This document shows, one piece after another, positions 1 through 39,260 of a stretch of DNA of 39,260 nt (positions are counted from its first letter, which is position 1; every line of letters begins with the position of its first letter). Below the pieces are notes generated by a model. That model saw only the letters and a program-made list of their open reading frames with translations, was not told the DNA's origin and did no database searches. A program made the translations under genes and the position numbers. The stretch lies in IMG/VR virus record IMGVR_UViG_3300043446_000252, positions 1 through 39,260 of that record; one strand, written 5' to 3'. Origin of the DNA: a virus.

Positions 1-127
1 AAGCCACGGTGACTTTTGTCCCGTCCTCTTGCGTGTTCTCGAAGAACGACATCATCGCCTCGGTGTTAAGGATCAAACCTTCACCGATACGGCCCTTGGT
101 GGCATTCGTCAGTTTGATCAGCTTCAT
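1..127 (-). CDS. Partial small phage protein, N-terminus only
   Basis: The reading frame starts at an ATG whose first bases overlap the TGA of the upstream gene (ATGA, 4 nt) and runs off the left edge of the window, so only about 42 residues are visible. It begins MKLIKLTNATKGRIGEG and continues with ILNTEAMMSFFENTQ. The start resembles small phage and plasmid proteins that open with MKLIKLTN followed by a short beta-rich domain, but no function is known to me. The tight overlap with the 119-aa gene indicates co-translation at the 3' end of the tail-fibre operon. The C-terminus and any domain assignment need the neighbouring sequence. Confidence 0.6.
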   Translation of the reverse strand, partial: MKLIKLTNATKGRIGEGLILNTEAMMSFFENTQEDGTKVTVA

Positions 128-483
128 ACCTGCTCCACCCAAGAAGTCGTGGCTTCGTCCCACGAGTACCGCTTGTCGTCAGTCGGCATCGGTACAGGCG
201 CATCCCACAGACAGGTGCTTTCATTCAGCACCCATGACGGGTATGGCTGCGGAGGGATGAACGCATCGCGGCCCGCGTCATAGGTGTAGCCCAATCCCGC
301 ATAGTTCTTGCGGAATGGCGTACCACCAAGGGCGTGAATACCGCCGTGGGTGTTGTAGCTGGTCTGCTTGTAGACGTCGCCGGTACGCGCCGTCAGCTCG
401 TCTTCCCTGCCATTATCTTCATCACGACCTACAGTGACAAAGATAACGACGTTGTTTGCATCTAGCTTGGCAAAGTGCGCCAT
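124..483 (-). CDS. Conserved phage tail-region protein, 119 aa
   Basis: Function unknown. It begins MAHFAKLDANNVV and contains the stretches KQTSYNTHGGIHA, RKNYAGLGYTYD, DAFIPPQPYPSW and YSWDEATTSWVE. I recognise this pattern from many marine and freshwater phages, where it sits among tail-fibre genes. The alternating aromatic/proline-rich second half suggests a small beta-structured virion or fibre-associated protein (inference). It lies 11 nt after the glycine-rich fibre gene and overlaps the next gene by 4 nt, so it belongs to the same operon. Confidence 0.8.
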   Translation of the reverse strand: MAHFAKLDANNVVIFVTVGRDEDNGREDELTARTGDVYKQTSYNTHGGIHALGGTPFRKNYAGLGYTYDAGRDAFIPPQPYPSWVLNESTCLWDAPVPMPTDDKRYSWDEATTSWVEQV

Positions 484-494
484 GTTGACTCCTA

Positions 495-3400
495 TTATGA
501 GAATGTTACGGTTTCACTGGTTGTGGAAGTTGCAGTCACAGTATAAATCTTGTATCCCGAAACAGCCGTGGACAACGATGATGTAACGCCACCGCTGAAG
601 GTTGCGGTATAGGTGTCAGGAATCTTGATGATGACTACGCCTGAACCTCCAGCCGCACTTCCATAAGCAGTTGTGTATGCACCGCCACCGCCGCCACCGC
701 CGCTATTGGCTGTTCCTGCTGTAGCTACTGTTGACGGATGTTTAGCCCCAGTTCCACCGCCGCCCGTACCGCCAGTACCGGATGTTTTTGCGCTTTGATC
801 TACTCCTCCGCCACCACCACCGGCATAAGTTACAGAAGAACCTGAAATGGACGAAGCGACACCATTCCCTCCATTGCCTCCACCGCTAGATGTTGCATTA
901 GCGCCAACTGCTCCAGCACCACCACCTGCTCCACCATTGGTGTAAGTTGCAAAATCGCTATTTGATGAACCGCCAGCGTAGCCTTGATTAGCTGTTCCAG
1001 AGCCACCAGCACCGCTAGTAGCACCACCGCCACCACCGCCGCCGCTTCCCCCTGTCAAACCATTGATATTTGTATCTCCACCACCACCACCGCCGCCAGT
1101 TGATGTGATAGTTGAAAATACTGAATTTGCGCCACTAGAACCTTGATTAGGAGATGTTGTTGCGCGAGCGCCTCCTGCACCAACCGTTACCGTGTAGTTA
1201 GTCCCCGGAACAATGGTTAACGCAGATTCAGCCGATGCTCCACCACCACTTGTTCCAGCAGACGTTCTAAAGCCACCTCCCCCGCCAGCACCGAGATTTC
1301 CACCGCCGCCACCGCCGCCAGCCACCACAAGATAATCAGCCAAGAAATTAGGCCGGAAAGTAACCGTCTCGCTAGTCGTGCTGGTCGCAGTTACCGAGTA
1401 GATGTTGAACCCGCTTGAATTGGTCAGGCTCTTTGTAACACCGCTGGAGAACACTGCGCCAATGCTGTCGCGTACTTTTAGTATGACAACGCCGCTACCG
1501 CCAGCAGCACCCCAAGAATTGCTAGGCATTCCACCGCCGCCGCCACCTGTGTTTGCCGTACCTGCAACTGCTGCTGTTGTAAGATTTATGCCACCTGCAC
1601 CACCGCCTCCTGTGCCGCCGGTTGAGCGTGTGCCGGGCGAACCAGCAACCCCGCCACCCCCGCCGCCAGCGTATGTAACTGACGATCCGCTAATGCTAGA
1701 CGCTACGCCGTTGCCGCCGTTGCCGCCAACACCGCTTGATCCTGCGCCTCCTACTGCACCAGCGCCACCGCCGCCACCGCCGTTGTTTTCATCAATATTT
1801 GATGATCCCCCGGCATAACCTTGACTTGCAGTTCCGCTGCCGCCAGATCGTTGCGTATTTGCATACCAACCAGCGCCGCCGCCTGATCCACCGCTTGAGC
1901 CATCAGCTACAGCAAGTGATCCATCGCCAGCACCGCCGCCGCCCCCTGTTGATGTAATCGTAGAAAAAACAGAGTTTGATCCGTTTACACCTTTTGCAGA
2001 AACGCTGCCGCTTCCAGCGCCGCCACCACCAACAGTAACGGTATAAGCAGTTCCAAGCGTGATGCTTTTAGAAGTTTCAGCCGCCGCACCGCCGCCACTT
2101 GTACCTGCTGATGTACGGAAACCGCCAGCACCACCACCGCCCCAGCCACCACCACCAGCGCCACCCGCTACAACAAGGTAGTCAATGGTTGGCGAAGTCG
2201 AGAACGTCACAGTCTCACTGGTCGTTGAGGTTGCCGTAATACTGTAGATGTTGAAGCCAGAGACAGCACCGCTGAACGTGTAGGTCACGCCAGAAGAGAA
2301 TGTGGCAAAAATAGTGTTGGGCATTCTGAGGATGACTACGCCGCTGCCGCCAGCGCCGCCCGTGCCGGATGAAGATACTGCACCAGCACCACCGCCTCCG
2401 CCGCCAGTATTGGCTGTGCCGGATGTTGCTGTTCCCGAAGCTGCGCCGCCGCCGCCACCACCTGTTCCTCCGGAACTACTTGTCCCGCCTCCTCCCCCGC
2501 CACCAGCATAAGTAACTGATGATCCTGTAATGCTTGATGCCGAACCGTTGCCGCCATTAGCAGTGGTTGCCGCAGCGCCTGCTCCACCGCCGCCACCGCC
2601 AGCTACTCCATTGCCTTGACCCGCAGCTCCGTTGTTACCTTGGCTTGGAGTAGTCGATGGCGTGTTACCCGATCCAGCCGTTCCACCAGCGGCGTATCCA
2701 CCACCGCCAGAACCACCGCTGCTTGCTTGCCCACCCGCTTCACTTCCAGCTTTGCCGCCGCCAGCCGATGTAATTGTGCTGAATACGGAATTTGATCCAC
2801 TTGTCGGGGCGGTTGATCTTGCTACTGCTCCAGTACCACCAGCGCCAACCGTGACCGTATAAGCAGTGCCAAGCGTGATAGCAAGTCCATTTGCAGTTCT
2901 GTAGCCGCCTGCTCCACCGCCGCCACCGTAATCAAGCCCGGTAAAAACTTCAGCACCTCCGCCACCGCCACCCGCAACAACCAAGTAGTCAGCCGAGGGC
3001 GAAGTCGAGAACGTCACAGTCTCCGAAGTGGTCGAAGTCGCTGTGATTGAATAGATGTTGTATCCGCTGACTGCGCTGCTGAACGAATAGGTTACGCCGC
3101 TTGAAAATGTGGCATAAGCAGTCGATGGCACTTTGATGATGACGATGCCAGAACCGCCCGCGCCGGATGGAGTTCCACCGTTTGCACCGGACGCACCCCC
3201 ACCACCTCCAAGATTTGCCGTTCCGTTTGAGCCTGCCGCACCATCGTTGCCGCCGTTGCCGCCTCCTCCCGTTCCACCTGCCCCGCGAGTTTTGTTGCTC
3301 GACGCACCACCGCCTCCACCTCCGGCATAAGTGACGCTTGACCCGGTAATTGAATTCGCTGTGCCTGCGCCACCTGCGCCCGATGCGCCTGACGTTCCAT

Positions 3401-3813
3401 CTGCGCCAACAGCACTTGAGCCGCCGCCACCGCCCGATGCCGATCCTGATCCAAAAGAACCCCCTGCAAAACCTTGGCCCGAAACTCCTGTGCCGCCTGC
3501 CGTTCCTTCCGAGCCGCCGCCGCCCGAACCACCATTTTTTCCATTAGCAGGAGAAACAAGCGCAGCACCACCACCACCGCCGCCGGTGGAAGTGGTCGTG
3601 TTAAATACCGAATCCGAACCGTTGTTTCCTCTTGCATTTCCACCACTAACTGCCGCGCCGCCTGCACCAACTGTTACCGTGTAGGCTATGCCATACGATA
3701 GTAATTGCGAAGTTAAAGATTGATAGCCACCCGCGCCGCCACCACCGGACGTTCCTGATCCGCTATCCCTTGCATTGCCACCCGACCCACCCCCTGCTAC
3801 AACAAGGAAGTCA
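495..3813 (-). repeat. Four tandem glycine-rich modules inside the fibre gene
   Basis: The coding sequence divides at the four LVVAGG starts into units of roughly 3813-2995, 2994-2185, 2184-1341 and 1340-495. The unit length is 810-846 nt and always in frame. Units agree best at their ends (the LVVAGG start, and the TSTTSETVTFS end) and differ in the length of internal Gly-rich tracts. This is the pattern expected of in-frame duplication followed by divergence. Confidence 0.85.
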
Positions 3814-3863
3814 GCAGTGATGCCAGCGCCGCCCGTCAGGAAAAAGTTTCTAGCGGAAAACAT
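495..3863 (-). CDS. Glycine-rich modular tail fibre / adhesin, 1122 aa
   Basis: Predicted receptor-binding or fibre-tip protein. After a short leader (MFSARNFFLTGGAG) the protein is four tandem modules of about 270-280 residues. Each opens with DYLVVAGGGGGG (DFLVVAGGG in the first), runs through long Gly/Ser/Ala/Thr tracts containing YTVTVGAGG, GSSVTYAGGGGGG and a GSGVVI(I/L)K strand, and ends with a conserved connector including (G)VT and TATSTTSETVTFS. The last module stops exactly at SETVTFS. Similar glycine-rich sandwich domains are known from phage adhesins, where Gly-rich loops form the host-binding tip. Its start overlaps the preceding TAA by 1 nt (TAATG). Codon use is more AT-rich than in the fibre gene at 5.1-7.8 kb, which fits exchange of fibre modules. 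Confidence 0.85.
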   Translation of the reverse strand: MFSARNFFLTGGAGITADFLVVAGGGSGGNARDSGSGTSGGGGAGGYQSLTSQLLSYGIAYTVTVGAGGAAVSGGNARGNNGSDSVFNTTTSTGGGGGGAALVSPANGKNGGSGGGGSEGTAGGTGVSGQGFAGGSFGSGSASGGGGGSSAVGADGTSGASGAGGAGTANSITGSSVTYAGGGGGGASSNKTRGAGGTGGGGNGGNDGAAGSNGTANLGGGGGASGANGGTPSGAGGSGIVIIKVPSTAYATFSSGVTYSFSSAVSGYNIYSITATSTTSETVTFSTSPSADYLVVAGGGGGGAEVFTGLDYGGGGGAGGYRTANGLAITLGTAYTVTVGAGGTGAVARSTAPTSGSNSVFSTITSAGGGKAGSEAGGQASSGGSGGGGYAAGGTAGSGNTPSTTPSQGNNGAAGQGNGVAGGGGGGAGAAATTANGGNGSASSITGSSVTYAGGGGGGGTSSSGGTGGGGGGAASGTATSGTANTGGGGGGAGAVSSSGTGGAGGSGVVILRMPNTIFATFSSGVTYTFSGAVSGFNIYSITATSTTSETVTFSTSPTIDYLVVAGGAGGGGWGGGGAGGFRTSAGTSGGGAAAETSKSITLGTAYTVTVGGGGAGSGSVSAKGVNGSNSVFSTITSTGGGGGAGDGSLAVADGSSGGSGGGAGWYANTQRSGGSGTASQGYAGGSSNIDENNGGGGGGAGAVGGAGSSGVGGNGGNGVASSISGSSVTYAGGGGGGVAGSPGTRSTGGTGGGGAGGINLTTAAVAGTANTGGGGGGMPSNSWGAAGGSGVVILKVRDSIGAVFSSGVTKSLTNSSGFNIYSVTATSTTSETVTFRPNFLADYLVVAGGGGGGGNLGAGGGGGFRTSAGTSGGGASAESALTIVPGTNYTVTVGAGGARATTSPNQGSSGANSVFSTITSTGGGGGGGDTNINGLTGGSGGGGGGGATSGAGGSGTANQGYAGGSSNSDFATYTNGGAGGGAGAVGANATSSGGGNGGNGVASSISGSSVTYAGGGGGGVDQSAKTSGTGGTGGGGTGAKHPSTVATAGTANSGGGGGGGAYTTAYGSAAGGSGVVIIKIPDTYTATFSGGVTSSLSTAVSGYKIYTVTATSTTSETVTFS

Positions 3864-5122
3864 TATGGTGTGTATCCTTGAGCAATGTTGCCGTACCAGT
3901 TGGTTCCGTCAGACACAAACGTCAGAATATCCATCTTGCCAGCAGTCGCCGTAATCGTCGGCGCACCAGCAGTTCCCCACTTCACGCTCGTGAAAGTGGC
4001 TGTTCCGTTACCCGTCGATGCGGCCTGCTTGAGCAACAGCGTGAACGACTTACCCGCCACTGCAGTTGGCATCGTGAAAGTACATGCAGTCGATGCGGTC
4101 AGAGTCGCGGTTTGCAGCGTTCCGTTGGCCAGAGAAAGGGTGTTGGAAGTTGTGACCGTGCCAATTGCAACCACGCCTTCAATGTAGTCACCACCAAGCA
4201 CAAGTTCTTTAGAACCAGATGGGCTAGTTGTCGTCCCCAGCAGCAAGTTACCGCTGGAGTCGATACGCATGCGTTCTGCGTAAGTTCCGGCACTAGAAGT
4301 CCAAAATGCAAGAGGGAAATTATTTGTAGAAGCCACAATTCCCGAACCAGCCGAAATATCATATCCAAGCAACACACTGGCATCATTTGTGGCAAGACCT
4401 ATTCTTGCGATATTTCTAAAATTAGTAGAACCAACTTGAGTGCCAGCACTAATTACAGTCAATTTATCTGAAGGCGAACTCGTACCAATACCCACGTTGC
4501 CGGAGGAGTCGATACGCATCTTTTCTGTGCCAGCTTGCAAGAATGCAGTGGCGCTGCCAATCATGGAAATAGACGAACTGTTTGCTACGTTGTCAGAGAA
4601 CTGCAATGTAGCAGCGTATCCACTTCCGTTGCTTTCAACGCGCAACCCAATGTTGCCGCCAACAGTAGTGCTAGTGCCAGATGTGCGAACGGTTAGAGGA
4701 TACGACGATGAAGTCGTACCAATCCCTACGTTGCCGCTGGAGTCGATACGCATTCTCTCGCTGCCGTTGGTGCTGGCCGTCATTATGTTCGCGCCGGTTG
4801 CTGACAGCGCAAGCGTACCGGCGTTGGTCAATGTTGGGCTAGACAATCCACCAGCAGTCAACGTCGTGCCGTTAAAGGTCAGGTTGGCAGAGCCGGTCAA
4901 CGTGCCAGAACTGTTGTAGATCACTTGCGTGGTCGATCCGGGTACAGTGCCGGTTGCTTTGCTTGCAATCGTCTGCACCGTTCCGCCGCTGTCCTTGTAG
5001 TACAGCTTTCCATCATTGGTGTTGATCGCCAGTTCGCCTGCCGCAAGGTTTGCAGCTAGCGGTACAGCAGAGCCAGTCGTGCTGTAGTAAAGCTGAATCG
5101 GCGTGTATCCAGTAGCAGCCAT
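3863..5122 (-). CDS. Tail fibre / virion structural protein with GNVGIGT repeats, 419 aa
   Basis: I chose the ATG at 5122 (MAATGYTPIQLYY): it overlaps the upstream TGA by 1 nt and has a strong GGAGGT ribosome-binding site. The longer frame upstream merely reads into the neighbouring gene. Residues 1-60 contain LAAGELAINTNDGKLYYKD, a common phage fibre module. The middle has at least three MRIDSSGNVGIGT repeats typical of trimeric fibre beta-helices. The C-terminus ends in a small beta domain (TFVSDGTNWYGNIAQGYTP). No intramolecular chaperone/peptidase domain is visible. It is co-translated with the fibre genes on both sides. The probable role is as a fibre shaft; the receptor is unknown. Confidence 0.8.
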   Translation of the reverse strand: MAATGYTPIQLYYSTTGSAVPLAANLAAGELAINTNDGKLYYKDSGGTVQTIASKATGTVPGSTTQVIYNSSGTLTGSANLTFNGTTLTAGGLSSPTLTNAGTLALSATGANIMTASTNGSERMRIDSSGNVGIGTTSSSYPLTVRTSGTSTTVGGNIGLRVESNGSGYAATLQFSDNVANSSSISMIGSATAFLQAGTEKMRIDSSGNVGIGTSSPSDKLTVISAGTQVGSTNFRNIARIGLATNDASVLLGYDISAGSGIVASTNNFPLAFWTSSAGTYAERMRIDSSGNLLLGTTTSPSGSKELVLGGDYIEGVVAIGTVTTSNTLSLANGTLQTATLTASTACTFTMPTAVAGKSFTLLLKQAASTGNGTATFTSVKWGTAGAPTITATAGKMDILTFVSDGTNWYGNIAQGYTP

Positions 5123-7821
5123 CAGAAAGTACCTCCAGAGATTCCGCCAGTGATCGCCCCGGTGGAAGGATTGCAAGTTATCGAAGAGTTTACCAACTGC
5201 CCCAAGTTGCCGGAAGTCGCGCTGACAAACGTCAGATAGTTCGTGGCATTGGTTGAGTTGCTCGTGATCGCCACGTTCGTCGCGTTCGTGGCCGTCCCGG
5301 CGGTTGCCGCATTCAAGTTGGCCACTTGCGTCGTGCTGGCCACCGTGAAAGGCGCTGTGCCGGTCGCAACGGTCGAGGTGATCACACCAGACGCGGAGAT
5401 GGTCGTAAACGCGCCCGACGTCGGGGTGGTTGCGCCTACCGTGCCGTTGATGTTGATTGAGGCCGTTCCGGTCAGGTTGGTGACCGTACCCGATGAGGGA
5501 GTGCCCAGCGCCCCGCCATTGACCACAAACGCCCCAGCGGAACCCACATTGGTTCCCAGCGCCGTCAGCACGCCTGTGCCGGTGTTGGTGGTCGAGGGAG
5601 CCACTCCAGCCCCGCCGCCGATCACCAGAGCATTCGCCGCCAGTGCGGAACTGGATGCAATCGTGGTCGAGCCTGAGAAGTACGGAATGCCGCCGCTGGT
5701 TCCGCCGCTCAGTCCGGTGCCGCCGTAGGTCACGCCGACCGTGCCAGAGGTGATCTGGTTGCCGTTGATCGCAATCGAGGTGTTGCTGGCGGAGGTGATC
5801 TGCCCCTGCGCGTTGATCGCAATTGTCGGCACGCTAGAGGCCGAGCCGTAGGTCGCCGCCGTGACGCCAGTGTTGCTGATGTTGAAAGTCGTCGCCGGGG
5901 ACAGATTCAGTCCCGTGCCGGCGGTGTAGGTGATCGGGGCGTTGAACTGCAGGAACACCAAGGCTGTCGTTCCCACCACAATCGGCAGTGTCGTCTGCTG
6001 CACCCACGCCGTTGAGGCGTTGGTTCCAGACAGAACCAGAACATAGTCGCCAGCGTCAATCTCGTTCGTTCCTGTGCCGCTGGTGTCGTAGTCTGTGGCA
6101 CGAGTCAGGATGAACGGCGTTCCCGCGCTACCTGCCTGCGTGACGGTATAGATGCCATTGTAAGGCTGGTTTGCTCCGGCCTCGTCCTTCACCAGCAGTC
6201 GTTGCGTCGCTGTCGGCGATCCGCCACCAAAAGACAGCGCGCCGTTCGCATTCGCGGTGATCGTTGCGCCAACCCCGGATGACCCGTTGTTGTAGGTATA
6301 GGCCGGCAGCGCGGCGGTCGATGCGTAATTGACCGGCTGGTGATAGTTCAGGCCAGAGGCAATCGAGTCAACATACTGCTTGGTGGCCGCCTGCAGGTCA
6401 GATGTCGGGTCTTGCGTCAGGGTGACTGAGGTCAGTCCGGCCAGCGTGGTCGTGGTTCCGCCCAGCGATACCGAGGTCGAGCCAATCGTCAGCGAACTGT
6501 TGGTAAGCCCACTGTTCGGGATGTTGGTAAAGGTGTTGGTTGACCCGCTGATCGACTTGTTGGTCAGCGTCTGGACTCCAGACAGCGTCGCAACCGTCGA
6601 GTCAATTGCAATCGTGACCGGCGACGAGCCGTTATACGAAGTGCCCGACAGCCCGGTGCCGATGGTCAGGGCATTGGTTGCCGTCGCAGTGATGGTGGTC
6701 GAGCCGCCCAGACTGACGGTCGATCCGTTGATCGTCACGGAGCTGTTGGTCAGGCTGCCGTTGCCGATGTTGGTCAGCGTGTTGGCCGATCCGCTGATGG
6801 TTTTGTTGGTCAGCGTCTGCGTGTCTGTCAGGGTGGCGACGACCGTGTTGTCGATGCTGATCGTGCCGGTCGAGGTGATCGGGCCGCCAGTGAGGCCGGT
6901 TCCCGTGGCCACCGAGGTCACACCAGAGCCAGAGGCCAGCGACGTCCATGCGCCGTTGATGTATCCCTCAAACAGCGCAATGTCGGTGTTGTAGCGCAAC
7001 ATGCCGTTGATCGGGACGCCTGCTCGCGCAGCCGTTCCGCCCTTTGGCAAGGTAACGCTCGCCGTGCCCGGAAGCACCGGGTTGTCTGCAATGCTGATCG
7101 TCGGGGTGGTCGTGCTGTTCACCACGGAGATCTGATCGGCCGTGCCAAGGACGTTGGTCACCGTTCCGCTGGTGACAGAGCCAGAGGACGCAGAGGTGAT
7201 CCGGCCAAAGCCATCGACCGTGATCGTTGAGTAGTTGTACGTTCCCGGCGTGACCGTGGTGGTGTCCAAGGCAATCGTCGGATTGCCGGCACCATTTCCA
7301 TCGGTCACCAAAATCTCGCCGGAGGTGCCGTAGATCTGGCGCCCAGCGATCAGCGATCCGCCCACCACCGCCAGCATCCCGGTGCCGCCGACAGACGCCA
7401 GCGCCGCAGGCAGGCCAGTCAAGGACAGGTCAGGGTTGCCCGAGACGCCATCGCCGTTGGTGACGCTCAATCCGTTGCCGCTGACCGTCACAGAGCGGGC
7501 CGTGACGCTGCCGGAGCCGGTCTTGGCTATCAATCCATTGCCGGCGGCTTCCAGCGAGCCAGAGGCGCCATTTAGCGTGATCTCAAGGGTGGATTGCGCC
7601 CCGTTGTCTACAAGCCCGACGCCCGTGCCGCCGGCCAGCGCGCGGCTGTTGGGCAGCGTCGGCTCCTGATTCAGCGTCAGGAAAGTCTGAGTCTGGCTCG
7701 GCGACGCAGCAATCGCGCCCGTGGTCGTCTGAACCGTCTGGCCATTCTGGACGATTGGAACGGCTTCGGTGCCGGTTATCGTCCCTGCCTGCGGGAGCTG
7801 AGTGATTTGTACATTTGCCAT
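5122..7821 (-). CDS. Large repetitive tail-fibre protein, 899 aa
   Basis: It begins MANVQITQLPQAGTITGTE, a short N-terminal motif shared with the gene at 10.3-10.9 kb and probably a virion-attachment segment. The middle is a low-complexity Ser/Thr/Gly beta-helix-like region with repeats built around TLTNKTISGS and GSTVSLGGSTTI. Around residues 480-640 is a globular module (ATKQYVDSIASGLNYHQPV through NGIYTVTQAG and TRATDYDTSG) found in many phage fibres. Further Gly/Thr repeats follow to the end. No enzymatic motif is visible. Its TAA overlaps nothing downstream except the next ATG by 1 nt. This is likely the main fibre or tailspike shaft of the virion. Confidence 0.85.
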   Translation of the reverse strand: MANVQITQLPQAGTITGTEAVPIVQNGQTVQTTTGAIAASPSQTQTFLTLNQEPTLPNSRALAGGTGVGLVDNGAQSTLEITLNGASGSLEAAGNGLIAKTGSGSVTARSVTVSGNGLSVTNGDGVSGNPDLSLTGLPAALASVGGTGMLAVVGGSLIAGRQIYGTSGEILVTDGNGAGNPTIALDTTTVTPGTYNYSTITVDGFGRITSASSGSVTSGTVTNVLGTADQISVVNSTTTPTISIADNPVLPGTASVTLPKGGTAARAGVPINGMLRYNTDIALFEGYINGAWTSLASGSGVTSVATGTGLTGGPITSTGTISIDNTVVATLTDTQTLTNKTISGSANTLTNIGNGSLTNSSVTINGSTVSLGGSTTITATATNALTIGTGLSGTSYNGSSPVTIAIDSTVATLSGVQTLTNKSISGSTNTFTNIPNSGLTNSSLTIGSTSVSLGGTTTTLAGLTSVTLTQDPTSDLQAATKQYVDSIASGLNYHQPVNYASTAALPAYTYNNGSSGVGATITANANGALSFGGGSPTATQRLLVKDEAGANQPYNGIYTVTQAGSAGTPFILTRATDYDTSGTGTNEIDAGDYVLVLSGTNASTAWVQQTTLPIVVGTTALVFLQFNAPITYTAGTGLNLSPATTFNISNTGVTAATYGSASSVPTIAINAQGQITSASNTSIAINGNQITSGTVGVTYGGTGLSGGTSGGIPYFSGSTTIASSSALAANALVIGGGAGVAPSTTNTGTGVLTALGTNVGSAGAFVVNGGALGTPSSGTVTNLTGTASININGTVGATTPTSGAFTTISASGVITSTVATGTAPFTVASTTQVANLNAATAGTATNATNVAITSNSTNATNYLTFVSATSGNLGQLVNSSITCNPSTGAITGGISGGTF

Positions 7822-8162
7822 TATGGACTCGGACTCAAAGTGTCAAGGTTGCCGTTGTTCTCTGGAGTCTGAGTGTTCTGCTCCGGAGACAACACCCACT
7901 GCGCGTCTCCCGTGGTCACGATGGCGTCAGGATCGACAGCAACGCTCACATCAGGCCGTGGAAACCGCAGATTGATCCGCTCGGTCTGCCGCGCAGGCAG
8001 GCGGTACGGATCGAGTTGATCCTTGCACCCCTGATCGCACACACGCAATCCGGGGAAGTTGGTATCGCTTGAAAAGCACGACAGCGCACGCTTCATCTTG
8101 CATCGGTCGCATACGCCGATGGCAAGAGTCGAGTTGCCGCGAGTGTCGAGAAAGCGCGGCAT
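7821..8162 (-). CDS. Small cysteine-motif phage protein, 113 aa
   Basis: It begins MPRFLDTRGNSTLAIGVCDRC. The first half carries C18-x2-C21 and later VCDQGCKDQLDPYRLPARQ, a spacing suggesting a zinc-ribbon or other metal-stabilised fold. The C-terminal third is Pro/Asn-rich and probably disordered. I recognise the FLDTRG...STLAIG...DPYRLPARQ pattern from phage virion clusters next to connector genes; function unknown. In this genome its gene overlaps the homing endonuclease stop by 1 nt and the fibre start by 1 nt. Without the endonuclease it would directly follow the adaptor gene. Confidence 0.75.
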   Translation of the reverse strand: MPRFLDTRGNSTLAIGVCDRCKMKRALSCFSSDTNFPGLRVCDQGCKDQLDPYRLPARQTERINLRFPRPDVSVAVDPDAIVTTGDAQWVLSPEQNTQTPENNGNLDTLSPSP

Positions 8163-8689
8163 CAGCGAGTTCTTCCCTGTGCGACGAGCGTAGCCCGACG
8201 AGAAGCAACTCGCTTAGCAATTTGCTCGGGCGTTTGTTTGCGGCCTTTTTTTGCCGCCGACAATTTGGCGCGAATCTCTTTAGATGTGACAGTGCCTTTG
8301 TTGGCTGGAGCCCTGCCAATCATCCAAGGCGTTTCGCGTTTTTTGCCCTTAAGAGGGCTGACATAATCTTTACCGCGAGGCTTTGTCGTAGGTGGCTTGC
8401 TACCACCGACAGCAAGATTCCAGCCGATTCCCTCGGCGGAGCGCAACTTCGCCTCAAGTTCGTAGCAGTAAATCTCGTCAGAAATCACAACGACCGTTTT
8501 GATTAAATTGTCCCAACCATGCTTAGAAATTGCATTTGCAAGCATAGGATTTTCATGCCTGCCTTTGGAATGAGCCCACTTGTGGCCATATAGCCAACGC
8601 TTGCCAGCATTTTTAGATACGCCAACATACCCCTCAGACATAATGTCAGAGTGATGCTTTGCGCGAATCCAATAGACTTGTGCGTTCAT
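8162..8689 (-). CDS. GIY-YIG homing endonuclease with NUMOD3-like tail, 175 aa
   Basis: Predicted mobile, site-specific DNA endonuclease. The N-terminal domain shows the GIY-YIG signature in variant form: VYW at 5-7, GYVGVS at 20-25, catalytic-type Arg31 (KRW), Glu77/Glu79 (ELEAKL) and GWNLAVGG with Asn91. Residues 105-165 contain SPLKGKKRETPW, NKGTVTSKEIRAKLSAAKKG and TPEQIAKRVASRR, typical of NUMOD3 DNA-binding repeats in free-standing homing enzymes. It is inserted between the head-tail adaptor and the small Cys protein, overlapping upstream by ATGA and downstream by 1 nt. The gene is visibly more AT-rich than its neighbours, which supports recent acquisition. The cleavage site cannot be read from the sequence. 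Confidence 0.85.
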   Translation of the reverse strand: MNAQVYWIRAKHHSDIMSEGYVGVSKNAGKRWLYGHKWAHSKGRHENPMLANAISKHGWDNLIKTVVVISDEIYCYELEAKLRSAEGIGWNLAVGGSKPPTTKPRGKDYVSPLKGKKRETPWMIGRAPANKGTVTSKEIRAKLSAAKKGRKQTPEQIAKRVASRRATLVAQGRTR

Positions 8690-9744
8690 CGGGTGTACGG
8701 ACTTATGTTTGGGGCGAAGTAGATCGGCGACTTGTCGCGCTCTTCCTCTTCGGCCTCGTACAGAAACTGGTTGGCCATTTTCTCCAGATACGCGATCCGG
8801 GTGTCAGGCACGGCCGGCAGCTCCAGAGACAGCCTGTGCGCCAACATGAAGATGGTCGCCTCGTACCACCGCTGCGGCACCTCAAGCTCGTCGGTCAGGG
8901 CGCCCACATCCATGATCTGGCGCGAGTACCAGACCGTCATCTGGATGAACGGGTCGCTCGGGGTCGGCCACAGGTAGATTGTGGGCTGAGGAATCGTCCG
9001 GTCGAACCAGAATTGGTACGGCTGGTTGGCCGTGAAGTTCTTGTTCGGCAGGTTGGTGTAGTCGTCGCGATTCAGCCGGGACATCTGGATCTCGCGGCTG
9101 TTGTTCCCGATGTAGAACTCGCGCACGGCCAGCGTATTGCCGCCTGTTTCGCGCATTCTGTAGTACTGAACGCTCTGGCCGGGGTCGATGTCGTACCAGA
9201 GCCACTCATTGTTGACCCAAGTGGTCACGCCGGTGTCCTCCAGCGTGCTCCAAGTCGCTCCATCGGTCGAATACTCAAGCAAAATGTGAAAACTGCCGCT
9301 TGTACCGGGCAAAATCCCGATGGAACCGGCATAAATTGGGTTATTTGTGCCGTAATTGACCGAAATGTTGCCATCTGGCGCTGTTTGCTGGCAGATTGTG
9401 TTGATATTGTTGTCAAAAGCGTTCGCAGCGATGCCAGAAGAGGCCGAATAGTCGCCAATCGGGCGGTTCATCGTGCGATACAGCACATTCAGGGCGTCTA
9501 CAGACCCCACCGGCAAGCTGTAGATGTACTGATCGGCTTTCAATCCGAAGACTTTCTTGCTGATCGCCCAGTAATTGATGCCTTTGTTGGCCAGCGCGGA
9601 CAGCAGGAAGAACAAACTCTCCCTTGCGGTGACCTGTTGCTCCGATGTGATCTCCTCGGCGAGCTTTCCGCAGCGCCGGACGGCATGATCAATCAGCGTC
9701 TGGACATTGATGACCGTCTGTCCAACGGTTCCCGAATACGCCAT
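8686..9744 (-). CDS. Head-to-tail adaptor with discoidin-like insertion, 352 aa
   Basis: Predicted portal-vertex adaptor of the P22 gp4/T7 gp11 type. The N-terminal part (residues 10-92) is helical (INVQTLIDHAVRRCGKLAEE). The C-terminal part contains RLNRDDYTNLPNKNF, PTIYLWPTPSDPF, VWYSRQIMDVGAL and PQRWYEATIFMLAHRLSLEL, the usual core of these adaptors. Between about residues 95 and 215 lies an insertion resembling an F5/8 type C (galactose-binding) fold: NAFDNNINTICQ, LLEYSTDGATWSTLED, QYYRMRETGGN. If expressed as read, the connector displays a carbohydrate-binding-like domain on the tail. The stop overlaps the endonuclease ATG (ATGA). Confidence 0.8.
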   Translation of the reverse strand: MAYSGTVGQTVINVQTLIDHAVRRCGKLAEEITSEQQVTARESLFFLLSALANKGINYWAISKKVFGLKADQYIYSLPVGSVDALNVLYRTMNRPIGDYSASSGIAANAFDNNINTICQQTAPDGNISVNYGTNNPIYAGSIGILPGTSGSFHILLEYSTDGATWSTLEDTGVTTWVNNEWLWYDIDPGQSVQYYRMRETGGNTLAVREFYIGNNSREIQMSRLNRDDYTNLPNKNFTANQPYQFWFDRTIPQPTIYLWPTPSDPFIQMTVWYSRQIMDVGALTDELEVPQRWYEATIFMLAHRLSLELPAVPDTRIAYLEKMANQFLYEAEEEERDKSPIYFAPNISPYTR

Positions 9745-9754
9745 GTCCTGTCCT

Positions 9755-10279
9755 TTACCAGCCGGGGCACTTCCAACGCTTCAGAGAGGCCTTTGCCCTC
9801 GGTGCATCACCCTTTGAATGCTCCACCACGCCCGACATCCGAGCGCAGAACGAATCCTTCCTGCTGCCACCCTGCGGCTGCGGTGCCTTCAGATGGCTAC
9901 CAGTCTCTCGATTGTACTTCGCACGGCCTTTTGCTGTCAGCCCAGCGCCGCGCTCGACAGACAACTTCTCGCCTCGACCGACTGCCAGTGACGGGCCGCC
10001 CTCTTTCATTTTGGCCGTCTTGGCCGACTCGCGGAAAGCCTCTGCGGTCGGAGCGCCCGGGCTTCCGGGCTTGCGCATCTTCTCGCCAGATCCGTGAGCA
10101 ATCCGCTCCTGCTTGGCGTGGATGTTGGCGTACAAGCCGCCGCCAGAGGCCTTCTTGGGCGCTCGACGCTGCACATCATAGGCAATCGCCACCGCCTGCT
10201 TCTGAGGCTTGCCGGCGGCGATCTCGGCCTTGATGTTGGACTTGAACGCCTTCTCTGACTTGGACTTGATCAGCGGCAT
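9755..10279 (-). CDS. DUF6321-like basic phage protein, 174 aa
   Basis: Function unknown. It begins MPLIKSKSEKAFKSNIKAE. The C-terminal half carries LTAKGRAKYNRETGSHLKAP followed by KDSFCARMSGV and ends KASLKRWKCPGW, the pattern of the DUF6321 family found in many phages. The middle (YANIHAKQERIAHGSGEKMR, TAEAFRESAKTAKMKEGG) is Lys/Gly-rich and likely disordered. I chose the ATG at 10279 over an in-frame GTG one codon earlier because AGGTGG is correctly spaced for the ATG and the start overlaps the preceding TGA by 1 nt. The strong positive charge suggests contact with packaged DNA or internal virion location (inference). Confidence 0.8.
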   Translation of the reverse strand: MPLIKSKSEKAFKSNIKAEIAAGKPQKQAVAIAYDVQRRAPKKASGGGLYANIHAKQERIAHGSGEKMRKPGSPGAPTAEAFRESAKTAKMKEGGPSLAVGRGEKLSVERGAGLTAKGRAKYNRETGSHLKAPQPQGGSRKDSFCARMSGVVEHSKGDAPRAKASLKRWKCPGW

Positions 10280-10863
10280 CACGCCACCTGTTGCATCGTG
10301 GCAATCACAGACGGAATGGACGGGTACGCCGGAGACAGGCTTGCCGGCAGCGCCTCAACCGTCAAGGTTGCAATCGTTGGCAGCCAGATGATTTCTGCGT
10401 AATCGTTCGCATTCATTTCAAGGAAGATATTCCATGAAGCAACAGCGTACCCGTAGATGTTGGCGCTTTTTCTGGCAGGCACCGTGATTTGCGTTGCAGA
10501 AGCCGAAACATCAGAACCATTGATGCGGAACCAGATAGTGGCATCATGTTGCGCGTTTTCTGTGTTGCTAAGCTGTGCGCTGAATTGCAGGTTGTAGACG
10601 CCGTCATTCGGCACCACAAGTTGTGAGTTATTAGCCAGCGTCACGCCATCAGCAATGTCGGTCGCGGTAAAAGTCATGGCCGTGCCAGCGGTTATGCTTC
10701 CAGTCTGATCGGAAGAGCTGCTGAATCCACCGTATGCGGCACTAAAACTTCTGAGAGTGCTTAAGGTTGCTTTGACATTCGCGCCAGACTGAACCAAGGG
10801 AACCAGTTCAGCGCCAGTCAGCGTTGCCGCTGTTGGCATCGCCGATATTTTTTGGTCAGCCAT
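10279..10863 (-). CDS. Virion protein with fibre-type N-terminus and C1q/TNF-like domain, 194 aa
   Basis: The first 35 residues (MADQKISAMPTAATLTGAEL, then VPLVQSG) match the N-terminus of the 899-aa fibre, suggesting the same attachment partner in the virion. Residues 50-190 look like a jelly-roll of C1q/TNF type: VVPNDGVYNLQFSAQLSN, ATIWFRINGSDV, ITVPARKSANIYGYAV, MNANDYAEIIW. Such domains often form trimeric heads of phage appendages. It may therefore be a short fibre or decoration protein. The TAA of the gene upstream overlaps its ATG by 1 nt. Confidence 0.75.
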   Translation of the reverse strand: MADQKISAMPTAATLTGAELVPLVQSGANVKATLSTLRSFSAAYGGFSSSSDQTGSITAGTAMTFTATDIADGVTLANNSQLVVPNDGVYNLQFSAQLSNTENAQHDATIWFRINGSDVSASATQITVPARKSANIYGYAVASWNIFLEMNANDYAEIIWLPTIATLTVEALPASLSPAYPSIPSVIATMQQVA

Positions 10864-11096
10864 TAGTTGCTCTCCAGTTCAATTTTGCTTGAGTCTTCTT
10901 GCAAGACATATCCTGATGACTCCATCAGGATGTATGACTTAACACGAGCTGATCCGCCATACAGATCAACCACGCCGTTGTCGCCAACATCATCACCCGG
11001 AGTTGATCCGACAATGTTCGCTGCACTGGTGTGCAAAGCAAACCCATCGCTGGTGTTCGCTTGGTCGGCGACGCCCGTGTAACCAACATACGGCAT
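10863..11096 (-). CDS. Small hypothetical virion-operon protein, 77 aa
   Basis: Not recognised. It begins MPYVGYTGVADQANTSDG and ends ESSGYVLQEDSSKIELESN. The composition (Gly/Ser/Asp/Val-rich, acidic, no Cys, no membrane segment) fits a small beta-structured protein. It sits in a run of four genes joined by 1-nt overlaps (TAATG type), so its translation is coupled to the 101-aa gene before it. A minor structural role is inferred from location only. Confidence 0.6.
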   Translation of the reverse strand: MPYVGYTGVADQANTSDGFALHTSAANIVGSTPGDDVGDNGVVDLYGGSARVKSYILMESSGYVLQEDSSKIELESN

Positions 11097-11401
11097 TACG
11101 CGATACCGGCTTGAATCACATTCATCGTGGCAGAGCCGCTTCCGGAGTTGACTAGCACCTTGATGCCGGTCACAGGAAAGGCGTAGTTGCCATCTTGGTT
11201 GTCGGTCTTGCTGGCAATCGTCGGATGGCTAAACCAAGTCGTGAAGCCTACGGACGGATCGTCAAAGGTGTGCTGCACGGTGTAGTTCACAGTGCCAGTC
11301 ACCACAACGCCGAAGCCGACATTGAATGGCGTGGTGTTGGTGTTCATCACCAGAGCGGAGCTGGAACCAGTTCCGGTCTTCGATACAGTCTGGACTTTCA
11401 T
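11096..11401 (-). CDS. Small beta-rich virion protein, 101 aa
   Basis: It begins MKVQTVSKTGTGSSSALVMN and contains TPFNVGFGVVVTG, NYTVQHTFDDPSVG and IKVLVNSGSGSATMNVIQ. This pattern (TPFNVG...VTGTVNYTVQHT.DD) is one I know from uncultured phages next to capsid-region genes; the function is not established. All beta-strand signal, no membrane segment. It follows the KKGG-repeat gene after a hairpin terminator at 11421-11438 and starts the chain of 1-nt-overlapping genes leading to the fibres. A head or tail surface protein is likely. Confidence 0.65.
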   Translation of the reverse strand: MKVQTVSKTGTGSSSALVMNTNTTPFNVGFGVVVTGTVNYTVQHTFDDPSVGFTTWFSHPTIASKTDNQDGNYAFPVTGIKVLVNSGSGSATMNVIQAGIA

Positions 11402-11411
11402 GTCTACCTCT

Positions 11412-11438
11412 CAAGAAAGACAGGGGCCGAAGCCCCTG
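11412..11438 (-). terminator. UUCG-capped hairpin after the KKGG-repeat gene
   Basis: On the minus strand a perfect 7-bp stem (CAGGGGC / GCCCCTG, 11432-11438 with 11421-11427) is closed by a UUCG tetraloop and followed by TCTTTCTTG. It lies just after the stop of the gene ending at 11445. The T-run is interrupted, so partial termination (attenuation) or 3'-end stabilisation is more likely than full termination, since the same operon clearly continues. Confidence 0.65.
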
Positions 11439-11444
11439 CCCTGT

Positions 11445-12545
11445 TTAGCACGACATGCCGCCGTACTTCTTCTTGGCCGGGACAACCGTCTTCGATTTGG
11501 TCGTCTCAACCACAGCAGCCGGAGTTCCCTTGAACTTGTCCACCAGCGGCTTGAACCAGTTGACCGGGTTCATCGCCTCACTGAGGGCCTTGTTGTCGGC
11601 CTTCTCTCCAGCACGCCATGCAGCTTCGCCCTGCTCTTCCTTGTTGGGTTGCGTGCCCATAGCGCCACCTTCATTCTTGCGCTTGACACTGCCACCCTTC
11701 TTGAAAGTGCCCGACAGGCGAGAAATCGCCACCGGATCAGACGGAGCTTTCTGCGGCATCTTGACGGGGCGTCCGTCGTCTTGCACACGGCCCCCGTCAG
11801 CATACTTTTTTGCGGCACCGCCCTTCTTGTACTCGCCCGGCTTGGTGGACTTCATCACTTCGCCAGTCTTGGTGTTGCTTTTGCCGGCCGGAGTGCCAGT
11901 CACATTGCCCTCGACATACTTCATTTCACCGCCGTGAGCTTTGCGCTGAACCTTGCCGCCTTTCATATAGCCGCCGGGTTTGCCCATCTTCACATCACCA
12001 GTCGGCGCCGAGTTGTTATCCGGCTTGGCCTCGTGCATCTTGGTGTTGCGATACTCGCCGCCTTGCCCTTCGGTGTTGATGATGCCCGACTTGGCTACGG
12101 CACCGCCCTTCTTGTAGCCGCCAGCGTTGCCCATCGCAACACCGCCAGTCTTCAGGTTGAGCTTGGTGCCCTTGCCGCCCTTGTGCTCCTGAGCGTCGTG
12201 CTGCTTCATGGCCTTCTTGATCATGGCCTTGTCCTGCGCCATGTCAGCCTTGCCGCCTTCTTTCATAATGGCAGCAGGCATCGGACGAGCCATCATTGCC
12301 TTGCGGCGAGCTGCCATCGACGGACGGCCCGGGACAGCAACCGGCGCATTGACAGCAGGACGGCCTACCAGCGCCGGAGTACCGGCCAGCGCGCCCATCA
12401 CACCACCGTCCATCTTGCCCATCGGCTTGTGGCCGTGTTCAGCCTTGGCCGAAGCCTTGGCATTCACATGACCACCCTTCTTGAGCTTGAGAACCACGGA
12501 AGGCTCCGTGGTCATCATTTTCACCATCGGTTTAAATTGTCCCAT
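11445..12545 (-). CDS. Lys/Gly-rich KKGG-repeat protein, 366 aa
   Basis: I chose MGQFKPMVKMMTTE (ATG at 12545, AAGGAG six bases upstream) rather than the longer frame. The protein is almost entirely low-complexity and basic, with repeated short motifs: LKKGGHV, YKKGGAVA, YMKGGKVQRKAHGGE, EYKKGGAAKKYADGGRV, FKKGGSVKRKNEGG. It ends VPAKKKYGGMSC. The xGGxV element also recurs in the two giant proteins at 19.3-27.7 kb. No catalytic motif or fold is visible. Comparable KKGG proteins occur near capsid genes in environmental phages. A disordered, DNA-binding internal virion protein is plausible, but that is inference. Confidence 0.75.
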   Translation of the reverse strand: MGQFKPMVKMMTTEPSVVLKLKKGGHVNAKASAKAEHGHKPMGKMDGGVMGALAGTPALVGRPAVNAPVAVPGRPSMAARRKAMMARPMPAAIMKEGGKADMAQDKAMIKKAMKQHDAQEHKGGKGTKLNLKTGGVAMGNAGGYKKGGAVAKSGIINTEGQGGEYRNTKMHEAKPDNNSAPTGDVKMGKPGGYMKGGKVQRKAHGGEMKYVEGNVTGTPAGKSNTKTGEVMKSTKPGEYKKGGAAKKYADGGRVQDDGRPVKMPQKAPSDPVAISRLSGTFKKGGSVKRKNEGGAMGTQPNKEEQGEAAWRAGEKADNKALSEAMNPVNWFKPLVDKFKGTPAAVVETTKSKTVVPAKKKYGGMSC

Positions 12546-12558
12546 GTCGTTCTCCTTA

Positions 12559-12948
12559 TCAAGCAAACGACTTGTAAACAATCGTCACACGAGCCGCGCC
12601 TGCCGTGGCCGCAGTTCCGGTCTGAGAGTAAGTCACCGTTGCAGTGACTTCGCTCGAACCAGTATCCGCCCAAGCACTGTAAGTGCCCGTCGTTGCAACG
12701 CTTGCGCGTCCAGCGGATCCCACCGAAGTGGTTGCGACAAAAGCATTTGCGCTGCCAGTCTTTCCAACGGTAACCGTGTTGGTGGTCGCAGCATTGAATG
12801 CGGTTGTGACATCAATGTTGACATCAACGATTTGACAATTTGCAGGCAAAGTGCCGATCTCCACCGCCGAAGAATTGCTGTATGCAATCGTCGTGGTGAT
12901 AGCCGACAAAACGCCAGCAACATTGGTTACTGCAATGTTTGTAGCCAT
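12559..12948 (-). CDS. Small structural protein beside the capsid gene, 129 aa
   Basis: It begins MATNIAVTNVAGVLSAITTT and is rich in Ala, Thr, Val and Ser with alternating beta-strand signal (VDVNIDVTTAFNAATTNT, SEVTATVTYSQTG, ARVTIVYKSFA). No Cys, no membrane helix. It is encoded directly after the major capsid protein and its terminator. Position and composition suggest a capsid-associated or head-completion protein; I cannot assign a family. Confidence 0.65.
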   Translation of the reverse strand: MATNIAVTNVAGVLSAITTTIAYSNSSAVEIGTLPANCQIVDVNIDVTTAFNAATTNTVTVGKTGSANAFVATTSVGSAGRASVATTGTYSAWADTGSSEVTATVTYSQTGTAATAGAARVTIVYKSFA

Positions 12949-12965
12949 TTTAGGTTCCCCTGTGT

Positions 12966-12995
12966 CCAGAAAGAGGGAGGGGGGTTGCCCCTCCC
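12966..12995 (-). terminator. Rho-independent-like terminator after the major capsid gene
   Basis: Minus strand: GGGAGGGG (12988-12995) pairs with CCCCTCCC (12975-12982) around a 5-nt loop, followed by TCTTTCT. It starts 10 nt after the capsid stop codon. Stems like this after phage capsid genes usually let part of the transcripts end there and protect the abundant capsid mRNA 3' end. Confidence 0.7.
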
Positions 12996-13004
12996 TGCTT
13001 GGGT

Positions 13005-13919
13005 TTAGACGCCCGGGGTGCCGTACATTGCACGCCAGTCGGTGAAGCCAACATCGTAACGCTCGGTCGCCTTGTAGCGCATCGAGTCAGTCTCGAAGTC
13101 ACCTTCCATCGTCTTTTCCAGACCACGGCGCATCATCAGCTTCATGCCTTCCGGCGCGTCGGTCTGCACCCACCATGCGGTAGACGAGGTCAGACGCGAC
13201 AGCACAGCAGCACCTTCGTCAAGCAGACCAATCGACTTGATCGGGTTGACATCGTTGTTGCCAGTGCCGGTACGCAGAACCGACTTCAGCAGCACCTCGG
13301 CTTGGAAGATGTTGCCCGGAGCCACCACCAGTTGGCGGGGAACCAGACGGATCTTCTTGCCGTTGTTGTCCACAGCCTGACGGATCTGGATGAGCATCTG
13401 CTCAAGCGAGGTCTGCGACAGGTTGGCGGCAGTGGTCAGCAGGTTGCTGACGGTACCGTTGACAATCGGGTGCGAGGCGCTGTTCAAAGCCACGCCATCG
13501 CCGCCCGGATAGGCGCTGTTGAAAGCACGGTTCAGCACGTTGGCCGACAGCGTCTCTTTCGTCTCAATCAGGGACTGAGCCAAGTGCTTGGCGTAGACCT
13601 GACCGATACGAATGTGGTCGCCGTCTTCCACAAGGACTTTGGTCAGCGCGAAGGCCAGACCATAGACATTGTAGACATACCGCTTCAGGAACAGCACACC
13701 GCCCTGCTGGTACGAAACCGGGGTTCCGTCAGGCAGTTGCGGAGCTGCACCAAAGCCGTACAGAACCGGCTCTTCGTGGTAGTTGCGGGGAATGCCGGTT
13801 TGCTCGCGGAACACGCGGCTCCACTCGTCGGCACGCTGGTCATAGACTCCGTCGAAGCATTCGTTGAGGATAGGCTCAACAATCGACCGAAAGTCTGTAC
13901 TACGCATCGGGGCTGCCAT
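13005..13919 (-). CDS. Major capsid protein, 304 aa
   Basis: Predicted HK97-fold shell subunit. It begins MAAPMRSTDFRSIVEPILNE. Diagnostic stretches in order are ETKETLSANVLNRAFNSAY, DGVALNSASHPIVNG, SLEQMLIQIRQAVDNNGKKI, LVVAPGNIFQAEVLLKS, GTGNNDVNPIK, STAWWVQTDAPEGMKLMMRR and ERYDVGFTDWRAMYG. This layout (a VALNSxxHP loop, an NDVNP loop, then a W-x4-P-x-GMK segment) is that of capsid proteins from many podo- and siphoviruses. AAGGAGG lies eight bases before the ATG. Upstream are decoration and scaffold genes; downstream is a terminator hairpin. No N-terminal delta or protease domain is seen, matching the separate scaffold gene. Confidence 0.88.
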   Translation of the reverse strand: MAAPMRSTDFRSIVEPILNECFDGVYDQRADEWSRVFREQTGIPRNYHEEPVLYGFGAAPQLPDGTPVSYQQGGVLFLKRYVYNVYGLAFALTKVLVEDGDHIRIGQVYAKHLAQSLIETKETLSANVLNRAFNSAYPGGDGVALNSASHPIVNGTVSNLLTTAANLSQTSLEQMLIQIRQAVDNNGKKIRLVPRQLVVAPGNIFQAEVLLKSVLRTGTGNNDVNPIKSIGLLDEGAAVLSRLTSSTAWWVQTDAPEGMKLMMRRGLEKTMEGDFETDSMRYKATERYDVGFTDWRAMYGTPGV

Positions 13920-13932
13920 GTCTTAGCCCTCC

Positions 13933-14505
13933 TTAGATCGCAACAACGGACGCATTGAACTGCGACTCGTTGATTGAAACGCGCACAATCGTGTACGCAT
14001 CTCCCCAAGCATTGTCGGGGTACGGGGCCAAGTCACGAATCAACATCTGTGCGCTGTTACCAGCGCCAGCGAGAGTCGTGGACAAGGTGCATTGCGACAG
14101 ACCAGTGGTGGTCGAGCCGGCAGTCGTGTTCGACAGATCGGCCATATCACCAACGGCAGCCTGAGTCAGCGAGCCAGCGGCCTGAATTTCATAAACGATG
14201 TTGGGGTCGTTGTAGAAGTAGGCAACGCACGAACCAGTCTGGTAGGCAGTGTTTGCCGGCCAGTAGTTCGACACGCGACGGCGGCCCGTGGTGTCAGTCC
14301 ATTCGACACCAGCAAATGCGCCTTGGAAAGAGTCGCCAGCGGCAGCGACCACGATGTTGCCCGAAGAGTCCAGCTTTACGGGCTGACCCTTCAAAATGTC
14401 GGTGTTGTAGGCCGACGCGATTCCGCCAGCAAGCGCCTGAGCGCGATCCAAACCGGAGGGATGGAACGCGGGACGCAAGCCGAACGGAGCATTAGTTGCA
14501 GACAT
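13933..14505 (-). CDS. Capsid decoration-like protein, 190 aa
   Basis: It begins MSATNAPFGLRPAFHPSG and continues with YNTDILKGQPVKLDSSGNIV, FQGAFAGVEWTDTTGRRR and VSNYWPANTAYQTG. The pattern NAPFGLRP...GD/GQPV...G.I..A....FQGAF.GVE..D is one I know from phage proteins encoded immediately before the capsid gene, often seen in virions and interpreted as decoration proteins. The C-terminal half (GDMADLSNTTAG through NESQFNASVVAI) is beta-rich. It lies 13 nt before the capsid gene, with its own GGAG-like site. Confidence 0.75.
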   Translation of the reverse strand: MSATNAPFGLRPAFHPSGLDRAQALAGGIASAYNTDILKGQPVKLDSSGNIVVAAAGDSFQGAFAGVEWTDTTGRRRVSNYWPANTAYQTGSCVAYFYNDPNIVYEIQAAGSLTQAAVGDMADLSNTTAGSTTTGLSQCTLSTTLAGAGNSAQMLIRDLAPYPDNAWGDAYTIVRVSINESQFNASVVAI

Positions 14506-14523
14506 AGTCTTGCTCCTTGATGG

Positions 14524-15066
14524 TTATCCCTGAAAAACAGGGGCTGATACCGGCTTGTCAATATCACCCAACCCTTCGCCTTCAACCATGCCCAAGCGTC
14601 TGCCTGAACTGTCGCGACCCTGCACTTGCTCTGCTTGAACGCGAATTTTGTTCGCTTCCTCAAGCGGGGCGTCGTGATGGAAGTGCGCCATGATGTCCTG
14701 ATACAGATCCATCGGGATCTTGTACAGAAGCATCTCGTTGCACGCGACATAACCAACATGCTCGCCAGCCTTTACGCGATTGTTCTCAAACCCCGGAACC
14801 TCATCAGCCATTACTGGTTGATACCCGAGTCGAATACGCTTGTCGATGCTGTCGTAACTATTGGTGGTTGATAACCAGCATACATGCCAGCCCGGAATAT
14901 CCGGAGCATTGGGTAGTGCGCTTTGTGTCCACTCATCCTTCCACATCTGGCGACGCTCATCGGATGATACGAACTTATCCTCCGGGGACTCGCGAAGTTC
15001 ATCACGACTGGCGCGGTTGGTGCGCCCCCCAGCAGTCAAACTTTTCTTAAGGCGAGAATCGGTCAT
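14524..15066 (-). CDS. Conserved head-region protein, 180 aa
   Basis: Function unknown but clearly conserved in phages. Core motifs are WKDEWTQSALPNAPDIPGWH, CWLSTTNSYDSIDKRIRLGY, ADEVPGFENNRVKAGEH and CNEMLLYKIPMDLYQDIM. The N-terminus (LKKSLTAGGRTNRASRDE) is basic and the C-terminus Gly/Pro-rich. In related phages the same gene sits between scaffold and capsid, as here, which suggests a role in head assembly. The family is often found in pelagic and freshwater podoviruses. There is only one base between the upstream gene's stop and its own coding region. Confidence 0.75.
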   Translation of the reverse strand: MTDSRLKKSLTAGGRTNRASRDELRESPEDKFVSSDERRQMWKDEWTQSALPNAPDIPGWHVCWLSTTNSYDSIDKRIRLGYQPVMADEVPGFENNRVKAGEHVGYVACNEMLLYKIPMDLYQDIMAHFHHDAPLEEANKIRVQAEQVQGRDSSGRRLGMVEGEGLGDIDKPVSAPVFQG

Positions 15067-15067
15067 T

Positions 15068-16048
15068 TCAGCTGCTCCTCATGTTGCGGTTTTCGGTGGC
15101 GTAACGGCGAATCATGCGTGCCCGTTTTTCTGGGTCATCCCACATGCCTGCATCTTTCATGGCTTTGACTTGATCCGCACTCAGTGTGAATGAAGTCTTG
15201 CTTCCGCCACTACTCGCTGCATTTTCCCGTCCCGACCCTGTTACCACACTGCGAGGGCGTCGAACTGATGTTTCCCTTTCTTGCCTTTCCTCGCCATTGT
15301 ATAGGTGGGGCAACCGCTTTTGCAAGCGATTGTCAAGCTCTTCCCAATAATCGGGATCTGACGGCAACCAACCCTCGGAAGCCATCCTCTTGTCCACGAT
15401 CAGGGCAATCTGGGAATCCTCATCCTTCCCGTTCGGGTCGTACCACGGATTGCGCTCCATCCATGCCGCAGCCTGCCGCTGCACCGCCCGGTCAGGGGCA
15501 ATGGCTTGGGGCTGTTGCGGGGCGGCTGCCTGCTTCTTCAGGGCATCGAGCTGCTCGGCCATTCGGCGAGCCTCGTACAGCATGTCCTGCGCGTTGGACA
15601 TCGCCTCCCCATCCTGCGCCTGCGTCGCCTCGGAGATCTTCATCTTGGCGTACTGAATCCGCAGTTGCTGGTCTTCGATGGCCTTGTCGATCCGGGCCAG
15701 CTCAGAGCCGTGGGTGCGCTGCTCAACAGCCTGCAGGCGCTGCAATAGCTCCTGATTCTGCCGCACGAGCTGGTTGTAACGGGCGTCCTTCTCCCGCTGC
15801 TGCTCGCGCTGATAGAGCTTCTTGGCCTTGCGCTTCTCGCGCCGGGCGGCACGGACAGCCTCGGTGTCGTCGGGATGGTCTTCCCCGCCGTCCTCCGGAA
15901 CTACCTCGCCACCCTCTGCCTTCTTTTCAGGCTCAGCTTCGCCCTCTTCACCGGGGATCTCTTCCAGACCCTCGATAGTGACGCTGCCGTCCTGCTGCTC
16001 GGCGACCTTGAACTCTTCCTTTTTGACTTCGTTCTGATCGTCGCTCAT
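15068..16048 (-). CDS. Scaffolding protein, 326 aa
   Basis: Predicted internal scaffold for capsid assembly. Residues 1-65 are strongly acidic (EEIPGEEGEAEPEKKAEGGE, then EDHPDDTEAV). Residues 65-175 are a long charged coiled coil (RREKRKAKKLYQREQQREKD, NQELLQRLQAVEQ). Residues 200-255 contain WMERNPWYDPNGKDEDSQIA and DPDYWEELDNRLQKRLPHL, a pattern seen in phage scaffolds and related capsid-assembly proteins. The basic C-terminal tail (KRARMIRRYATENRNMR) is the usual capsid-binding helix. Its ATG overlaps the stop of the GroES-like gene by 4 nt. Confidence 0.8.
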   Translation of the reverse strand: MSDDQNEVKKEEFKVAEQQDGSVTIEGLEEIPGEEGEAEPEKKAEGGEVVPEDGGEDHPDDTEAVRAARREKRKAKKLYQREQQREKDARYNQLVRQNQELLQRLQAVEQRTHGSELARIDKAIEDQQLRIQYAKMKISEATQAQDGEAMSNAQDMLYEARRMAEQLDALKKQAAAPQQPQAIAPDRAVQRQAAAWMERNPWYDPNGKDEDSQIALIVDKRMASEGWLPSDPDYWEELDNRLQKRLPHLYNGEERQERETSVRRPRSVVTGSGRENAASSGGSKTSFTLSADQVKAMKDAGMWDDPEKRARMIRRYATENRNMRSS

Positions 16049-16479
16049 ACGAATGCCTTCATTTCCAGCGGATCACCCGTCAGCTTGGCGATCACCTCGT
16101 GATCGTTCAGCACCGCGAATGTCGGCTTCTCTTCATCAATCTCATCGCCGGGATTGTCAATCTCCCAGCGATCCCCGCCCCACTTGGGCACGCGAATGTA
16201 GTCGCCTACCTCGCACCACGAGCCTTCAGGCCACGACTCCATCGTGTCCCGCTTGCGGAATGCCAAGGGGCCAATCTCAATCACTTTGGCCACCATGTTC
16301 TGCGCTCGTTCTGTGTCCCGAGTTTCGTGCGCCAAGATGATTCCCGAAGCGGTCATCTTCTTCTTGGCCCTGCGGAGTTGCACCAAAATCCTTGCTCCGA
16401 GAGGTTTTGCACCGGGGTCAACGCTCGGAAAAGCCCAAGCCAACTCAGCTTCGCGAGAAGCTACCGGATCATTACTCAT
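16045..16479 (-). CDS. GroES-like co-chaperonin (Cpn10 family), 144 aa
   Basis: Predicted co-chaperonin acting with the host GroEL to fold phage proteins, most likely the capsid. The Cpn10 layout is visible: PLGARILVQLRRAKKKM at 26-42, the mobile loop with its GroEL-binding hydrophobic tripeptide (SGIILA, Ile47-Ile48-Leu49), KVIEIGPLAF, then GSWCEVGDYIRVPKWGG and a final VLNDHEVIAKLTG strand. At 144 aa it is longer than bacterial GroES (about 97), with an N-terminal extension and an added acidic loop (NPGDEIDEEKPT). Encoded directly upstream of scaffold, decoration and capsid genes, as expected for an assembly helper. Confidence 0.85.
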   Translation of the reverse strand: MSNDPVASREAELAWAFPSVDPGAKPLGARILVQLRRAKKKMTASGIILAHETRDTERAQNMVAKVIEIGPLAFRKRDTMESWPEGSWCEVGDYIRVPKWGGDRWEIDNPGDEIDEEKPTFAVLNDHEVIAKLTGDPLEMKAFV

Positions 16480-16651
16480 TGTCTTCCTTTAACAGGTCGT
16501 TAAGTATCTGCAGGGCTTCTTCCAGCCCCGCGTGCTGTCCCACCAGACGCTGATAGGTCTCGAAATTCACCGCATTTCCAGCGGTGAGAGAACGGCTTAT
16601 TTCAGCCTGCCTATCCTTGATTGCGTCAATGAGATCTTCGACATAGCGCAT
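16472..16651 (-). CDS. Small acidic helical phage protein, 59 aa
   Basis: The frame begins MRYVEDLIDAIKDRQAEISR and ends LQILNDLLKEDNE, overlapping the GroES-like start by 8 nt. It is almost wholly alpha-helical in pattern, and the stretch AGNAVNFETYQRLVGQHAGL matches small proteins encoded after portal genes in other phages. No strong Shine-Dalgarno is seen, so translation is probably coupled to the 45-aa gene three bases upstream. Function unknown; an assembly or portal accessory role is inferred from position. Confidence 0.7.
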   Translation of the reverse strand: MRYVEDLIDAIKDRQAEISRSLTAGNAVNFETYQRLVGQHAGLEEALQILNDLLKEDNE

Positions 16652-16654
16652 GGA

Positions 16655-16792
16655 TTATTTTTTCTTGGCTTGAGAGAGTCCTCCTTGTGCGGGTTGTTTT
16701 TGACCGGGCATCTGGTTCACGGGCGCACCCTGTGCCAGACGCTTGTGCTGGGGTACCAGCTCGCTTTGCTGCTCTTTGTCGCTTGTTGCCAT
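16655..16792 (-). CDS. Micro-protein after portal gene, 45 aa
   Basis: ATG at 16792 follows the portal TGA by one base (TGACATG), with GAGAGG as ribosome-binding site inside the portal 3' end. The peptide runs MATSDKEQQSELVPQHKRLA and ends GGLSQAKKK; it is polar, Gln-rich and probably disordered. Correct spacing, a clear start signal and the compact operon make it likely to be translated. No function can be assigned. Confidence 0.6.
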   Translation of the reverse strand: MATSDKEQQSELVPQHKRLAQGAPVNQMPGQKQPAQGGLSQAKKK

Positions 16793-16793
16793 G

Positions 16794-19304
16794 TCAACCT
16801 CTCAGGTTTCGTTGGATTTCTTCCTGCAGAGCGAGCGCAGACTCTCCCTGCTCCTTCTTCAGCCTTGCGGCTTCCAATGTCAGATCGAGGGTATCGATCC
16901 TCTCCTTGGTCAGATTGTTCTCGGCGTTCATCGCTGCCTCGAACTGCATCTTCTGCTGCTGCTCGACCATCTTCTGCTGCATCTCGGCCTGCTTGATCTG
17001 CATGTCGGCCTGATCTCGGGCGGCGCGGCGCTGAGTCTCGGCCATCGAGGCCTGCAACACGGCCTGCGCGTCGCCGTCCATCGGCGGCTGGGGCGGCTTG
17101 AACTGCTGGGCGATCTGCAGCATCTTGGCGATCTCCGGCATCAGAGCTTGGAACTGCTCCTGCGCGTCCAGCTTCAGGTGGTCGGAGGCGATGGCCATCG
17201 TCTTGTCGATCTCGTGCTTGACCTTGGAATCCTCGTACTTGACCTTCTCGACGCCGGCCGGGATCGTGGTGTGCCGGTTCATCTGCTGGGTGTACCAGAG
17301 CATCATGTGCTGCTTGATGTGCTCCAGAGCGCGTGGGATGTACGAAGGCGCCACAATCGGGTTGGCGCCCAGCATCTGATCGGTGCCGAACAGGCAGTGC
17401 GCCTTGAGGTGCGCCAGATGGTCTTGGTCGGGGTAGGCCGTGGCCATCCGCCCCATCGCCATCGCCGCGTTCTCGTCGGCCGCGTGCATCTCCATCGGCT
17501 TCTGGTACTGCGGCATCAGCTCCTGAATGTTGGGCACCTTCATCTGCTTCAGGGAGCGCGCCAGCACCGCGCGGGCGTCGAACAGGCCGGGGTACTGCTT
17601 CATGTACGCCATGACGGCCTGAGTCTGAGCCATCCGCTGCGTCTCGGAGAAGATGTGCGGATCGGAGACCGGCAGCACATCCGTGTTGCGCTTGAAGTCG
17701 CTGGCCTTGATCGGCAGCTCGGCCACAATGTCGCCGCGCTTCTGGTCTTCCAGATACCAACGGTTCAGGCGCTGCAGGATCATCAGCACCTTCTTCTGGC
17801 TGTTGTGCAGCCGGGCATGGATGGCAGAGAACACCGCTGCGCCTTGCTCAATCAGCGCCTGCGTCGTTCCGACAGGGGCGTTGGCGTTCACGTCCGCAAT
17901 CTTCTCCTCGGAGGTCGTGACGACCCCTTTGGCGGCCGTGGTGAGCCATCCCAGCAACTGGAACAGCACCGCCGAGGGCGGGTTGAACGGCATCGGCATG
18001 GCAATCTTGCGGATGTCGTCCACGCCGGGCGCGCCCTCGATCTCCACCACCTGCGTCACATCCACCCGCTGGCTCTGGCCGGAGATCTTGCCGCCCTTGA
18101 GCTTCAGCATGGTAGCGGCGTTGTTGATGTGCGCCGAGTCCAGCAGCGCCCGCAGGGAGCCGGTCAGCGCCGCCGACAGGCCGCCGATCAGGTGCGGCAG
18201 GCCGATACCGTAGCCGCCGCGCCACGGGATGAACTTGAACTCCACGATCCAGTCCAGCTTGGTCATGGTGTCGTCGCCGTCTTCCCAGTTGCGGTACAGA
18301 CCCACAACCTCACGATCCAGCTCGTCAATCATCAGGATGTAGGGGGCTGACTCGCCCTTGGTCAGCGGGTCTTCTTCCAGCTCCAGCCAAGTGTAGACGG
18401 TGAACACCCGGCGGGTGTTGTCCTCGTTGTCCTGATACTGCTTGCCCTCGATCTTCTGGTTGGCCTTCTCCGGGCCAGTCGGCTCCGGTTCCAGCGAGGT
18501 GCGGTACAGGCTGATGTCGCGGTACAGGCCTCGGTCGATCCGGCGCTTGAACTCCCACTCCGAGATGTCCTCCACCTCGGTGATCCGCTGGGCGGTGTAG
18601 AAGTTGATGGCCGAGAACGGCATCAGGATGTTGTCGATGGGGATGAACTGGCTGCACGGGCGCTTGAGCTTGTCGTCCCAGTACAGCTTGATGAACTGAG
18701 ATCCGCCCATCGGGAGCTGGGTCAGCATCTGCTCCTGCTCGTCCCGGAACTCTTCGATCTGGTCGGTCAACTGCCAGTTCATGTAGTCGCGCTTGCGCTC
18801 GGCGATCTCCTGCTTCTCGTCGTTCACATCGCCCAGAATGTTAGTTCGCACCGGGCCGTCTGGCGGGAACAGTTCCTTCACCGCACGGGCAGCAAAGTCC
18901 ACGCACGCCTCGGCCATCGCCGGGTGAACCACCTTGCTCGCGCCCTCGAATTCAGCGCCACCGGGGGCGTCATTGCCCAGACCAGTGCGGCGCAGGCCAT
19001 CCTCGTACTGCTTGTCACGATCCTTGCGCGCCTGCTTGTCTTTCTCCAGCAGATCAAGGTAGCGGATGCCGATGCCGTCCAAGTCGCCCATGTCCATCGA
19101 CTCGGCAAGGTTCTCATAGAAGTCCTCGCTCTCGGACGGCCCCTTGAATTCATTCTCCATCGTGACGACAGCAGAACCGTCGGCCAGCTCTTCAATTTCC
19201 GGCGTCTCGTTGGGCAGCTCTACCTCAGCGCCACCGTCCTCGTTCATCTGAACGCCTTCGATGAAGCGATCCTTCTCCGGATCAATCGGCATCTCAATTG
19301 CCAT
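16794..19304 (-). CDS. Portal protein, 836 aa
   Basis: Predicted dodecameric portal at the packaging vertex, of the large podovirus type. An acidic N-terminal arm (residues 1-80) precedes the core: RRTGLGNDAPGGAEFEGASK, VVHPAMAEACVDFAARAVKE, LFPPDGPV, QLPMGGSQFIKLYWD and FIPIDNILMPFSAINFYTAQ, then ITEVEDISEWEFKRRI. A middle region follows with WIVEFKFIPWRGGYGIGLPH and NINNAA-type helices (LDSAHINNAATMLKLKGGKI). The last 200 residues are a long Gln/Met-rich helix (AEMQQKMVEQQQKMQFEAAM), typical of the portal barrel. GAGGAAG precedes the ATG. It is encoded after the polyvalent proteins and before the co-chaperonin and scaffold. Confidence 0.88.
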   Translation of the reverse strand: MAIEMPIDPEKDRFIEGVQMNEDGGAEVELPNETPEIEELADGSAVVTMENEFKGPSESEDFYENLAESMDMGDLDGIGIRYLDLLEKDKQARKDRDKQYEDGLRRTGLGNDAPGGAEFEGASKVVHPAMAEACVDFAARAVKELFPPDGPVRTNILGDVNDEKQEIAERKRDYMNWQLTDQIEEFRDEQEQMLTQLPMGGSQFIKLYWDDKLKRPCSQFIPIDNILMPFSAINFYTAQRITEVEDISEWEFKRRIDRGLYRDISLYRTSLEPEPTGPEKANQKIEGKQYQDNEDNTRRVFTVYTWLELEEDPLTKGESAPYILMIDELDREVVGLYRNWEDGDDTMTKLDWIVEFKFIPWRGGYGIGLPHLIGGLSAALTGSLRALLDSAHINNAATMLKLKGGKISGQSQRVDVTQVVEIEGAPGVDDIRKIAMPMPFNPPSAVLFQLLGWLTTAAKGVVTTSEEKIADVNANAPVGTTQALIEQGAAVFSAIHARLHNSQKKVLMILQRLNRWYLEDQKRGDIVAELPIKASDFKRNTDVLPVSDPHIFSETQRMAQTQAVMAYMKQYPGLFDARAVLARSLKQMKVPNIQELMPQYQKPMEMHAADENAAMAMGRMATAYPDQDHLAHLKAHCLFGTDQMLGANPIVAPSYIPRALEHIKQHMMLWYTQQMNRHTTIPAGVEKVKYEDSKVKHEIDKTMAIASDHLKLDAQEQFQALMPEIAKMLQIAQQFKPPQPPMDGDAQAVLQASMAETQRRAARDQADMQIKQAEMQQKMVEQQQKMQFEAAMNAENNLTKERIDTLDLTLEAARLKKEQGESALALQEEIQRNLRG

Positions 19305-22300
19305 GTTTCTTCCTCAGTTGTTTGTCCCACACTGCAAATTGCATCGCGTCGTGATCACAATCACAGCTTACCGCGCCGCCTTTGGCATAACCGGCTTCGT
19401 TTCCGATGATATTTCCTGCGGCGTCGTACTTGAGACGCTTACCCTCGGGGACGATCATATTGTGCAGACGCTGAATCTCTTCCCCTGTCAAAATGTGCGG
19501 AATATCTGCCGCTCCAGCTTCTTGCAGTCGCGCTAATTCTTGATCACTAAACACAGAACTCTTCGCTCGCATGCCTGTGTTTTGTATGTCACCCACATCA
19601 CTCCACTGACCCGACCGCACAAAGTCCTGCACGAACGGCAGATATTCCTCGTTGGGCTTGCGGTTGCCTTTGCCTTTGATTTGGACGATCTCGGATGGGA
19701 TATTTCCTTCTGGGTATCTTGCTTGATATGCCGCCAATCCTTGCAAAGATTCTCCCGGCCGCACTTCAATCGTCACATGCGGCTGACCCTTGGCATCGCG
19801 CAGCGAGTAGATGCGCGTCTTGCCAGCAACGACATCCGGGCAGTAGCCGCCAACGCAGTGACCCATCGTTTCGCCTTCGTACTTGAGGGCGTCGGCGAGA
19901 GGATCAACTCCGGAAGTTTGTTTGAAGGAGGCGAGAAGGTCTGCATCGGTAGAACCTTTGGCTTTCAAAGCGTCGTATAGCTTTTGGTCACCCGCGCCTA
20001 ATGTTGACCTGTCAATAGATGTGGGCGTCCTTAACTCCACCCACCGCAACCCGCGCTCGTTGGGCAAGTCGGTTCCGGGGATGGTCGGATACTCACGATG
20101 AACAACGGTGGCCGGATTCATGGCCAGAGCCGCATTGGCCTCGGCCTTCTGCGCTTCGCGCCATGCGTTGATCTTGGCCACCCGCTCCACGGCTTGCGAC
20201 ATCGACAGCTTGGACAGGCTCTCCGGCTTTATCTGCAGCTCTCGCGGCAAGCCAGACAATGGGTTGATTGCGTTTTTCAGCTCGTCAACGATGTGGTCAA
20301 AGCCCAGATATCGGGCACCCATGTTGTCAGTTGGGCGAAAAATTTTGGTCTGCGGGTCTGCTTCTTTCATCCAAGGTTCAAATGCCCACTCCGCCCAAGG
20401 CATACCAATCTTCCTGCTTTCTTGTACATCCTTGATGGTGAGAGGATTTATTGCCACATCAGTGGCATCCTCCCACGCTTGCGCCTCTGGCGACTGACCA
20501 AGTCGAGGTGTGCCAAGCCTTTCACGAACACGATTGGCATTGGATTCAGTTGCATTTAAACCCATCTGCTCGGGCGGCATGTGAACGATGCCCTGCTCGG
20601 CCAACTTGCGGACGGGATCTTCAGGCGTCGCCATCTGCTTCTTGATGTAGTTGGTGAGATTGCGCTCAATCCACTGGTTGATTGGATCAGGCGGGTTCTG
20701 AACGGCTCTGAAGCCACCGGGAGCAGTTTGATCTCTGACCATGTGAACATCTAGCCTTGGATCCTCAGGCCCCACTTTTAGCGGCTTGAGTACTTGCTCC
20801 ACACTTCCCATCAACCAGTTGCCGCCCGGCTCCTTGACAATGCTCGGCTTCGCAAACGGCTCGGCCGTCATGCGGTTCTTCATCCGCATCAGGGACTTGC
20901 CAGCACGAATCAAGTCACCGCCTCTGGCCATGTGAACAGCGCCGCCCTCAGCGCGCTTCTTGATCTGCTTGTTCTGCACGGCCATCCACATGGCGTCCTT
21001 GCTGACTTGGCCGCCCTTGGCTTTCTTTTCTTTGGCCAGCAAGTCAGGCGCAGCCACCCCCATTGCCGCCGCAGTGGCCGCATTGATGCGCCAAGGATCG
21101 AAGGCAGCAAAGCGTGAGCGGATGTTGTCCGGATTCAAGCTGATGCGATGCTCTTTTCCAATGTTGAGCTGTTGATTGCCAAATTCTGGAGTGTGGCGTA
21201 TTTCATCAACGCCAAAATGCCGCAAGAAATTCCCGGCAGCAACACCGCCCGACACCAACTCTCCTGAGTCGGGGTCGTACAAAATATCTCTGTTGCCCTT
21301 CTTTATTTCGTTGAACAAATCTCTTGCATTGACAGGCTCTCCGTCGCCCAAGTCCCAAACGGCCTCGCGAATTCGGTTGGTGTCTCCACCCATCGCACTG
21401 AATTCATCAAGCGCCCGATTGAAAGTTTCCGTGTGCGGCGTGTCAACATACTGATCGAGCGCCTCATCGTAACGCTCAAACGGCCCAACCTGTACGGGGT
21501 TCTTTTCTGGCGCGTCCAGATGGATTGATTTGTCAGAACGAATCTTCAGCGGGTACACCACGCCAGCATTCTGAGCGTTTAATGTTTGCCTTAACAAAAT
21601 TTCTTCCTGCCTTGGAGTCAGCGCCTGATCTTGTAATCGGCCGATAGTTCGCCGCCAATTTTTATCGCTTTCATCAAAATACCGATTGATTTTTGTTTCA
21701 ACATCCGGCCCATAAACGTTCGCATAGTTGATGCTCGCGTCCTTCGGGCTGCTTGTCGAATACACGCCTTGGCCTGCAGCAGATTCGGTTGATGCTTTGT
21801 TCAGGTTGAACTTTTGAATGTCATACAACGAGCCGTGATACGAGTCGTCAACAAAGCCCATCGCCTTGGCTCGTTGCTCTGCCGTGTTGTTCTTGGGAAG
21901 CCCAAGCCCACCTTGCGATACAGGCAACGCCGCACGCTGCTGCGCCAGACGCAACGCTTCCTCCTGCGGGGCCTTGAACAGCGCCTTGGCGGCTTTCTTG
22001 ATGATGCCACCGCCAGCGTACTGCGCCGGCTCCTCTTCCTGCATGGCAGCGCCAGCGCCAATCGCCACAGGCGGCGCTACCTGATACAGCGGCATGCCCT
22101 TGGTCGTGATGTCTTCACGCATCTGCGGGGTGATGTCGAACGAGTGGACTGGGTTCACCCGCGTCTGGAATTGATTTATAAACATACGGCGTTGATACGG
22201 ATTCATTTCTGCCGCTTCTTCTGCGGTGATGTAGCCCTCATCCACAGCTTCTTGAATATCGCGTAGCGGATTCTTTCTCGGCACAACCAAGTCATGTGTG

Positions 22301-23694
22301 CCGACCGTAACGCCGTATTTCTTGCCGTAATCGTTCAGGTATGAGGGCACGATCTGATCGTAAAAACCTGTCATGCCTTCGCCGCCGACATTGAGGTCAA
22401 CACCGGCTATCTCGCGCCAGTCTCTATATCCACCACCTACCTTTGCACCCTCATCTGCTTCAATTTTTTTTGCCAAACCCTTGCCAACCAGTTCTTCTAT
22501 TCTTGAGAGCGGTATTTCGTCTTCTTCAATAACAGGGACACCAGCTTTGTTGAAGGCAACAAATTCGTATTGTCCAGAAGTGCCGATTGGTTCGTATTCA
22601 ATCTTACTTATTTGTTTGCTTAGGTCATACCGCTTCGCCTGCTCCGCTCCGGGCGTGATCACCACTTTGTCATAGCCGTTGCGTGCAGCATCATCGAGCA
22701 GGCGCTTTATCACTAGCTCGTGCCAGTTCTGCTTGAAGGGGGCGTCGGGCAGCTTTTGTCCTTGCTTTCCTTCAGCAGCAATTCGTTGTGCTTCAGCTTT
22801 CCCCCAGCCCAAATCCGCCGTGGTTCCATCGCTCCATCTTACGCCGTAGGTTCCGTCTGGCAATTGAAACGGCTCACCAGTTAACCTTGGCGACTCACCT
22901 TCTTTAAGGTAACCGAAGTCTTGCGGCACTCGCTCGCTTGCCGTGGCTTTGTCGATGCCTTCCGCTTTCATCAGACGCTTGATCTCATTCTTTCGAGCAT
23001 CCCTTGCAGCCTGATGCCAGTCTGACTGGATCTCGTCAATCAACAGAATCTTCTTGCCCTTGTCGTAGTAGTCAGCAACGCGAGCATGAGCCAAGATATT
23101 CTTCTCATCAAAGTGCCCGCTCTCGTACATATCTGGCGTGCGCGGTAACGCAGCAAGCTCTTTCCGCAGCCTTGCAATTTCTTGTTCAGAATGGGCAATA
23201 CTTGGAATTGCATCGACGCTCAGATGCGGGAACTTGGCCATGCGTTCGTTTTGATAGCCTATGCCCTGATACAAATTCCTGATCTGATTAGACAGATCTG
23301 CGTTTCTCTCTGCCGCCGGATTGGGCAGGCGCAGCAGAATGTTGCGGCGATTCTCTCCGCCGGGCATTTGCCATTGCTCGTACTCTGTGGTGTCGGACTC
23401 CCTGTGCTGCACTTGCGGCGGCGGATTCTCAGCGGCCACCCGCTCCAGCTCCTGCTTCGTGACCTTGGGTTGCTCCAGCGCCTTCTTGATGGCCGGCCGA
23501 TCCTTCAGCTCCTTCGCCACGCCCTTGGTCTTCATCAGTTCGGCCAGCATCTGGGCGCCCGTTCCCTTGCCCTGCGTGATGTTGGCAATCGCCTGATCCA
23601 CCGGCGAGTAGAACGGTTTTCCGCGAGCGGCTTGCTCTCCGACCTTGCGTACCAGAGTTGATGCCAGCGGCCTCAGAGCTTTTTCCAGAGCCAT
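19294..23694 (-). CDS. Giant polyvalent protein: LPD + ADP-ribosyltransferase-like + PcfJ-like, 1466 aa
   Basis: Predicted multidomain effector delivered with phage DNA. Domains in order: (1) residues about 100-380, a large polyvalent protein-associated domain with YEQWQMPGGENRRNILLRLP, ILLIDEIQSDWHQAARDARK (Asp220 onward), PDAPFKQNWHELVIKRLL and NGYDKVVITPG. (2) Residues 615-870, an ADP-ribosyltransferase-like domain: DSYHGSLYDI with His620-Gly621, then GQGVYSTS (Tyr645) and DASINYA. (3) Residues 1230-1360, a PcfJ-like domain: YEGETMGHCVGGYC (His1279, Cys1280), IYSLRDAKGQPHVTIEV and EIVQIKGKGNRKPNEEY. Linkers carry YAGGGIIKKAA and the DAMWMAVQNKQ motif (residue 900; repeated at 1449). Start overlaps the previous gene by 1 nt. 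Catalytic activity is unproven. Confidence 0.75.
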   Translation of the reverse strand: MALEKALRPLASTLVRKVGEQAARGKPFYSPVDQAIANITQGKGTGAQMLAELMKTKGVAKELKDRPAIKKALEQPKVTKQELERVAAENPPPQVQHRESDTTEYEQWQMPGGENRRNILLRLPNPAAERNADLSNQIRNLYQGIGYQNERMAKFPHLSVDAIPSIAHSEQEIARLRKELAALPRTPDMYESGHFDEKNILAHARVADYYDKGKKILLIDEIQSDWHQAARDARKNEIKRLMKAEGIDKATASERVPQDFGYLKEGESPRLTGEPFQLPDGTYGVRWSDGTTADLGWGKAEAQRIAAEGKQGQKLPDAPFKQNWHELVIKRLLDDAARNGYDKVVITPGAEQAKRYDLSKQISKIEYEPIGTSGQYEFVAFNKAGVPVIEEDEIPLSRIEELVGKGLAKKIEADEGAKVGGGYRDWREIAGVDLNVGGEGMTGFYDQIVPSYLNDYGKKYGVTVGTHDLVVPRKNPLRDIQEAVDEGYITAEEAAEMNPYQRRMFINQFQTRVNPVHSFDITPQMREDITTKGMPLYQVAPPVAIGAGAAMQEEEPAQYAGGGIIKKAAKALFKAPQEEALRLAQQRAALPVSQGGLGLPKNNTAEQRAKAMGFVDDSYHGSLYDIQKFNLNKASTESAAGQGVYSTSSPKDASINYANVYGPDVETKINRYFDESDKNWRRTIGRLQDQALTPRQEEILLRQTLNAQNAGVVYPLKIRSDKSIHLDAPEKNPVQVGPFERYDEALDQYVDTPHTETFNRALDEFSAMGGDTNRIREAVWDLGDGEPVNARDLFNEIKKGNRDILYDPDSGELVSGGVAAGNFLRHFGVDEIRHTPEFGNQQLNIGKEHRISLNPDNIRSRFAAFDPWRINAATAAAMGVAAPDLLAKEKKAKGGQVSKDAMWMAVQNKQIKKRAEGGAVHMARGGDLIRAGKSLMRMKNRMTAEPFAKPSIVKEPGGNWLMGSVEQVLKPLKVGPEDPRLDVHMVRDQTAPGGFRAVQNPPDPINQWIERNLTNYIKKQMATPEDPVRKLAEQGIVHMPPEQMGLNATESNANRVRERLGTPRLGQSPEAQAWEDATDVAINPLTIKDVQESRKIGMPWAEWAFEPWMKEADPQTKIFRPTDNMGARYLGFDHIVDELKNAINPLSGLPRELQIKPESLSKLSMSQAVERVAKINAWREAQKAEANAALAMNPATVVHREYPTIPGTDLPNERGLRWVELRTPTSIDRSTLGAGDQKLYDALKAKGSTDADLLASFKQTSGVDPLADALKYEGETMGHCVGGYCPDVVAGKTRIYSLRDAKGQPHVTIEVRPGESLQGLAAYQARYPEGNIPSEIVQIKGKGNRKPNEEYLPFVQDFVRSGQWSDVGDIQNTGMRAKSSVFSDQELARLQEAGAADIPHILTGEEIQRLHNMIVPEGKRLKYDAAGNIIGNEAGYAKGGAVSCDCDHDAMQFAVWDKQLRKKHGN

Positions 23695-26600
23695 CAGAAC
23701 GGCCTTTCTTCCACGATCAGGTCATCAGAGGTCATGCCGCCCTCGGCTTTGTGAACGACGCCGCCACGAGCCATCTCGACATCTCCTATGATGGCCGATG
23801 CCGGGATGATGAACTCGCTGTCGTCTTCCCCTTGCTGTGAGCGGACGCGGTAGCCGGGTTCGTAGGGCGTGCGCTTGGCTCTTCCCGTTTCCGGATCTTT
23901 GATCTGCTTCATGCCGCCACCACTGGTGTCGTACATGATCTGATTTCCCACCCGGGTGCGCTCAAGGATTTCGTAGGGATTTCGGTTCTTGGCCGCGCTG
24001 TCTTTGGTGAACACGCGCTGACCCTTGTCGTACTTGTAATCAAAGCCTTCCATCATCTTGTTGGCCTCTGCCACACCCTCCCGGATGCGGTCGCCCAGTG
24101 AGGTGTGGAAGTCTTGCAGCGTGGTCAGATCCTTGGCGGCAGTCACAGGCCTTGCCATGCCAGAGCTTTCTGCCGCCTTGCCGATGATTTGGCCGGCCTT
24201 TTTCATAATCCCACCGCCAGCTTTGTGGACGGTGCCGCCCTTCTTCCACTCACGCGGCTTGTCAGCGCCGGCCGACTTCATTACACGATCCAGCCACTCC
24301 TGATCGAATGTCTGGAACTGAGGAGAAAGGCTGAACGAACGCCAGTCCGATCCTTCTGGCTTGCCAAACAGGCGACGCTTGTCGGCGAACTCTTGGAAGA
24401 TGTTGCGGTAGTCAATCGGCTGACCGAGCGATCCGAAATACTCGCCGGCCAACGCGACAGGGTAGGTCTTGTGGCCACGCGGCGTCTGTTCCAGCGCGCG
24501 CGCCGCCGGATCAATGGTGCCCACGGTGAAGCCAGCCGATCCGGTCGGCACATCCACCAGCAGAGGCTCTGTCGTGGCCAGACGCGATGCCGGGACATCC
24601 GGAAAGCCTGCTTCTTGGAAAGGAGCCTGCCCCATGCGCTCCACAAACGCCTTCCGCAGCGGGCCAGCGCCCTCGGCCAGCATCTTTGCCCTGAGCGCCT
24701 CGACATCGTTCAGGTCGGCTTCAGTCAGCACGGAACCGGGCTTCAGGTGCGGCTTGTCAGGATCTGGCGCGTAGTTGCGGATGTCCTTCAGGAATTCCTT
24801 CTTGGCCTTTTTGGTCAGCGCCGTGGGGTCGTACTGATTCAGGATGGCCTCGGTCACCATCGTGTTGTAGTTCACATTGGTCGGTGCGCCAACCACATTC
24901 ACGCCATAGATCGGGCGCCCCATGTCTCTGGCGAACTCCACCTGCTTTTGCAGTCCGCTGATCACGCCCTTGCCAGAGCGCCAGATCGAGCTTTCCGGCG
25001 ATCCGGGGATGGTGTGGGTCAGCATGTAGTCTGGGCCAGCCTCAAGCGTCAGCGGGCTGCGAAACGGTATCCCTTCAACGCTGGTCAGCAGCGTGCCACC
25101 TGCCGCCCTGTCACCGACCAGCGGGATGCCGATGCCGCCCTGCAAGTCTTCCGGCGTGATGATCTTGCGCTGCACGCCCTTGACCGTCGGGTCTTTCATT
25201 GTCTCGAACTGCATCAGCTCGACCGGCTTGGACAGCTTGATACCACCGCCAATCGGGTGATACAGGCCAGCCTCTACCTGCGCTGCCTTGGCGCGGGTTC
25301 CCTTGGCAATGTCGAACAGGCGCTTGGCCTCTTCTGCCGTACGCCCCGCGCCTTTCATCCATCCGCCCATGCCCTTACGCTGCACCTGTTTGTCCCACGC
25401 CGCCATCTGCATCGCATCGCGAGACACGGTGCCGCCATCGCGGAACAATTGCTGGGCTGGCCTGACGATCTGCTCCTCCAGCGGGACATCGTAGTCCGTG
25501 GCAGGCGGAGTCTGCGCACGCTCTGTGACGCCCATGTTCCTGCGGGCTTGCGTGGCGCGTGCCTCTGCCTCTCCTGCAAGGCGCTCGTAATACTTCGTGG
25601 CCGCGTCTGCTTGCAGGGACGGCCCCATCTTCTTCACGATTGCAGGGATTGACGCCTTGTACTGCTCGTACCCTTTCTGAATGTCGTTCAGATGAGAATA
25701 CCTTTGCGCGTAATCTTCAAACGACATCGGGGTTAATGCGACATTGCGAAGCTCTTGCAGTATCTGGTGCGCCTCGGGATGCTGGAAGGCTGTGACCGTG
25801 CTGCCTCCCGGCGCCCATCCCTCGATGCCTTGGATGGCGTGCTGCATCTCATGCAGGATTGATGACCTTGGGTCGTCCCTCAGTCCCGGCTCGTAAATGT
25901 TGATGTCCACATCATTCTTGCCCTGAACGATGCCGGCTTTCGCGCCGCCCAGACCCTTGCCGCCTTGCACAACCACGGCTTTGCTCAACTCAGGATAGGC
26001 CGCATACAGCTCTGGATGCTCCAACGCATACGGCGCAAAGTTCCCTCGCCATTCAGGATTGGTCTCCGGGCCGTGCATGGCCGTTCGCTCTTCACGCAAT
26101 CCCTTGGCCTTCGCTCGGATGTCCTTTTGCGCGGCAGTCAGTTGTTTCGGAAAAAGATCAGGGTGCAACTTGCTCTGGGCAATCGCCAGCTTGTAGGCGT
26201 CCTCCTGTCCCTTCATGCCGGCGGCCAATGCCTTGATCTCATCAGCCTTGCGGAACTGAGCGGGCTGGTCGGAGATCTCCTGCCGCCAGTTGCCATCCGC
26301 CGCTTTGAATGTCCCAGTGGCCGCCCAGATCTCCTGCGGAGACTTGCCGGCGCGTTCCATCTGTTGGGCTTTTGATGCGGCGGCAGCGTTCCATGCGGCG
26401 GACTTGGGGCCGATGAACATGAAGTTCGGCCGGGCAGGAGCCAGCGCCGATCCCAGCAAGCCTTCGCCAGTCATCATGGCCTCGTCAATGCGACGGCCAG
26501 CTTCCTTGCCTACCGCCTTGGCTCCACGGCCTACGCCACGCGCCAAGCTCGGCAGAGCGGCCACGCCCTCGCCCAGCGCATACATATTGCCGCCAGTGAT

Positions 26601-27698
26601 GCCGGCCTCATACTCGGGCATGCTCCGACCGATCATGCTGTCGGCCTTGGGCGCGAACAGCTCTTGCACCTGCTCGGTGGACGGCAGCGCCTGCAACGAT
26701 GCCGGGGCGGATCGGAATGACTCAGGCTTGAACTCTTCGTACAGACCAACGATGTCGCCGGGGGCGCCGAGGATCTGCGAGCCATAGCCTGTCAGCGCAC
26801 CAACGGCACCGGGCACTGCCACATTGGCGACGCGGCTCGGGCTGATCAGATCGGATGTCAGTTGCTCTCGCGCTGCCTGCTGGTTGGCCAGCATCTCGCG
26901 ATAGTCCTTCTCGAACTGGGATACCTTCGTGGTTCTGGGCTGCGGCATTGCTGCCGGGGCGCCAAGTGCTTTGAACTCGTTGATGTCCCTGCGCTTCACC
27001 TTACCACCGTCCGCAAACGGCTCAGGCAGCTCAGGACGGTTGCCTGCAGTCATTCCGCGCCGCTCAAGGTTCTGGTGTTCAGAGGCTGACAAATCAATTG
27101 GCAACAATGACCGGCTTTCAGGCGTGACGAAACGATTGAGGCCAAGCTCTTGTTTCAATGCCTCAAGGTACTCTTCTTGCGATCTGCGCGGCATGTGTTC
27201 TCTGAGCGCCGCTCGAGGCAACAGACTCCACAGCGTTGATTCATGCCCAAGCTCATCCATTGCGATGTTGCGGTGGCGTCCTTCATGCCCAGAGATGTTG
27301 GGCAGCCATTCTGGCGCTTGGCGGTTGATTTCAAGAAACGGAACATCTGCCGCGCCACCGCCTTGGGGGGACATCTCCCACCAGTATCGTTCGACGGCCG
27401 GGCGATACGGCTCTTCGAGCTTTGCTGCGAATCGCTGAAACTCTGCCGGCTTGCCGATCATCAGTGCCTTGGCGTTGTCGCCAAGGAACGCGCTTTTCAA
27501 TGCGTCCAGCTTGAACTGCTGCTCAAGGTTTTTGATTTCGTCAGCGGCCTTCTGCACGCGCTTGGCGCCGTACTGACCCTTGCTCTCCAAGACGGCCTTT
27601 TCCAGCTCTGACAGCTTGCCGGGGACAATGACAGATGGAGCGGAGCGCAACTGCTTGAGTGCGGCAATGGCTTCAAGCGCCTTGGTTGACTTGGGCAT
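23694..27698 (-). CDS. Giant polyvalent protein with zincin-type domains, 1334 aa
   Basis: Predicted internal virion or injected protein. Residues 110-150 include WLPNISGHEGRHRNIAMDEL (His138, Glu139, His142), a HEGRHR element common in phage polyvalent proteins. Residues 450-625 contain EIWAATGTFKAADGNWRQEI and then SSILHEMQHAIQGIEGWAPG, a zinc-metallopeptidase HExxH (His616, Glu617, His620). Residues 800-1150 form a further globular region (IPGSPESSIWRSGKGVISGL, NYNTMVTEAILNQ) I cannot name. Short disordered linkers FADGGKVKRRD, LFRDGGTVSRDAMQMAAWD, KKGGTVHKAGGGIMKKA and MARGGVVHKAEGG link domains. It lies between terminase and the 1466-aa protein. Processing by its own zincin is possible but untested. 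Confidence 0.72.
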   Translation of the reverse strand: MPKSTKALEAIAALKQLRSAPSVIVPGKLSELEKAVLESKGQYGAKRVQKAADEIKNLEQQFKLDALKSAFLGDNAKALMIGKPAEFQRFAAKLEEPYRPAVERYWWEMSPQGGGAADVPFLEINRQAPEWLPNISGHEGRHRNIAMDELGHESTLWSLLPRAALREHMPRRSQEEYLEALKQELGLNRFVTPESRSLLPIDLSASEHQNLERRGMTAGNRPELPEPFADGGKVKRRDINEFKALGAPAAMPQPRTTKVSQFEKDYREMLANQQAAREQLTSDLISPSRVANVAVPGAVGALTGYGSQILGAPGDIVGLYEEFKPESFRSAPASLQALPSTEQVQELFAPKADSMIGRSMPEYEAGITGGNMYALGEGVAALPSLARGVGRGAKAVGKEAGRRIDEAMMTGEGLLGSALAPARPNFMFIGPKSAAWNAAAASKAQQMERAGKSPQEIWAATGTFKAADGNWRQEISDQPAQFRKADEIKALAAGMKGQEDAYKLAIAQSKLHPDLFPKQLTAAQKDIRAKAKGLREERTAMHGPETNPEWRGNFAPYALEHPELYAAYPELSKAVVVQGGKGLGGAKAGIVQGKNDVDINIYEPGLRDDPRSSILHEMQHAIQGIEGWAPGGSTVTAFQHPEAHQILQELRNVALTPMSFEDYAQRYSHLNDIQKGYEQYKASIPAIVKKMGPSLQADAATKYYERLAGEAEARATQARRNMGVTERAQTPPATDYDVPLEEQIVRPAQQLFRDGGTVSRDAMQMAAWDKQVQRKGMGGWMKGAGRTAEEAKRLFDIAKGTRAKAAQVEAGLYHPIGGGIKLSKPVELMQFETMKDPTVKGVQRKIITPEDLQGGIGIPLVGDRAAGGTLLTSVEGIPFRSPLTLEAGPDYMLTHTIPGSPESSIWRSGKGVISGLQKQVEFARDMGRPIYGVNVVGAPTNVNYNTMVTEAILNQYDPTALTKKAKKEFLKDIRNYAPDPDKPHLKPGSVLTEADLNDVEALRAKMLAEGAGPLRKAFVERMGQAPFQEAGFPDVPASRLATTEPLLVDVPTGSAGFTVGTIDPAARALEQTPRGHKTYPVALAGEYFGSLGQPIDYRNIFQEFADKRRLFGKPEGSDWRSFSLSPQFQTFDQEWLDRVMKSAGADKPREWKKGGTVHKAGGGIMKKAGQIIGKAAESSGMARPVTAAKDLTTLQDFHTSLGDRIREGVAEANKMMEGFDYKYDKGQRVFTKDSAAKNRNPYEILERTRVGNQIMYDTSGGGMKQIKDPETGRAKRTPYEPGYRVRSQQGEDDSEFIIPASAIIGDVEMARGGVVHKAEGGMTSDDLIVEERPF

Positions 27699-27706
27699 GC
27701 GCCCTC

Positions 27707-29116
27707 CTAAACGGCATACGGGTTCACCCGCTTCTTGCGGGTGTACAGATCGTCATCGTCGTCATCATACTCACGCTCGGGGTCAATATCAAGCCAGCCA
27801 GCATCACGCAGGTATCGCAAGGCCTGTGTGCAAGCATCGACATAGTCGTCATGCGTTGACTCGGGGAACGAACAGATCTGACTGATGGCGCCCTCTGCCC
27901 AGTCGCGGACATAGCCCTTCTTTGTGCTGCTCTCCGGCACCCACACGCGCCCCGCTGCGATCACATTCGAGACGATGTTCAGGCGCTGCGTTTTGTCGGC
28001 CTTGCCGGGGTTGTATGCACGCACAGGCAGGTGGGCGCGCTGCAGGTCTTGAATCAGGCTGATGCCGGCGCTTTTGTCTTCCACGAGGATCAGGTCAACG
28101 CGCTTGCCTTCCTTGCCCTCGCCGTAGCTGATCTTGTACTCCTCAATGACCTTCGGCCGCAGGTCGGGGTACTGGAGCTTCTCCTGCCAGCAATCAATGA
28201 TGAGGGCGGACATCGGGCCATCGGTCGGCTTGAACACGCCGAAGGTGATGCAGGCGGTTGGGTCTGAGTGCGTCCGGTCGGTCGCGGCGCAGTCGTAGGA
28301 TTGCAAAATGTACTCGAACTTGGGCAGCGCCTTGCCAGCCGGCCAGAGCTTGAAATGCTCGCGCTTGACGATGCCGCCGTCCTCGGGATCGATGATCTCG
28401 GCATAGATCTCCTGCCGCCCGATCTTCGTGCCCTCGTATGAGAGGATCTGCTTCTTGAAGTTTTCGCTGAGGTTGTCGATGTTGGCGTAAGTTGAGGCTT
28501 TGGTCAGCACCACATCGTCGCCTTCGCGGCCGATCAGATCGATCACCAGATCCTTCGGCCTCGGGGTCGTGGTGCAGATGATGTGGGTCTTCTTGCCCAG
28601 TCGGACGCCGAACTGGATCTGATCCCACGCCTCCTGTAAATAATCCCATGCGGCTAATTCGTCACACCACGCGCCGTGGAACTGCGGCCCCCGGAATCGC
28701 TCAGGCTCGGAGGCCGGGATGCCCTTGATCAGCGAGCCATTGGTCAGCTTCAGCTCATGCAGAGCCTTGTTGTAGTCCTCGATCAGCGGCGCCGGGATCA
28801 CCGAAAGCAGGCCTGAGTCGCCCTCGAAGCAGGTCGAGCGCACATCCGAGCTGGTCGGCGCGGCCACCAGCCACCGGGTACCGGGCTGCCTCCATGCCCA
28901 CCAGCCGATCTGCTCGGCCGCCGTCCGGGTCTTGCCGGCTCCCCGTCCCGCCAGAAGCAGCCAGATCGACCACCAGTCCCCGTGCGGCAGGATCTGGTGC
29001 TTGTGTGCCGTCCGCAGCCACTTGGCGCGCCAGAGCCACGCTAGGCGGTACTGCGGGTCGAGCTGCTCGAACTGGGCTTTGACCTCTGGGTTGGCCAGAA
29101 TCGAGAGGTCAGTCAA
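27707..29116 (-). CDS. terL: Terminase large subunit, 469 aa
   Basis: ATP-driven DNA packaging motor and headful/cos nuclease. ATPase domain: Walker A LLAGRGAGKTRTA (Gly57-Thr63) and Walker B AWCDELAAW (Asp152, catalytic Glu153), then the coupling motif CTTTPRP (181-187). RNase H-like nuclease domain: YDCAATDRTHSDP with Asp275, ILVEDKSAG with Asp347, and STHDDYVDA with Asp424/Asp427. The length is typical. The C-terminal tail is very acidic then basic (EREYDDDDDDLYTRKKR), probably the portal-contact tail. Its ATG lies 8 nt inside the small-subunit gene. All three nuclease acidic residues and the ATPase residues are intact. Confidence 0.93.
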   Translation of the reverse strand: MTDLSILANPEVKAQFEQLDPQYRLAWLWRAKWLRTAHKHQILPHGDWWSIWLLLAGRGAGKTRTAAEQIGWWAWRQPGTRWLVAAPTSSDVRSTCFEGDSGLLSVIPAPLIEDYNKALHELKLTNGSLIKGIPASEPERFRGPQFHGAWCDELAAWDYLQEAWDQIQFGVRLGKKTHIICTTTPRPKDLVIDLIGREGDDVVLTKASTYANIDNLSENFKKQILSYEGTKIGRQEIYAEIIDPEDGGIVKREHFKLWPAGKALPKFEYILQSYDCAATDRTHSDPTACITFGVFKPTDGPMSALIIDCWQEKLQYPDLRPKVIEEYKISYGEGKEGKRVDLILVEDKSAGISLIQDLQRAHLPVRAYNPGKADKTQRLNIVSNVIAAGRVWVPESSTKKGYVRDWAEGAISQICSFPESTHDDYVDACTQALRYLRDAGWLDIDPEREYDDDDDDLYTRKKRVNPYAV

Positions 29117-29621
29117 CGGCCTTGCTCAGCTCGAGATTGACCAGCAACTCCTCGAAGAACTGCTCGGCCTTGACATTGGCCTCGACATGGATCGGGTTCT
29201 CCTTGTCTCCGCCCAGCGACAGGCGCTCGCCGTACCGCTTGGGATCCCACTTGGCCAAGAGCTTCAGCCGGGTCTCGATCCGCAGCTTCCTGTGCCCCAG
29301 CATGTCAGCCTTGGTGACCGTTTGGCCATTCGGCCCTACCGATTCGGTCAGCCCCCACTCGGGATTGTCGGCGATCAGCAGGCATTCCTCGGCGATGGCC
29401 TCGTACCCTTGATTTCTCGCGTGCGCGATGCGTTCGGAAAGAACGGCATCCTTTGCAGCCCATGCGTAGATCGCTGTCCACGCCGGCATGTGGTCATCCC
29501 GGCAGATCTGTCTCAGGGGTTCCCCGTTGGAGAGTCTCTCGCAGATCTCTGCTGCAAGCTCTGGGGTGTACTTGGATGGTCGCCCAATTTTCTTAGGCAC
29601 TGGCTGGTCTGATTTCGGCAT
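29109..29621 (-). CDS. terS: Terminase small subunit, 170 aa
   Basis: DNA-recognition subunit of the packaging motor. Residues 10-60 form the N-terminal helix-turn-helix: KIGRPSKYTPELAAEICERL, NGEPLRQICRDDHMP, then AIYAWAAKDAVLSERIAHAR. The central helices (YEAIAEECLLIADNPEWG) and the motif RKLRIETRLKLLAKWDPKRY followed by GERL are characteristic of this terminase small-subunit family. The C-terminal tail (EQFFEELLVNLELSK) would contact TerL. The gene begins the packaging/structural operon, preceded by a 121-bp gap with a 23-bp palindrome. There is only a weak G-rich ribosome-binding site about 12 bases before the ATG. Confidence 0.9.
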   Translation of the reverse strand: MPKSDQPVPKKIGRPSKYTPELAAEICERLSNGEPLRQICRDDHMPAWTAIYAWAAKDAVLSERIAHARNQGYEAIAEECLLIADNPEWGLTESVGPNGQTVTKADMLGHRKLRIETRLKLLAKWDPKRYGERLSLGGDKENPIHVEANVKAEQFFEELLVNLELSKAVD

Positions 29622-29742
29622 TTTGTGAAAACGCCCCCATTGATTTTAAAGGGTTTTTTGGCAAATAATTGGTCGAAATTGACCAATTTCCTGCCTCTGG
29701 GGGCTGATGATACCAGCTTCCGGGGTGGGCGCAAGCCGGTAC
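29622..29742. promoter_or_regulatory. Leader of the packaging/structural operon with palindrome
   Basis: This gap holds a palindrome at 29667-29689: arms AATTGGTC and GACCAATT around GAAATT. The identical 23 bases recur at 37403-37425. On the minus strand a TAAAAT box (from TTTAAAAT, near 29646-29652) sits downstream of the palindrome at -10 spacing from its right arm, but the corresponding -35 is poor. I interpret the palindrome as an operator or activator site controlling terminase and the long structural operon. Termination is less likely at this copy because no clean T-run follows on either strand. Confidence 0.55.
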
Positions 29743-30168
29743 CTACATGTTGTTCTTTTCCCGCAGTCTTTTGTTTGCCCAAATCGCACCAACCGCAAAA
29801 TATGCTGCGTGATCATCTTTCAAGGCTTCAACATCTATCTCCTCATCCGTCAGCCCAACCCATTCGCGCTTTGGTGGGTGGGTGTAGAGAGATCTCCATT
29901 CATAAGGAATGTGGTCACAAGCCTCTGCTCGTGCTTCATCAATAGTTCGATAGCGGCATGGATACCAATTTGTCCATTCGGTCACTACGCCATCCTTCAT
30001 CCGTCTTGCTTGTCGTTCTTGCCACGCCACAGGCTCTTGCTTCTCTGCGGCTTCGATGGCTTGGCGTAGTGCAGTCAGCGATGCCGAGTAAGCATCTTCG
30101 TGATTGATCAAAGGCGTTCCATGTTGTTCCAGCGCCTCCAATGCTTGCTTCATTGCTTCGATGGTCAT
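29743..30168 (-). CDS. Hypothetical phage protein, 141 aa
   Basis: It begins MTIEAMKQALEALEQHG and contains ASLTALRQAIEAAEKQEPVA, followed by WYPCRYRTIDEARAEA and SLYTHPPKREWVGLTDEEID. The pieces EPVAWQ and LYTHPPKREW...LTDEE are a modular pattern I know from many small early proteins of proteobacterial phages; no biochemical role is established. GGAGG precedes the ATG, which overlaps the upstream stop by 4 nt (ATGA). It is the last gene of the accessory block before terminase. Confidence 0.7.
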   Translation of the reverse strand: MTIEAMKQALEALEQHGTPLINHEDAYSASLTALRQAIEAAEKQEPVAWQERQARRMKDGVVTEWTNWYPCRYRTIDEARAEACDHIPYEWRSLYTHPPKREWVGLTDEEIDVEALKDDHAAYFAVGAIWANKRLREKNNM

Positions 30169-30464
30169 TTGTCACCCTCCACAATCAGACGACTGCTTGT
30201 GACAGGATGCCCTCCGCCACCGGGAGGGCATTTCTCTGTTCCAGCCTCGCCATTGGTCATAGTTATCGTCAGCTTCTTCTCTGCGCTCATGGGTTCTGAT
30301 CCGAATTGTTCATTCAGAATGCGGGCGGCAATCGCCTGCCGGATGTCGCTTGAATCGGTCGGGTGCAACGCCTGCTCTTCGTCGCTGACAGGCACCCACT
30401 CTTCGCCTTGTTTTTTGTACCACCAAGGCTGGCCGTCCTTGTGGCGCAAGATCCAGATGCTCAT
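30165..30464 (-). CDS. Hypothetical phage protein, 99 aa
   Basis: I chose MSIWILRHKDGQPWWYKKQG (ATG at 30464), which overlaps the upstream TGA by 4 nt; the longer frame starts inside the neighbour. The first 50 residues form a compact domain (GEEWVPVSDEEQALHPTDSS). The C-terminal part has a Gly/Pro turn (EKCPPGGGGHPV) whose DNA forms a GC hairpin. Not recognised. Cotranscribed with the flanking small genes. Confidence 0.6.
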   Translation of the reverse strand: MSIWILRHKDGQPWWYKKQGEEWVPVSDEEQALHPTDSSDIRQAIAARILNEQFGSEPMSAEKKLTITMTNGEAGTEKCPPGGGGHPVTSSRLIVEGDK

Positions 30465-30703
30465 ACGCCACCTGCCTTGATCCATGCGGCCTGACCACGG
30501 CGCGGATCGTCCATGTACTCGTCAATGCTGTAGTCGTCATACTCGACGGTGTCCTCGCCAAACTCGAAGGTGCAGGCACCGCCGCTCTCACGGTGCGGGA
30601 AAGGGTAGGCGTCGCAGCGGCACACCGGCTGCAGGCGCTTGCGTGGCTTCATCAGAGCTTGGATGTCGGCGTTGACGAGGGCATTGAATTCGGTCTGTGT
30701 CAT
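30461..30703 (-). CDS. Small Cys/His-containing protein, 80 aa
   Basis: It begins MTQTEFNALVNADIQALMKP. Residues 27-45 contain VCRCDAYPFPHRESGGAC, two closely spaced Cys, a His and a further Cys that could bind zinc. The C-terminus is acidic (DTVEYDDYSIDEYMDDPRRG). AAGGAGACCACC precedes the ATG, the same leader element as at three other genes in this block. Resembles short phage proteins with a Cys-rich centre; function unknown. Confidence 0.65.
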   Translation of the reverse strand: MTQTEFNALVNADIQALMKPRKRLQPVCRCDAYPFPHRESGGACTFEFGEDTVEYDDYSIDEYMDDPRRGQAAWIKAGGV

Positions 30704-30718
30704 GGTGGTCTCCTTGGC

Positions 30719-31027
30719 TCAGAAGTTGTAGTCGTAGAACTTGACCGGCTCGGCCGACAGCTCGAAGCGGCGGCCATGTGCATCCTTCCAACCATTCTTG
30801 CCAAGGCGGATGCGGGTGATGCGGTTCTGTTCGTTGCTGGTGATGAACCAGTGCTGGTCGCGCTGATTCGTGCAGATGCCGGAGAAGCCGCCGACAACCC
30901 AGTTCAGCTTCACTGACTCGTCGCGCTGGGCGTCCATCTCGCGGATCTCAAGGGTCTTGTCGCTAACAACGCGGACGACTTCGTATGGGGTGATGTCGCT
31001 GTAGCCGATGTGGTTTGCGTAGTTCAT
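30719..31027 (-). CDS. Conserved phage protein MNYANHIGYSD family, 102 aa
   Basis: I chose ATG 31027 (MNYANHIGYSDITPYEVVRV) with CAGGAGACC just upstream. It continues VSDKTLEIREMDAQRDES, FSGICTNQRDQHWFITS, RIRLGKNGWKDAHGRRFEL and ends PVKFYDYNF. The whole length matches a protein very common in phages and some plasmids, with no established function; the pattern suggests a small beta-barrel. It is the first gene after the promoter/operator at 31068-31097 and so probably an early, regulated gene. Confidence 0.75.
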   Translation of the reverse strand: MNYANHIGYSDITPYEVVRVVSDKTLEIREMDAQRDESVKLNWVVGGFSGICTNQRDQHWFITSNEQNRITRIRLGKNGWKDAHGRRFELSAEPVKFYDYNF

Positions 31028-31067
31028 TTTGGTCTCCTGAGTTCTCACGGCACATGCCGCAGATCGA

Positions 31068-31097
31068 ATACTATTCGCTTTTCCGAACCTTGTGCAA
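31068..31097 (-). promoter_or_regulatory. Promoter with operator-like dyad, upstream of 102-aa gene
   Basis: Minus strand: -35 TTGCAC (31092-31097), 18-bp spacer, -10 TAGTAT (31068-31073), start expected near 31061. The spacer holds TATTCGCTTTTCCGAACC (31072-31089, + orientation), which matches sites in the promoters at 32.48 kb and 38.52 kb. Both boxes are moderate matches, so strength may depend on a regulator. Confidence 0.6.
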
Positions 31098-31116
31098 ACT
31101 AATTTGTAAAGAATTG

Positions 31117-31524
31117 TTAAGCGTCCGCAAGATTCTTTGCAAGTTTTTGATTGTCCATTTCATCGTCACTGATCGGCTTGCCTGCCTGCGGGATGTTCTG
31201 GAAAGAATGATGGTTGAACCGAAAGTTTCGACGTTGCTGGGCGCTGATCTTCTCGGTCAGATATCCACGATTGGAGTCGTCCCACATCTGCTTGATCAAT
31301 TGATCCTTGAAGCGGTCACCATCCATGTCGAGTTGCTCAACGTACCGTTTCACTCCATCACCCATCAAAAATCGCATCGCGTCAAGAGATAACCGCGAGC
31401 TACTGTATTTCATTCCGGCCTTGGCTTTGCTTCTGTGCGGCGGCTGACAGGCATCAAAAATTGCCAAAGTCACAACTGCCGACAGAAGGCGCTTGCAGGC
31501 CAACATTTGAGTTAATTCGTCCAT
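31117..31524 (-). CDS. Hypothetical phage protein, 135 aa
   Basis: Start placed at ATG 31524 (MDELTQMLACKRLLSAVVTL) preceded by GGAG; an in-frame ATG at 31593 would add 23 residues of atypical sequence (Cys/Arg-rich) and is less convincing. Continues FDACQPPHRSKAKAGMKYSS, FLMGDGVKRYVEQLDMDG and FKDQLIKQMWDDSNRGYLTE. Mixed helical, basic, no membrane segment. Not recognised. It ends 20 nt before the 31.07-31.10 kb promoter, so it is the last gene of the unit that starts at 32.5 kb. Confidence 0.55.
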   Translation of the reverse strand: MDELTQMLACKRLLSAVVTLAIFDACQPPHRSKAKAGMKYSSSRLSLDAMRFLMGDGVKRYVEQLDMDGDRFKDQLIKQMWDDSNRGYLTEKISAQQRRNFRFNHHSFQNIPQAGKPISDDEMDNQKLAKNLADA

Positions 31525-31611
31525 ATCATCTCCAAAAAGGGTGGGGTACTCGCTGCGTCTGGCGCAATTACCTTGCGTACATGATTCCAGCATCCGCTTT
31601 CCCCCGTTGAC

Positions 31612-31812
31612 TTACTCGGCGGCCTTCTCCACCGCCGACTCAATTTGTACGCCGTTCTTGATCAGCTCCGCCATCTCAACCGTCTTGACGACTCGCACCT
31701 CATACAGACCCTCGCAGATGTGACGCAGCGCTTGCGCCTGACTGCTGGCCTGCACCAGCCACTTGCTACCATCCATTATTTTTTCTTCGACCACATAGAT
31801 TCGCTCTTGCAC
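31612..31812 (-). CDS. Small conserved phage protein, 66 aa, GTG start
   Basis: Start codon is GTG at 31812 with AGGAG six bases upstream. Sequence begins QERIYVVEEKIMDGSKWLVQ after the initiator and contains ASSQAQALRHICEGLYEVRV. This pattern (V.EK..DG...LV.A.SQAQALRH....Y.V) is one I know from small early phage proteins that probably form a single alpha/beta domain. Function unknown. It follows the 30-aa membrane peptide by 9 nt. Confidence 0.7.
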   Translation of the reverse strand: MQERIYVVEEKIMDGSKWLVQASSQAQALRHICEGLYEVRVVKTVEMAELIKNGVQIESAVEKAAE

Positions 31813-31821
31813 TTCGTTCTC

Positions 31822-31914
31822 CTATTGCATTGAAAAAATAACCACTACCGCTAGCCAAGCGGCAAAGGCACCCACCACCGCCCATGCCGCCAGTACCAAC
31901 CACTCCCAGATCAT
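31822..31914 (-). CDS. Single-pass membrane micro-protein, 30 aa
   Basis: ATG at 31914 overlaps the stop of the 60-aa gene (ATGA). The peptide begins MIWEWLVLAAWAVVGAFAAW and ends VVVIFSMQ: one uninterrupted hydrophobic helix with almost no soluble part. The coupling to the upstream gene and its clean membrane profile make it credible despite its size. It could modulate the host membrane or another membrane protein; it is too short for a classical holin. Confidence 0.6.
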   Translation of the reverse strand: MIWEWLVLAAWAVVGAFAAWLAVVVIFSMQ

Positions 31915-32093
31915 GCTTCCATTGCTTTCTGCAGCATTTCGATCAGGCGCTTTGTGTCGTCCTTGGTGAGGATCACTCGGGCGCTGGCGCGACTCAACGA
32001 CAGATTCATCCAGACCTTGTTGTCATCCCAGCTTGAGACATGAATCGACTCGTCCGAGTCTTGCAGGTACATGTGTTGTTGTTTGTCTTCCAT
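31911..32093 (-). CDS. Small phage protein, 60 aa
   Basis: Begins MEDKQQHMYLQDSDESIHVS and contains WDDNKVWMNLSLSRASARVI followed by LTKDDTKRLIEMLQKAMEA. The arrangement (short beta-sheet, then a C-terminal helix with LT.ded...LI.ML..A) recurs in small phage early proteins of unknown role. TGGAGACC precedes the ATG. It is translationally coupled to the membrane micro-protein that follows. Confidence 0.65.
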   Translation of the reverse strand: MEDKQQHMYLQDSDESIHVSSWDDNKVWMNLSLSRASARVILTKDDTKRLIEMLQKAMEA

Positions 32094-32109
32094 GATGGTC
32101 TCCAGTGAT

Positions 32110-32125
32110 GGGGGCCGAAGCCCCC
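32110..32125 (-). other. UUCG tetraloop hairpin between two small genes
   Basis: Minus strand GGGGGC (32120-32125) pairs with GCCCCC (32110-32115) around UUCG, starting 8 nt after the stop of the 96-aa gene. There is no T-run after it, so it is more likely an mRNA stability or processing element than a terminator. It resembles the hairpin at 11421-11438. Confidence 0.5.
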
Positions 32126-32132
32126 TGTTGAT

Positions 32133-32423
32133 TTACTTGGCAGAAACTTTGACGCTGAACACTGCGCTCGTGCTGGTGTATTTGGCCAGCGTGTCGGCTG
32201 CAATACCGAGGTCGGTGATCAGTTTCTTGTAGTCAACAGTCTTGCGGTCGGTTGAGACAACGGTCGCCTTGAACATGGCACCGTCGAAGGACTTTTCTGC
32301 ACCGGGCAGGGTAGCTGCATCCTTCAGCTCGTCCTTGATCTGGTCTGCCTGCTTGGTCAGGTCAGCGATCTGTGCCAGCAGCGCGCCGAGGTTGTCGATC
32401 TTGGTGAAGAGTTCGTTGTTCAT
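32133..32423 (-). CDS. Conserved phage early protein, 96 aa
   Basis: Begins MNNELFTKIDNLGALLAQIA, a predicted N-terminal coiled coil (residues 5-36, with LTKQADQIKDELKDA), followed by a small domain: FDGAMFKATVVSTDRKTVDY, KKLITDLGIAADTLAKYTST and FSVKVSAK. The layout (coiled coil, then G..F.A.V....R..VD...) is known from widespread phage proteins of unknown function. CAGGAGACC precedes the ATG. It is the first gene behind the strongest early-type promoter in the window (32474-32502), so high early expression is expected. Confidence 0.75.
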   Translation of the reverse strand: MNNELFTKIDNLGALLAQIADLTKQADQIKDELKDAATLPGAEKSFDGAMFKATVVSTDRKTVDYKKLITDLGIAADTLAKYTSTSAVFSVKVSAK

Positions 32424-32473
32424 CGTGGTCTCCTGAGTTATTTGGTTTCTCGTAGCTCGCTGCTACAACCCGA

Positions 32474-32502
32474 AATATACGGATATCCGAATACCCTGTC
32501 AA
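32474..32502 (-). promoter_or_regulatory. Strong sigma70-type promoter containing operator dyad
   Basis: Minus strand: -35 TTGACA (32497-32502), 17-bp spacer, -10 TATATT (32474-32479). The spacer contains a near-perfect dyad, TATTCGGATATCCGTATA read on the minus strand (32476-32493), covering the -10 and spacer as a repressor site would. Expected start near 32467, 45 nt before the ATG at 32423. Confidence 0.78.
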
Positions 32503-32560
32503 CAACTTTTTGAACTTTTTTTTGACTGCAAGGTAATTGTCAGGATTGTCAGGTTTGGGC

Positions 32561-32591
32561 AAAAAAATGCCCCTCCGTGCAGGGGAGGGGC
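32561..32591 (-). terminator. Strong Rho-independent terminator, downstream of HNH gene
   Basis: Minus strand: GCCCCTCC (32584-32591) pairs perfectly with GGAGGGGC (32569-32576) around a 7-nt loop and is followed by A then seven T (32561-32567). It lies 40 nt after the HNH-like gene's stop, and separates that unit from the promoter at 32474-32502. A smaller GGGTC/GACCC hairpin with a GAGA loop lies at 32609-32622. Confidence 0.88.
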
Positions 32592-32631
32592 GAATGAGGA
32601 GACGAAGAGGGTCTCTCGACCCGGAGCCATC

Positions 32632-32949
32632 CTAGCGCGACAACTTCCGGGGGTCAACGACCAGAAACTCCTGCTCGATCAGCGTCCGCATCGTCCGCCT
32701 GTGCGCCTCCTCCCAGAGCTGGAGCTTCTCCTCCCGGCTGCCCTGCCCGTAGTCCACCTCGTGGTGGCAACGGTCGCAGAGGGCCGCTATGGCCGCGTCA
32801 GACGATTTGTAGCTCATTCCCCTGCCATCCCTACTCTGATTGCTGTGAGACGCTTGTGTGCGCCCTTCAAGGCCGCAATGCTGGCATGGCAGGGATGCTG
32901 CCGCCCTTCGGAGGTTCTCGGAGCGGAATGGCTTGGTCTTGGGGATCAT
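32632..32949 (-). CDS. HNH nuclease-like protein (YbcO/DUF1364-type), 105 aa
   Basis: Start at ATG 32949 (MIPKTKPFRSENLRRAAASL), overlapping the upstream TGA by 4 nt; the longer frame is a shadow. Metal-site pattern: PCQHCGLEG (first Cys pair), TQASHSNQSRDGRGM with a His, then SDAAIAALCDRCHHEVDYGQ with the second Cys pair and His-His. This order (CxxC, AH/SH, K-x-SD, CxxCHxExD) is that of YbcO-like HNH proteins found near phage recombination and NinX-type genes. A structure-selective nuclease role in replication or recombination is plausible. The strong terminator lies just downstream. Confidence 0.75.
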   Translation of the reverse strand: MIPKTKPFRSENLRRAAASLPCQHCGLEGRTQASHSNQSRDGRGMSYKSSDAAIAALCDRCHHEVDYGQGSREEKLQLWEEAHRRTMRTLIEQEFLVVDPRKLSR

Positions 32950-33323
32950 ATGAGGGACATCTGTTTGGGCACGAATGGGGTCGGAACGTCGCCGTAGATC
33001 TGGCTTTTCCAGAGGGTGACCTCGGGCATGTGGTTGTGGGATTGCTCCGGTTCCACCTTGCCCACAGGCTCGATCCAGCCCATCGTGTACAGCGCCCTCA
33101 CCCCGGACACCCAAGTGTTGTGGTGCAGCCCTTTCGGCAGGAACAGGCCGGCCTTGGCGCAGTGACTACGGAACTCGTCGCCCATCACAATTGGCTTGGC
33201 GATCAGCAAGCCTTCCGCTTGGTTCAGATAGTTGATGACGAACTGAGGGGCTGCACGACTGGCTCTGTGCCAGCATTTGTCTGCCAGCACAATCGCATCC
33301 AACATTCTCGTGGACTCAGTCAT
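32946..33323 (-). CDS. Phage protein, possible replication-module accessory, 125 aa
   Basis: ATG at 33323 (MTESTRMLDAIVLADKCWHR) overlaps the previous stop by 4 nt; the frame extending upstream to 33398 reads out of frame into the membrane micro-protein and is rejected. Contains SRAAPQFVINYLNQAEGLLI, GDEFRSHCAKAGLFLPKGLH and HNTWVSGVRALYTMGWIEPV. The last part, with a helix pair then a beta turn (MGWIEPVGKVEP), resembles a winged-helix fold, but I cannot assign a family. Cotranscribed with the HNH-like gene. Confidence 0.6.
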   Translation of the reverse strand: MTESTRMLDAIVLADKCWHRASRAAPQFVINYLNQAEGLLIAKPIVMGDEFRSHCAKAGLFLPKGLHHNTWVSGVRALYTMGWIEPVGKVEPEQSHNHMPEVTLWKSQIYGDVPTPFVPKQMSLI

Positions 33324-33445
33324 CGCTTGGGCTTCAGCAGAGAGTCCGTCGGCATGCACATCCGATAGTAGACATACATCAGAACTCCAACAATCCAAGC
33401 GACAAGGCCGCTGGCAGCGAAAAAGTAAAAGATGAAGTCAATCAT
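33320..33445 (-). CDS. Single-pass membrane micro-protein, 41 aa
   Basis: ATG at 33445 overlaps the upstream stop (ATGA) and its own TGA overlaps the next ATG in the same way. Sequence begins MIDFIFYFFAASGLVAWIVG, continues VLMYVYYRMC and ends with a short basic tail (LLKPKR). One transmembrane helix of about 22 residues followed by a positively charged end predicts N-out/C-in orientation. Double coupling argues for real translation. Function unknown. Confidence 0.65.
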   Translation of the reverse strand: MIDFIFYFFAASGLVAWIVGVLMYVYYRMCMPTDSLLKPKR

Positions 33446-33771
33446 TTGAATAGCTTCTCCGCAGTTCGATTGGTGGCCTCTTGCGAGCGCCAGATCTCCA
33501 CTCTGGCCTGTGCTGCAACCAGATCCCAGCGCAGCTTCTCTTCCTGCTCAACAGCGATGCGCAGGCCATCGAGCAGGGACAGGTATTCGTGGTGAGCATA
33601 GGCCGCAGCCTCGCGCTCTGCAACGGTCTTGCTGGTGTCAGCACGAGACAGTATTGCTTTGAGACTCTTGCGGTACTCCTCCAGATAGATTCGTTCCGCT
33701 CTTGCCTTGGCGTAGGCCGGTGCGTTCTTGAGGATGTAGTCCACTGCCTTGTTCGGATCAATCTGTTCCAT
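33442..33771 (-). CDS. Conserved phage coiled-coil protein, 109 aa
   Basis: Begins MEQIDPNKAVDYILKNAPAY and contains AERIYLEEYRKSLKAILS, then AAAYAHHEYLSLLDGLRIAV and EEKLRWDLVAAQARVEIWRS. The ending ARVEIWRSQEA is highly characteristic of a protein present in many phages with a replication/recombination block; its role is not known. Strong helical pattern, no metal or catalytic motif. Overlaps the nuclease stop by 14 nt and precedes the 41-aa membrane peptide. Confidence 0.75.
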   Translation of the reverse strand: MEQIDPNKAVDYILKNAPAYAKARAERIYLEEYRKSLKAILSRADTSKTVAEREAAAYAHHEYLSLLDGLRIAVEQEEKLRWDLVAAQARVEIWRSQEATNRTAEKLFK

Positions 33772-34231
33772 TCAGCGCCTCCAGTATCGTATTGATTGCT
33801 CGGCCATCTCGGATCATTGCCCCCGTGAACCGGAAGACTCTGAATCCCATCAGCATCGCCTCGTTGTACTTCTCACAGTCCTTCTCGAAACCGGCGCCAG
33901 TGGTATGCCTACCACCTGACCATGTTCCACCTTCCACCTCTACAGCAACACCTTTCAACACCCAACAAAAATCAAATCGCCATCGTCTGGTCGGGTGAAA
34001 CTTGTACTCCATCGTGTAGCCAACGATTCTATGCAGTCGCAACTGAGAGAGCAGATCCAGCTCTAGGTTCGATGCCAGATTCCCTGCTCGCCTCGGTTTC
34101 CCGCGATCCACTGCAGCCGGATGTCCATCTCCAACTTCTCTCGCCTTGCCTTGACTGGCGGGCTTTGCAGAAAGTCTCTCAACCACTGCATCCCAGCCTT
34201 TCCGCGTCGAGTTCTTTCGCTTAGTAACCAT
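33758..34231 (-). CDS. PD-(D/E)xK-type (Vsr/DUF559-like) endonuclease, 157 aa
   Basis: Catalytic-looking core: FHPTRRWRFDF with Asp87, VAVEVEGGTW with Glu98/Glu100, GGRHT with His109, GFEKDCEKYNEAMLMGF (Lys121), and RVFRFTGAMIRDGRA. Together this is the D-ExE-H...K pattern of small Vsr/DUF559-like phage nucleases. The 55 residues before LELDLLSQLRLH overlap the 69-aa gene in another frame. The annotated ATG at 34231 has GAGGTG nearby but at short spacing, so the true start may be later, possibly at a non-ATG codon. A role in recombination or host DNA degradation is possible. Confidence 0.7.
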   Translation of the reverse strand: MVTKRKNSTRKGWDAVVERLSAKPASQGKAREVGDGHPAAVDRGKPRRAGNLASNLELDLLSQLRLHRIVGYTMEYKFHPTRRWRFDFCWVLKGVAVEVEGGTWSGGRHTTGAGFEKDCEKYNEAMLMGFRVFRFTGAMIRDGRAINTILEALNGTD

Positions 34232-34272
34232 CTCACCTCACACCGATGACGGAATTCATCTGAGTCATTCAC
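34063..34272 (-). CDS. Conserved phage protein, 69 aa, GTG start
   Basis: Best start is GTG at 34272, which overlaps the TGA of the 84-aa gene (GTGA). The sequence then reads NDSDEFRHRCEVRWLLSERT, RRGKAGMQWLRDFLQSPPVK and ends DIRLQWIAGNRGEQGIWHRT. The motif RHRCEVRW...VR..LxxPxV..RR..LE.DI..QW..GNRG..G.W is widely conserved in phages; function unknown. The frame is open further upstream, but there it overlaps the 84-aa gene. It overlaps the nuclease N-terminus heavily, so one of the two starts is uncertain. Confidence 0.65.
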   Translation of the reverse strand: MNDSDEFRHRCEVRWLLSERTRRGKAGMQWLRDFLQSPPVKARREKLEMDIRLQWIAGNRGEQGIWHRT

Positions 34273-34523
34273 TTCATACTTTGGCGCTTGATTCTGAGAC
34301 TCTCTTCGATCATCTTGTCCTCCACCATCAGGCAGTTTCGGCACATCTTCCCAGAGGCTGTAGTTTGCAGGTTCCATCGGCTTCCCACTTTCTGTCCGTT
34401 TTTTCTCATCCCACTGACCACCATGCACAAGGTGTCGCCAGTTTCCCTGAATTCATCGATCAGTTGACTCTCGCTTACTATGTGGCTCAGTGACTTTCCC
34501 TTTTGCGTGTGTACTGCATACAT
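34269..34523 (-). CDS. Hypothetical phage protein with CxxC, 84 aa
   Basis: ATG at 34523; sequence MYAVHTQKGKSLSHIVSESQ, then LIDEFRETGDTLCMVVSG, MRKNGQKVGSRWNLQ, and KMCRNCLMVEDKMIEES. A regular small alpha/beta pattern with a CxxC. The same frame stays open upstream to 34790, but that part is Arg/Gly/Pro-rich and coincides with the non-coding block, so I start here. No good ribosome-binding site is visible, which lowers certainty. Confidence 0.5.
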   Translation of the reverse strand: MYAVHTQKGKSLSHIVSESQLIDEFRETGDTLCMVVSGMRKNGQKVGSRWNLQTTASGKMCRNCLMVEDKMIEESLRIKRQSMK

Positions 34524-34847
34524 GGTTGCGCTCGCTCGTTGATTGCTACTTGCTCGGTCTTTCTCTTGGGATAATGCTTCAGCGACAATGCCTTTGAACA
34601 ACCTCGGTGCTTCGCGTAGCCTCAAGTCCAAACCTAACCCACCGGGCGCCCGAAAAAATCGCCTTCGGGCGGCTGTCAGCGGTTTATCTAGACTCGAATG
34701 CCTTAGTGGTCTGATCCACAAACTCCAGCATCCTCCGGGGCGTCCTCTCGGTTCCCGGCTGCTGCCTCCCTCGCAGGAGACAGTGGTCATCGTTTATTGA
34801 GCTGCGACAGCTACAGTTATTCAGGGCTGGGTCATGGCCCCCGCTTG
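34524..34847. other. Non-coding stretch with GC-rich hairpins
   Basis: No convincing gene on either strand. On the minus strand there is a CGCCCGAA / TTCGGGCG inverted repeat around 34648-34672, whose inner part (CGCC-CGAA-GGCG then ATTTTTT) is a possible weak terminator. There is also a small hairpin GTGG-ATCAGA-CCAC near 34710-34723. An open frame of about 90 codons crosses this block and the RNA to its right but has unusual composition. It may be part of the same RNA element. Confidence 0.5.
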
Positions 34848-35002
34848 CCCAAAAGAAAAACCCATCACGGCTGGGCTTCAGGCTGCGGCGGAAGAGAACG
34901 GAGGCACAGCTAAAATTCTCGACAACCGAAGCCCATGCGTGATGGGTCTTGCTGTGCATCTCCGTTCGCGCTTCCGACGCGAGCCTGATTTTTCTCTCAG
35001 AC
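34848..35002 (-). ncRNA. Candidate structured small RNA, about 150 nt
   Basis: Bounded by a good promoter (35009-35037) and a terminator (T5CT4 at 34850-34859 after CCCA...TGGG). Two long complementary pairs are interleaved in order A-B-A'-B' on the minus strand: A 34951-34967 with A' 34896-34910 (15 pairs, 2-nt bulge), and B 34929-34947 with B' 34860-34878 (17 of 19 pairs). This can be a pseudoknot or two alternative folds; B' alone also forms the terminator hairpin. It lies in the gap after the primase stop. C4-type antisense RNAs of phage P1/P4-like elements also act by two interleaved complementary pairs, but I do not claim homology. Confidence 0.65.
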
Positions 35003-35008
35003 AGGGTG

Positions 35009-35037
35009 ATACTAAATTGCTTTTTCCAGCTTGTCAA
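35009..35037 (-). promoter_or_regulatory. Promoter for the structured RNA
   Basis: Minus strand: TTGACA (35032-35037), 17-bp spacer, TAGTAT (35009-35014); start expected near 35002. The spacer contains GAAAAAGCAATT, related to but weaker than the operator family at 31.07, 32.48 and 38.52 kb. It begins 7 nt past the primase stop codon, which points to a separate transcript. Confidence 0.78.
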
Positions 35038-35043
35038 CTACTT

Positions 35044-35859
35044 TTACAACGCCTCCCTCATCAAAGCCACCAGCCCCCAAAGACCCGTGCGCTGGTGCAG
35101 ATCGTTCGCATCCTCGCCCTCGATGGGCGACATCAGCCACGGCAAACCAGTGGCTTCTGCGACCTTCTGGCCAGTCCCAGATCGATCATGGTCGGCGAAC
35201 ACCATCCGGTTCCCACCGATCCTCTCGGCCACATACTGCAAGTTGCCGGCTGAGAAGCAGACCAGCACCGCATCCTGCCGATACATTGATTTCAGCCCCT
35301 CTAGCACCGACAGCCCAGTGGCATAGCCTTCGACCAACCAAGTCCAGTCGGCGATCTTCGGCCCGAGCCGGAACACGGCGCCCTTGGCTCGTCCACCGGG
35401 CATGAACTTCTTCTCGCCCTCCCGGCTTACTGACTGCAAGCTGACAATCGCGTTGGTCTTGTAGTCGCGCATTGGGATCAGCAGGTTGTCGTCCAGAATC
35501 AATCCTGTGGCCTTTGGGAAGCCTTTCTTGACCAAGTAGGCATGACCACCCAGTTCGGCGCTGGAAAGCGCCAGAGCGGCCTTTTTGGCGGCCTGAGCGT
35601 ACTTCCTGTCCTGCTCCCTCTGGGCGGCGTACATGTCCTTGATCTGGCGCTCGCCGACTCGGATTGCCCCGTCTTCCCGCCACGAGGCGAAGTTTTCCAT
35701 CGTCGCCCAGTTCTTGACCACGCCCCGCCGGCCGTCGAACAGGTACGCCCCGTTCTTCTTGCGCGGCTTGTCGATGGTCGATACCCGGTGCCATTTCCCA
35801 TCCTGATACAGCCGGTCAATGATCAGGCCGTTGTTTGCTGCGAAGTCGAGGAAGTTCAT
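35044..35859 (-). CDS. Toprim-domain primase, 271 aa
   Basis: Predicted DNA primase or primase-like replication protein. The N-terminal region (residues 1-75: MNFLDFAANNGLIIDRLYQD, GAYLFDGRRGVVKNWAT, NFASWRED) is a shortened substrate-binding part; no complete CHC2 zinc finger is present. The Toprim domain follows: WTWLVEGYATGLSVLEGL with Glu177-Gly178, VLVCFSAGNLQYVAE, MVFADHDRSGTGQKVAE with Asp223-His-Asp225, and EGEDANDLHQRTG. Its ATG overlaps the helicase stop (ATGA). Helicase plus primase as separate coupled genes suggests the phage initiates its own replication. Confidence 0.85.
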   Translation of the reverse strand: MNFLDFAANNGLIIDRLYQDGKWHRVSTIDKPRKKNGAYLFDGRRGVVKNWATMENFASWREDGAIRVGERQIKDMYAAQREQDRKYAQAAKKAALALSSAELGGHAYLVKKGFPKATGLILDDNLLIPMRDYKTNAIVSLQSVSREGEKKFMPGGRAKGAVFRLGPKIADWTWLVEGYATGLSVLEGLKSMYRQDAVLVCFSAGNLQYVAERIGGNRMVFADHDRSGTGQKVAEATGLPWLMSPIEGEDANDLHQRTGLWGLVALMREAL

Positions 35860-37376
35860 GCTGCCTTCATCCTTCGAGAATACGCCATGAGATTGCTGCG
35901 GACTTTGTTTCGTACCTCATTGCGCGGATAGACCGCGACCTCCGGGGAGTAGCGCGTTGTGGGCCAAACCCCATAGATCGAACGATACTGCGCCAGAGCG
36001 AACTTTTCCGCCGAGAAGTGGTGGCCCTTCTTGATGTCGTTTGCAATCCAACAAAGCTCCCTCCATACGAGCTTCTTGTCGTCCATCCACTTGTTTTCCT
36101 TCACCCGCTTTTTGGATAGATCTACTTCCGACAATCGCCCGTTTCTCATATCGACTCGACTCTTCTGGCCAACGCGCTCTGTGCCGCACGCAGGACAAAT
36201 CCGCTGCGTGTGAACAAAGCCGCAGGAATGGCACTTCGCGTCTTTCTTTTCCTGCTCGGTCTTTTCCTTCCTGACCTTCTTGTCGTACTCAGACGACTTA
36301 AGATCAGACACGCCATGCTCGAACACCTCTTGCGTATCGCCAAGAAAGCGAAGCAGGTTGCCAGCATGATCCAGCCACAGGGCGAACTCCTTGCCCTCGT
36401 GGGATCGCATCACGCGCCCGATCTGCTGGATGTGGCCAGACAGGCTCTTGCGGTACGGCCGCGCTCCGATGCCGACCTTGATGTCGGTCACATCAAATCC
36501 CTTGGCCAAGGCTTCGCATGAGACCAGCCCGATGATCTGCGAGTCAGGACGGCGGAACTCTTCGATCAGTTCCCGGCGCCGCTCACTGCTGCCGTCCAGA
36601 TAGCTGATCTGCTGGAAGTTGTAGCCGCGCTGCTGGAACATCTTGCAAAGCTCGGCTCCATGAGCAACCGTGGCGGAGAAGGCAATCGTCTTGGCAGGGC
36701 CGTCGAAGTATTGATTGGTCTTGCTGATCCATTCCTCAACGACATCGCCAACGATCTTGATGCCGCGCTCTTCCATCTCCTTTTCTTTCCACTCGCCATC
36801 GAACTTGGTCTCGGCGCCAGTCATGTCAATCTCCTTGGCCGCGTAGCACTTGAGCGGCACCAACCACTTCTCATCAATCAGCTTGTTCGTGGTTGTGGAG
36901 TTGACGACACTCGAGAAGATCGTTCCCATGCCCTTGGTGAAGGGCGTTGCAGTCAGACCGATCACGCGAGCCGGCGTGTTCTTGCAATAGTCCAGCACCG
37001 ACTTGTACATGGTGTGGCTCTCATCCCACACAATCAACGAAGGCGCATCGATCTCGCGTCGAGCAAGGGTCTGGGCGCTCACCACCTGAATCGGCTCCCA
37101 CGGGCGATGCCGCCAGTGGTTGGCTTGGATCACACCATGCTTGATGCCGTAGCGATCCAGCGTCATCGAGGTCTGGTCAACGAGCGACACGCGATCACAA
37201 ACGAAGAATGCTCGCGTGCCTTTGTTGAATGCCTCGCCCAACAAATACGCTGCCATCACGGTCTTGCCTGACCCGGTCGGGGCGACCAGCAACTGACACC
37301 GATGCCCCTCCCGGATACCCGTTCTCAGTCGATCAATACAGTCTCTCTGATAGTCTCTTAGTTCATCGAATTTCAT
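35856..37376 (-). CDS. SF2 DNA helicase with C-terminal zinc ribbon, 506 aa
   Basis: ATP-dependent DNA helicase of the DEAD/DEAH (type III restriction/UvrB-like) group. Motifs: LRDYQRDCI at 6-14 (Q-like), I LLVAPTGSGKTVMAAY (Gly35-Thr39), II LIVWDESHTMYKS (Asp118-His121), III LTATPF, motif V region SCEALAKGFDVTDIKVGI, and VI HIQQIGRVMRSHEG. After the helicase core, CHSCGF...CPACGTER is a zinc ribbon, and the C-terminus is basic (RNEVRNKVRSNLMAYSRRMK). It follows the 23-bp palindrome at 37403-37425 and has GAGGAAACC before its ATG. Confidence 0.9.
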   Translation of the reverse strand: MKFDELRDYQRDCIDRLRTGIREGHRCQLLVAPTGSGKTVMAAYLLGEAFNKGTRAFFVCDRVSLVDQTSMTLDRYGIKHGVIQANHWRHRPWEPIQVVSAQTLARREIDAPSLIVWDESHTMYKSVLDYCKNTPARVIGLTATPFTKGMGTIFSSVVNSTTTNKLIDEKWLVPLKCYAAKEIDMTGAETKFDGEWKEKEMEERGIKIVGDVVEEWISKTNQYFDGPAKTIAFSATVAHGAELCKMFQQRGYNFQQISYLDGSSERRRELIEEFRRPDSQIIGLVSCEALAKGFDVTDIKVGIGARPYRKSLSGHIQQIGRVMRSHEGKEFALWLDHAGNLLRFLGDTQEVFEHGVSDLKSSEYDKKVRKEKTEQEKKDAKCHSCGFVHTQRICPACGTERVGQKSRVDMRNGRLSEVDLSKKRVKENKWMDDKKLVWRELCWIANDIKKGHHFSAEKFALAQYRSIYGVWPTTRYSPEVAVYPRNEVRNKVRSNLMAYSRRMKAA

Positions 37377-37402
37377 GGTTTCCTCGGTCTGTCAACAAGA
37401 AA

Positions 37403-37425
37403 AATTGGTCGAAATTGACCAATTT
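37403..37425. promoter_or_regulatory. Second copy of the 23-bp palindrome, upstream of the helicase
   Basis: AATTGGTC / GACCAATT arms around GAAATT, identical over 23 bases to 29667-29689; here the arms extend to 9 bp. On the minus strand the stem is followed by TTTTTCTTG, so this copy could also end transcription after the ParB-like gene, whose stop codon lies at its edge. Identity of the loop as well as the arms favours a protein-binding site. Confidence 0.6.
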
Positions 37426-38245
37426 ATTTTTGCCTCAACGCCTCATTTTCCTTCTCAAGTTTTTTCACTCGCGACGATAAGTAGTTGTTTTGTCTCGTCA
37501 TTTCAGAGCACTTGTTCTGCCACTGGTCTCTGGCCGCCGTCATCGAATTTAAAGCGCGTTGCAGTTTGCGAAGCTCTTCCACTTCCCGGCTTTCCTTGAC
37601 CGCGCTGCACGCAGCCAGCTCTTCAGACAGGGCGATGTAGTTGGTCTCCAGCATCTGGTATTCCTCAAGAGGAACCATCTCCTGACGCGGCGCCTTTGAT
37701 TGCTTTTTCTCTTTTGGCTCTTTGGCTGCTTTCTTCTGCGTCTCAGGATCTTGCTTGGACAGCTTGGCAGCTTCCGTTACCGACATCCTGCCTTGCTTGA
37801 CCGCCTCTTGAACCTCCGGCTCTGCGTTGATGGCTGCCTTGGCCGCCTTCATTGTCGTCATTGATACCTGCGTCAGCTCTGCCGCCTTCTCCAAAGTCAT
37901 GGCCGCAACTTGCAGGCTCTTGCTCGGGCGTCCCGCTGATTCCGACCATTCAGCCAGCTCTGCAAAAATGAACGACCTCTGGCTTGGATTCAGGTGACGA
38001 CGATGCAAGTTCTGCGACAACACGAACGCAACAGGATCTTCTCCATCCCAGTCCGCCATCCGCATCTTTTTCACATTCAACTCAAGACACGCCTTGTACC
38101 GATGCCAGCCGTCAATGATCTTGCCTTGATAGATCAAGATCGGACTCCGGACACCATTCATGTCTATGTCATCAACCAACGCTCTGAATTGCTCATCGCT
38201 CATCGGAGGAAACGCGGAACTCAAGGGATGCTGTGTGTAGCTCAT
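37424..38245 (-). CDS. ParB/Srx-domain protein, 273 aa
   Basis: N-terminal ParB-like domain: MSDEQFRALVDDIDMNG, GKIIDGWHRYKACLELN (the I-DG-HR box at 43-49) and AFVLSQNLHRRHLNPSQRS. A helix-turn-helix follows around 115-140 (EKAAELTQVSMTTMKAAKAA), then RMSVTEAAKLSKQ, a Lys-rich linker, and a C-terminal coiled coil (EVEELRKLQRALNSMTAARD, LSSRVKKLEKENEALRQK). The coiled coil replaces the usual ParB dimer domain. It may be a transcription regulator, nuclease or partition factor; the operon (regulator, helicase, primase) favours regulation or replication. ATG overlaps the regulator's TGA (ATGA). Confidence 0.82.
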   Translation of the reverse strand: MSYTQHPLSSAFPPMSDEQFRALVDDIDMNGVRSPILIYQGKIIDGWHRYKACLELNVKKMRMADWDGEDPVAFVLSQNLHRRHLNPSQRSFIFAELAEWSESAGRPSKSLQVAAMTLEKAAELTQVSMTTMKAAKAAINAEPEVQEAVKQGRMSVTEAAKLSKQDPETQKKAAKEPKEKKQSKAPRQEMVPLEEYQMLETNYIALSEELAACSAVKESREVEELRKLQRALNSMTAARDQWQNKCSEMTRQNNYLSSRVKKLEKENEALRQK

Positions 38246-38487
38246 TTTACTTTCTCCAGTTCAGGCCAAATCTGCGGCCACAGTTTCGGAAACAATGCTT
38301 TTCTCCCTACCCTTCCCTTCGTCGCCACTTCCACCGGGTAGGCCAGCAGAACCAGCTTGTATGGAGGAATTTCCTCCATGTGCTTCCAATCGCTCACAGT
38401 AGACATTGCTGAATAACTCAGCCTTGCCGCCTGCGCCGTACCACCAACCGCATCAATGATGCTGGTCGGCGTGATTTTCTTTGACAT
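38242..38487 (-). CDS. YdaS/Cro-like transcriptional regulator, 81 aa
   Basis: Predicted DNA-binding repressor of the early promoters. Start at ATG 38487 (MSKKITPTSIIDAVGGTAQA) with GGAGG upstream; the longer frame runs through the promoter. Helix-turn-helix: SIIDAVGGTAQAARL then SYSAMSTVSDWKHMEEIPPY. The ending KLVLLAYPVEVATKGRVGRK followed by FPKLWPQIWPEL matches YdaS-family proteins (...TG.RVSR..LRPDL.P). It is encoded at the left edge of the divergent promoter region and is probably autoregulated through the dyad inside it. Confidence 0.85.
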   Translation of the reverse strand: MSKKITPTSIIDAVGGTAQAARLSYSAMSTVSDWKHMEEIPPYKLVLLAYPVEVATKGRVGRKALFPKLWPQIWPELEKVK

Positions 38488-38509
38488 AGACCCTCCGTAA
38501 AAAAAGCAG

Positions 38510-38543
38510 TTGACAGAGTATTCGCTTTTGCGTATCTTGTCAA
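38510..38543. promoter_or_regulatory. Overlapping divergent promoters with shared operator
   Basis: Plus strand: TTGACA (38510-38515), 17 bp, TATCTT (38533-38538), driving the 54-aa gene. Minus strand: TTGACA (38538-38543), 17 bp, TACTCT (38515-38520), driving the regulator. Each -35 touches or adjoins the other's -10. The dyad TATTCGCTTTTGCGTATC (38519-38536) occupies the common spacer. One bound regulator would block both directions, and the two promoters should exclude each other's polymerase. Confidence 0.78.
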
Positions 38544-38579
38544 CCGTTCCCTTCGGGAGCGCGAACTTGGGAGAAGCGA

Positions 38580-38744
38580 ATGGAAAACTGGCAGCAGCAA
38601 GCAATGCAGGAAAGGATGCAGGAACTGATTGAGGCTCTACAGAGAGCCGAGACTGGTAAAGCAAGCGGCGATGATTGGAAGATCATCTATTTTGAGTGTG
38701 GTATCAGGAGAGAAAAAAATGAGCTTAAAAGTATCGGAAACTAA
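38580..38744 (+). CDS. Small early protein, 54 aa
   Basis: ATG at 38580 with GGGAGA five bases upstream, about 35 nt after the expected start of the rightward promoter. Sequence: MENWQQQAMQERMQELIEAL, then QRAETGKASGDDWKIIYFEC, ending LKSIGN. Gln/Glu-rich helix followed by a short basic part. It overlaps the next gene by 26 nt. Not recognised. As the first gene opposite the repressor it occupies the position where many phages place an antirepressor or early regulator, which is inference only. Confidence 0.7.
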   Translation: MENWQQQAMQERMQELIEALQRAETGKASGDDWKIIYFECGIRREKNELKSIGN

Positions 38745-39246
38745 GGGCGACTTCAAGCTGGCGCCGCCGGGCAATCATCTTGCTCGGTGCTATCGAGTAA
38801 TTGATCTGGGCACCCAGAAGACGATCTGGAATGGCAAGCCAAAAGTTTCCAAGAAAGTCCAGATTGTTTGGGAGCTGCATGGCGAAGATGCTGATGGCAA
38901 TCCGTTGACTATGGACGATGGCCGTCCGCTGTCAGTGCAAAAGCGTTTTACTCCAAGCCTTGGGCCGAAGGCCACTTTGCGCTCAGTATTGGTTTCGTGG
39001 CGCGGCCGTCCGTTCACGCCGGAGGAGCTAGAAGGCTTCGAGCTGCAGAACATATTGGGCGCGTGGTGCATGTTGACCCTGACGCACGATACCCGCGACG
39101 GGAAGACCTATTGCAACATCAGCTCTGTGACCGGCGTGCCTTCCACCATCAAGAAAATGGGGCTGCCACAACCCTACAACGAAAACATCTGGTTTGATAT
39201 TGATGAGCCTGACATGGAGGTCTTCAATAGCTTCCCTATTACTTGA
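38719..39246 (+). CDS. Conserved phage replication-module protein, 175 aa
   Basis: Start at ATG 38719 (MSLKVSETKGDFKLAPPGNH) with CAGGAGAG upstream; the longer frame lies inside the 54-aa gene. Contains LARCYRVIDLGTQKTIWNGK, KVQIVWELHGED, RFTPSLGPKATLRSVLVSWR, FTPEELEGFELQNILGAWCM and ENIWFDIDEPDMEVFNSFP. This pattern belongs to a conserved phage protein often encoded with recombination and replication genes and sometimes compared with OB-fold single-strand DNA-binding proteins. The acidic C-terminal tail (DIDEPDMEVF) fits such a role; the assignment is tentative. Confidence 0.75.
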   Translation: MSLKVSETKGDFKLAPPGNHLARCYRVIDLGTQKTIWNGKPKVSKKVQIVWELHGEDADGNPLTMDDGRPLSVQKRFTPSLGPKATLRSVLVSWRGRPFTPEELEGFELQNILGAWCMLTLTHDTRDGKTYCNISSVTGVPSTIKKMGLPQPYNENIWFDIDEPDMEVFNSFPIT

Positions 39247-39260
39247 AGGAAACCATTCAG

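Follow-up and report, generated by a model that had tools for sequence, protein, structure and literature searches.

A pseudoknotted phage RNA family with a hypervariable self-complementary stem, supported by covariation in uncultured viral contigs

Between the Toprim primase gene (35044-35859) and the nuclease genes of the window, which here means the whole analysed stretch of 39,260 nt, the minus strand carries an element without a convincing gene, and the question raised by this locus is whether it is a gene for an RNA, how such an RNA would fold, and what it could do for the phage. An earlier note, made from the letters of the DNA, had described a structured RNA that stands alone between a promoter and a terminator of its own and in which two pairs of complementary segments alternate in the order A-B-A'-B', and it had offered an attenuator, a trans-acting antisense RNA or a decoy as possible roles. 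The parts of the element are as follows:

34851-35002, minus strand: the RNA, a predicted transcript of about 152 nt (covariance model R1 matches 34852-35003 with 138.8 bits)
35009-35037, minus strand: sigma70 promoter (TTGACA at 35037-35032, 17-nt spacer, TAGTAT at 35014-35009)
34983-35002, minus strand: hairpin P1 at the 5' end, with an A-rich loop (GUCUGA-GAGAAAAA-UCAGGC)
34967-34981, minus strand: hairpin Pa (CGCG-UCGGAAG-CGCG), with compensatory changes in 4/4 pairs
34971-34976, minus strand: 5' strand of pseudoknot Pb, the Pa loop CGGAAG, whose partner is 34889-34894
34951-34967, minus strand: V, the A of the note, a hypervariable 5' strand that pairs with V'
34928-34947, minus strand: B, 5' strand of the long helix, which pairs with B'
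34911-34927, minus strand: joining segment L2 (GGUUGUCGAGA..), conserved, its 5' part unpaired
34896-34918, minus strand: hairpin Pc, which holds V' in its loop, with compensatory changes in 4/4 pairs
34896-34910, minus strand: V', the A' of the note, a hypervariable 3' strand within Pc that pairs with V
34889-34894, minus strand: 3' strand CUUCCG of Pb, in the segment after A'
34878-34883, minus strand: 3' strand GCCUGA of helix P2a, the alternative partner of the P1 3' strand (34983-34988)
34860-34879, minus strand: B', 3' strand of the long helix, which pairs with B and is directly followed by the U-run
34851-34860, minus strand: U-run of the intrinsic terminator (TTTTTCTTTT)

The element has the look of an RNA gene that is transcribed independently between defined ends, because both the promoter and the U-run are fixed among its homologues. 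The earlier note had placed the promoter correctly; transcription is predicted to start at about 35002 in the window element, and the spacing to the RNA is kept in nearly all of the 53 distinct homologues, as the -10 box of the promoter-like site ends 5 nt before position 1 of P1 and of the model in 45 of 53, and the -35 box starts with TTG in at least 52 of 53. The mean hexamer score at these sites is 9.0 of 12, as compared to 7.3 in shuffled DNA. At the other end, the longest T run after B' reaches at least 4 in all 53 and at least 5 in 52 of the 53 distinct sequences. The element has a folding energy of -72.6 kcal/mol versus -51.1 ± 4.6 kcal/mol in dinucleotide shuffles (z = -4.7, 0/200). 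A protein-coding gene is rejected, since no frame is conserved among the homologues: the lengths of the 53 distinct elements fall into all residues modulo 3, and open frames occur about as expected or moderately above expectation (maximum on the plus strand in 20 of 53 versus about 11). The view that the region lacks a convincing gene therefore agrees with the homologues, in which no frame is under selection, and the fixed promoter, the U-run and the covariation described below uphold the reading as a stand-alone structured RNA.

Some further observations concern the window itself. Downstream of the RNA and before the nuclease genes, the minus strand has a terminator-like inverted repeat at 34640-34680 (GCCGCCCGAAGGCGATTTTTTCGGGCG). 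The gene at 495-3863 (minus strand) encodes a glycine-rich protein of 1122 aa, which is internally repetitive (about five long repeats) and probably belongs to the tail, and two very large open reading frames (1466 and 1334 aa) lie at 19294-27698 (minus strand) between the portal and terminase genes. A peptide near 33398 had raised the suspicion of an Illumina adapter or chimera, and no adapter was found.

Is the element confined to this phage? A primase search of viral contigs gave six relatives (L002 to L007, with L005 and L006 almost identical) that have a homologous element downstream of the primase gene, and further members were found by patterns taken separately from the B core and from B'; the first pattern used in the viral contigs was too loose to be informative (at least 120 stretches). 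Loci recovered by one of the two patterns carry the other conserved part too, and the conservation is thus not merely a product of the search; in the columns that the patterns prescribed, part of the invariance comes from the search itself. Covariance model R1 gathers 69 uncultured viral contigs with 53 distinct sequences at E < 1e-12, and each of the 18 carrier records that were scanned over their full length holds one copy, secondary matches there being weak antisense echoes. Nucleotide searches gave no match with the window element in phage and plasmid collections, nor with the diverged members L171 and L150 in the phage collection, and no cultured phage carrying the element was found in the phage collection with these three queries. 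A pattern scan of genome contigs returned a single chance match in a Butyricimonas MAG, with a pattern too narrow for most members. As to known families, no Rfam match was obtained in the window at 34300-35100 with E up to 10, and the C4 and IsrK models found nothing at the Rfam gathering score in the window or in 45 relative loci, nor at E up to 1 in five further loci; the element is therefore not filed under C4 or IsrK.

The hand-built structure was counted on a MAFFT alignment and again on the larger model alignment. In the larger alignment, 96.9% of cells are paired and 27 of the 35 pairs have changed on both strands; the count of double-change cells is 220, as compared to 55.4 ± 9.8 after shuffling and no more than 20 in the slid controls, and permutation of cognate partners gave 0/1000 for every helix tested. 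All 6 pairs of P1 are compensated (98.6% of cells paired, permutation z -7.2), and the Pa stem changes for example to GCCA/UGGC in L185 and to GUGA/UCAC in L153. The pseudoknot Pb, which is absent from the model used for aligning, is likewise compensated in 6/6 pairs (92.9% paired, z -13.1). For B:B', the claimed 17 of 19 pairs became 18 of 20 in a longer span of the window, with two mismatches (CA/GC) that recur in homologues; 98.5% of cells are paired and 7 of 15 pairs compensated (z -13.9), L004 alters both strands together (UCCCAGCG/CGCUGGGA), and L006 has one extra compensated pair. The 15 pairs claimed for A and A' were also confirmed, with one 2-nt bulge in the window, and cognate V:V' duplexes have a mean energy of -14.85 kcal/mol versus -6.68 kcal/mol in permuted combinations (z -23.8, 0/1000). 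A covariance model from related phage contigs had been proposed in the note as a check; in the homologues, both pairings recur with compensatory changes. L2 is partly fixed by the search pattern, yet it is present in loci that came from primase homology or from the B' pattern. In L212, Pc is a 10-bp hairpin with V' in a 9-nt loop, an arrangement that supports a loop-to-linear contact between V and V' and a real pseudoknot formed by the interleaved helices. The V:V' duplex of the window is longer and competes in part with Pc. By this covariation, A-B-A'-B' is predicted to be a true pseudoknot in which both helices of the note are real.

The sequence also encodes a strand exchange, as P1 and P2a are mutually exclusive. 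The P2a strand in the tail of A' overlaps the first 2 nt of B', and its pairing with P1 is found in 84.4% of cells, with 24 double-change cells versus 10.8 ± 2.8 (0/500) and a z of -6.7, as compared to +4.6 for the control pairing. P2a is weaker than the other helices. The note had proposed either a pseudoknot or a switch between two folds; the pseudoknot stands on strong covariation, and an exchange is encoded as well, but between P1 and P2a and not between the two pairings that had been named. The hairpins P1 and Pa, the second pseudoknot Pb, the hypervariability of A/A' and the weaker exchange helix go beyond the note. What the alignments show is a new RNA family, absent from Rfam, with a predicted fold supported by covariation, and the existence of the RNA and of its pseudoknots appears practically certain.

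The genomic position of the element varies. It follows the primase gene in the window group and in L138, a P22-type cro gene in L134, L158, L169 and others (Pfam P22_Cro, 5e-16), a C5 cytosine methylase gene in L172 and others, and terL in L185, and it precedes terS in L148 and a helicase gene in L167, L182 and L187. In the contexts read, it always runs in the same direction as its neighbour genes. With its own predicted promoter, it is behaving like an autonomous phage RNA cassette, similar to a moron (an accessory gene with own promoter). In 15 loci (L006 at 6044-6165, L134, L137, L142, L157, L158, L159, L165, L169, L170, L171, L173, L185, L186 and L191), another RNA, the Rfam orphan Betaproteobacteria-1 RNA (RF02932), begins 4-8 nt after the U-run. 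Like the new RNA, RF02932 is a phage-borne structured RNA, but it is a separate one that occurs alone too: it is also present in L010, L011, L195 and L196, and it is found without the new RNA in Acidovorax phage AP1, MW202545, L010 and L011. In MW202545 (L196), it adjoins a tRNA cluster. The record of the window has no match to its covariance model, and a literature search found nothing on the new element or on the function of RF02932. Immediately upstream of RF02932, a consensus promoter is absent in three of the four loci AP1, MW202545, L010 and L011, and in the 15 linked loci none is seen between the U-run and the start, where 4-8 nt leave no room. Transcription past the U-run therefore seems needed. 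In L160, L172, L174, L193 and L194, it is a DUF1376 gene that starts at the U-run, and its Shine-Dalgarno-like sequence (AGAGG/AGGGG) lies in B', where it would be masked by the B:B' pairing.

Downstream regions other than RF02932 have no excess of folding energy and were dropped as candidates for structured RNAs. In L007, L138, L148, L154 and L146, RF02932 is replaced by another conserved non-coding stretch about 100-250 nt after the RNA, which by eye has a tRNA-like acceptor/T-arm look, such as AUCGUCA..UGACGAU-CCA in L138; nothing was found in it from Rfam, nor by ARAGORN in the loci tested. In L169, the pair of RNAs is immediately followed by a gene for a Mom-family protein (Pfam Mom, 7.7e-36), about 370-1030 nt from the RNA start. 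Together with the DNA methylase gene before the RNA in L172 and others, this gene makes it conceivable that the site may be a spot for DNA-modification genes.

Which mechanism could connect such a fold with such neighbours? Of the roles that the earlier note had offered, the attenuator stays the best single idea, and our tentative reading, which could well turn out otherwise, is a promoter coupled to a conditional terminator, from which a stable small RNA would arise as well. In the nascent RNA, P1 and Pa would fold first, while V would stay single-stranded until Pc presents V' in its loop; V and V' could then anneal, followed by Pb. As the last step, B' would pair with B, and the resulting long helix ahead of the U-run would terminate transcription and leave a compact, end-protected small RNA. 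Alternatively, the A' tail would invade P1 and form P2a, and as this overlaps the start of B', the exchange would delay B:B', so that the polymerase would read on into RF02932 or the next gene. Two products would thus arise, one of them short and stable, the other a leader made by read-through. In the weakest step of this scheme, V:V' may serve as a specificity module that pairs with itself within each phage and not with relatives in the same cell, an idea to which the variability of V itself points. It is mainly the linkage to RF02932 and the DUF1376 starts at the U-run that make us prefer a conditional terminator over a purely trans-acting RNA. Against it stand the presence of B:B' in all members, as the element may simply always terminate, the weaker pairing of P2a and the lack of excess folding in downstream regions other than RF02932, and a promoter of RF02932 could escape the consensus scan. 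Formally, the proposed system resembles IsrK of the Salmonella Gifsy-1 prophage, whose transcripts partly read through the terminator and whose short form acts in trans (PMC4825925). Both are phage-carried, are flanked by a dedicated promoter and terminator and have alternative structures; a short stable form and a read-through form that reaches downstream genes, as in IsrK, are proposed for the new RNA. Unlike IsrK, the new RNA is multiply pseudoknotted with a hypervariable self-complementary stem, most of its carrier records have no lysogeny genes, and no Rfam match or covariance-model relation connects the two.

What alternatives exist for a conditional terminator? A somewhat doubtful one, which nevertheless deserves serious weight, is a purely trans-acting small RNA moron that always terminates and whose compact product would use its invariant segments (the CA/GC internal loop, L2 and the P1 loop) to bind a factor of the host or phage. 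It could work as a decoy or in anti-defence, with V diversified by an arms race. The own promoter and terminator are what such an RNA would have, the internal-loop and unpaired positions are among the most conserved, no one neighbour gene is common to all of the varied genomic positions, and V alleles are swapped between backgrounds. For a simple decoy, however, neither the fixed spacing of 4-8 nt to RF02932 nor the P1/P2a exchange pairing would be expected. Small pseudoknotted RNAs of relevance to phages are also known from type III toxin-antitoxin systems, i.e. ToxI-type RNAs and their phage mimics (PMC3475682). Unlike these, the new RNA has no tandem repeats that we could see and no consistent partner gene. 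The ToxI-type RNAs presumably have a different fold as well.

The variability of V and V' calls for an explanation of its own. Between L162 and L166, the rest of the RNA is identical (107/107 nt) and the upstream 255 nt agree to 98%, and the V arms are random-like (60%); between L135 and L191, the upstream 255 nt have an identity of 1.00 and the downstream region of 0.97, V is 50% alike, and the differences in B/B' are compensated. The window and L002 share 106/106 nt of the core and 247/250 nt downstream, and their V is different. Conversely, the same V occurs in different surroundings (L157/L173, L151/L172 and L154/L191), and some close pairs have kept V (the same in L158/L179, one base apart in L150/L182). 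V:V' is thus swapped wholesale between some near-identical elements, always with the cognate partner, a pattern that, on sequence comparison, fits recombination of whole V-V' alleles better than steady hypermutation. A target of V or V' elsewhere in the same contig was looked for, and none was found (longest match on average 9.4 nt in the own versus 9.1 nt in other contigs); for lack of any excess, an antisense role of V or V' against a second site of their own phage was rejected. It is imaginable, if rather improbable, that V and the V' loop mediate an RNA-only self/non-self recognition between co-infecting phages, in which mutual recognition, in cis or through homo-oligomers, would be confined to RNAs of one lineage and those of other lineages would be ignored or sabotaged, with V alleles selected for diversity and traded among phages by recombination. 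A purely neutral drift of a stem that has to pair, without any specificity and whatever the function, is quite unlikely: complementarity is maintained and sequence is not, and V is unchanged in some close pairs, but V alleles that are 50-60% alike beside identical or nearly identical flanks (L135/L191 and L162/L166) exclude steady drift as the cause, whereas allele recombination can produce them.

An equally slim chance is given to an immunity system like P4 CI/seqA or P1 C4, in which the V' loop of a resident phage would pair with the V of an incoming one and cause early termination. The logic of the new RNA would be similar to P4 CI RNA with seqA/seqC, with complementary segments in one leader, an independent RNA, pairing that is possible in cis or trans, and termination as the likely output (PMC4825925); the differing V alleles of near-identical phages would suit it, and so would the place in an early operon, behind a P22-type cro gene, that one group shows. 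In contrast to P4 CI RNA, the new RNA has a dedicated promoter at P1, no second target copy of V was found outside the RNA in its contig, and lysogeny genes are nearly absent from its carrier records: a phage integrase was found in 2 of 49, and a resolvase and an S24 repressor in 0 of 21 each, in records that include several of 43-60 kb and of which many may be fragments. The P1/P7 C4 antisense RNA is a phage regulatory RNA with paired segments, too, but the new RNA fails the Rfam C4 model, isrK matches are equally absent, and no antirepressor gene was recognised beside it in the contexts examined, whose neighbours are partly annotated. On these grounds, membership in the C4/P4-type immunity RNAs, with which the earlier note had compared the element, is not supported. 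Finally, a replication primer or R-loop RNA near an origin, with V as incompatibility determinant as in ColE1-type plasmids, would agree with the helicase and primase genes adjoining the element in several groups and with a G-run before the U-run at the 3' end, but is highly unlikely, as the element also occurs away from replication genes, behind terL in L185 and in front of terS in L148, and the window shows no GC-skew switch at the element.

The analysis thus adds a covariation-supported structured RNA family in 69 viral contigs, which often stands right before another orphan phage RNA, and the fixed linkage to Betaproteobacteria-1 RNA makes both RNAs testable together. Small RNAs do not usually have one paired stem replaced allelically while the rest stays fixed, and the replacement of V:V' points to recognition, exclusion or an arms race that would be carried out in RNA and not in protein.
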